39,055 nucleotides of DNA from Opitutales bacterium. Lineage in GTDB: Bacteria; Verrucomicrobiota; Verrucomicrobiia; Opitutales; Oceanipulchritudinaceae. Position numbers and translations under genes: made by a program. The notes under the pieces were generated by a model, which had not been told where the DNA came from, did no database searches, and was given only the letters and a program-made list of their open reading frames with translations. This document shows, in pieces, positions 1 through 39,055 of this stretch; the first letter of the stretch is position 1; each line of letters starts with the position of its first letter. Location of the stretch: positions 1 through 39,055 of the forward strand of contig JAFIGE010000035.1 in the NCBI GenBank assembly GCA_020831585.1. The letters are read 5' to 3'.

Positions 1-404
1 TGGCAAAGAGGGAGCCGCGTGCTTTAGCCGCGGAACCCGCGGCATTGGGGCCGGACCCCATCGACCTTCCCGGCGCGTCTCTCTGGATTCCCGCCCGCTG
101 CCAACCCTTTCCCAGATCCACGGATCCCTTCCTTTCGGGTATTTGGTATGGTTCGTGGACCATGGCACCCTCCTGAGACCGGTCCTGTCCACGAAATACA
201 CAAACCACACGAAGGGCGCTTGGCAAAGAGGGAGCCGCGTGCTTTAGCCGCGGAACCCGCGGCATTGGGGCCGGACCCCATCGACCTTCCCGGCGCGTCT
301 CTCTGGATTCCCGCCCGCTGCCAACCCTTTCCCAGATCTACGTATCCCTTCCTTTCGGGTATTTGGTGTGGTTCGTGGACCATGGCACCTTCCTGAGACC
401 GGTC
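1..404. repeat. Two tandem copies of a 220-bp hairpin-rich intergenic element
   Basis: Bases 1-184 recur at 221-404 with only a few substitutions, and 36 bases (185-220) separate them, giving a period of 220. Each copy has a 7-bp stem with a 3-base loop (27-43, repeated at 247-263) and a GGGG/CCCC stem (46-60, repeated at 266-280). The first copy also has an inverted repeat, 152-160 against 187-195; the second copy lacks the right arm because it ends at unique sequence. Both open frames here are low-complexity and also open on the other strand, so no gene is called. The left edge is cut by the window, so more copies may exist. Confidence 0.85.
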
Positions 405-415
405 CGCACAATTTG

Positions 416-470
416 GTAAGCATTCAATCACCCATTCCGCTTGACAAAGTAAGCATTCACTTACTTATCT
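416..470 (+). promoter_or_regulatory. Promoter and TetR-type operator of the regulator gene
   Basis: A perfect inverted repeat, AAGTAAG-6 bases-CTTACTT, lies at 447-466. It follows a consensus -35 TTGACA at 441-446 and overlaps a possible -10 TTATCT at 465-470 (18-base spacing). The 11-mer GTAAGCATTCA of the left arm also occurs at 416-426, 33 bases upstream, as an extra half-site. The geometry suits autorepression by the adjacent TetR protein. Confidence 0.65.
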
Positions 471-476
471 CTTCAA

Positions 477-1193
477 ATGCTCGCCCAGCCCCATACGCGC
501 ATGACTGCCGAAGAGCGCCGCCAATCCATTGTTCAGGCGGCCATGCATGTGTTTGCCGAAAAGGGGTTTGCGCGGGCAACAACACGGGACTTGGCCGAGG
601 CGGCGGGCATTTCGGAGGCCTTGCTCTACCGCCACTTCAGCAGCAAAGAAGCCATCTACGAGGGCATTCAGGACTGCATCTGCGACCGACGGGCACCGGT
701 CATGGAGGAACTGGGTAAACAAGCGGTTTCCACCCTCGGGCTCGTGCTCGTGATTTACACGATGCACCGGCTCATCGCCAGCCGCTCCGTTGAGGCCGAG
801 CCGGCCCACACCGCAACCTCCCGCCTCATGGTGCAAAGCTGCCTCGAGGATGGCCATTTTGTGAAGTCGTTTCACGACGCCCGCTTCGCCCGGATTGTTC
901 CCTATTTTGAGCAGTGTGCCGACGCTGCGCGGGAGGCGGGCGACCTCGTGGCCGGGCCGATGAGCGACGCCGAGCGCTTCTGGTTCGCCCAGCACGTCGC
1001 GGTCGGCCTCTGTCTCGCCGAAATGCCCCCCGAGTTACCATACAACTACCAGCAGCCTGACCCGCTCAAGCGCCGCCGCCACGCCTATTTTTTTGCCTTG
1101 CGGGGAATCGGCCTGACCGACGACGCCATCGCCCGCCACGCCGAGAGCGACGAACTCCACGCGGCCTTCGCCGCCCTCAATCTCGACCGCTGA
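477..1193 (+). CDS. TetR/AcrR-family transcriptional regulator
   Basis: A 238-residue cytoplasmic DNA-binding protein. Residues about 10-60 form a typical TetR N-terminal helix-turn-helix domain: the stretch running through FAEKGFARATTRDLA and AGISEALLYRHFSSKE has the usual turn and recognition-helix residues. The C-terminal ligand-binding half is variable and gives no clue to the inducer. The ATG at 477 gives the full frame; an in-frame ATG at 501 (MTAEERR) is an equally plausible start, and neither has a clear ribosome-binding site. It stands 70 bases before an RND efflux operon in the same direction, and matching palindromes precede both units, so it is inferred to repress itself and the pump. 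Confidence 0.9.
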   Translation: MLAQPHTRMTAEERRQSIVQAAMHVFAEKGFARATTRDLAEAAGISEALLYRHFSSKEAIYEGIQDCICDRRAPVMEELGKQAVSTLGLVLVIYTMHRLIASRSVEAEPAHTATSRLMVQSCLEDGHFVKSFHDARFARIVPYFEQCADAAREAGDLVAGPMSDAERFWFAQHVAVGLCLAEMPPELPYNYQQPDPLKRRRHAYFFALRGIGLTDDAIARHAESDELHAAFAALNLDR

Positions 1194-1245
1194 ATTGCCA
1201 TCCGCGCGTCCCCTACCCCCGCCGAAATTTTTATCCAAATAAGTT

Positions 1246-1259
1246 AGTAAACGCTTACT
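1246..1259. promoter_or_regulatory. Candidate TetR operator before the efflux operon
   Basis: The inverted repeat AGTAA-ACGC-TTACT ends five bases before the adaptor start codon. Read on the minus strand, 1241-1259 matches the operator at 448-466 in 16 of 19 positions. This is the main evidence that the upstream TetR protein controls the pump. Confidence 0.6.
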
Positions 1260-1263
1260 CATC

Positions 1264-2379
1264 ATGAAATATCTCTATGGAACAACAGGTTTGGCTGTCC
1301 TTCTGCTCGCACTTGCGGGTTGCACCCGTGAAGCAGCAACGGTGCCGGAACGGGCCACGCCGGTATGGGCGCGGGCGGTCGCCGCCGAGAAGGGCTACAC
1401 GGCGGAGCGTGTCTTCGTGGGAGTGGTCCGCGCGCGGCGGTCGGGCGAGGTCGGATTTGAAGTCGCCGGGACGATCAACGGGCTGGCCGTCGAGGTCGGC
1501 GATGCGGTCGCGCCGGGGGATGTGCTCGCCCGTCTCGACACGCGTCGGTTGGAGGCGCGCCTGGCGGAGGCCCGCGCGGCCGAGGCGGAGGCCCACTCGC
1601 AACTCGCACTCGCCCGCTCGACCCTCCAACGCACCCAGGAGGCCCGTCGCCTGAATGCCGTCTCCCAACAAGCCGAAGACGAAGCGATGAACACCATGAC
1701 AGGGGCGGAAGCACGCCTCGCGCGGACGGCGGCGCTGGTCGAGGTGATCGAGGTCGATCTGGAAAAGTCGGTTCTCCGCGCACCTTACGCGGCCACGATT
1801 GATGTGCGCCTGGTGGATCTCGGTGCCAGCATCGCGCCGGGGCAACCGATTCTCCGCCTCGTCAGCAACGGACAGCCGGAGATCCGTTTCACCGCCTCAG
1901 CGGACGCGGCGGCTCATTGGCAACTGGGGGACCGCATGCGCGTCACCGCCCCGGGATGGGAAGGCGAAGGCACCCTCACCCGCGTGCGCGGCCAGCGCGA
2001 CGCCCAGACGCGCGCGGTCGAAGCTTTTCTGGAACTCGACGTGGCGGCGGGTGCCCCCCGCCCCGAAACGGTTGTCACCGTGCGGATTGAGAGACCGGTT
2101 GTGCAAGCGGGTTTCTGGCTGGAGCGCCAGGCCCTGACCGAGGGCACGCGCGGACTCTGGGCCTGCTTCGTGGCCGTGCCCGTCTCCGGTGAAACGCCCC
2201 CCGGCGGTCCCACCCACCGGCTCGAACGGGTCGACTTGGAGTGGCTCCATGCGGCGGGCGACCGCGTCTTTGTGCGCGGCCCCTTGCAGTCCGGCAACGT
2301 GGTCGTGCGCGAGGGCCTGCACCGGCTCACCCCCGGGCTCGGGGTCCGCCTTGTCGACAACACCGTAGCATCCCGTTGA
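1264..2379 (+). CDS. RND efflux periplasmic adaptor lipoprotein
   Basis: A 371-residue membrane fusion protein linking an RND inner-membrane pump to an outer-membrane channel. The N-terminus is a lipoprotein signal: a hydrophobic run ends in LALAGC with the lipidated Cys at residue 20. Residues about 55-80 give the first half of a biotinyl-lipoyl-like hairpin (VGFEVAGTI ... VAPGDVLARLD). A long Ala/Glu-rich coiled coil follows (about 95-155), then the second lipoyl half (LRAPYAATIDVRLVDLGASI), a beta-barrel and a membrane-proximal domain. It is followed 10 bases later by the permease gene. Substrate cannot be read from sequence. Confidence 0.92.
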   Translation: MKYLYGTTGLAVLLLALAGCTREAATVPERATPVWARAVAAEKGYTAERVFVGVVRARRSGEVGFEVAGTINGLAVEVGDAVAPGDVLARLDTRRLEARLAEARAAEAEAHSQLALARSTLQRTQEARRLNAVSQQAEDEAMNTMTGAEARLARTAALVEVIEVDLEKSVLRAPYAATIDVRLVDLGASIAPGQPILRLVSNGQPEIRFTASADAAAHWQLGDRMRVTAPGWEGEGTLTRVRGQRDAQTRAVEAFLELDVAAGAPRPETVVTVRIERPVVQAGFWLERQALTEGTRGLWACFVAVPVSGETPPGGPTHRLERVDLEWLHAAGDRVFVRGPLQSGNVVVREGLHRLTPGLGVRLVDNTVASR

Positions 2380-2389
2380 GGAACCCGCC

Positions 2390-5300
2390 ATGCAACCGGA
2401 CAATCCCTCCAACGGCGGCCTCGCCACTCTCTTTTTCCGCAACCGCCACCTCCTCGCACTCGCCACCGTCATCACCCTGGTGGCGGGTGCGGCGGCGCTG
2501 GAATCGCTCCCGCGCCTCGAAGACCCCGTCATCACGCAGCGCAACCCGATCGTGCTCACCGCCGTTCCGGGTGCTTCGGCGGAGCGGGTCGAGGCACTCG
2601 TCTCCAAGCCCATCGAGGACGCCCTCGCGGAAATCCCCGAAATCAAGACCCTCGCCTCAACCTCCCGCGACGGCATTTCGGTGGTCAACATTGAGTTGCA
2701 GGACAGCGTCACCCGCGCGACCAACCAAGCCGTCTTTTCCCGCATCCGCGAAGAACTCCGCGCCGTCGGACCGCTCCTCCCGCCGGAGGCGCGCACCCCG
2801 GAGTTTGACGAAAAACGCGGGGCCGTTGCCTTCACTGTTCTGGCCGCTATCAGGTGGGAAGGCGACGACGAGGCGGTCCTTCCCGGCCTCCTCAAGCGCC
2901 ACGCGGAAGCCCTCGCCGACCGCCTCCGCAACGTCCCCGGCACCCAGCTCGTTCGCATTTACGGGGCACCGGAGGAGGAATTCCGCATCGACCTCGACCC
3001 CGCCGCCCTCGCCGGGATGGGGCTGACGGCGGGGGACGTTACCCGCATCATCCGCGAGGCCGACACCAAATCGCCGGCCGGTGTGCTTTACGCACGGGAA
3101 TCCCAAATCGCCCTCGAAGTGGAGGCTGACCTCGATGCCGCCGAGCGCATCGGTGCCCTCCCCCTCCGCCGCGACGCCAACGGCGGCATCGTCCACCTCC
3201 GCGACATTGCGGACATTCAACGCGCCTGGCGCGAACCCGAAAGCGAGCTCGCCTCCGCCGACGGCAAACGGGCCGTCTTTGTCGCCGCCCGCGTCCAACC
3301 CGACCAGCGCGTCGACCGCTGGTCCGCCAGCGCCATCGCCGTAGTCGATGCCTATCGCGCCGAAGTCGGGCGCGGCCTCGGGCTCGACCTCGTCTTTGAC
3401 CAAAACCGCTACACGACCGAGCGCCTCGGTGAACTCGCCTCCAGCCTGCTGCTGGGTGCTCTCGTTGTTGTCATCGTTGTCCTCATGACGATGGGCTGGC
3501 GGTCGGCCCTCATCGTCGGCAGCACCCTGCCCCTGACGGCGGCGGCAACCCTCTTTCTCCTCTCGGCCGGAGGCGGTTCGATTCAGCAAATGTCGATCTT
3601 CGGCATGATCATTGCCATCGGCCTCCTGATCGACAACGCCATCGTCACGACCGATGAAATCCGCTCCCGGATGGCCGCCGGAGCGGAGCCGTTAGAGGCC
3701 GTCGGAGGGGCCGTCCGGCACCTCTTCATCCCGCTCCTGTCGTCCAGCCTCACAACGATGCTGGCCTTTGCCCCGATCCTCCTGCTCCCCGGAAACGCGG
3801 GCGACTTTGTTGGCAGCATCGGCACCAGCGTCGTCCTCGCCATCGGCAGTTCGTTCTTCATCGCGATGACCCTGATCGCCGCCTACTCGGGCACCTTTGG
3901 GCGCTCCCGGCACCCGGCGACCGGTTCGGCCTGGTGGCGCAGCGGATTGCACACACCCCGCCTTTCCCGCGCTTTTGCCGGCAGCCTCGGGGCCGCCCTG
4001 CGTCACCCCTGGCTGGCTGTTCTCGCGTGCGCGCTCATTCCCCTGCTCGGGTTTTTCGCCGCCACCCGCACACCACTGGAGTTCTTCCCACCGACCGACC
4101 GCAACATGTTTTCGATCCGCGTGTGGCTCCCGGAAAACGCCTCCATCGCCGAGACCGAACGCACCCTCCGGGCCATCGAAACCGACCTCCGCGCCCGCCC
4201 CGAAGTGGAGCGCGTCCACTGGATCGCGGGCGGCAGCTTTCCCTCGGTTTACTACAACCTTGTGATGAACGTCGACAACTCCCCGGGCTTTGGGCGGCTC
4301 ATTGTCGTGACCCGCACGGCCCGCGATGTCGTCCCCATCCTGACCAAAATCCAGGACCAATACCCGTCGCAATTTCCAGCCGCCCAAATCGTCGCCAATG
4401 CCTTCGGCCAGGGCCCGCCCACCGACGCCGAGATCGAGATCCGCGTCATCGGGCAAGACCTCACCGCCCTCCGCGAAGCGGGTGCCCTCGTGCGCCGCCT
4501 CCTCGCCGAAGATCCCCGCGTTCAAACCACCCGCACTTCGATTCCCGACGGCTCAATGAAACTCTGGTTTGTTCCCGATCGTCCGGAGATTCAGTTGGCC
4601 GGATGGAGCCCCCTCCGCATTGCCGACGAACTGCAAAGCCGCCTCGTCGGCCTCCCCGCCGGCACCGCCCTCGAAGACCTCGAGCCCATGCCGCTCCGTG
4701 TGCGCCTCGATTCCGATGCCCGCGACACGCCCGAAGCTCTCCGCGATCAATACCTCCCCGCCCCGACCGGCGAATGGATTCCCCTCGAAGCGCTCGGACG
4801 CCTCGAATACCGCCCCGCCCAGGGAGCGGTCACGCGGCGCGACCGCGAGCGCGTCAATACCATCCAGGGTTTCACCACCGCCGGAACCCTGCCCATTCAA
4901 GTGACCCGCGAAACCATCGACCGGCTCAACCACCCCGACGCCCCGCCCCTTCCCGCCGGGGTCCGCATCGAGGTGGGCGGCGAAGCGGAGGGGCAATCCA
5001 ATGCGGTTGGCAACCTCACGCTCTATGTCCCCGTTTTGGTGACGCTCACCCTCGGCATCCTCATCCTCTCCTTCCGCAGCGTGCGCGTGGCCGCTATTCT
5101 CTGCACCGCCGCCTTTCTCTCCGTCGGTTTCGGTCTCCTCGCCGTCACCACCCTTGGCTATCCGCTCAGCCTCAACAGCATTCTCGGGAGTCTCGGCCTC
5201 GTCGGCCTCGCCTTCAACGCCAGCATCGTAGTGGTGGCATCGATACGTGCCAATCCGGTGGCGGCCGGGGGCGGAATCGACGGGATGGTCGACGCCGTCA

Positions 5301-5494
5301 TGAGCTGCGGTCGCCACCTCACTTCAACCACCCTCACGACGATTGGCGGTTGCCTGCCCCTCATCCTGCTCGTCGGGGGCGATTTCTGGCCGCCCTTGGC
5401 CATTGTCCTCGTGGGCGGGGTCGGGGGATCCACCCTCCTCGCCCTCGTCTTCACGCCCGCCCTCTACCGCCGCTTTGCCGCCGTCCAACCGTAA
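2390..5494 (+). CDS. RND-family efflux transporter permease
   Basis: A 1034-residue inner-membrane proton/drug antiporter of the AcrB superfamily, of normal length. One TM segment starts near residue 25. A large periplasmic loop follows, then TM clusters at about 345-500 and again at about 880-1025, with a second periplasmic loop between. In TM4 the proton-relay region reads GLLIDNAIVTTDE near residue 413: the first Asp of the AcrB pair is kept and the second is Asn, as in many non-AcrB members. It lies between its adaptor and outer-membrane partner, so the operon encodes a whole tripartite pump. Long open frames inside it on both strands are shadows. Confidence 0.95.
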   Translation: MQPDNPSNGGLATLFFRNRHLLALATVITLVAGAAALESLPRLEDPVITQRNPIVLTAVPGASAERVEALVSKPIEDALAEIPEIKTLASTSRDGISVVNIELQDSVTRATNQAVFSRIREELRAVGPLLPPEARTPEFDEKRGAVAFTVLAAIRWEGDDEAVLPGLLKRHAEALADRLRNVPGTQLVRIYGAPEEEFRIDLDPAALAGMGLTAGDVTRIIREADTKSPAGVLYARESQIALEVEADLDAAERIGALPLRRDANGGIVHLRDIADIQRAWREPESELASADGKRAVFVAARVQPDQRVDRWSASAIAVVDAYRAEVGRGLGLDLVFDQNRYTTERLGELASSLLLGALVVVIVVLMTMGWRSALIVGSTLPLTAAATLFLLSAGGGSIQQMSIFGMIIAIGLLIDNAIVTTDEIRSRMAAGAEPLEAVGGAVRHLFIPLLSSSLTTMLAFAPILLLPGNAGDFVGSIGTSVVLAIGSSFFIAMTLIAAYSGTFGRSRHPATGSAWWRSGLHTPRLSRAFAGSLGAALRHPWLAVLACALIPLLGFFAATRTPLEFFPPTDRNMFSIRVWLPENASIAETERTLRAIETDLRARPEVERVHWIAGGSFPSVYYNLVMNVDNSPGFGRLIVVTRTARDVVPILTKIQDQYPSQFPAAQIVANAFGQGPPTDAEIEIRVIGQDLTALREAGALVRRLLAEDPRVQTTRTSIPDGSMKLWFVPDRPEIQLAGWSPLRIADELQSRLVGLPAGTALEDLEPMPLRVRLDSDARDTPEALRDQYLPAPTGEWIPLEALGRLEYRPAQGAVTRRDRERVNTIQGFTTAGTLPIQVTRETIDRLNHPDAPPLPAGVRIEVGGEAEGQSNAVGNLTLYVPVLVTLTLGILILSFRSVRVAAILCTAAFLSVGFGLLAVTTLGYPLSLNSILGSLGLVGLAFNASIVVVASIRANPVAAGGGIDGMVDAVMSCGRHLTSTTLTTIGGCLPLILLVGGDFWPPLAIVLVGGVGGSTLLALVFTPALYRRFAAVQP

Positions 5495-5501
5495 TCAGGC
5501 C

Positions 5502-6932
5502 ATGACCCTTTTGTCACCAAATCACGCCATCCGCACCCTCCAGGTTTGCACCGTTCTTTTCGGCCTCAGCGGCTGCGCGGTGGGACCCCGTTATGCGACC
5601 CCCGAGCCGGCCGCCGCGCCAAACTGGCAGGAGAGTCCGCTCTCCGTATCCATGGAGCCGCTACACTGGAACAGCTACCACGACTGGGAGGTTCCCGCAC
5701 TCCGCGAACTGCTCGCCCTCGCCGCAGCGGACAACCGCGACCTCGCCCGCGCCCGCGCCGACCTCGAAGAAGCCGTCGCCCGCCGCGGCCTTGTCCGGTC
5801 CGCCCTCTTTCCCCAAGTCGCCGCCGAGGGCAGCGCTAGCCGCCAGCGCCCGAGCGAAAACACCGCCCTCGCCCAGTCCCTTCCGCCCGGCACGCCGGCA
5901 GGTGTCCAGAATAGCTACGCCGCTGGCCTGAATGCCTCCTGGGAACTTGATCTCTTCGGCTTCAACCGTCGCCAGGTCGAGGGGGCCGATGCGCGTCTTG
6001 AGGCAACCGCCGCCCAACTCGACGCTGTGCGCCTCTCCATCGCGGCGGAAGTCGCCCTCGCCTACATCGAGTGGGCCGCCCTCGCCGAAGCCCTCGCCCT
6101 CGCCGAAGAGCGGCGCACGCTCCAGGCCGAGACCTACGCCCTCGTCCGCACCCGCGTTGAAACCGGCCTGGCCGATCCCCTCGCCGACCGCACTGCCCGG
6201 CGCGACCTCCGCCTCGCCGAAGCCGAACTGCCCACCCTGCGTGCCGCCTCCGCCGCCGCCCGCTACCGCCTTGCGGTGCTCACCGGGCAATCACCCGAGG
6301 CCTTCAACGCCCGCTTCACGCCGCCCGAAAGCCTGCCCGCCGATTCGCCGGAACAGCTCCCCGCCAGCCTCCCCGCCGGGGTCGTCCGCGCCCGGCCCGA
6401 TGTGCAGGCAGCCGAACGCCACCTCGCCGCCGCCTATGCCGATCTCGGTGTCGCCGAGGCCGATTTCTACCCGCGCCTCCGCATCACCGGCGGCGTCGGC
6501 TGGGAAAGCGCCGGCAGCGGCGACCTCTTCGACGCCACCTCCCGCACCTGGCTCATTCGACCCGCCGTCCACCTGCCCCTCCTCCAGGGCGGCCGCCTCC
6601 GCGCCCAGCGCGGTTCCGCCGAAGCCCGCCTCGAAGCCGCCCGCGCCCGCTACGAGCAATCCATCCTCATCGCCCTCGCCGATGTCGAAACCGTCCTCGC
6701 CACCCACCTCGGCGCCCGCCAAAGCGCCACCGCCCTCGCCGAGGCAGCCGACGACGCCCGCGCCGCCGAAGCGCAAGCCGCCCATCTCTACGAAGTGGGC
6801 CTAGCCGACCTCGAAACCCTCCTCACCGCCCGCCGCCTCCGCAGCCAAACCGACACCCTCCGCCTCCAGGCCCGCACGGAAATCCACGCCCAAGCCATCC
6901 GCTACGAACGCGCCATCGCCAGGCAACCCTGA
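5502..6932 (+). CDS. NodT-type outer-membrane efflux lipoprotein
   Basis: A 476-residue outer-membrane factor, the TolC-like exit duct of the pump. The frame is open upstream, but the ATG at 5502, seven bases after the permease stop, gives a proper lipoprotein signal ending in GLSGC (Cys 25) followed by AVGPRYATPE, the usual start of mature NodT proteins. Two OEP repeats with long Ala/Glu/Arg-rich helices follow; the barrel-strand segment NASWELDLFGF and the conserved VRARPDVQAAERHLAAAY stretch are clear. The last part, LLTARRLRSQTDTL onward (bases 6818-6908), recurs almost exactly at 34295-34385 within a chimeric gene. Confidence 0.93.
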   Translation: MTLLSPNHAIRTLQVCTVLFGLSGCAVGPRYATPEPAAAPNWQESPLSVSMEPLHWNSYHDWEVPALRELLALAAADNRDLARARADLEEAVARRGLVRSALFPQVAAEGSASRQRPSENTALAQSLPPGTPAGVQNSYAAGLNASWELDLFGFNRRQVEGADARLEATAAQLDAVRLSIAAEVALAYIEWAALAEALALAEERRTLQAETYALVRTRVETGLADPLADRTARRDLRLAEAELPTLRAASAAARYRLAVLTGQSPEAFNARFTPPESLPADSPEQLPASLPAGVVRARPDVQAAERHLAAAYADLGVAEADFYPRLRITGGVGWESAGSGDLFDATSRTWLIRPAVHLPLLQGGRLRAQRGSAEARLEAARARYEQSILIALADVETVLATHLGARQSATALAEAADDARAAEAQAAHLYEVGLADLETLLTARRLRSQTDTLRLQARTEIHAQAIRYERAIARQP

Positions 6933-6995
6933 CATTTCCTAAATCTCCGACCCACCCGATGCGCAGAGACAGAGTATGGAATACCCCTGTTTTTT

Positions 6996-7421
6996 ATGAA
7001 AGAAATAATTCACTACCAAGATACGCACGACTTGACACTTGAGTGCGCAATCGAACTTTACCGCGCTGCCGGGCGGCCATTCGCAGGAAAACCTGAATCG
7101 CTGCATCGAGCGTTGCTCGTTTCGCACTCTCTTTTCACTGCTTGGCACGGCTCGCGTCTTGTCGGCCTCGGAAACGCCATTTCCGACCGCAGCCTGGTCG
7201 TCTATTACCCGCATCTGCTCATCCATCCCAATTATCAGCGGCGCGGTATCGGCTCCGAGCTGATGAGGCGCCTCACGGCGCGCTACGAAAACTCTTATCA
7301 TCAAATGCTTTCGGCGCGCGATCAACTCCTGTTCCAAGCTGGGTTTCGGCTCGACCCGACAGAGCGGACAAGTTCAGATTCATATCGAGCACGATCACCA
7401 AGACAACACGAAACAAGATGA
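6996..7421 (+). CDS. GNAT-family N-acetyltransferase
   Basis: A 141-residue GNAT protein expected to move an acetyl group from acetyl-CoA to an unknown amine. The acetyl-CoA pyrophosphate loop is visible as HPNYQRRGIGSELMRRL near residues 75-92, after the beta-4 strand (LVVYYPHLLIHP). The end, FQAGFRLD, is the usual GNAT motif B region. The gene starts 63 bases after the efflux operon, in an AT-richer stretch, and its stop overlaps the next start by ATGA. The substrate is unknown. Confidence 0.82.
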   Translation: MKEIIHYQDTHDLTLECAIELYRAAGRPFAGKPESLHRALLVSHSLFTAWHGSRLVGLGNAISDRSLVVYYPHLLIHPNYQRRGIGSELMRRLTARYENSYHQMLSARDQLLFQAGFRLDPTERTSSDSYRARSPRQHETR

Positions 7422-7993
7422 CTGAACGCACCCTTTCGCTCGTTCCGCTCTCACTTCGCCACGTGGACGATTTTGTCCGCTACTGCGGCGAGCCGTCCTT
7501 GTGGACATGGTGGCTGCGGAAGCCCCCCCTCGATGCTGAAGGAATGCGGAACGAAGTTGAACGGGCGCTTGCCCAGCAGAAAAGTGGACACCGGACGCCC
7601 TTCGCGATTTTCCATCGCGAGCGGGCAGAGCACATTGGCAGCACCTCACTGTGGGATGTTGATAACGAGCACCGCTCTGTTGAAATTGGATCGACCTGGC
7701 TGGCGCTGCCCTTTCACGGGACTGGCGTAAATCGCGAGTGCAAAGAGTTGTTGCTTACCTACGCTTTCGACGAGCTGCGTATGAACCGTGTCGTGTTTCA
7801 GACAGACGAGTTGAACCTGCGGTCGCGCCGCGCCATTGAAAAGCTCGGCGCAAAGCTTGATGGTGTGATGCGGGAAGACAAAATCGTCTGGGACGGGCGC
7901 CTCAGGTCCTCAGCAATGTACAGTATTTTACGGAGTGAATGGAGACCGCTCACCCGTCTTGCAGCAATCCACGAAAATCCAGGCGAACAATGA
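7418..7993 (+). CDS. RimJ/RimL-type GNAT acetyltransferase
   Basis: A 191-residue acetyltransferase of the Acetyltransf_3 type. The start is the ATG overlapping the preceding stop (ATGA at 7418), not the upstream open frame. Features typical of the subgroup are the opening LVPLSLRHVDDF, the strand EHIGSTSLWDVD, the acetyl-CoA loop PFHGTGVNRECKELLL, and the conserved end FQTDELNLRSRRAIEKLGAK. Ribosomal-protein acetylation is known for RimJ and RimL, but close relatives act on many substrates, so only the reaction type is claimed. The gene is coupled by ATGA to the downstream DUF2306 gene. Confidence 0.87.
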   Translation: MTERTLSLVPLSLRHVDDFVRYCGEPSLWTWWLRKPPLDAEGMRNEVERALAQQKSGHRTPFAIFHRERAEHIGSTSLWDVDNEHRSVEIGSTWLALPFHGTGVNRECKELLLTYAFDELRMNRVVFQTDELNLRSRRAIEKLGAKLDGVMREDKIVWDGRLRSSAMYSILRSEWRPLTRLAAIHENPGEQ

Positions 7994-8601
7994 AAACCGC
8001 AGCGCTTGGGTTCCTTGCTATTATGTGCACCGGGGTCGCCGGATACGCGATCTACGCCTACGCTGTGCTTGAACCGGGCACGACCGTTGCCCCGGAGATG
8101 AAGGCGACCTATGAGGCCCACAAGGTCACCATCCTGACGCATGTGTTCTTTGCCGCCGTGGCTTTGCTCGCCGGACCTTTCCAGTTCTTTCCGGTAATCC
8201 GGAAACATCCCGGGATCCATCGCAAAGTCGGATATGTTTATTTCAGTGCGGTCTTCATTGGGGGCACCGCCAGTCTCGGGATGGCCTTTATCGCCTACGG
8301 AGGCTTGGTCTCCACACTCGGGTTCGGTTCCCTCGCAGTGCTTTGGTTGTTCACCGCAGTGAAGGCACTGCTCGCTGTCCGCCAGAAGTCTTACGCTGCG
8401 CACAAAATCTGGGCGATCCGCTCTTTCGCCTTAACTTTCTCAGCCGTGACGCTCCGCGTCTACCTCGGCATCTTCTTTGCCATGGGCTTCGCCTTCGATT
8501 CCTTTTATCCCGCCCTCGCTTGGCTATGCTGGGTTCCCAATATTCTCTTTGTTGAGTGGATCCTCCTGCCGCGAATCGAGAAACTTAACTCCTTTGCCTG
8601 A
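7990..8601 (+). CDS. DUF2306-family membrane protein
   Basis: A 203-residue integral membrane protein with about six hydrophobic segments. The first starts directly after MKTAALGF, and the DUF2306 core begins near residue 37 (TYEAHKVTILTHVFF). Conserved His residues in HKVTILTH, HPGIHRKVG and AAHKIWAIRSFAL are as seen in this family. The start is set by the ATGA overlap at 7990; a longer frame from 7939 would overlap the GNAT gene and lacks support. DUF2306 has no settled function, and no role can be inferred from its GNAT neighbours. Confidence 0.82.
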   Translation: MKTAALGFLAIMCTGVAGYAIYAYAVLEPGTTVAPEMKATYEAHKVTILTHVFFAAVALLAGPFQFFPVIRKHPGIHRKVGYVYFSAVFIGGTASLGMAFIAYGGLVSTLGFGSLAVLWLFTAVKALLAVRQKSYAAHKIWAIRSFALTFSAVTLRVYLGIFFAMGFAFDSFYPALAWLCWVPNILFVEWILLPRIEKLNSFA

Positions 8602-8617
8602 AAGTGGATTTCTTCCA

Positions 8618-9109
8618 ATGCAGAATCACTTCCTGAGACGAGCAACCAATCATGACCGTGCTGACGTTGAGCGACTCGTCTTCACTGCCCTCGCCGAACA
8701 TGGCCTCAAGCCCGATCCGTCTGCCACGGACTCGGATCTTCACGACATTGAAAAGAGCTATTTCGCGCGCGGAGGAACTTTTGAACTGCTGGTGAATGAA
8801 TCCGGGCACATTGTCGGCTCAGTCGGCCTTTGTCCCACGACCGACTCCATCTGCGAACTGCGGAAGATGTATTTGGCGGCAGAGGTGCGGGGTCAGGGTT
8901 GGGGACGTCGGTTGCTTGAGCACGCTCTGGCGCGCGCGGCAGAGTTGGAGTTCCGGCGGGTGATTCTTGAGACTGCTTCGGTCCTGCGCGCAGCCATCGC
9001 ACTCTACGAGCGCTATGGATTCCAGCGCTATTCGCCGGAACACCTCGCCGCTCGTGCTGATGCAGCGTATTACCTCGATCTCAAACCAACAAAGACGGTC
9101 GAACAATGA
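8618..9109 (+). CDS. GNAT-family N-acetyltransferase
   Basis: A 163-residue acetyltransferase. The ATG at 8618, 16 bases after the DUF2306 stop, gives the usual N-terminal strand (FLRRATNHDRADVERLV); the frame extends upstream only inside the preceding gene. Residues about 85-110 contain ELRKMYLAAEVRGQGWGRRLL, covering beta-4 and the acetyl-CoA loop R-G-Q-G-W-G. The end carries AIALYERYGFQRY, motif B. Its stop overlaps a 22-codon frame by ATGA. The substrate is unknown. Confidence 0.88.
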   Translation: MQNHFLRRATNHDRADVERLVFTALAEHGLKPDPSATDSDLHDIEKSYFARGGTFELLVNESGHIVGSVGLCPTTDSICELRKMYLAAEVRGQGWGRRLLEHALARAAELEFRRVILETASVLRAAIALYERYGFQRYSPEHLAARADAAYYLDLKPTKTVEQ

Positions 9110-9174
9110 AAACCTGGTCGGGGGGACGATGGTATTTCTTGGGTTCCGTCCCGATGGTAACGAAGATCTGCTAA
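9106..9174 (+). pseudogene. 22-codon frame, possibly the start of a lost gene
   Basis: ATG at 9106 overlaps the GNAT stop by ATGA, the same coupling used by the genes upstream. The reading MKTWSGGRWYFLGSVP then stops at 9172-9174. It begins MKT like the DUF2306 gene at 7990 but is not otherwise alike. It may be the 5' stub of a gene removed by deletion, or simply chance. No family is recognised. Confidence 0.25.
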
Positions 9175-9211
9175 CGGATCTCGAAATTCCGGAAAGCAAG
9201 ATGGATAGGGT

Positions 9212-9229
9212 CTCCCCCAATCGGGGGAG
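9212..9229. other. Perfect 7-bp hairpin after the GNAT cluster
   Basis: CTCCCCC and GGGGGAG pair perfectly around the loop AATC. No T-run follows on the plus strand, so it is not a classical intrinsic terminator. It may still end the GNAT/DUF2306 operon or structure the leader of the next gene, whose ATG is 60 bases downstream. Confidence 0.45.
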
Positions 9230-9288
9230 GGGCGCTTCACGCGAAAGGCGGGCTGGGCGAACGCTGGGAGTTCCGGTATATTTTGGGA

Positions 9289-10227
9289 ATGCCCACGCAC
9301 ACACCGCACAATCCCACCGAAATAACGCCCTCCGATCTCCACCGGATTCTGGATACGCCCACGACCCCCGTAATTTTGGACGTGCTCACGCCGGAAGCTC
9401 ACGCGGAAGCCAGATTGCCTGGATCCATCAACGCCTGCGTGTATGCCGTCGCTTTCGCCGAGCAAGTCCTCTCCCTCATCGCCGACCAGGCCACGCCGAT
9501 TGTGGTCTATGGTCAAAGCGACGAGACGGCCGAAGCCGAACAGGCCGCGCAACGGCTGCGCTCCTTTGGATACACCCATGTCACCCGCCTTTCCGGAGGG
9601 CTCACCGCTTGGAAAGCGGCCGGTCTTCCGGTCAAAGGATCTTCAACGGACCAGCCGCTCCCACCCGCCGGCACCTTCCCCGTCGACGTGGCCTCCAGCA
9701 CAATTCTCTGGACCGGGCGCAACCGCTTCAATCACCACACGGGCACGCTCGCCCTGGGTTCGGGATCGCTGACGATGGAAGACGGTCAGCCAACCGCTGC
9801 CGCCTTCACCATCGACATGCGCAGCATCGCTTGCACCGACATCCGCGATGCCGCTGCCAACGCCGGTCTCGTCGCCCACTTGCTCGCCGACGACTTCTTT
9901 GCTGTCGACCGCTTTCCGGAAGCAAAGTTTGTCCTCACCAAAGCCCGTCCCCTTCTTTCGAGCACCGACGGCACACCCACGCATCACCTGAAGGGGGACT
10001 TCACCCTGCGGGGCATCACCGCTCCCATCGAATTCGACGCCACCCTCGACCCCCGACCCGAAGGCGGCTGGGGGGCGCAAGCCCTTTTCGCCATCGACCG
10101 GACGCGCTGGAATGTGCGCTACGGTTCGGGTCGCTTCTTCGCCCGCCTCGGCCAGCACCTCGTGAGCGACCACATCCACCTGCACCTCAAGATATTCACG
10201 AAAGCGCAGCCGCTGCGGCACGATTGA
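9289..10227 (+). CDS. Rhodanese-like / YceI fusion protein
   Basis: A 312-residue two-domain protein from ATG 9289 (a TTG two codons upstream is possible). Residues about 8-115 form a rhodanese fold, with VILDVLTPEAHAEARLPGSI and the C-terminal SGGLTAWKAAGLPV. The active-site loop reads VVYGQSDETAEAEQAA, so Gly stands where the persulfide-forming Cys normally is, and sulfurtransferase activity is unlikely. Residues about 130-312 are a YceI-like lipid-binding barrel: TILWTGRNRFNHHTGTL, MRSIACTDI, then FTLRGITAPIEFDATL. No signal peptide is seen, unlike secreted YceI. The N-terminal domain may be a partner-binding module; function is unknown. Confidence 0.83.
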   Translation: MPTHTPHNPTEITPSDLHRILDTPTTPVILDVLTPEAHAEARLPGSINACVYAVAFAEQVLSLIADQATPIVVYGQSDETAEAEQAAQRLRSFGYTHVTRLSGGLTAWKAAGLPVKGSSTDQPLPPAGTFPVDVASSTILWTGRNRFNHHTGTLALGSGSLTMEDGQPTAAAFTIDMRSIACTDIRDAAANAGLVAHLLADDFFAVDRFPEAKFVLTKARPLLSSTDGTPTHHLKGDFTLRGITAPIEFDATLDPRPEGGWGAQALFAIDRTRWNVRYGSGRFFARLGQHLVSDHIHLHLKIFTKAQPLRHD

Positions 10228-10653
10228 CGGGCTTATCTCCCTTTCGCCTTCGACCGAAGTTGGCGACATCAACCTGATGTAAAGGAATGGATGAGTAGAG
10301 CGGGTGCCTCGCTCGCATTTTCCACTGCGATTTGAGCTTGTCCATTGATTCCCTATTCGGCTTTGTCAAATAAAGGCGATCGATTTACCAACCTTTATTT
10401 AAAAAAACCGAAAGGGCCGCTCTCATTAGATGACACCGCTCAATTTGCTTAGTCAGTTGAAGAACCCCGATGGGTCCCCGGCCCTGTGTCGGACCCCCGG
10501 GGCCTTGCCGGGTGCCCCTCCGGGAGAGGCTGGCTTTCTCATTGGCGGCGAGCGGTGTGAACGGATTCGCAACGAGCGAAAGCGGGACCGCTTCCCGGTG
10601 GCGTTTGCAGTCGACATTGTCACGGTAAATCCGATTCCTCAGGAACTCTCAGC
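10228..10653. other. Intergenic region before hsdM
   Basis: This 426-base stretch separates the rhodanese/YceI gene from the restriction locus. It has an AT-rich core (about 10345-10410) containing a 9-bp inverted repeat, annotated separately, then a GC-rich part. A weak -35-like TTGATT occurs at 10345, but no convincing -10 goes with it. A 75-codon frame (10430-10657) ends by ATGA on the hsdM start; its translation is rich in Pro, Gly and Arg and resembles no family, so it is listed only as doubtful. Confidence 0.5.
10368..10400. promoter_or_regulatory. 9-bp inverted repeat in the hsdM control region
   Basis: AAATAAAGG (10368-10376) and CCTTTATTT (10392-10400) are perfect inverted repeats 15 bases apart. 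This is a candidate operator for the defence operon. The left arm with its flanks, TCAAATAAAGGCGAT, resembles TCAAATAAGGTGAT on the minus strand just before hsdR. Confidence 0.45.
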
Positions 10654-10657
10654 ATGA
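10430..10657 (+). CDS. Doubtful 75-aa frame coupled to hsdM
   Basis: This frame is open for 75 codons and ends at the hsdM start with an ATGA overlap, as seen at many junctions in this locus; that is the only argument for it. The translation (MTPLNLLSQLKNPDGSP, then a Pro/Gly-rich and an Arg-rich part) has no recognisable domain. It could be a leader peptide, or chance in GC-rich DNA. Confidence 0.22.
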   Translation: MTPLNLLSQLKNPDGSPALCRTPGALPGAPPGEAGFLIGGERCERIRNERKRDRFPVAFAVDIVTVNPIPQELSA

Positions 10658-12804
10658 CCACCGAATCCCACACGCAAATTGCCAATTTCATCTGGAGCAT
10701 CTGCAACCTACTCCGGGGGCCTTACAAGCGGAACGAGTATCGCAAGGTCATCCTGCCCCTCACTGTCCTCCGGCGCTTTGACTGCATCCTTGCACCGACC
10801 AAACCAGCGGTGCTGAGGGAGCACGCCGAAATCAAGGCCAAGGGCGAAAACATCATCCGCCACCGTCTTTCCCAGATCACCGGCGTTCCCTTCTATAACC
10901 TCTCCAAACTAACGATCGGTGCACCTAGTCAGGGCGGTGGCCTCAACGGAGTCCTGGACGATCCGAACAACCTCGCCCCGGCCCTTAACAGCTACATCAA
11001 TGGCTTCTCGCCCAATGTGCGGGGCATCATGGAGCGCTTCAAGTTCGGCGAACAGATCGCCTACATGGCCGAGAAGGACTTGCTTTATCTGGTCATCAAG
11101 GCCTTCGCGAGCATCGACCTTTCGCCTCAACGCGTGGACGAAATGCAGATGGGCTACGTCTTCGAGGAACTCATCCGAATCGGTGCGGAACAGTCGAATG
11201 AAGAAGCCGGGGAGCACTTTACTCCGCGCGAAGTGATCAAGCTCATGGTGAACCTGCTCCTCTCCCCGGAAAAGGATCTCGCCCGCAGCCACGTCGTCAA
11301 AACCATCTACGATCCCGCCTGTGGCACGGGTGGCATGCTCTCGGTGGCGGAAAACTACATTCGCCAGCTCAACGCTGAGGCCCAACCAAAGCTATTCGGC
11401 CAGGATTGGAACGACGAAGCCTGGGCCGTTTGCAAGTCCGACATGCTCATCAAGGGCGAGGAGGCCGATAATATCATACTCGGCGACACCTTTACCCGAG
11501 ATGGCTTCGACCGAGACAGCCAGGGAAACAAGTGGAAGTTCGATTACATGCTCGCCAACCCTCCCTTCGGCGTGGAGTGGAAGCAGCAGCAAAAATACAT
11601 CGAAAACGAAAAGGATACCCTCGGCTTCAGCGGGCGCTTCGGAGCAGGCACCCCGCGCGTAAATGACGGGGCTCTGCTCTTCCTCCAGCACATGATCGAC
11701 AAGATGCGCGCCCCGCAGGATGGCGGCAGCCGGATCGCCATTGTTTTCAACGGCTCCCCGCTCTTCACCGGGGATGCGGGCGGGGGCGAGAGTGAAATCC
11801 GCCGCTGGATCATCGAAAACGACTGGCTGGAAGCCATCGTCGCCCTGCCCGAACAGCTTTTCTACAACACCGGCATCTCCACCTATCTTTGGGTGCTCAC
11901 AAACCGTAAAGACGCGGAACGAAAGGGTAAGGTACAGCTCATCGACGCCCGCCAGTTCTGGGTGCAAATGGAGAAAAGCCTCGGAAACAAGCGTCGCCGC
12001 ATAGGCGACCCCGGCGACAAGCCGAAGGACCCCGACCACATCGGCGACCTTACCCGCATCTTCGGCAATTTCACCGGCGGCGAAACCCGCGTCTTCAAGG
12101 AGAAGCACCCGATCACCAAAGAACTTGTGGATCGCGAACGCGTCGTCAGCAAAGTCTTCGACAACGAAGATTTCGGCTACCACAAGATCACCGTCGAGCG
12201 CCCGCTCCGGCTCAACTTTCAGGCAAGCGCCGAACGCATCGCCCTTATCGACGACAACACCCCGTTCAAAAATCTCGCCACAAGCAAGAAGAAGGACCCG
12301 GAAAAACGCATCGCTGAAATCGAAGCGGGCAAAGCGCGGCAGCAGCAGATCCGCGACCTGCTTAAAGCCCTCGGCGAGACCACTGGCGGAAAGCTTTTTA
12401 AGGACCGCAAAACCTTCCTCCTGACCCTCCGGGATCTCGACCGGAAGCGCGGCGTCCGCCTAAGCGCTCCAGAGTTGAAGGCCGTTCTCGCCGCTCTCGG
12501 CGAGCGCGACGAATCCGCCGAAATCTGCACCAAGCGCGACGGAGAACACGAGCCGGACACCGACCTGCGCGACACCGAGATGGTTCCGCTCAAGGAAAGC
12601 ATCCACGGGTATTTCAAACGCGAGGTCCTGCCCCACGTTCCCGACGCCTGGATCGACGGAGAGAAAACAAAGATCGGCTACGAAATCCCCCTCAACCGCC
12701 ACTTCTATCAATACGAGCCCCCGCGTGAGCTGGAGGTGATTTCCGCTGACATCCGCGCCCTCGAAGCCGATATTCTAAAACTGCTTAAAGAAGTAACCGC
12801 ATGA
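10654..12804 (+). CDS. hsdM: Type I restriction-modification DNA methyltransferase subunit
   Basis: A 716-residue N6-adenine methyltransferase that pairs with HsdS to modify DNA and with HsdR to restrict it. Residues about 5-140 are the HsdM N-terminal helical domain (ANFIWSICNLLRGPYKRNEY). The catalytic domain starts with GEHFTPREVIKLMV. The AdoMet motif DPACGTGGML begins at residue 220 and the catalytic motif IV NPPF at 302. At 716 residues it is longer than classical HsdM (about 500-550); the extra sequence is a Lys/Arg/Glu-rich C-terminal extension. Its stop overlaps the next start by ATGA (12801). The hsdS partner is 6.3 kb downstream and hsdR 16 kb downstream, an unusually stretched locus. 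Confidence 0.95.
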   Translation: MTTESHTQIANFIWSICNLLRGPYKRNEYRKVILPLTVLRRFDCILAPTKPAVLREHAEIKAKGENIIRHRLSQITGVPFYNLSKLTIGAPSQGGGLNGVLDDPNNLAPALNSYINGFSPNVRGIMERFKFGEQIAYMAEKDLLYLVIKAFASIDLSPQRVDEMQMGYVFEELIRIGAEQSNEEAGEHFTPREVIKLMVNLLLSPEKDLARSHVVKTIYDPACGTGGMLSVAENYIRQLNAEAQPKLFGQDWNDEAWAVCKSDMLIKGEEADNIILGDTFTRDGFDRDSQGNKWKFDYMLANPPFGVEWKQQQKYIENEKDTLGFSGRFGAGTPRVNDGALLFLQHMIDKMRAPQDGGSRIAIVFNGSPLFTGDAGGGESEIRRWIIENDWLEAIVALPEQLFYNTGISTYLWVLTNRKDAERKGKVQLIDARQFWVQMEKSLGNKRRRIGDPGDKPKDPDHIGDLTRIFGNFTGGETRVFKEKHPITKELVDRERVVSKVFDNEDFGYHKITVERPLRLNFQASAERIALIDDNTPFKNLATSKKKDPEKRIAEIEAGKARQQQIRDLLKALGETTGGKLFKDRKTFLLTLRDLDRKRGVRLSAPELKAVLAALGERDESAEICTKRDGEHEPDTDLRDTEMVPLKESIHGYFKREVLPHVPDAWIDGEKTKIGYEIPLNRHFYQYEPPRELEVISADIRALEADILKLLKEVTA

Positions 12805-13928
12805 GTGATCCCATTCCATTTCTGGCACCCCGCTTGGTCGGTGAACGCTTCAAGGGTCATGCTGTGCCTTTGGAGGTGCTTAAAGATCTCGCCGCTTTGG
12901 ACGAGATCATCAAGGTGACCGCGAAATGGAAGTTTCTCCTCGCCCATCCGGATCGCAAGCGGGTGCCCCGTGGTTTCACGGAGGAAATCTCCCTCCGCGT
13001 CATTGACATTGAGCCGGGCAGCGCGATCCCAAAGATTATGCTCTTTGCCCTTGGAGGTCAGTTATTCTCGCCGCACCAGACTTACTTCGAAGATGCCCGA
13101 GACAGTGTGCTCTCCGCCATTGAAGCAGCCGCACACGGCGGCACCATCACCGAGCATCTGCCGGAGTCCATTTTACCCCATTTCGATCCACTCGGGCGCA
13201 GCCTGCGTGAGGATGAAGCAATTGAATTTCGCCCGTCGGATGCCGAGCATCCGGCCCGTCTCGACAAGACGGTCCGGCGAAAGCTCCTCCTGGCCTCATC
13301 CCAAACGCAAGAATATACAGATGAGGTCGTTTTGCGCGGCACCATCCCCGCCGCCGACCAGGAACGCCGCACCTTTGAACTTCAATTGATCAACGGCCAA
13401 AAAATCCCCGGCCCGATGGAAGCCTACCATTGGGAGACCCTCCTCGAGGCATTTAACGGATTTCGTGATAACGTCCGCGTTTCAATCAGCGGCATCGCAC
13501 AATTTTCCCGGGCGAACAAGCTCCAGCGGATCGAGACGATAGAAGAAATCAACTTCCTGGAGGCGAATGACGTTTTGGCGCGCATCGATGAACTCCGCAC
13601 CTTGAAAGACGGCTGGTTGGACGGGAAAGGACGGGCCCCTGCCTCCGAGGGCTTGGACTGGTTTGCCCACGAGTTCAGCCTCCGATACCCGCAGGCGCTC
13701 TCGCTACCGTATGTCTATCCCACTGGTGAAGGCGGCTTGCAGCTTGAGTGGAGTCATGCCCCCTACGAGACCTCCCTCGAAATCGACCTGGCCACCCGCG
13801 CCGCCGAGTGGCACAGCGTCCATTTGGAAAGAGGCAAAGAATTCAGCGAAAATCTCAACCTCGGCGAAGCCACAGGCTGGGAGACCCTGGCCGCGAAACT
13901 CAAGGAACAGGGAGCGCAGCAAGCATGA
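12801..13928 (+). CDS. Uncharacterised type I-associated protein (375 aa)
   Basis: A 375-residue soluble protein coupled by ATGA both to hsdM and to the next gene. No enzyme motif is recognised. The first 230 residues look like mixed alpha/beta with a central segment about DNVRVSISGIAQFSR. The C-terminal 100 residues have a recognisable pattern: a Gly/Trp turn (LKDGWLDGKGRAPASEGLD), a helix, then PTGEGGLQLEWSH and a strand with LEIDLATRAAEW. I recall this arrangement from small proteins in toxin-antitoxin-like and defence contexts, but cannot name the family. Position inside the hsd unit suggests an accessory or immunity role; this is inference. Confidence 0.75.
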   Translation: MSDPIPFLAPRLVGERFKGHAVPLEVLKDLAALDEIIKVTAKWKFLLAHPDRKRVPRGFTEEISLRVIDIEPGSAIPKIMLFALGGQLFSPHQTYFEDARDSVLSAIEAAAHGGTITEHLPESILPHFDPLGRSLREDEAIEFRPSDAEHPARLDKTVRRKLLLASSQTQEYTDEVVLRGTIPAADQERRTFELQLINGQKIPGPMEAYHWETLLEAFNGFRDNVRVSISGIAQFSRANKLQRIETIEEINFLEANDVLARIDELRTLKDGWLDGKGRAPASEGLDWFAHEFSLRYPQALSLPYVYPTGEGGLQLEWSHAPYETSLEIDLATRAAEWHSVHLERGKEFSENLNLGEATGWETLAAKLKEQGAQQA

Positions 13929-14299
13929 ACGAAGCCACCCTCCTTCTCCGCCAGATCCACCCGGCGTTTGTCCAGGACGGGCGGATCACGTCCCAGGCTT
14001 TCCGCCCAACGCCCAAAGATCAATGCCAGCTCTCCGTTTACGACGGCGACCTGATCGATGGCGAAAAGGCGTGGATACACTACACCGAAGAACTGGCATT
14101 GCAATCCGTCGGTGTGCAGGCAGTCAGCTACACCGAATGCACCGAAATGGAGCTCTCCGTGCACAGCGATCCTGCAACGTTCCCGGAGCACGCCCTCATT
14201 GATTTCACCGGGCTTGGAAAAAAGACGATCGAGAAAAAAGCCAAACACCTGCGCTCGAAAGCGGAGCATCGCGGCTGGCTCTTCACCGCCAACCCTTAA
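13925..14299 (+). CDS. Uncharacterised small protein (124 aa)
   Basis: A 124-residue protein whose start is set by the ATGA overlap at 13925; the frame upstream lies wholly inside the preceding gene. The sequence opens LLLRQIHPAFVQDGRITSQAF and has the block LSVYDGDLIDGEKAWIHYTE, then an EC-containing strand (TECTEMELSV), FPEHALIDFTGL and a basic helix (KKTIEKKAKHLRSKA). This looks like a conserved compact family, and I have the impression of relatives next to other defence genes, but I cannot name it. No catalytic motif is visible. It may be a regulatory or adaptor subunit of the hsdM/helicase unit. Confidence 0.75.
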   Translation: MNEATLLLRQIHPAFVQDGRITSQAFRPTPKDQCQLSVYDGDLIDGEKAWIHYTEELALQSVGVQAVSYTECTEMELSVHSDPATFPEHALIDFTGLGKKTIEKKAKHLRSKAEHRGWLFTANP

Positions 14300-14313
14300 C
14301 AGCGCCACACAGC

Positions 14314-14406
14314 ATGAACTTCCGACCCTACCCAAAATACAAACCCGACGGTGGCATCAACTCCGCCGCCATCGCAGATCTGATCAAGATCATCAAGGGA
14401 TCATGA
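14314..14406 (+). pseudogene. 30-codon frame resembling a truncated hsdS 5' end
   Basis: ATG 14314 opens MNFRPYPKYKPDGG, close to the real HsdS start MKPYPKYKPSG at 19118. At DNA level TACCCAAAATACAAACCC is identical in both. The likeness ends after about 12 codons, and the frame stops in an ATGA overlap with the helicase gene at 14403. It is most easily read as the stub left when the helicase gene entered, or recombined at, an hsdS start. It may now serve translational coupling. Confidence 0.5.
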
Positions 14407-17400
14407 AGGAGCTTCTCGAAAATCTGAACGCCAGCCGTCTGGCCGCCTATCGCGCTTGCCCGCGCGATATTCTGGAGCACGCCGGAAAGGAAGAATCCGT
14501 CTCTGCGGGCGGCTACGGCTACCGGCAGATTCTTGAGCTGGTTCAGAATGGAGCGGACGCGATCCTCGAAGCCCAGCAAAATAGCATTCCCGATCCCCAC
14601 TCCCGCATCGAAGTGCGCCTGACCGATTCGCACGTGTATGTGGCCAACACCGGCGCGCCCCTATCGGAACAAGGCTTGGAAGCCTTACTGAGTTCGGACC
14701 TTTCCCCAAAACGCGGAAATCAAATTGGCCGTTTTGGCCTTGGATTCAAATCCCTCCTCCGCCTCGGTGGGGTGATCGATCTCTTCACCCGCGCAAATGG
14801 AAACATTCGCTTTGATCCGGAAAGATGCTGCCGCGAGTTACGTGACGCATTCAGCACCTCGAAGGCCCCCGGTCTTCGTTTGGCGTGGCCGCTTGACATT
14901 ACGGCCCGGGCTGCGGATCCCGTACTCGAATCCCTGGCATGGGCGGAAACGGTTGTGCGCGCCGAAGTTTGCGCTCCCGGGCTACGTGAGCACCTCGATA
15001 CCGAGATTCGGGAGTTCCCGCGAGAGTTTCTGCTCTTTCTCGATCACCCCGTCGAATTGAAGCTCGCCACCCGAACAGCCGAACCGGTGGTCCTGCGGGT
15101 TGAGCATCAGAACGACATAAAGATCCTCCATTCCGGGGCGGAGCAAACGCGCTGGCGGGTTTTCTCCCGTGAGGTCACGATGGAAGATCAGGACGCCGCC
15201 ATTGATGCCACTTCTATCCACGCACGGAAAATTGTGCCGCTGGCTTGGGCCACCCCTCTGGACACCAAACGCGAGGAAGCCGGGCGTTTCTGGGCCTTCT
15301 TCCCAACGCACACGCCCACCTATTTGCAGGGCATTCTCAACGCCCCCTGGAAGCTGAACAGTGATCGCAACTCACTTGTGCGGGGCGAGTGGAATACGGC
15401 TCTTATGCGGGCGGCGGCGGAGTTGGTCGTTGAGCGGTTGCCGACACTCTCGACTCCCGACGATCCGGGACGCCTCCTCGACGCGTTCCCTCGCCAGCCC
15501 GAGCGGCAGGACGACGACGCCGTCCCCATGATCAATGCGATTTGGCAGGCATTGATGGAGGCCGAGATTCTCCCCGATGCGGCCGGGACGTTGCGCAGCC
15601 CAAAGCACCTCCTACGCCCACCGCGCGATGACCGGTCTCTTGCCGAACAATGGCAGTCTCTGTCTCCACCTGAGGGCAAGGCTAGGGTTGTGCATGCCTC
15701 CTGCCTCGAGCGCCTGCGCAGCAGCCGCCTCAATGCGCTGGCCGATCGTTTACGGCCAAAAGAGTTGCAATGGAATGAAGTGCCGCCCCTCTCCCGCGCA
15801 GGCGCAGCCGGGTGGTTCGCGGTGGTCGCCTCAAGCGACACTCCAAAGGCACTGAAGGTTCTCCGACTAGCCGAAGCCTTTCACGAAGCTTGCTCGGGGC
15901 AGGAATGGAGCAAAACGCAAGCTTCACTTCGCATTATCCCAACGGAGGACGGCGGGTTGGCCACTTCCGGCGAGGTCGTCATTGTTCCCCAAGGGACCCA
16001 CACACCGGAAGGGCGAAAGGCCGTCGCGTCATCCCTCGCGGCCACAGCCGAAGGTCGGCGGATATTGGCGGAAATCTTTCACGTCGGTGGCCTGGACGAT
16101 GGGAACTGGAGAAAGATCCTCACGGAATCACTGCCCGACTACCGATTTTCCAATGGGTGGGAGGAATTCTGGACCAATCTCCGCTCCGCACCCGAACATG
16201 TCGCCCAGCGTTTTATCGCTGACAAACGAGCTGGAATTTGTGTGCGTGCACGCAGTGGTTCTTGGAAGGGCAACCACGAGGTTCTGCTCCCGGGAGAGAT
16301 CGTTCGTGAAGATGATACGACCCAAAATTCAAAAGTCTTGGTCCACGCGGAAACCCACGCTTTGGATCATGACCGTCTGACCAAGATTGGGGTCGCAGAT
16401 TGTCCGTCCCTCACCGAAGAAGAAGGTGTTTTTGATGGGTTGACCGAGTGGCTCGGTTTTTGGCGGAAGCATTTTCGGTCGAACAACAATCAAGGCCGCC
16501 GCCCGCAAGCCAAGTGCCTAAATCCACAAGGATTATCCCTGCCCATCGCAACCCGCTTTCTTTCTCAGATCACCGGACCAGCCAATGCCCGGCTTACGTT
16601 TAAGCTCCTTCCGTTGCTAGACAACTGCCCCCAAACCTGCTCCTTCGGGCACGACACATCGCATGCCTATCCAAAAATCGATGTCCCCCATCCACTCCCC
16701 TGGCTCCTTCTTCGCCACGGAACAGTAATGGTGGGCGGAATGTCCGTTCAACTTCGAGCGTATGTCCACCGCGCCGCTCAATGCACATCGGCACTCTCAG
16801 CGGTGCCGAATCTTCTGCCCCCCCTATCCGCGTCAGCCATCGAGCGCCTGAGGGCGCACACGGAACCTCCCTGCGCACCGCCCACGGAAGAAATCCGAGG
16901 CTTTTGGCGGACTTGTATTCGAGCTGTCAGCACGCCTGACCGACTGAAAGACGACGGCCTCTCCCCTCTCTGGTCAGCCGCCGCGCGGGATGATGTCGTG
17001 CCGGAGGCATTTCTCACGGCGTCCGGTGAGGTTCCGCTCTCCGCTGTCTTCGTAACCAGCTCACCCGACCTTGCCCGGCGTGTTCGCAATCCGGATCGAA
17101 TCGTGATCACGCTCGATGAGCACGCGCTCCACCTTTGGCAAACAGAGGGAGCGCGCCCCTTGGCCGATCTTGTCAAACCGGAGTGGGACGGCGTCACCGG
17201 ACCCGATCTCCTGCTTCTCGATGCCATTCCCGAACTGGCCCCGGTGCTGACAAATCAAGCGAGTATTGAGGCACGCTGTCAGCCGGTGGATGGCCTGTGT
17301 CTCGTTGTTGGCGAGGGCCGCGACGCGCTTCCCTGCCTGATGTGGGAGGACCGGCTGCTTCTCGATCTGGTTGGACTCCGCACACTCCCGCGCCACGACC

Positions 17401-19121
17401 GCTTTGCTTCGCTCCTCCGCGAACTCGCCTCGGCAGGATGGCTCACCGTATCCATGGAAGAGGCGCTGCGCATCATCGCTGACGCAACGGTGGAAGCTCA
17501 ACGGGCCGCCGTGGCCGCCGCGCCTGATCTGCCCGCCCGCCTCCTGGCTGCGGTCGAGGAGCGCCCGGAACCTTTGCGGGCCGCGCTGGGCGGCTTGGCC
17601 AACCAGCCCTTCGTCCAGGGTTCGACTCTCCGGCAACTGGCTGAACTGGTCCTCGCCCACCACGGCCCCGCCACGCTCTCTCATTTACGGGATGCCCTCG
17701 AAGAATCGGGTTTGCAGCCGCCGCGCCGCTGGAACACGGCCGAAGCACGGACTTTTGTCACCGCAATCGGTTTTCCCGAAAGTTTCGCCGATGCGTCCGC
17801 CGCCCGCCGCGAACCCGAGGAATGGATCACCGGCCCTATTGAGCTTCCACCCCTGCATGACTTCCAGGAGGAAGTCTTTGACGGTGTGCGCAGCCTCCTC
17901 GCTTCCGCCGAAAATCGCCGCCGGGCCGTGGTGAGCCTTCCCACCGGCGGCGGCAAGACCCGGGTGACCGTGGAGGCTGCCGTCAGGCTTGTCCTCGCTC
18001 CTCCCGGCGGACGCCGCAGCGTCATCTGGATTGCTCAAAGCGACGAGCTATGCGAACAGGCAGTGCAGGCTTTCCGTCAGGTCTGGCTCAATCTCGGTGC
18101 CCAACGAACGGAGCTGCGCATCGTCCGCTTATGGGGAGGCAATCCCAACCCCGCCCCACAGGAGACCGATAAACCCCTGGTCATTGTTGCGTCGATACAG
18201 ACCCTGAATGCCCGGATGGGTGGGGCGGCCCTCGAATGGCTTCAGCAACCAGGCTTGGTCGTCGTGGATGAATGTCACCACGCCATCACCCCGTCCTACA
18301 CCAATCTGCTTCGCTGGCTCGATGCCGAGGCTCGCCCCGCCGGAGCGCCCCCCCGCGACGAGCCGCCCATCCTCGGTCTCAGCGCCACCCCTTTTCGGAT
18401 GGACGACGACGAAAGCCGCCGTCTCGCCGCCCGATTTGGCAAGATCTGGTTGCCGGGCGATCAGGCCGACCTCCACCATCGCCTCCGGACCCAGGGCGTC
18501 CTTGCGGAAATCGACAGCGAAGCGCTTCGCTCCCGAGCCAGTCTCACCGATGAGGAGACGAGCCAGTTTGATCGCCACCGTGAGCAGATGGACGGTCTCG
18601 ACTTCGAACGTATGCTGGAAGCCCTCAATCAGCGGCTTGCCGGGGTCGAAGAGCGCAATCAGCAAATTCTGGAGTGCGTGCAACAAGCTCCCCAGCGCTC
18701 CATTCTCCTTTTCGCCAATTCCATCGACCACGCCACCGAACTCTCTGCCCGCCTGAACCTGCTCGGCATTCCCTCGGCTTCCATCAGTGGCGACACGCCA
18801 CGGGTTTCCCGACGCTACTTTCTCGAAAAATTCCAGCGGGGCGATTTGCGCGTCCTCTGCAACCACAGCGTGCTCAGCACTGGTTTTGACGCCCCCCGCA
18901 CCGACATGCTTCTCATCGCCCGGCAAATCTTTAGCCCGGTCCGCTATATGCAGATCGTGGGTCGCGGCCTGCGCGGCGAGAAAAACGGCGGCACCCCCCG
19001 GTGCCGCATTGTCACCGTCCTCGACAATCTCGGGCGCTTTCAGGACCGCCATCCCTACCACTACTGCGCCGATTACTTCCGGGCCTTGAATGCAGAGGCA
19101 ACCGAATCGCTGTCCGCATGA
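14403..19121 (+). CDS. Sacsin/HSP90-like ATPase fused to SF2 helicase
   Basis: A very large (1572-residue) two-ATPase protein. The start is the ATGA-coupled ATG at 14403. The N-terminus is a GHKL (sacsin/HSP90-like) nucleotide-binding domain: ELVQNGADAI at about 45-54 supplies the Asn/Asp of the N box, VANTGAPL follows, and IGRFGLGFKS near 108-117 is the Gly-rich lid. Residues about 250-1150 are unrecognised. The C-terminus is an SF2 helicase: Walker A SLPTGGGKT near 1180, DECHH near 1288, LSATPFRM, and motif VI QIVGRGLRG near 1517. It is not HsdR, which is separate at 28862, and has no visible nuclease motif. Coupling to hsdS by ATGA suggests a shared complex or shared regulation. Exact function unknown. 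Confidence 0.85.
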   Translation: MKELLENLNASRLAAYRACPRDILEHAGKEESVSAGGYGYRQILELVQNGADAILEAQQNSIPDPHSRIEVRLTDSHVYVANTGAPLSEQGLEALLSSDLSPKRGNQIGRFGLGFKSLLRLGGVIDLFTRANGNIRFDPERCCRELRDAFSTSKAPGLRLAWPLDITARAADPVLESLAWAETVVRAEVCAPGLREHLDTEIREFPREFLLFLDHPVELKLATRTAEPVVLRVEHQNDIKILHSGAEQTRWRVFSREVTMEDQDAAIDATSIHARKIVPLAWATPLDTKREEAGRFWAFFPTHTPTYLQGILNAPWKLNSDRNSLVRGEWNTALMRAAAELVVERLPTLSTPDDPGRLLDAFPRQPERQDDDAVPMINAIWQALMEAEILPDAAGTLRSPKHLLRPPRDDRSLAEQWQSLSPPEGKARVVHASCLERLRSSRLNALADRLRPKELQWNEVPPLSRAGAAGWFAVVASSDTPKALKVLRLAEAFHEACSGQEWSKTQASLRIIPTEDGGLATSGEVVIVPQGTHTPEGRKAVASSLAATAEGRRILAEIFHVGGLDDGNWRKILTESLPDYRFSNGWEEFWTNLRSAPEHVAQRFIADKRAGICVRARSGSWKGNHEVLLPGEIVREDDTTQNSKVLVHAETHALDHDRLTKIGVADCPSLTEEEGVFDGLTEWLGFWRKHFRSNNNQGRRPQAKCLNPQGLSLPIATRFLSQITGPANARLTFKLLPLLDNCPQTCSFGHDTSHAYPKIDVPHPLPWLLLRHGTVMVGGMSVQLRAYVHRAAQCTSALSAVPNLLPPLSASAIERLRAHTEPPCAPPTEEIRGFWRTCIRAVSTPDRLKDDGLSPLWSAAARDDVVPEAFLTASGEVPLSAVFVTSSPDLARRVRNPDRIVITLDEHALHLWQTEGARPLADLVKPEWDGVTGPDLLLLDAIPELAPVLTNQASIEARCQPVDGLCLVVGEGRDALPCLMWEDRLLLDLVGLRTLPRHDRFASLLRELASAGWLTVSMEEALRIIADATVEAQRAAVAAAPDLPARLLAAVEERPEPLRAALGGLANQPFVQGSTLRQLAELVLAHHGPATLSHLRDALEESGLQPPRRWNTAEARTFVTAIGFPESFADASAARREPEEWITGPIELPPLHDFQEEVFDGVRSLLASAENRRRAVVSLPTGGGKTRVTVEAAVRLVLAPPGGRRSVIWIAQSDELCEQAVQAFRQVWLNLGAQRTELRIVRLWGGNPNPAPQETDKPLVIVASIQTLNARMGGAALEWLQQPGLVVVDECHHAITPSYTNLLRWLDAEARPAGAPPRDEPPILGLSATPFRMDDDESRRLAARFGKIWLPGDQADLHHRLRTQGVLAEIDSEALRSRASLTDEETSQFDRHREQMDGLDFERMLEALNQRLAGVEERNQQILECVQQAPQRSILLFANSIDHATELSARLNLLGIPSASISGDTPRVSRRYFLEKFQRGDLRVLCNHSVLSTGFDAPRTDMLLIARQIFSPVRYMQIVGRGLRGEKNGGTPRCRIVTVLDNLGRFQDRHPYHYCADYFRALNAEATESLSA

Positions 19122-20446
19122 AGCCTTACCCAAAATACAAACCCTCCGGCGTCGAATGGCTCGGCGACGTGCCGGAGCATTGGGAGGTGAAGCGGTTGAA
19201 ATATTCGGTGAGTATCAATGATGAAGCCCTCCCCGAAACAACACCTCCTGATGCGGAGTTGGAATATGTTGATATTGGAAGCGTGAATGCCACCGATGGC
19301 ATCACGGCTACCGAAACCATCTTATTCGAAAACGCTCCATCAAGAGCAAGACGCAAAGTCCAGCATGGGGATACCATCGTTTCGACGGTCCGAACCTATC
19401 TTCGCGCGATTACTCCCGTCATCAATCCTCCACAAAACCTGATCGTCTCAACTGGATTTGCTGTTGTTAGACCACGAAACGTGCAACCAGCCTTTCTCGG
19501 ATATGCGCTTCGAGAGGCATCTTTCGTAGAGTCTGTAGTGTCGCGCTCCACTGGCGTCAGTTATCCGGCGGTAAATGCGTCGGACGTTGGACGCATTGAA
19601 ATTCCGTTACCGAAGCCCGAGGCAGAACAAACCGCCATCGCCATCTATCTCGAACGTGAGACCGGCCGCATCGACGAGTTGGTAGGCAAGAAGCGCGAAT
19701 TGATCGAGCGGCTGAAGGAGAAGCGCAACGCGCTCATCTCCCGCACCGTCACCCGAGGCCTCCCGGCCGACCTTCCCCCCGAAACCCTCGCTCAACTGGA
19801 GCAAATCGCCGGAGAAAAACTCTCTCTCAATCCTTTCCTCAAGCCGTCAGGGACCGAGTGGTTGGGCGAGGTGCCGGACCATTGGGAGGTGTGGAAGCAC
19901 GCTCACCTATTTGCCTCTTCGATGGGCCAAACAATATTAAAAGAAGAAGTGACTGACTCCGGACTCATACCAGTTTTGTCTGCGACCGAAGAATATGAGG
20001 TATTCGGCTATCTTGACTCCGCATCAGTGATTCTAAATCCTGGCGATTTGGTAGTTCCAGCACGGGGAAATTCAATTGGGCATGTAAAATTGGTTCGCGA
20101 GCGTAGCACAACAACCCAGACAACGATATACTCCAAGCATTTGACCAATAAAGTTGATCCAAGCTTTGCATTCTATTTCTTATTGGGTCATCGAAAGACA
20201 TTGTTCCACTTTGATCGGACCGCAATTCCACAACTGACCGTAAAACAAGTTTCAACGAATCCGTTTCTACTCCCACCTCTCCCCGAACAACGCGCCATCG
20301 CCGCCTACCTCGACGAGGAAACCTCCAGACTCGACGCCCTTGTCGCCAAAGTCGAAAGCGCCATCGAGCGCCTCCAGGAATACCGCAGCGCCCTCATCAC
20401 CGCCGCTGTGACGGGGAAAGTTGATGTTCGCGAACAAACCCTATGA
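19118..20446 (+). CDS. hsdS: Type I restriction-modification specificity subunit
   Basis: A 442-residue specificity subunit that binds the bipartite target and holds HsdM and HsdR. It has two similar halves, each opening with a KPSG(V/T)EWLG(D/E)VP block (residues about 8 and 246) and ending in a helical conserved region: AIYLERETGRIDELVGKKRELIE near 200 and AAYLDEETSRLDALVAKVE near 400. Between lie two unlike target-recognition domains, both visibly AT-richer than the surroundings (about 19200-19460 and 19910-20270), as expected when TRDs are exchanged. The start overlaps the helicase stop by ATGA, and the stop overlaps the next start. The last 154 bases or so are copied at 24342-24495. Confidence 0.94.
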   Translation: MKPYPKYKPSGVEWLGDVPEHWEVKRLKYSVSINDEALPETTPPDAELEYVDIGSVNATDGITATETILFENAPSRARRKVQHGDTIVSTVRTYLRAITPVINPPQNLIVSTGFAVVRPRNVQPAFLGYALREASFVESVVSRSTGVSYPAVNASDVGRIEIPLPKPEAEQTAIAIYLERETGRIDELVGKKRELIERLKEKRNALISRTVTRGLPADLPPETLAQLEQIAGEKLSLNPFLKPSGTEWLGEVPDHWEVWKHAHLFASSMGQTILKEEVTDSGLIPVLSATEEYEVFGYLDSASVILNPGDLVVPARGNSIGHVKLVRERSTTTQTTIYSKHLTNKVDPSFAFYFLLGHRKTLFHFDRTAIPQLTVKQVSTNPFLLPPLPEQRAIAAYLDEETSRLDALVAKVESAIERLQEYRSALITAAVTGKVDVREQTL

Positions 20447-22170
20447 AAGCGGACGCGATCTATTTCCGTCGTCATCGCTGCTTCAAGAACGATTGGGCCG
20501 GCTTTGATACGATCAAACCGATCAACGTCATAATCGGCAGGAATAACTCTGGGAAATCGCACCTTCTCGATCTCGTGGAGGGTATGTCTTCCGGAAACCT
20601 GAAAGGGCGCGGATGGAGCCTTAAGCTCTATGGTGTTTTAGATGAAAACTCCTTAAAGCAGGTGTTCCGCGAGGGTACCTCGGGGGGTGAAATGAGGGGC
20701 TCTTGGTGGATTGAACATGGAAAACACTTTATTGACGTTAATGTCGATTGGGAAACGGATGAAAATCTAAATCCCAAAAGCCTGAATTTTCCTCCCGATT
20801 TCGATTTTGAATCACGCTACGGACGGCGCTCCACCGACGCTCGGATATCGGAAATAAAAAACCTCATTAGAAATGCGACCTATCCGCTGTCGGGCACATT
20901 GTTTCGCCGCCTACTGGCCGACCGTGACATCAAACCGGAAAGTCCAAACCTTCAACTCCTTCTCGCGCCCGATGGCACGGGTGCGTCCAACATCATCCGC
21001 CGCTACATCGTAACGGCCAACCCCAAATATCCCCGTGAACTCATTCAGAGGGATTTGCTCACGGCCCTGAACAAAATTTTTGGAAGCGACGGACAGTTCA
21101 CGGAGATTCAAGTGAAGATCCACGATGATTCCAAAACGGGGATACCAGAGGGGTACTGGGAGGTTTACCTGGGAGAAGAGAAAAAAGGTCTGATCCCGCT
21201 GAGCAACTCGGGAAGCGGACTGAAAACCGTTTTCCTCGTTCTGTTGAATCTCCTCGTTGTGCCGAGGATCGAGGAAAAAAAACCATCTGACTTCACCTTC
21301 GCGTTTGAAGAGCTTGAAAACAACCTCCACCCGGCCCTCCTTCGCAGGCTCTTTCAGTACTTGGAGGAGTATGCGGTCAAGGAAAGTGCGCCGGTTTTTC
21401 TGACCACCCATTCGAGCACGGCGCTGGATCTCTTTGGGGTTTCCGAAAATACCCAAATTATCCATGTCACGCACGATGGCGATTCCGCCCGCGCGACTAC
21501 TGTCTCCGCGCACTTTGATCACCTCGGCGTCATCTCCGAGTTGGGGGCCAAACCCTCTGACCTGTTGCAAGCAAACGGCATCATTTGGGTCGAAGGCCCT
21601 TCAGACTGCATTTACATCAACCGGTGGATAGACCTTTTCAGCGAAGGGGAACTTCAGGAAGGCCGCGACTACCAATGTGCGTTTTACGGTGGGTCCCTTC
21701 TCGCCCGAACACAGTTTAAGTCTCCGGAGGAAGCGGAGAAAGAGGTGGTCAACCTTTTTCGCGTTAACCCGAACATCGTCGTTGTTTGCGATGGGGACCG
21801 GACAGCCAAAGGCAAACGGGTTAAGGACCGGGTGCGGCGAATTCGTGCTCAGGTGAACCAAATTCCCGGTGCCCACATTTGGGTGACGGAGGCAAGGGAG
21901 ATCGAAAACTACATTCCCGGTGAAGTCCTCACAAAAGCGGTTGGGACCGCCAGCCTGCCTGACCCAATGCAATACGAAGCCTTCTTCCCCCGAAAAGGAT
22001 CGCCCGGCAGTTCCTACATCGAATCCCGGATAGGGCGAAAGGGTTTCGATAAAATGGATTTGGCCATCCTTTGCGTTCCCTCCATGGAGACGCCGATGAT
22101 GAGCAGGCGCTTTGAGTGGGAGGCACAGATGAAAAAAATCGTTGAACGCATCAACGCCTGGAATCGATAA
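20443..22170 (+). CDS. OLD-family-like ATPase/TOPRIM protein (575 aa)
   Basis: A 575-residue protein with an ABC-type AAA ATPase and a C-terminal TOPRIM nuclease-like domain, the layout of OLD proteins such as GajA of Gabija. Walker A is GRNNSGKS at residues 32-39. The ABC signature-like stretch LSNSGSGLKTVFLVLLN precedes Walker B FAFEELENNLHP (near 290), and LTTHSS is the switch His region. TOPRIM acidic motifs are WVEGPSD near 382 and VVCDGDRT near 446, with EARGIE-like EAREIENYIP after. It is coupled to hsdS by ATGA, so it is probably part of the hsd unit. No UvrD-type GajB partner is present. DNA cleavage is likely but unproven. Confidence 0.85.
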   Translation: MKADAIYFRRHRCFKNDWAGFDTIKPINVIIGRNNSGKSHLLDLVEGMSSGNLKGRGWSLKLYGVLDENSLKQVFREGTSGGEMRGSWWIEHGKHFIDVNVDWETDENLNPKSLNFPPDFDFESRYGRRSTDARISEIKNLIRNATYPLSGTLFRRLLADRDIKPESPNLQLLLAPDGTGASNIIRRYIVTANPKYPRELIQRDLLTALNKIFGSDGQFTEIQVKIHDDSKTGIPEGYWEVYLGEEKKGLIPLSNSGSGLKTVFLVLLNLLVVPRIEEKKPSDFTFAFEELENNLHPALLRRLFQYLEEYAVKESAPVFLTTHSSTALDLFGVSENTQIIHVTHDGDSARATTVSAHFDHLGVISELGAKPSDLLQANGIIWVEGPSDCIYINRWIDLFSEGELQEGRDYQCAFYGGSLLARTQFKSPEEAEKEVVNLFRVNPNIVVVCDGDRTAKGKRVKDRVRRIRAQVNQIPGAHIWVTEAREIENYIPGEVLTKAVGTASLPDPMQYEAFFPRKGSPGSSYIESRIGRKGFDKMDLAILCVPSMETPMMSRRFEWEAQMKKIVERINAWNR

Positions 22171-22182
22171 CCGGACAATGCC

Positions 22183-22308
22183 ATGAACCAAACCGTTGAA
22201 AACGGATCTGAGCCTCATCGGGGACAAGATTTCCTGCCGAAGGTTGCCGATGAGGATTGTGCAACCGCAGCCGCCAGCATCACCGCAGCCGTCAACTGCC
22301 AGGATTGA
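22183..22308 (+). CDS. Small 41-aa frame between the two OLD-like genes
   Basis: ATG 22183 lies 12 bases after the preceding stop and gives 41 acidic codons (MNQTVENGSEPHRGQD, ending AAVNCQD). No family is recognised. It fills most of the gap between the two OLD-like genes. It may be a small accessory protein, a gene stub, or chance. Confidence 0.3.
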   Translation: MNQTVENGSEPHRGQDFLPKVADEDCATAAASITAAVNCQD

Positions 22309-22349
22309 CGCAAAAGCCTGATTGAACTCTGATTGCGCCCCCCTAGCTT

Positions 22350-24143
22350 ATGCGCCTCCTCCACTACATCGAAATCCAAAACTTCAAACGCTTCGGAGAT
22401 CGTCAGCGGCTCGAACTGGATCATCCAGCGGTTTTGATCGGGCCGAACAATTGCGGAAAGACGAGTGCCATTCAAGCCGTCGCCCTCTGGTCTCAGGCGG
22501 TGAAAACCTGGTACGATGCCCGGCGCGATTCCACGGCGAAGGAGCGTCCTTCGGTGTCGCTCAATCGCTTGAATATCGTGGCGGTTCCGGTGCAACGAAC
22601 GCGGTTCTTTTGGCATAACTCCAGGATACAGGGAACACCACTTCTGTTGACGGCCGGGGTTGAGTTCAAGGGCGAGGTGAGGCCCTTGACAATGAAGTTT
22701 ATCCACCGCGGCGACGAGGTGATCTACTGCTCCCCCGATGATTCCGGGATGGCGAGCTTGGATTTGGTGGAGCATGCTGCCAGTATCAATGTGGAGTTGC
22801 TTTATCCAATGTCCGGCCTGGAGACCGAGGAGCCAATTTTGCAACCGGGTCGCATCGATGTGCTTCTCGGGCAGGGGCAGACCGCACAAGTCTTGCGAAA
22901 CTTGTGCCTGATGGTTTGGAAAAGTTCTTCAAAAGACTGGAAGCGAGTCGTTTTCTTGATGAAACGATTGTTTCATGTTGAACTTGGAACCCCCCAGGAG
23001 ACGTCGCGGGGCGGCATCGAACTGCACTATCGCCAACCAGGCGTAAAGGACGCCCTCGACGTCGCCTTATCCGGACGGGGCTTCCAGCAAATGTTGCTGA
23101 TTTTTGCCTATTTGTTTTCCCATAAAAGAAGCGTTTTGCTCGTGGACGAGCCCGATGCACATCTGGAGATTTTGCGTCAGAAGCAGGTTTATGTTCTCCT
23201 CAGGGACATTGCCACGGAGAATCTATCGCAAGTCGTAATCGTCACTCATTCCGAGGTGATTTTGGATGAGGCGCTCGATACAAACCTTACGCTTCTCATT
23301 GAAGGAACGGCGGATAATCTGGCGAGAAAGTCGGACATTCGAAACAGCCTCAAGCACTTTGGTGCGGCTCACTATGTGAAAGCTCGCGCGCGGGGATATG
23401 TCTTTTATGTGGAAGGCGGCACAGACATCGACATGCTTCGCGCATTGGCCGAGAAAATTGACCATCCCTTGAAAGACGAGTGGGATGAACGTATCAACTC
23501 ATTTTATGTTCAAAACAACTATCCGGAAACGACCGCGGACAGTGAGCTTGAGCGGGTAGAGGGAGGATTTGGAGTGACGCCACATAAGCACTTCCACGGC
23601 TTGCGGGAGCTGTTGCCCAATCTTAAGGGTTTAGCTATATTGGACAATGATGGTCGCGGTCGCGCGAACGCAGAGAATGGGGCTTTGAAGGTATTATATT
23701 GGCAACGTTACGAGGCAGAAAACTACTTCATCACCCCAGATTTGCTGCGGCGCTATGCGCTTGCGCAGTATCAGGGAATGGAGCTGTTCGACAGTTTCGG
23801 GCCTCAGATCAACGAAGTATTGGATCAGCTGACACTAGAGCAGGTTTTCGGAGGGAATCTTGCGGATTTTAAGACATGGAAAGAATCTCCGCCCGACGCA
23901 GCTCGAATTGTTTGGGAAGCAAAGACAGAACGATTAAAATTGAGCACATTCGCGGAGGCATTTTTCAGAAATTTAGCGACAAAAGTTCAAGATCAAATGT
24001 TGCTACGAAAGGGCGAGTTGCATCGCTTGATTACAATGACCGATGCAAAGACAATTTCAGATGAAGTGAGGTCAAAACTCGATGAGCTGAGAATTCTATT
24101 CGCCGCCAGCAAAAAGCACGAAGAGGTTCCCCGGAATGAATAA
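22350..24143 (+). CDS. Second OLD-like AAA ATPase/TOPRIM protein (597 aa)
   Basis: A 597-residue AAA ATPase distinct from its neighbour at 20443. It opens HYIEIQNFKRFG, the standard start of AAA_15/OLD ATPases. Walker A GPNNCGKT is at 31-38, the signature-like SGRGFQQMLLIFAYL precedes Walker B VLLVDEPDAHLE near 265, and VIVTHSEVIL follows. A TOPRIM-like part has FYVEGGTDID near 352 and LAILDNDGRGRAN near 430, then the helix-rich WQRYEAENYFITPDLL. Sequence likeness to the upstream OLD protein is confined to motifs, so this is a separate acquisition rather than a recent duplicate. The last 250 bases are AT-richer. Confidence 0.85.
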   Translation: MRLLHYIEIQNFKRFGDRQRLELDHPAVLIGPNNCGKTSAIQAVALWSQAVKTWYDARRDSTAKERPSVSLNRLNIVAVPVQRTRFFWHNSRIQGTPLLLTAGVEFKGEVRPLTMKFIHRGDEVIYCSPDDSGMASLDLVEHAASINVELLYPMSGLETEEPILQPGRIDVLLGQGQTAQVLRNLCLMVWKSSSKDWKRVVFLMKRLFHVELGTPQETSRGGIELHYRQPGVKDALDVALSGRGFQQMLLIFAYLFSHKRSVLLVDEPDAHLEILRQKQVYVLLRDIATENLSQVVIVTHSEVILDEALDTNLTLLIEGTADNLARKSDIRNSLKHFGAAHYVKARARGYVFYVEGGTDIDMLRALAEKIDHPLKDEWDERINSFYVQNNYPETTADSELERVEGGFGVTPHKHFHGLRELLPNLKGLAILDNDGRGRANAENGALKVLYWQRYEAENYFITPDLLRRYALAQYQGMELFDSFGPQINEVLDQLTLEQVFGGNLADFKTWKESPPDAARIVWEAKTERLKLSTFAEAFFRNLATKVQDQMLLRKGELHRLITMTDAKTISDEVRSKLDELRILFAASKKHEEVPRNE

Positions 24144-24175
24144 TCGGCTCCCATGACAAATTCCTAACTCCCCCC

Positions 24176-24544
24176 ATGAACCGGATAACTGTCAGTCCAA
24201 AAGTCCTTCGCTGGGCGCGTGAGCGCGCGGGGTTGGCGGTGGCTGACCTGGAGGACAAATTCCCGCACCTGGCGGAATGGGAGACGGAGGCAGCCCAACC
24301 CGGGATTTCGGCTGAAGCAATCAGAGCATTGAGGATTCCCGTCCCACCCCTCCCCGAACAACGCGCCATCGCCGCCTACCTCGACGAGGAAACCGCCAAG
24401 CTCGACGCCCTCGTCGCCAAAGTCGAAACCGTCATCGAACGCCTCCAGGAATACCGCAGCGCCCTCATCACCGCTGCTGTGACGGGGAAGATTGACGCAA
24501 GGAGTCCGGAAGACCTAAGATCGTTCAAGTTTCGGATAACATAA
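24176..24544 (+). pseudogene. In-frame chimera: HTH start of ImmA gene joined to hsdS tail
   Basis: The first 38 or so codons (MNRITVSPKVLRWARERAG) are a near-copy of the N-terminus of the HTH-ImmA protein at 26489. Bases 24170-24290 match 26483-26603 with about six differences. From about 24305 the protein turns into HsdS: LRIPVPPLPEQRAIAAYLDEET, and 24342-24495 match 20271-20424. The frame is intact across the junction, giving 122 residues. Either this is a recombination scar, or a small expressed protein carrying the HsdS/HsdM contact helix behind an HTH piece. The HTH is cut short, so specific DNA binding is doubtful. Confidence 0.8.
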
Positions 24545-24574
24545 CTCAACCCTTGAAAATACAAGACGCCTTTC

Positions 24575-25006
24575 ATGAAACCACGTCATCGCCAATCGTC
24601 AAAACCCAACAAGCGCTTCGCGAAGGGGGTGAGTCAGGAGCAGTTGGAAGAGTGGATCAAGGGAATATCCTACACCGGCAATGCGGAACATAAACGAAAC
24701 CCCGGGGACTTCGGATTGTCCCCACCTTACGGCCCGAGGCGCGGGAAGACCCTGTGTGATGGGGTGAAAATCTTCAAAAAAGCTCTGGCCCTCAAACTGT
24801 TGAAGAAGGGGGTTCGCTTCGGAATGGTCAGCGAGCAAATGAGGGGGACTTTCCCGCAGAACATCTGGGCAGTGGCTGATGACGGCACGCCTCTGGAGGC
24901 GGCACTCGACAATCAGGAGACAGGGTCCTACCATGGCTATCCGATGTGGACAGAAGATGAATTTGCGAAGAAGGTGTTGGCTAAATGGAAAAGTTCCGAT
25001 GATTGA
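24575..25006 (+). CDS. Uncharacterised 143-aa protein of a two-gene pair
   Basis: A 143-residue basic protein (MKPRHRQSSKPNKRFAKG) with the block SYTGNAEHKRNPGDFG, then PRRGKTLCDGVKIF, a Lys-rich helix (KALALKLLKKGVRFGMVS) and NIWAVADDGTPLEAAL near the C-terminus. I recall this pattern from small proteins beside toxin-like genes but cannot name a family or activity. It overlaps the next gene by eight bases, which argues for a tightly linked pair. Toxin or antitoxin roles are both possible. Confidence 0.72.
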   Translation: MKPRHRQSSKPNKRFAKGVSQEQLEEWIKGISYTGNAEHKRNPGDFGLSPPYGPRRGKTLCDGVKIFKKALALKLLKKGVRFGMVSEQMRGTFPQNIWAVADDGTPLEAALDNQETGSYHGYPMWTEDEFAKKVLAKWKSSDD

Positions 25007-26324
25007 CGAGTTGAACATCGATTTCAAGTGGATGGGTGGCCCGCAGGGCTTTGCTTTCAATCAGGCCTTCGCCGCCGAGATCGGAATCCGCCTGAATGAC
25101 CAGTGGATGACTGAATTGGAGGAACTCGAGTCCCGAACGACCATGACCCATCTGCGAGGCTGTGCACACACCTTGGCGCGTTGGTTGGCCGGAAACTGGT
25201 GGCGCCTCCGCTGTGAGCCCGAAACCAGAGATGCACGCAACGATCCCGATTGGCGGATGGTTCACAGCGTAGCCAATGCGGGAGGCGGCTTCGCTTGGCC
25301 AAATGTGGTTTTTGCGAGCGATGGAGAGTCGGTTGCCGTAGCGTCCTTTCCGAGATTGAAAGCCAAACCGCACGAACCCTTACGGTATCTCAATGCCGTT
25401 TATGGGAGGCTGACGGCTGTGGAATTCGAGCAAAAGATCGATGCCTTCATCGATGCGGTGGTCAGCCGCCACGGAGCCTTCGCAATTATGGATGATGACC
25501 TCCCTCAGCTATGGGCTGAAGTGAAAGGGGAACGACAGGACCCAAAAGCGTCACATTGGCGTCGGCTCGAAGCATTGTGCGGTTACGACCCGGACGAGGC
25601 TCCCGAGGCACTCATTGAAGCGCTTATAGACGACAAATTTAACCTGGGTTCCCGGGCGCTGGAGGAAATTGCCGCTCAGGGCCGCCACAGCACACCAGCC
25701 GTAATCTCATCGATTGAGAATCTCGCCAGCGCAAAAGGTCGACCGCGAAATGGAGGATTTCATTGCCGTCCGGAACTTTTGAAAAAGCGTCCGAAATACA
25801 AAAAGGCATCACGTCCATGGGAGCGGGCGGCGGAACTCGCAAGAGCTGCCCGAGCCGCGTGGAACTTGGGTAATGGCCCCATTTCTGATTCAGATTTAAG
25901 TGACCTGCTCAAGATCTCAAAGTCCGCATTTAAAGATCGGTCGGAAAAAGCGAACACTCCCATTCCTTTGGCACTCCGCACAAATGATTCTGGGGCGAAC
26001 TTTTATTTCAACAGCTCGTGGGGCACGTCTCGCCGATTTGCCGCATCCCGCTTGTTAGGGCACTGGTTGGAGAGGTCTGGGAACACGGATCGTCTGATTC
26101 CCGCAACAGACGTCAAGACAGCCGACCAACAGTTCCAGCGGGCATTCGCTCAAGAGTTTCTTTGCCCATTCAGTTCTTTAAGGGATCGTCTTCCGCTTGA
26201 GCTGCCCACTTCGGAGGACATCGAAGACGCAGCTGCCCACTTCCATGTTTCACCGCTGGTCGTGCGAACGCTTTTGGTTAACCGGGGAGAAATGGACCGC
26301 GAATCATTAACTTGGGCTGCATGA
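24999..26324 (+). CDS. ImmA/IrrE-like protein with degenerate metal site
   Basis: A 441-residue protein from ATG 24999, inside the end of the preceding gene; the frame is open further upstream, but only within that gene. The N-terminal 250 residues are unrecognised. The C-terminal part has the ImmA/IrrE layout: a strand (GANFYFNSSWG), a helix, QRAFAQEFLCP, and the final DAAAHFHVSPLVVRTLLVNRG seen in HTH-ImmA proteins. Where active members have HExxH the sequence is SRRFAASRLLGHWL, so the first His and Glu are gone and metallopeptidase activity is unlikely. Together with the 143-aa protein it may form a toxin-antitoxin-like pair. Confidence 0.7.
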   Translation: MIDELNIDFKWMGGPQGFAFNQAFAAEIGIRLNDQWMTELEELESRTTMTHLRGCAHTLARWLAGNWWRLRCEPETRDARNDPDWRMVHSVANAGGGFAWPNVVFASDGESVAVASFPRLKAKPHEPLRYLNAVYGRLTAVEFEQKIDAFIDAVVSRHGAFAIMDDDLPQLWAEVKGERQDPKASHWRRLEALCGYDPDEAPEALIEALIDDKFNLGSRALEEIAAQGRHSTPAVISSIENLASAKGRPRNGGFHCRPELLKKRPKYKKASRPWERAAELARAARAAWNLGNGPISDSDLSDLLKISKSAFKDRSEKANTPIPLALRTNDSGANFYFNSSWGTSRRFAASRLLGHWLERSGNTDRLIPATDVKTADQQFQRAFAQEFLCPFSSLRDRLPLELPTSEDIEDAAAHFHVSPLVVRTLLVNRGEMDRESLTWAA

Positions 26325-26488
26325 GCCAAACGGGCGGACTACTTTTCGCTTTCATCAAAAATGAGTCTTCTGTCCATTGCTCTTGGAAACTCGGGGCGCT
26401 GGTTTTTCCTCCATAAATTTCCTCCCGGAAAGCGGAAGTTCGCGTTACCAAACTCATCACTCCTCGCTTCCGATCCAGCCTTCCCCCC

Positions 26489-27664
26489 ATGAACCGGATA
26501 ACCGTCAGTCCAAAAGTCCTTCGCTGGGCGCGTGAGCGCGCGGGGTTGGGGGTGGCTGACCTGGAGGGCAAATTCCCGCACCTGGCGGAATGGGAGGCGG
26601 AAGCGGCTGAGCCGACTTTAAAGCAATTGGAGAGCTTCGCCAAGGCGACGCGGGTGCCGTTTGGTTTTCTCTTTCTCCCCGAACCGCCGGAAATGCCTTT
26701 GCCTTTGCCGGACTTTCGTACGCTGGAGAGCCGGCGTCCGCAGGGGGCCAGCCCGGAGCTGATGGACACCATCCACCAGATGCAGCGGCGGCAAGCCTGG
26801 CTGCGGGAAGACCGGATCGAGGCGGAGGCGGAGCCGCTGGGCTTCGTCGGCTCGGCCAAGCTCTCCGACAATCCGGCAGCCATCGGCCGGGAGATGCGGC
26901 GCATCGTGGGCCTGAACGACGGCTGGGCGCAGCGGGTATCGAGCTGGACGACCGCCATCAGCGAGCTGCGCAACGCCATCGAGGAGCTGGGCGTGATGGC
27001 GGTGATCAACGGCGTCGTGGGCAACAACACCCGGCGCAAGCTGGATGTAAATGAGTTCCGCGGCTTCGCCCTGAGCGATCCGTATGCCCCGCTCATTTTC
27101 GTCAACGGAGCCGACGCCAAGTCGGCCCAGATGTTTACCCTCGCACACGAACTGGCGCACCTTTGGTTGGGCGAAGCGGGCGAAGGCTTGTCCGGCTTCC
27201 AAAACCTCTTGCCCGGTGGCGGTGAGGTGGAGCGATTCTGCGATCAGGCGGCGGCGGAGTTCCTTGTTCCGGCGGCCGAAATTGAAGCCATCTGGCGGAC
27301 CGTTGCCGACAGCGACTCGCCCTTTGAAAAACTGGCCGGGCGCTTCAAGGTGAGTCCAGTGGTGATCGGACGGCGGGCGATGGATCTGCGACTCGTGGAA
27401 CGGGATGAGTTTTTCAGCTTTTACCGCTACTATACGCAGCAGGAATACCGGAAGAAGGAAACCGGCAGGGGAGGCGGCGACTTCTACAACAACCAGAATA
27501 CGCGGGTCGGGCGGCTGTTTGCGACGCAGGTGTTCCGGGCGGCCAAGGAAGGCCGCATCGGATTCAAAGAGGCCTATGATCTGTCCGGGCTGAACGGCGG
27601 GGCATTCCAGGAATACGCCCGGAAACTGGGGGTCAATCGCATTTCTCACTCAACTCCTGAGTGA
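26489..27664 (+). CDS. XRE-type HTH / ImmA-IrrE metallopeptidase
   Basis: A 391-residue regulator-protease. Residues about 1-70 are an XRE-like helix-turn-helix (LRWARERAGLGVADLEGKFP ... PTLKQLESFAKATRVPFGFLFL). The ImmA/IrrE domain holds an intact zinc site HELAHLWLG near residue 220, with EVERFCDQAAAEFLVP after it. ImmA of ICEBs1 cleaves its repressor to de-repress an element, and relatives serve as antitoxins or damage-linked switches. The 5' end is duplicated at 24170, forming the chimera there. It lies 164 bases after the degenerate ImmA gene; that gap shows no other feature. It may regulate the surrounding defence genes. Confidence 0.9.
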   Translation: MNRITVSPKVLRWARERAGLGVADLEGKFPHLAEWEAEAAEPTLKQLESFAKATRVPFGFLFLPEPPEMPLPLPDFRTLESRRPQGASPELMDTIHQMQRRQAWLREDRIEAEAEPLGFVGSAKLSDNPAAIGREMRRIVGLNDGWAQRVSSWTTAISELRNAIEELGVMAVINGVVGNNTRRKLDVNEFRGFALSDPYAPLIFVNGADAKSAQMFTLAHELAHLWLGEAGEGLSGFQNLLPGGGEVERFCDQAAAEFLVPAAEIEAIWRTVADSDSPFEKLAGRFKVSPVVIGRRAMDLRLVERDEFFSFYRYYTQQEYRKKETGRGGGDFYNNQNTRVGRLFATQVFRAAKEGRIGFKEAYDLSGLNGGAFQEYARKLGVNRISHSTPE

Positions 27665-27818
27665 TGAGTCAAACCACCCAACCGCTTCCGAATGCCACGA
27701 GGAAAGAATGCTCCTGACCAAAGTAGTATGGAAATCCGACATCAAGGGGACTGATTCAATACAAACGTCCTGATCACCGCCGCTGCTACCGACAATTTCT
27801 ATATGAGATAAGAGACCG
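27665..27818. other. Gap after HTH-ImmA with a possible hsdS 3' trace
   Basis: No frame worth calling is present. CTGATCACCGCCGCTG at 27770-27785 matches the hsdS end CTCATCACCGCCGCTG (20393-20408) in 15 of 16 bases. The surrounding bases do not match, so this is at best a decayed trace. Confidence 0.25.
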
Positions 27819-28637
27819 ATGTCTGATGATTCAATCGCACTGACTGAGCACCGTTTCCTCGATGAAACTGGTGACAGCACTTTCTACGGCAAGGGGCGAA
27901 AGCTGATCGTGGGTGAGAACGGGGTTTCACTGAGCTTCGGGATGGGGATTGTGAGGATTGACCGTCCCTTGGCAGAGGTTCGCAAAGAGGTTCAGGCCCT
28001 GCAGCAGCAGGTCGAGCAAGATGAGCTGCTTAATCCTCTTCCAAGCGTTCTGAAGCGAATCGCGAAGGGCGGTTTTTTCTTTCATGCCTGCAAGGATACC
28101 CCTGATGTTCGGAGCGTCTTCCTGCGCTATCTGCGCGAACTGCCGTGCGAGGCCGAGGTGGTGATTGCGCGAAAGATCCCGGCTTTATTCGAGAAGCAGC
28201 ACTGCGGGCGCGAGGATGAGTTTTACGCCGATCTGCTTTCCCACCTTATCAAGCGACGGGTAAAGCGATCAGGGACCCTCGTGCTGAATGTAGCGGAGCG
28301 GGGGTCGAGCACTCGGGAGAAAATGCTTGCGCAGGCTTTGGATCTGGCGATTGACCGGGCGAAAAAAAGGTGGGGCTCTGAAGGTGCGAGACGGCGGGTC
28401 GTCTTCAACGTGCAAACCCCATTGAGCGAACCCCTTTTGACCGTAGCGGATTATATCTGCTGGGCAGTGCAGCGGGTTTTTGAACAAGGAGATGTTCGCC
28501 ACTACAACTATCTGGCCTCAAAAATCCGCCTCGTCGTCGACCTCTATGATCGCGATAAATACCCAGGTTACCGCAACTATTACGACAAACGAAATCCACT
28601 CAAAGCGGAAAACAAATTAGGCCCGCGACTTACCTAA
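27819..28637 (+). CDS. DUF3800-family protein
   Basis: A 272-residue protein recognised as DUF3800 from its opening strand FLDETGDSTF, whose Asp pair is a family hallmark, and from its C-terminal TVADYICWAVQRVFEQGDV, where the conserved Asp lies. Family members are thought to have an RNase H-like fold with acidic metal-binding residues; activity is not established. It lies between the HTH-ImmA gene (154 bases upstream) and hsdR, and DUF3800 genes are common in accessory regions. A nuclease-like role in defence is inferred only. Confidence 0.78.
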   Translation: MSDDSIALTEHRFLDETGDSTFYGKGRKLIVGENGVSLSFGMGIVRIDRPLAEVRKEVQALQQQVEQDELLNPLPSVLKRIAKGGFFFHACKDTPDVRSVFLRYLRELPCEAEVVIARKIPALFEKQHCGREDEFYADLLSHLIKRRVKRSGTLVLNVAERGSSTREKMLAQALDLAIDRAKKRWGSEGARRRVVFNVQTPLSEPLLTVADYICWAVQRVFEQGDVRHYNYLASKIRLVVDLYDRDKYPGYRNYYDKRNPLKAENKLGPRLT

Positions 28638-28861
28638 GCGACTCTCGCCGCGACGTCATGGAGACGACTTTCAGTAAATGCAGACCTAGTTAAAGCTCGC
28701 ACAAAACCACGGAAATGCAAGAAAATTTATTGTGCCCAAAGGATCAGGACTCAAATCCCCTGGAATGCCAGCCGATTTTCATGGACTATCTCATTTCATT
28801 GATTAGCAAACACTTAACTTAGCAATTCGTTTATCACCTTATTTGATGGCTATTTGATCCT
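28638..28861. promoter_or_regulatory. AT-rich control region before hsdR
   Basis: This is among the most AT-rich stretches of the window and carries no gene. TATTTGAT occurs twice, at 28840-28847 and 28851-28858, 11 bases apart (one helical turn), with the second copy ending three bases before the hsdR ATG. On the minus strand the sequence overlapping the first copy, TCAAATAAGGTGAT, resembles the inverted-repeat arm before hsdM. No convincing -35/-10 pair was found. Confidence 0.45.
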
Positions 28862-31800
28862 ATGTCGCAGACCACCGAAACCGCCTTTGAGACCTATGTG
28901 GAAGACATCCTCCTCACCCGGGGCGGTTGGCAGCGCGGGACAAACGCGGAGTGGGACAAGGAGCGCACGCTTTTTCCGGCGCAGGTGTTTGCCTACATCC
29001 GCGAGACCCAGCCGAAGCTGTGGGAGGCCATGTTCAAGCTCCACGGCAGCGGCCTGGAGAGCCTGCTCATCACCACGCTGGGGAAGGAGCTGGACGCAAA
29101 GGGATCCCTTCATGTGTTGCGGCACGGGTTCAAGTTTTACGGCAAAACGTTCCGGCTGGCGATGTTCAAGCCGGCTCACGGAGCCAATTATGAGGTGCTG
29201 GAGCAATACGGCAAAAATCGCCTCACCGTGACCCGCCAGGTGCCCTGCCATCCTGGGGACAATCGCACGCTCGACATGCTCCTGGCAGTCAACGGCCTGC
29301 CGGTGGCGACCATCGAACTGAAAAATCCCGGCACGGGCCAGAATTGGCGGCACGCGGTCAAGCAATACCGCGAGGACCGCAATCCGAATGCCCCCCTATT
29401 CGCCTTTAAGAAGCGGGCCTTGGTGCATTTCGCGGCCGACCCCGACGAGGTCCACATGACCACGCGATTGGCGGGCGAGCAGACCTTTTTTCTCCCTTTC
29501 AATCGGGGCAGCCAGCCGGGCCAGATCCAATGCGGGTCGGGCAATCCGCAACACCCCTCCGGCTACCGCACCGGCTACTTTTGGGAGGAGGTGCTCCGCT
29601 TCGACAGCTTCCTCGACATCCTCGGTCATTTTCTTTTTCTCGAAAAGAAGGAGGAGAAGATCGAAGACCTATCCGCACGGGGAAGCGGGCCGGGCGGTCA
29701 TCGCCTCGTGGTCAGGGAAACGATGGTCTTCCCGCGCTATCACCAGCTCGATGCGGTGCGCAAGCTGTTCGGAAGCGCGCGACACGAAGGGCCGGGCGCG
29801 AACTACCTGATTCAGCACTCAGCCGGGAGCGGCAAAACGAACAGCATTTCCTGGCTCTCCCACCGGCTTGCCAGCCTGCACACCAGCCAGGATACCAAGG
29901 TTTTCGACTGTGTCGTTGTGATAACGGACCGACAGGTGCTCGACCGGCAGTTGCAGGACGCCATCTACCAGATCGAACATGCTCAGGGGGTGGTCAAGGC
30001 CATTGATCAGGACTCGAAACAACTGGCAGCGGCCCTGATCGATGGGACGAAAATTGTCATCACCACGCTTCAGAAATTCCCCTTCGTGCTCCGGGGGCTA
30101 CTCCATGCGGCTGGTGCGGGCCGGGTCGATGATCCTGGTGAAGAGGAGATTGCCCAAGCGCAGGCCTGGGAGGCGGAAATCGCCAAACGCCGTTACGCCA
30201 TCATCGTCGATGAAGCGCATTCCAGCCAGACCGGAGAAACGGCCCGCGAGCTGAAGGCCATCCTCGGAGCAAGCAGTGGCACGGACGTTTCCGCAGAAGA
30301 AGCGGATTGGGAGGACCGCCTCAATCAGGTGATGGAATCTCGCGGCCGGCAGCCAAACCTGAGCTTTTTCGCCTTCACCGCCACGCCCAAGGGCAAGACG
30401 CTGGAGCTGTTCGGTCGTCCCGGGGCGAACGGGCTGCCGGAAGCCTTTCACCTCTACTCAATGCGGCAGGCAATCGAGGAAAAGTTCATTCTCGATGTGG
30501 TCAAACGCTACACTACCTACAAAACCTATTACCGGCTGGTAAAGGCTGCGGAGGACGATCCCGACCTGCCAAAGAAGAAGGCTGCGCGCGCCCTCGCGAA
30601 GTTCATGAGCCTGCACCCCCACAACATCGAGCAAAAGACCGAAGTGATGGTGGAGCATTTCCGCCACAAGGTCCGGGGCCACCTCGGCGGGCGGGCCAAG
30701 GCCATGGTCGTGACCTCGTCGCGCCTGCATGCGGTGCGCTACAAGCACGCTTTCGATCACTACTTTGCCGAGCACGGGATCAACGATATGCGCTCGTTGG
30801 TGGCCTTCAGTGGAACGGTCAAGGATCCGGACACCGGACTGGAGTTCACCGAGCCGGGTATGAACACCGATTGTGTCACCGGCTCGCCGATCAGCGAGAA
30901 ACAGCTTCCCGCTCGATTTGCCTCGCCGGATTATCAGGTCCTGCTCGTGGCCAATAAATACCAGACCGGTTTTGACCAGCCACTGCTTTGCGCCATGTAT
31001 GTGGACAAGCGCCTCGACGGCGTGCAGGCCGTCCAGACCCTGTCCCGGCTCAACCGAATGGCAACCGGGAAGGAGGAGCCCTTCGTTCTCGATTTTGTCA
31101 ACGAAGCCGAGGAGATCTACCGGGCCTTCAAACCCTACTACGATGCCACCAGTTTGCAGGAGAGTTCCGACCCGCAGAAGTTGGAAGCGTTGAAGCACGA
31201 ACTGGACACCGCCCAAGTCTACCATATCAGCGAGGTCGAAGCCTTTGCCCGCATCTTCTACAAACCCCTCGCCCGTCAAACCGCGAAGGACCATGCGGGG
31301 ATGCAGCTTCACCTGCAACCGGCAGTGGACCGTTTCAAGGCGCTGGCGGACGAGGAAAAGCGGGCCGAGTTTCGGGGACAGCTCAACGGCTTTCTGAACA
31401 TCTACGCGTTCATGAGCCAGATCATGCCCTACGTTGATCCCTCCCTCGAAATGCTCTATAGCTTTGGTCGTTTCCTCATCCTGCACCTCCCGCTCGACCG
31501 CGACATGAGCCGCCTGAAGCTGGGTGACGAAATTGGTTTGCAGTATTACCGCCTGCAACGAATTTACTCTGGGGAGATCGCCGTGCGGGAAGGTGAAGCG
31601 GAAGGCGTAAAGAGCCCCACAGACGTTGGCACCGGTCGGGGCCGGGAAGAAAAGGCACCCCTGTCCGAGATCATCAAGGTGCTGAATGACCGCTTCGGAA
31701 CCGAGTTCACGGAGGAGGACCGGCTTTTCTTCGAGCAAATCCAGGAAAAGGCGACCCACAACGAAAAGATCGTCAAGCTTCGCCAGGCAAACCCCTTCGA

Positions 31801-31999
31801 CAAATTCCAGCTCGGGCTCCGACAGATGATCGAGGAACTCATGATCCAGCGGATGTCGGATAACGACAAGATCGTGACCCGCTACATGGACGACAAGGAA
31901 TTCGGCGATGCCGCCTTCGGTGTGCTGTCGAAGTCAATCTACGAATCGATTCCGGGGGATCCCTCTGATGAAAAGGCACTCAGTGCCATTGAAGAATAG
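28862..31999 (+). CDS. hsdR: Type I restriction endonuclease subunit R
   Basis: A 1045-residue motor-nuclease of normal length for HsdR. Residues about 120-160 contain the PD-(D/E)XK site: DNRTLDMLLAVNGLPV, then ATIELKNPGTGQ with the Glu-x-Lys. The SF2 translocase has Walker A HSAGSGKTNSI near 320, DEAH as IVDEAHSSQTG near 449, FTATPKGKTLE near 506, and VQTLSRLNRM as motif VI. A helical C-terminus follows for docking on the methyltransferase. It completes the type I system with the distant hsdM and hsdS. It has its own AT-rich upstream region, so it is probably transcribed apart from the coupled hsdM-hsdS run. Confidence 0.95.
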   Translation: MSQTTETAFETYVEDILLTRGGWQRGTNAEWDKERTLFPAQVFAYIRETQPKLWEAMFKLHGSGLESLLITTLGKELDAKGSLHVLRHGFKFYGKTFRLAMFKPAHGANYEVLEQYGKNRLTVTRQVPCHPGDNRTLDMLLAVNGLPVATIELKNPGTGQNWRHAVKQYREDRNPNAPLFAFKKRALVHFAADPDEVHMTTRLAGEQTFFLPFNRGSQPGQIQCGSGNPQHPSGYRTGYFWEEVLRFDSFLDILGHFLFLEKKEEKIEDLSARGSGPGGHRLVVRETMVFPRYHQLDAVRKLFGSARHEGPGANYLIQHSAGSGKTNSISWLSHRLASLHTSQDTKVFDCVVVITDRQVLDRQLQDAIYQIEHAQGVVKAIDQDSKQLAAALIDGTKIVITTLQKFPFVLRGLLHAAGAGRVDDPGEEEIAQAQAWEAEIAKRRYAIIVDEAHSSQTGETARELKAILGASSGTDVSAEEADWEDRLNQVMESRGRQPNLSFFAFTATPKGKTLELFGRPGANGLPEAFHLYSMRQAIEEKFILDVVKRYTTYKTYYRLVKAAEDDPDLPKKKAARALAKFMSLHPHNIEQKTEVMVEHFRHKVRGHLGGRAKAMVVTSSRLHAVRYKHAFDHYFAEHGINDMRSLVAFSGTVKDPDTGLEFTEPGMNTDCVTGSPISEKQLPARFASPDYQVLLVANKYQTGFDQPLLCAMYVDKRLDGVQAVQTLSRLNRMATGKEEPFVLDFVNEAEEIYRAFKPYYDATSLQESSDPQKLEALKHELDTAQVYHISEVEAFARIFYKPLARQTAKDHAGMQLHLQPAVDRFKALADEEKRAEFRGQLNGFLNIYAFMSQIMPYVDPSLEMLYSFGRFLILHLPLDRDMSRLKLGDEIGLQYYRLQRIYSGEIAVREGEAEGVKSPTDVGTGRGREEKAPLSEIIKVLNDRFGTEFTEEDRLFFEQIQEKATHNEKIVKLRQANPFDKFQLGLRQMIEELMIQRMSDNDKIVTRYMDDKEFGDAAFGVLSKSIYESIPGDPSDEKALSAIEE

Positions 32000-32292
32000 C
32001 CGTTCATTTCCGGCCCAAGTTTTGCGCCTTCTGCAGGACTCCGGTAACCCGGAGCTGACGGCTCTTCGGGCAAATCCCTGCGACGCTCTCAAGACAAATC
32101 TATAGTTGGAGCCCTTCTTCACCGGGGTGAAACGGATGCTCCAGCATATTGAATTCAAGGGAATGCCCCTTCTGAAGATTACGCGTCCTCCCCCAATGGA
32201 GGTAGAAAAATTTGTCCCGAAGCACCGCTACCCGGCAGGGGGCGAATCGTGTATTCTGCGGTTGTTCCTCTTCACCATCAACAGTCACCACT
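32000..32292. other. Intergenic region after hsdR
   Basis: The only clear structure is a perfect 6-bp hairpin, CTCCGG-TAAC-CCGGAG at 32039-32054, 40 bases after the hsdR stop. It may be a transcript end, although no T-run follows. Short frames here give compositionally odd translations and are not called. Confidence 0.4.
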
Positions 32293-32901
32293 ATGCATCC
32301 ATTCACCGCCGAAAACAGCGCCTTGCTCCTGATCGACCATCAGGTGGGCACGATGCGCCTGATCAAAAACATTCCCTTGGACCGCGTCATCGCCAACACC
32401 ATCGCCCTCGCTCACACCGCGCGCATTTTGAAGATGCCGGTCATTCTCACAAGCAGCCAGGAGGGCAACGTTCAGGGGCCGCTCATTCCGGAGCTGGCCG
32501 AAATCCTGCCCACACCCTTCGCCGACCGCATCCAGCGCGCGGGCGTGGTCAACGCCTGGGATGACGCCCGCTTCAAGGCTGCCGTCGAAGCAACGGGCCG
32601 CAAGAACCTCATTATGGCGGGTGTTACGACCGACGTGTGCCTCGTGTTCCCGGCCCTCAGTGCGGTGGCCGAAGGCTATGCCGTGCAGGCCGTGCTCGAC
32701 GCCTCCGGTTCGCCCTACGACATTTCCGAAAACATGGCCCGTCAGCGCATGGCCGCCGGAGGCGTGACCCTCACCGCGACCAACACCCTCCTCGCCGAAC
32801 TCGCCCAAGACTGGAGCCGCCCCGAGGGCAACGACCTGCTCCAGGTGCTCTTCGCTCACGTCCTCCCGCCCATGTTCGGCGTAGCCCATCCACCCACATA
32901 A
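32293..32901 (+). CDS. Isochorismatase-like cysteine hydrolase (YcaC type)
   Basis: A 202-residue hydrolase; the ATG at 32293 gives a normal N-terminus, while the frame extends 27 codons upstream without likeness. The catalytic Asp lies in ALLLIDHQVG, and the nucleophile Cys in IMAGVTTDVCLVFPAL, near residue 116. The strand PVILTSSQEG and the final NTLLAELAQDW are typical of the YcaC subgroup. Substrates of YcaC-like enzymes are not settled. It is followed by a DoxX-like and a pirin gene, a combination often seen in small redox- or stress-linked operons. Confidence 0.88.
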   Translation: MHPFTAENSALLLIDHQVGTMRLIKNIPLDRVIANTIALAHTARILKMPVILTSSQEGNVQGPLIPELAEILPTPFADRIQRAGVVNAWDDARFKAAVEATGRKNLIMAGVTTDVCLVFPALSAVAEGYAVQAVLDASGSPYDISENMARQRMAAGGVTLTATNTLLAELAQDWSRPEGNDLLQVLFAHVLPPMFGVAHPPT

Positions 32902-32905
32902 AATC

Positions 32906-33286
32906 ATGAACAAAGCTATCCTCGTCTCCCGCCTTCTCCTCGGTCTCATTTTCTTCGTCTTTGGTCTCAACTTCTGGCTCGGTTTCATCCCCGTGCCGCC
33001 TCCGCCGGACGGCCATGCGAGTGCCTTCATGGGCGCGCTCTACCTTTCCGGCTTTCTCACGGCCGTGAAAGTGCTCGAGATCGCCGGGGCGGTTGCCCTC
33101 TTTGCCAAGCGCACCGCCCTTGGGCTCGTGCTGCTGGGACCGGTCGTGGTCAACATTCTCTTCTACGATGTATTCCTCGCCCAGGCATTCAATCCGATCG
33201 CTGTGCTGGCCGGCGCCCTCGCCCTTTTCCTGCTCTACACCGAGCGTTCCCGCTTCCTCCCGCTGCTCACGAAGGGCGCGGCGTGA
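32906..33286 (+). CDS. DoxX-like small membrane protein
   Basis: A 126-residue protein with four predicted transmembrane helices: residues about 4-26, 43-66, 72-90 and 95-115. It resembles DoxX-like proteins in its first helix (VSRLLLGLIFFVFGLNF) and the segment LYLSGFLTAVKVLEIAGAVAL. It starts four bases after the hydrolase stop and overlaps the pirin start (GTGA). Members have been linked to thiol and redox stress, but no catalytic residue can be pointed out. Confidence 0.8.
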   Translation: MNKAILVSRLLLGLIFFVFGLNFWLGFIPVPPPPDGHASAFMGALYLSGFLTAVKVLEIAGAVALFAKRTALGLVLLGPVVVNILFYDVFLAQAFNPIAVLAGALALFLLYTERSRFLPLLTKGAA

Positions 33287-34023
33287 AGCCCCGGATTGTC
33301 CGGGCAAAAGACCGGATGGAGCACTGGTCGGGGCCCTTCCGCATCTGGCGCTCCTATCCCGGAAGGTTCCTTCCGAAGACCAGAGACACCGGACTCGGGG
33401 CGCTGGGGTGCGTCGACCATGCCTCCCTTATGCCGGGCCTGCGGGTGCCGATGCATACACATCAAGACGATGAAATCTTCTCCTATCTGCGCGAGGGCGC
33501 GCTTACCCATACGGATAGTTTGGGCAGGCGCCTCATTCTCGACGCGCGCCACCCGCTGATGATGAACGCGGGCTCCGGTCTCGCCCATGAGGAGCACATC
33601 CCCGATGGTTCTCCGCCCGTGCGCATGCTGCAAATCTTCGTTCGTCCAACGGTTGCGGGGCTTCCGCCGACCCTTCAGTATGGCGAACTGGATACAGCCG
33701 AGAGCCGCAACCAATGGCGTTTGCTCGCCGGACCGGAGGGCAGCGAAGCGCCTTTTCACTTTCGCAACGCCGTCACCTTCCACGACCTTTACCTCGAACA
33801 CGCCACCCTCCCCCCGCCTCCCGCAATGGTCCATGAAATCCGCTGGCTCTACGTCTTCAGCGGCCATGTGACGATGGGCGAAGACACCCTCGCGACGGGC
33901 GATGCCGTCCTCCTCGATGCCGCCGGTGAGGTTTCCCTCGTGGCCAAAGAAGCCGCTCAGCTCGTCTGTTTCCACTGCGATCAAACGGCTCCCTCCACCC
34001 GCAACGGAAGTTTGAGCGGATGA
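33283..34023 (+). CDS. Pirin-family cupin protein
   Basis: A 246-residue bicupin. The GTG start overlaps the preceding stop (GTGA); an internal ATG at 33316 is an alternative. The N-terminal cupin has the pirin iron site: PMHTHQDDEIFSYLREG supplies two His, and GSGLAHEEH supplies the His and Glu of the second motif. The classical HPHRGFE is replaced by HTHQDDE, as in the YhhW-like branch. Pirins include quercetinases and redox-sensing nuclear cofactors; no specific substrate is claimed. It overlaps the following chimeric gene by ATGA. Confidence 0.88.
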   Translation: MKPRIVRAKDRMEHWSGPFRIWRSYPGRFLPKTRDTGLGALGCVDHASLMPGLRVPMHTHQDDEIFSYLREGALTHTDSLGRRLILDARHPLMMNAGSGLAHEEHIPDGSPPVRMLQIFVRPTVAGLPPTLQYGELDTAESRNQWRLLAGPEGSEAPFHFRNAVTFHDLYLEHATLPPPPAMVHEIRWLYVFSGHVTMGEDTLATGDAVLLDAAGEVSLVAKEAAQLVCFHCDQTAPSTRNGSLSG

Positions 34024-34442
34024 AAGGGCACGCCCAACGATGGATCCTCTGTGCCCTTCTTCCCCTCTTCGCGGCGGGCGCGGAGCCACCGCCCCCGCCC
34101 ACCTTTCAGACCCTTCGGGCAAACGAAAACTACGATCATCTCCGTCCGGTCGAACCGCTCCTCGCCTGGCAACGGGCGAAAATGATCGGCCTGACCACCG
34201 ACCGCCTCACCTACCTGAGTGTCGGCGCGGATTTGCGGATGCGGGCCGAGCGCACCCGACACCCCGCCTTCGGGGACAGCCCGACCGACAACGTCCTCCT
34301 CACCGCCCGCCGCCTCCGCAGCCAGACCGACACCCTCCACCTCCAGGCCCGCACCGAAGTCTTCGCCCAAGCCATCCGCTACGAAAGGGCGATTGGGCAG
34401 ACGTTTATTCCCTATCCATTTTCAGCCAGCACAGCGCCTTAA
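34020..34442 (+). pseudogene. In-frame chimera: alginate-export N-terminus joined to NodT tail
   Basis: 140 residues. It opens with a signal peptide (MKGHAQRWILCALLPLFAAG) and a segment like the start of alginate-export porins (FQTLRANENYDHLRP ... DRLTYLSVGADLRMRAE). After about residue 90 it becomes the end of the efflux lipoprotein: LLTARRLRSQTDTL. Bases 34295-34385 match 6818-6908 without gaps in 85 of 91 positions and in the same reading frame, followed by 19 unrelated codons. A beta-barrel porin needs about 400 residues, so this product cannot be a working pore. It is a recombination product at the edge of the variable region. Confidence 0.75.
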
Positions 34443-34485
34443 CCGCAGTCCCTCCACGCTACTCTTCGACGCATCAAGCAAACTC

Positions 34486-35169
34486 TCACTGGAGACTCGC
34501 GATTAAGTGGTGGCAGATAAAAGTGTGCGACCTTCCATGTTGGAGCCCCGCTACTGATCGAGTGTGGTTGCTCACTTTGTGCTGGCGACTGGCAAACAGC
34601 GGGAAGTCCGCCAGCGTTGTTCCAAGGGACGAATGGATAGCCGCCAATGTGTCACAGACCTCTCCCATGACCAAGTAACCAAGGAGCGCGGCTTGGGTTG
34701 AAAAAGGGGCTCCGACACCCGTGAGATATTTCTGTCTGAGGTCGCCAAGGTATCGTTGCACATCATTGGGACGCGTCAGTACTTTTGCTTCCACCGGCCA
34801 GCGGAGCCGGGGATCGTTCACATTCTCGAAACCGATGTCATACGATGGAGGCATTGCGGACGGACTGGCGATGCTGCCAGGCTCCCATGCTTCGTGTTTG
34901 GGTAAAAAGGCTTCAAAGCCGGTTCGCTTCGCTCTCCAAAGCAGGGTGATCGCGCTGGCGTGTGCGTCCGTGAGAGTTCGCTCCAATTGATGAAGAGGCT
35001 GGGTGAAATCCACTTTGCTTAGAATCCTTCCTTTCATCTGGTCGAAACCTTCCCAGACGAGTGTCAGGATTTCCTCCACCACGGCATCAGACCAAGCTTC
35101 AACAATGGCATTCCATTCGGGTGCGTTGGGAAACGCGTGGTCGAAAATGGTGGTGATCCGGCGGCTCAT
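34486..35169 (-). CDS. Small putative PD-(D/E)XK nuclease paired with methyltransferase
   Basis: A 227-residue protein coupled by ATGA to the methyltransferase gene upstream of it on the minus strand. Near residues 110-130 it reads PSYDIGFENVNDPRLRWPVEAKVLT: an Asp followed about 16-18 residues later by Glu-x-Lys, as in the PD-(D/E)XK fold. A helix with DVQRYLGDLRQKYLTG follows. The last 30 residues are basic and His-rich. I infer it is the cleaving or accessory subunit of the methyltransferase. The motif is short, so it could be a different accessory protein. Confidence 0.68.
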   Translation of the reverse strand: MSRRITTIFDHAFPNAPEWNAIVEAWSDAVVEEILTLVWEGFDQMKGRILSKVDFTQPLHQLERTLTDAHASAITLLWRAKRTGFEAFLPKHEAWEPGSIASPSAMPPSYDIGFENVNDPRLRWPVEAKVLTRPNDVQRYLGDLRQKYLTGVGAPFSTQAALLGYLVMGEVCDTLAAIHSSLGTTLADFPLFASRQHKVSNHTRSVAGLQHGRSHTFICHHLIASLQ

Positions 35170-38100
35170 GTTTTTGTCCTGCGGGTTGCGCCCGCCGCCT
35201 GAATCGTCAACGCCAACTCATCGGCATCACGCAGGGCTTGTGAGCGGGTCCAATACCGGCGCTGGTCGGGCTTGAGCATGAGGACGGTGGGCACCTTGGT
35301 GCCGTCTTCAGCTTCGTGGGTGATGAACAGGCGGGCCACACGCTGGAAGCCGATGCCTGCGGAGATCGACTCGCCGGCCCGGGAACGAATGCCCAGACGC
35401 TCCTTGAAGAATCTGGCCATCTCTTTACTCAGGTCTTTGGAATTCAGGACTTCGTGTTTGATCCGCTGGCGCTGATTCGGCCATTCGAGGTGGATGGCCA
35501 CCATTCGCAGCGGCAGCAGCGATGTTCCGGCTTCCTCTTCGAAGATGGAAACGCGGACGGCTTTGCTCTTTCCGAAAGTGGCCCGCAAGGACTTGATAAT
35601 GAAGTCCGCATATTCGTGTAGTTCGCCCGCGGAATCATCATCGCGCGCTCGCTTCGTGCGGCTCCTGCCAGGCTTCTCATGCCCTTGCTTCCCGCCATCG
35701 CGATACACGACATCCAGCAAATCGGCGACCAGCGCGGACTCGGCCTCAGTAAGCGAGAACGCCTTCTCCACGACCTCATCCACTTGCGCGAGGGACAAGC
35801 CTTCCAGCGGGGGAATCCGATCGACCGGAGGTAATGGAATGTCGAGAATGTCCCCGCTCAATGCTTCGGCGCGGTTGGCAACGAGTCGGCTGCTGGAGAG
35901 TAGTCCGAAGTAGGTCGCAAGGCGGCTGTTGAGAGCCAAACACGCGCTCCTAAGCCAGCCATCGCCATCTTTGAATTGGTGAACGGTGAGGTAGCTCTGG
36001 GTGGCGATAACCCCTTCCCCATCTTCGGGAGCTTGAACCAGTGCCGCACGAAATCGGCCGGTTTCCTTGATCACCGTTTGCTTGATCAAAAGCTGTGGAA
36101 TTGCGAAGGCATCAAAGTTAGTTGAGTCGCGTTCATGAATTTTTAGATTCGTGTTTGGCGGCAATGCCTCACCATTCAAGAGCAGACTCGTTTGCGGCGG
36201 GAAGTTCGGAGACTCGAGTATCTTTCGATCTTTGATTTGCCGTTCATCTCGTTGCTTCGTTTTCCCCCTGATGATGCCTTCCCGAGTAATCAAACATTGA
36301 CCAGTGAGCGAAGAGGAAGGCGCTTTTGCCACCAATTTTCCCAGTGTCGTTTCGTCCCGCAGGCGCTTCACCAACCTCCAATCCCTTCGCCCGCCGACAA
36401 GCAGCGCCGACCAGATAATCGGATCGTCGACGGCTTCGGCGTGTGTCAGCGTGTGAACATCCTGGGGATCGATGGCGATCAGGGAATCGTCTTCTCCATT
36501 TCCTTGTGGCTTGGGGCAGATGTAAGTGAAGGCGGTATCGCCGGAGCATGGCGTTGGGCGCAGGGTCATCAGGCACGCTCGGGCCGAGATACCCGGAAAC
36601 AAATAAGCACGCAGATGTGTAAAGCTCACAACCTCCTCAATCGTGCAAGAGCCAAACAGCTTGCGGCGATAGTCGAGTGTTGGACCGGTGCTGCGGTGAT
36701 ACAACAAGGGCATTGCCGGAAGGATGAGGGAAATCGTTCCTGCGGGTTTGCACAGTGACGCGGCTTTGGAGAGGAACAGCGGGCCGACGTTCCTGTCGGC
36801 GACTGGCCAGCCGTGCTTTTCCGCCCATCGAACTGCAAGCGCATCTTCCTCCAGCCCACCACTTTTCCAAGGTGCGTTCCCAACTATGAGGTCCCACCGT
36901 GCTGAATCCGTTTCCGTGCGAAAACCGCTCTGCTCCTCACTGAAGAAGTCGCTGCCGATCAGGCGATGACCCCGCAGCGGGGGAAACAGGGTGCTCTTCC
37001 AATACTGGCGCGGATCGATCTCATCGCACATGGCGAGACACAGACTGAATGCAGCCACCCTTACGGCTTCGGTGTTCCGATCCACGCCCATCAATTGGTT
37101 CAGGATGGCCCGAAGGTCGTCGGCTTTGGGATCGACTCCGGGATGGGCATTGCGCCAGCGTTGCACCAGGCGTTGAAATGATTTCACCAGGAAAATGCCG
37201 GAACCGCAGCAGGGATCGAGGATGCGGAGTTTCCATTCCGTGCCTCCCCATGGGAGCACGCCATCCAGGACGAAATCGACGAGGTGCGATGGCGTGTAGT
37301 AGGCACTGGTTTCCTTTTGGCTCTTCTCGCCCAGAAACTCCTCGTAAACACTGCTGATGAACTCCAGTGGCAGCGCATCGAATGAATACTCGGGCCAGAG
37401 CGATGTCTGCCCGGAGCCGAGATCGATTTCACCACTGATGAAGTCGGCAAGGATGTCGAGTTGATCCTGAGAGACGGCGTCTTTTTCCTGCTCCCATTCT
37501 TTTTTGCGTTCCGCTTCCGTGGTCCCCTTTCCCGTGAAAAGGTCGCCATTGAACTTGGCATTGAGCCATTGAAAAAGCGCGTAGGTCTCCGACTTGTCGC
37601 GCAGGATGGACTGAAGCGCCGAATCGTGAGGATATGCTTTCTTGAGCGATCCACCGAACCGTCCTTCGAGCACCCGCTGAGTGATGGCGGGCTTCCCCTC
37701 GCTGTCACGCCGTTGAAAAAGGAACTGGGTGAAGATCAACCGGGCCAACAAGCTGTGGCAGACTTCCATTTCCATGCCCGTGGCAAGGAGTTTGGCGCGA
37801 ACGGCACGAAGGTTTCCCACCAGCTTGGCATCCGCACGCTCCTCTTTGCGGAACTTCGAGGGGCGTTCCTTTACGAAATCACCACTGACTAGGTTCACCC
37901 AATGAAGCACCTGAGCGGCGTCGCTCTGAAGCAAATTTGAGCGCTTTTCGCCTTCGGCCAATGACAATGGTGCCATGGCCCGGAGCGCATCGAGCTTGCG
38001 CTGGGTTTTGCCCTTCTTCGGAGCCAGAGCGCAGGTCCAAGCCTGGACGCGATGCGGTTCAAGAGTGATCAGCAGGGAAGCCCGCGTGAAGTTCCAGGCA

Positions 38101-38453
38101 AGGCGCTGCGCTTCGCGTAGCACATCGTCTCCGACGGCTTGATGAAACTGACAGACAATCGCGATAGGGAACTCCGAGCTATCGACATCGGGGTTGGAGG
38201 TGAGGATGCCCGTCTCGACATCGAGACCGTTTCCGAACTCCGCAAGCGCGGCACCGATCTTTTTTCGGACCTGTCCGGCATAGTGCTCCTGGCCTCCGCC
38301 TTTCGGCGAGGTCACTCGCTCGGCGGAGGGCCAGCCGAGTTGATTGGAGAAATCATCGAGCCACATCGAGGCGAGGGTTTGGTTTAGCAAGTCAAGGAAA
38401 ATCGAAGGAGGAAACGTTTTACGAACGCGTTCAATACGATATAGTCGGAACAA
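35166..38453 (-). CDS. Eco57I-type N6-adenine DNA methyltransferase (1095 aa)
   Basis: A 1095-residue methyltransferase of the type IIG/PglX-like group. It has a helical N-terminal region of about 350 residues, the motif X stretch KETSAYYTPSHLVDFVLDGV, motif I LRILDPCCGSGIF near 413, and catalytic motif IV WDLIVGNAPW near 523 (NAPW instead of NPPW). A target-recognition-like part follows, with LESPNFPPQTSLLLNGEALP and LPLPPVDRIPP. The start appears to be TTG at 38453; the first in-frame ATG is 29 codons further in. No nuclease motif is obvious in the N-terminus, which fits cleavage being done by the coupled 227-aa protein. It is unrelated to hsdM except in motifs. Confidence 0.87.
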   Translation of the reverse strand: MFRLYRIERVRKTFPPSIFLDLLNQTLASMWLDDFSNQLGWPSAERVTSPKGGGQEHYAGQVRKKIGAALAEFGNGLDVETGILTSNPDVDSSEFPIAIVCQFHQAVGDDVLREAQRLAWNFTRASLLITLEPHRVQAWTCALAPKKGKTQRKLDALRAMAPLSLAEGEKRSNLLQSDAAQVLHWVNLVSGDFVKERPSKFRKEERADAKLVGNLRAVRAKLLATGMEMEVCHSLLARLIFTQFLFQRRDSEGKPAITQRVLEGRFGGSLKKAYPHDSALQSILRDKSETYALFQWLNAKFNGDLFTGKGTTEAERKKEWEQEKDAVSQDQLDILADFISGEIDLGSGQTSLWPEYSFDALPLEFISSVYEEFLGEKSQKETSAYYTPSHLVDFVLDGVLPWGGTEWKLRILDPCCGSGIFLVKSFQRLVQRWRNAHPGVDPKADDLRAILNQLMGVDRNTEAVRVAAFSLCLAMCDEIDPRQYWKSTLFPPLRGHRLIGSDFFSEEQSGFRTETDSARWDLIVGNAPWKSGGLEEDALAVRWAEKHGWPVADRNVGPLFLSKAASLCKPAGTISLILPAMPLLYHRSTGPTLDYRRKLFGSCTIEEVVSFTHLRAYLFPGISARACLMTLRPTPCSGDTAFTYICPKPQGNGEDDSLIAIDPQDVHTLTHAEAVDDPIIWSALLVGGRRDWRLVKRLRDETTLGKLVAKAPSSSLTGQCLITREGIIRGKTKQRDERQIKDRKILESPNFPPQTSLLLNGEALPPNTNLKIHERDSTNFDAFAIPQLLIKQTVIKETGRFRAALVQAPEDGEGVIATQSYLTVHQFKDGDGWLRSACLALNSRLATYFGLLSSSRLVANRAEALSGDILDIPLPPVDRIPPLEGLSLAQVDEVVEKAFSLTEAESALVADLLDVVYRDGGKQGHEKPGRSRTKRARDDDSAGELHEYADFIIKSLRATFGKSKAVRVSIFEEEAGTSLLPLRMVAIHLEWPNQRQRIKHEVLNSKDLSKEMARFFKERLGIRSRAGESISAGIGFQRVARLFITHEAEDGTKVPTVLMLKPDQRRYWTRSQALRDADELALTIQAAGATRRTKT

Positions 38454-38778
38454 CGTTGGCGAGCGGTTTCGAGAATTTCCAATCCCTTAAAGTGCATTTT
38501 ATGGTGATTTGGCCACTTGGCGACACTTTTAAGGCACACAGGAAGGCCGAATGAAGATATAGGACGTTGTAATTCAACACCCTACATCGCTTACCGGGCA
38601 CGTTCGCGCCCAAGCTTACCTGAAAGGATCCGGGCAAGGCCTACCCCATCAGGGATAGGAAAACCTCTTCAAGATGAAAAACAGACAACCGGTGGATAAC
38701 TGACTAGCTTTGAGCAGTATCCAGTTAAATGAAGCCACCATCCGCAGGGAGAGAACGGTAAGCAGCGCATAGAACGAC
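38454..38778. other. Divergent intergenic region
   Basis: It separates the minus-strand methyltransferase from the plus-strand GNAT fragment and must hold the promoter of the former. An imperfect hairpin (one mismatch, loop ATCA) lies at 38640-38659. No other structure or gene was recognised. Confidence 0.4.
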
Positions 38779-39039
38779 ATGATCGAGCAACTATCTGATA
38801 AGCATCTTGATGCCGTGCAGCGGATACAGGCGGCATCCTACCCGCCCCATTCCTGCGAGGATATCCAGACCCTGCGGTTTCATTGGAAAGCGTATCCGCA
38901 ATTTTGCTTTGTGGGTTACCACCATTCACGCCCATCCGGCTACCTCCTGGCGCATCCTTGGCCACTAAGGGTTCCGCCGCCGATCAACACCCCTTCCTAT
39001 AACCCACATTCCTTAGCCCATTTCTGCGTTTTGGGTTAA
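38779..39039 (+). pseudogene. Truncated GNAT-type acetyltransferase
   Basis: 86 codons. The first 70 residues (MIEQLSDKHLDAVQRIQAAS, then FVGYHHSRPSGYLLAHPWPL and RVPPPINTP) fit the N-terminal half of a GNAT protein. The expected HDLA-strand and acetyl-CoA loop do not follow; instead the frame runs through SYNPHSLAHFCVLG to a stop. Half the fold is missing, so the product should be inactive. The window ends 16 bases later, so the 3' remainder cannot be checked. Confidence 0.6.
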
Positions 39040-39055
39040 TTTCTTTGATCGTCTC

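Follow-up and report, generated by a model that had tools for sequence, protein, structure and literature searches.

The window analysed here, the whole 39,055 nucleotides of Opitutales bacterium contig JAFIGE010000035.1 (assembly GCA_020831585.1, positions 1–39,055 of the forward strand), contains a gene whose product, a single chain of 1572 amino acids, joins a sacsin-type GHKL-fold domain through a long middle region to an SF2 helicase. The fusion of these two modules has a single origin, and the gene lies in a defence setting, among the genes of a type I restriction system. A defence role is likely. The reading that we prefer, with a confidence just short of even, is that of a one-chain 'clamp plus motor' protein in which a GHKL clamp licenses an SF2 motor on foreign DNA. 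The parts of the gene are given below; invariance refers to an alignment of seven rows, namely five closer rows plus the copies L045 and L052.

14403–19121, + strand: fusion gene (sacsin-type GHKL-fold domain, middle, SF2 helicase), 1572 aa
14403–15152, + strand: GHKL-fold (sacsin/Hsp90-type) domain, residues 1–250, from a profile match over cut-off and a predicted fold
14535–14561, + strand: N-box motif ELVQNGADA, residues 45–53
14640–14663, + strand: place of the DxGxG motif, VANTGAPL, residues 80–87, with Asn82 instead of Asp (alignment)
14727–14753, + strand: lid GRFGLGFKS, residues 109–117 (alignment)
15153–15632, + strand: putative transducer-like region, residues 251–410, with conserved NAPWKLNSDR (K317, R322), 25.6% invariant columns and TmtA homology
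15633–16472, + strand: residues 411–690, TmtA-like to 671, fast evolving
16473–17501, + strand: residues 691–1033, with 16 invariant polar residues in the five closer rows and two, Y756 and D988, in seven
17502–17762, + strand: helical segment ahead of the helicase, residues 1034–1120 (model), 18.4% invariant
17763–19082, + strand: SF2 helicase module, residues 1121–1560 (Pfam, hhalign, motifs I–VI)

The reading frame runs uninterrupted from the ATG at 14403 to the TGA at 19119–19121. An upstream in-frame ATG at 14058 was rejected as the start because the relatives begin near 14403 and because 13925–14299 is occupied by another small ORF. Both halves are found in one frame in six other genomes or records, a recurrence that rules out chance or faulty assembly as the source of the fusion, and two partial pieces are known besides, the identities being about 36–62%. 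An internal stop interrupts one of the six. All seven fusion helicases that were placed fall into one clade (100/99), as do all five of the front regions (100/100). The fusion helicases also group with the stand-alone helicases L039–L042 (11 rows, 100/99), a grouping that arises partly by choice because the latter had been picked as best matches. Similarity at the level of the fusion occurs in five of the 384 genomes of the class, including that of the window and one fragment, and in the phylum of the copy L032 it occurs in one genome out of 398, L032's own. Residues 380–1150 had no tblastn match in collections of plasmids (72,556 records) and phages (50,697 records), and further scans of viral collections gave no new locus. 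An origin as a phage or plasmid gene was rejected on these results; the lone contig from a viral collection, L045, also has HsdM, HsdS and HsdR.

At the C-terminal end, Pfam ResIII, DEAD and Helicase_C all match over their cut-offs, and the alignment shows helicase motifs I–VI to be intact, with Walker A TGGGKT at residues 1181–1186 and the DECH box at 1289–1292. Comparison with the stand-alone SF2 helicases by hhalign gave 100% probability (E 1.5e-72). The best NCBIfam match is RadD, at 100.1 bits, which is below the curated cut-off of 720 bits of the RadD equivalog NF053632, and by sequence the best-matching solved structure is again RadD (6jde, E 8.6e-23).

The front of the protein matches the NCBIfam model NF047352 (P_loop_sacsin) over residues 41–122 with 57.7 bits, which exceeds the curated cut-off of 50. 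Pfam yielded no GHKL match, either in the whole ORF (E up to 10) or in residues 1–466 (E up to 0.01); under the same limits there was no match to HATPase_c_3, the kind of GHKL domain found in the loci L040–L042. That profile does not separate MORC/paraMORC from TmtA-like proteins, since the TmtA-like L086 also matches it, just over the cut-off. A structure model of residues 1–690 was built from three sequences, with a mean pLDDT of 56.5 and ten-residue blocks of 121–250 at 77–88. It resembles the Hsp90 N-domains (VIA Z 13.1 to 3k60, over 178 residues at 3.5 Å), the ATPase module of SMCHD1 (Z 12.6) and sacsin SR1 (Z 11.9). A reading made earlier from the sequence alone had seen an SF2 helicase fused to a GHKL-fold domain and had proposed a predicted N-terminal structure as the check; the claim stands, because the model matches these three kinds of protein, and the NF047352 and Pfam helicase matches bear it out.

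The same reading had described both nucleotide sites as intact, which holds for the helicase site and is not borne out for the GHKL site. In the N-box, E45 and N49 are kept in five of the six rows that have letters there, the sixth, L052, being disturbed at a contig edge. The DxGxG motif, whose Asp contacts the adenine in canonical GHKL ATPases, reads NTGAP, with Asn at the place of the Asp in all six rows. In yeast Hsp82, the change D79N abolishes ATP binding. NTG stands at the same place in the TmtA-like L044, L043 and L090, and other variants occur in further sacsin-type relatives. Because of Asn82 we class the front as a predicted GHKL fold and stop short of calling it a canonical GHKL ATPase.

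Residues 1–671 of the fusion align with TmtA (hhalign 99.8%, E 2e-27), and the alignment stops at 671. The PADLOC TmtA match has an E value of 9.9e-47, the best of the TmtA models (PDLC03964–PDLC03972 of PADLOC-DB 2.0), PDLC03964, being matched over profile positions 10–415 of 1538 only. TmtA may come from the work of Payne et al. (2024) on embedded defences. The seven sacsin-type relatives that were scanned all match PADLOC TmtA; five of them end in a nuclease-like NOV_C/DUF3883 part and none has a helicase. A restriction–modification (R-M) or BREX-like gene lies near five of nine sacsin-type loci (L043, L085, L087, L088 and L090, with L088 counted solely for a resemblance to the type IIG methyltransferase of the window), in agreement with the defence setting proposed from the sequence, and an SF2/SNF2 or HsdR gene adjoins five of the nine non-fusion sacsin-type loci examined, HsdR in the case of L090. 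Separate-gene counterparts of the fusion also exist: three of the four stand-alone helicases L039–L042 have a HATPase_c_3 GHKL gene as their neighbour and a PLD-like gene in their group, although for L042 the PLD match falls just short of its cut-off.

The alignment to TmtA has a consequence for the middle of the protein, where about 900 residues had been thought to match nothing: the unmatched stretch shrinks to about 450. Conservation peaks at the two ends of the protein, 24–26% of the columns of residues 1–410 being invariant in seven rows; in residues 411–690 the figure is 7.5% in seven rows and 21.4% in the five closer rows. A nuclease had been suggested for the middle, and no signature of one was found in residues 411–1033, the structure model of the middle (residues 560–1165; pLDDT 46, pTM 0.27) being poor. 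Pfam gave no match there (E up to 10) and no match to HSDR_N or, at E up to 10, to NOV_C in the fusion protein. A PDB sequence profile of the middle (E up to 10) returned nothing convincing, the two matches being a ribosomal protein and KdpE (E 0.76 and 1.3), and of two structure searches with the model one gave no match at E ≤ 0.001 and the other a best Z of 2.5; the blocks of the model covering about 1040–1129 reach a pLDDT of 73–85. No invariant PD-(D/E)xK or similar catalytic set was seen in the alignments of residues 411–1033. A control alignment of four TmtA-like proteins did show such a set, D1272, E1302 and K1304, within NOV_C. As judged from these sequences, the fusion seems to lack a nuclease.

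The fusion gene sits between hsdM and hsdS, in the following surroundings.

10654–12804, + strand: HsdM, type I methyltransferase subunit
12801–13928, + strand: PADLOC candidate PDC-M32A, with an ATGA overlap with hsdM
13925–14299, + strand: ORF of 124 aa, with an ATGA overlap with the PDC-M32A gene
14329–14346, + strand: upstream copy of the 18-bp repeat, located in an hsdS-like stub that starts with the ATG at 14313
19118–20446, + strand: HsdS, sharing an ATGA overlap with the fusion gene's end
19127–19144, + strand: 18-bp repeat, downstream copy, codons 4–9 of hsdS
20443–22170, + strand: AAA ATPase (AAA_15/AAA_21), AriA/GajA-like
22350–24143, + strand: second AAA ATPase (AAA_21/AAA_15), NsnB/AriA-like
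28862–31999, + strand: HsdR, type I restriction subunit, HSDR_N plus SWI2_SNF2

An 18-bp repeat of the start of hsdS thus flanks the fusion gene on both sides, which suggests that the gene was inserted there later. A type IIG methyltransferase is also encoded in the window. Among the eight other copies and pieces of the fusion, L045 is the only one known to accompany type I R-M genes. For G013, G040 and G071, whose contigs are long, there was neither an HsdS match nor a complete N6_Mtase match, and the contigs of G393 (10.4 kb) and L032 (6.5 kb) likewise had neither; the search covered the contigs of the six copies with both halves. None of the genes around the copies L035 and L037/L038 matched an R-M protein of the window, the comparison with family libraries having covered a minority of these neighbours.

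The position of the gene, overlapping hsdS by 4 bp (ATGA), might indicate an accessory of the type I R-M system, in which a GHKL remodeller and a motor would assemble, regulate or replace HsdR at sites marked by HsdM and HsdS and would have no function alone. The company of HsdM, HsdS and HsdR in L045 and the HsdR gene adjoining L090 point the same way. Nevertheless, we regard this as unlikely: the operon already has an hsdR with HSDR_N, the long contigs that carry the fusion in G013, G040 and G071 lack an HsdS match and a complete HsdM, and the 18-bp repeat speaks for later insertion. Alternatively, the protein may serve DNA repair or replication restart, as a RadD-kind enzyme with a GHKL regulator and no part in defence. 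RadD is indeed the top match both in NCBIfam and among solved structures, and the surroundings of L035 and L037/L038 would agree with such a role. This is improbable, however, given a score far under the equivalog cut-off, the patchy presence in the class and in the phylum of L032, the internal stops in two copies, and the homology to TmtA together with the R-M surroundings of related proteins.

Two further explanations concern the parts of the protein. The middle could hold an unrecognised nuclease, which would make the protein a self-contained clamp, nuclease and motor. In the five closer rows, 30 polar residues of 411–1033, including His, Asp, Glu and Cys, are invariant, so that an unfamiliar active site is possible, and the model of the middle is too poor to give a fold. 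None of the 30 is a lysine, which leaves no PD-(D/E)xK or HKD set, and only four of them (C434, R439, Y756 and D988) remain invariant once L045 and L052 are added; with no Pfam match and no convincing PDB sequence match either, we think a hidden nuclease improbable as well. It might also be argued that Asn82, present in all six rows, marks the GHKL half as a dead structural remnant, the helicase alone being at work. This would be improbable for a region as well conserved as residues 1–410, in which the N-box, the lid and the K317/R322 motif are kept, the more so as NTG or other variants are also found in other sacsin-type proteins.

The clamp-plus-motor reading can be set against several known systems. 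With TmtA the fusion shares the sacsin-type front, homology over residues 1–671 and a similar length, and TmtA-like relatives are often near R-M or BREX-like genes; the two differ at the C-terminal end. In the gene groups L040–L042 the helicases group with that of the fusion, but GHKL domain and helicase are separate genes, the former of the HATPase_c_3 type, accompanied by a PLD-like gene and, in L040, by a nearby PAPS-reductase gene. RadD, which is not known to have a GHKL part, shares the SF2 helicase core, the fusion scoring under the equivalog cut-off. MORC/paraMORC operons of R-M systems likewise pair a GHKL ATPase with an SFII helicase; there, according to parts of Iyer et al. (2008; PMC2292703), the two are separate genes, SFII helicases occur in about 70% of prokaryotic MORC neighbourhoods, the domains joined to GHKL are RE-fold, TIR or unknown domains, and the S5 domain has the motif GhXhhpXXRhl. 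VcSduA, a GHKL-Shedu protein described in a portion of PMC12137116, likewise has a GHKL domain and an effector in one chain, and its authors think that the former controls the latter; there, however, the effector is a PD-(D/E)xK nuclease and not a helicase. Hachiman HamAB (PMC12278908) resembles the fusion in using a helicase as a sensor of DNA state in defence, whereas the partner of its helicase is a nuclease subunit, and the abstract mentions no GHKL domain. The fusion was not found in the literature on sacsin, GHKL, TmtA, DUF3883 or Hsp90-like ATPases in defence (open-licence PMC papers, mostly titles and the starts of abstracts). Term searches found no occurrence of sacsin, Hsp90 or GHKL in PMC12839542 and PMC12458937, nor of sacsin, GHKL, HATPase or MORC in PMC10853773.

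In the mechanism that we envisage, the GHKL-fold domain and the transducer-like region would form an ATP-gated clamp, probably dimeric, as in proteins of the TmtA/MORC/SMCHD1 kind. The clamp would close on foreign or aberrant DNA and thereby license the C-terminal SF2 motor, which would unwind or travel along the bound DNA and either stall phage replication or expose the DNA to nucleases of neighbouring systems, here HsdR. A block in which phage DNA stays intact but does not replicate has been reported for PbeABCD (PMC6459918). The motor would occupy the place of the NOV_C/DUF3883 end seen in most relatives scanned. For this protein we infer that ATP gates the clamp, that the chains dimerise and hold DNA, that the events occur in this order and that phages are countered; the putative sensing of foreign DNA by a clamp coupled to a motor, as first proposed from the sequence, is plausible. 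It is possible, although we would call it doubtful, that the motor came to stand where a TmtA-like ancestor had its nuclease end, through one event of fusion with a helicase gene. The result would be a nuclease-free immune protein that stops phages by moving or unwinding their DNA without cutting it, and whose gene spreads in part as cargo inserted at the hsdS start of type I operons.

Since it joins two parts often encoded by separate neighbouring defence genes, the fusion probably represents an anti-phage machine of a known kind, condensed into one protein. That restriction loci of bacteria can have a GHKL ATPase next to an SF2 helicase has been on record since 2008 (PMC2292703). Adjacency alone does not prove that the two act on each other, but a fusion that occurs naturally and is conserved as one chain argues strongly for such action, and with this fusion the sites can be altered one after another within one gene. 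A further suggestion is that TmtA-like proteins can trade their nuclease-like end for a motor, an exchange that would make the target of the Hsp90-like clamp of bacterial immunity directly testable.

The fusion gene is open from 14403 to 19121 and encodes 1572 aa; the window is an entire contig of a 5.28-Mb genome. Both halves were found in one frame in the genomes G040 (loci L003/L033, with one internal TGA), G013 (L004/L035), G071 (L005) and G393 (L052, 36% identity to the fusion), in L032, a 6.5-kb contig from a record titled Gammaproteobacteria MAG, and in L045, from a viral collection (41%). Two pieces are partial: G598 (L049) holds the helicase side at a contig end (residues 1087-1559, 52%), and G318 (L006) a front-half fragment (residues 1-363) with two internal TAG stops. 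Fusion-level similarity was seen in 5 of 384 genomes of the class, counting the window's own and the G318 fragment. A profile of the middle region alone matched four genomes, the window's own among them, out of 387 in the phylum and, among 398 genomes of the phylum of L032, only the genome of L032 itself. In the helicase tree, rooted for drawing only and with several long branches flagged (including those of L039 and L042), the seven fusion helicases group as a single clade (100/99), nested in an 11-row clade (100/99) shared with the stand-alone helicases L039-L042. Five fusion fronts also form one clade (100/100) in the front-region tree, which is mostly without resolution more widely. By these sequence comparisons the fusion is genuine and arose once.

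The front of the protein matched NCBIfam NF047352 (57.7 bits, cut-off 50, residues 41-122) and, over residues 2-406, the PADLOC defence family TmtA (E 9.9e-47), and the back exceeded the Pfam cut-offs for ResIII, DEAD and Helicase_C; the PbeA model matched the helicase with an E of 6.4e-17. We do not call the fusion a TmtA member, because tests for the C-terminal NOV_C feature (a nuclease-like domain) and for a whole-profile match were both negative. The Pfam scan of the fusion gave no GHKL match. A model of residues 1-690, built from three sequences (window, L032 and L045), averaged 56.5 in pLDDT, and its 10-residue blocks of 121-250 scored 77-88. Its top Foldseek matches were TRAP1 and Hsp90 (best E 3.8e-5), and VIA-align placed it on the Hsp90 N-domain (Z 13.1, 178 residues, 3.5 Å), SMCHD1 (Z 12.6) and sacsin SR1 (Z 11.9). 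The GHKL fold claimed in the sequence-only reading is thus recovered in the predicted structure.

That reading also held both nucleotide sites to be intact. SF2 motifs I to VI, the N-box and the lid are indeed conserved in the seven-row alignment of fusion sequences, as is the NAPWKLNSDR stretch (K317, R322); in this alignment the front is missing from the L033 piece, and the N-box of L052 is disturbed at the contig edge. The DxGxG place, however, is altered: it reads VANTGAPL, with Asn82 in 6/6 rows. NTG also stands there in the TmtA-like L044, L043 and L090, DDGEG in L086 and further variants elsewhere. The matching change in yeast Hsp82, D79N, abolishes ATP binding. Asn82 would suit the alternative that the GHKL half is dead; conservation suggests that ATP may be used at this site. 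Because of the Asn and the Hsp82 precedent, we regard the front as a sacsin-type domain, GHKL by fold, and stop short of calling it a proven canonical GHKL ATPase.

The stretch of about 900 residues said to match nothing shrinks to about 450, since four TmtA-like proteins, compared as a profile, align with residues 1-671 (99.8%, E 2e-27), and four stand-alone helicases with 1121-1560 (100%, E 1.5e-72). Blocks at about 1040-1129 form a fairly confident helical stretch in the predicted model (pLDDT 73-85). Invariant columns (seven rows) make up 24.0% of 1-250, 25.6% of 251-410, 7.5% of 411-690, 5.8% of 691-1033, 18.4% of 1034-1120 and 31.0% of 1121-1572, which indicates that the middle evolves fast. 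A nuclease might be hidden in it. Yet the polar residues of 411-1033 invariant in seven rows are C434, R439, Y756 and D988, the five closer rows (those other than L045 and L052) share 30, none of them lysine, and no familiar nuclease set was seen among the invariant residues of either alignment. Given this and the fast change, a scaffold or recognition surface would fit the middle better; an unfamiliar active site, kept in the closer rows only, is possible.

The fusion gene lies within a type I restriction-modification (R-M) locus of the window:

10654-12804, hsdM
12801-13928, PDC-M32A
13925-14299, 124-aa ORF
14403-19121, fusion gene
19118-20446, hsdS
20443-22170 and 22350-24143, two AAA genes
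28862-31999, hsdR, with further genes between it and the second AAA gene

Four junctions, at 12801, 13925, 19118 and 20443, are ATGA overlaps. The fusion gene is flanked by an exact 18-bp repeat (14329-14346 and 19127-19144; blast E 1.1e-5), sought only after the likeness of two peptides had been noticed, and the upstream copy of this repeat lies within a stub starting MNFRPYPKYKPDG, which resembles the HsdS start MKPYPKYKPSG. On the simplest reading, the fusion would have been inserted at the hsdS start.

Two further direct repeats lie downstream. One, of 148 bp (93.9%), duplicates the hsdS 3′ end (20271-20418 and 24342-24489); the other, of 120 bp (96.7%), duplicates the start of an ImmA/IrrE-like gene (24169-24288 and 26482-26601), and ORF 24176-24544 is a chimera of the two. 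Two cargo sets for one slot, bounded by hsdS and the ImmA-like gene, seem to have been stacked by recombination: the AAA pair, and ORFs 24575-25006 plus 24999-26324. The last ORF encodes 441 aa and has no Pfam family; its 37% identical homologue (L052, 4322-5650) directly adjoins a fusion relative, so that the gene pair co-occurs in two distant loci. At 34486-38453 the minus strand encodes a second restriction-type system: a methyltransferase of 1095 aa, type IIG/PglX-like, and a 227-aa ORF that overlaps its end.

The setting in the window would suit an accessory of type I R-M. The long fusion contigs of G013, G040 and G071, however, gave no HsdS match and no complete N6_Mtase match, both of which are present elsewhere in those genomes; a partial N6_Mtase match (65 positions) lies about 180 kb from the fusion on the G071 contig. 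Neither was found on the contigs of G393 (10.4 kb) and L032 (6.5 kb). In L033, genes resembling ZacB and PDC-M27C/DrmD/ZacC come after the fusion gene. The window's genome has a heavy type I-like load (15 N6_Mtase and 17 Methylase_S matches over many contigs), and G393 is likewise type I-rich (14 and 20); G013, G040 and G071 have 1, 1 and 4 N6_Mtase matches and two Methylase_S matches each. On the L045/L053 contig (IMGVR_UViG_3300003747_000017), which is classed as viral, the fusion is accompanied by HsdM, HsdS, a protein kinase and HsdR, and inspection by eye adds a serine recombinase and a transposase; a mobile defence island seems a better description of this contig than a plain phage.

Sacsin-type matches over the cut-off were found in 13 of 236 genomes of the class, at 14 places, four of them fusions. 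Surroundings were fetched for nine of the ten others (G101 was left out). Among seven of these proteins scanned, five end in NOV_C (DUF3883), termed a novel REase in PMC3710099, and none has a helicase. A separate SF2/SNF2 or HsdR gene adjoins five of the nine loci (L084, L085, L087, L088 and L090). The alternative of a repair protein has to be set against the R-M or BREX-like genes near five of the nine, the neighbours of L044, L086 and L089 lying outside the Pfam scan: DUF1156 methyltransferase-like genes (L043 and L085), PglZ (L087), a gene resembling the type IIG methyltransferase of the window (L088) and HsdR (L090). Among the four nearest stand-alone helicases, three (L040, L041 and L042) have a GHKL gene of the HATPase_c_3 type next to them, and each of these groups also includes a PLD-like gene (beyond the GHKL gene in L041, just under the cut-off in L042); the locus of the fourth, L039, contains an OLD-like AAA gene together with an HsdR that shares 41% identity with that of the window. 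These loci were chosen as best matches, not randomly. From such adjoining genes, GHKL and helicase activities appear as recurrent neighbours elsewhere and as a single chain in the fusion. In G158, very long sacsin-type ORFs (2494 aa in L087, 1949 aa in L088) adjoin SNF2 helicase genes, and the PglZ gene of L087 places sacsin-type proteins within BREX-like loci. A TmtA-like protein (L084, 4981-11709) adjoins a HEPN_Swt1-SNF2 helicase fusion, possibly its RNase-helicase partner.

We propose that the front would serve as an ATP-gated clamp licensing the SF2 helicase as a DNA motor, in a protein probably without a nuclease of its own. PbeABCD offers a precedent: it blocks virus DNA without visible cutting and includes a PLD-helicase protein (PMC6459918). 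Like the fusion, VcSduA joins a GHKL domain and an effector in one chain (PMC12137116). We found no description of a single-chain GHKL-SF2 helicase fusion in the portions of the open-licence PMC literature covered. GHKL and SF2 helicase as separate genes in restriction loci are already known (PMC2292703), whereas the fusion differs in carrying both in a single chain.
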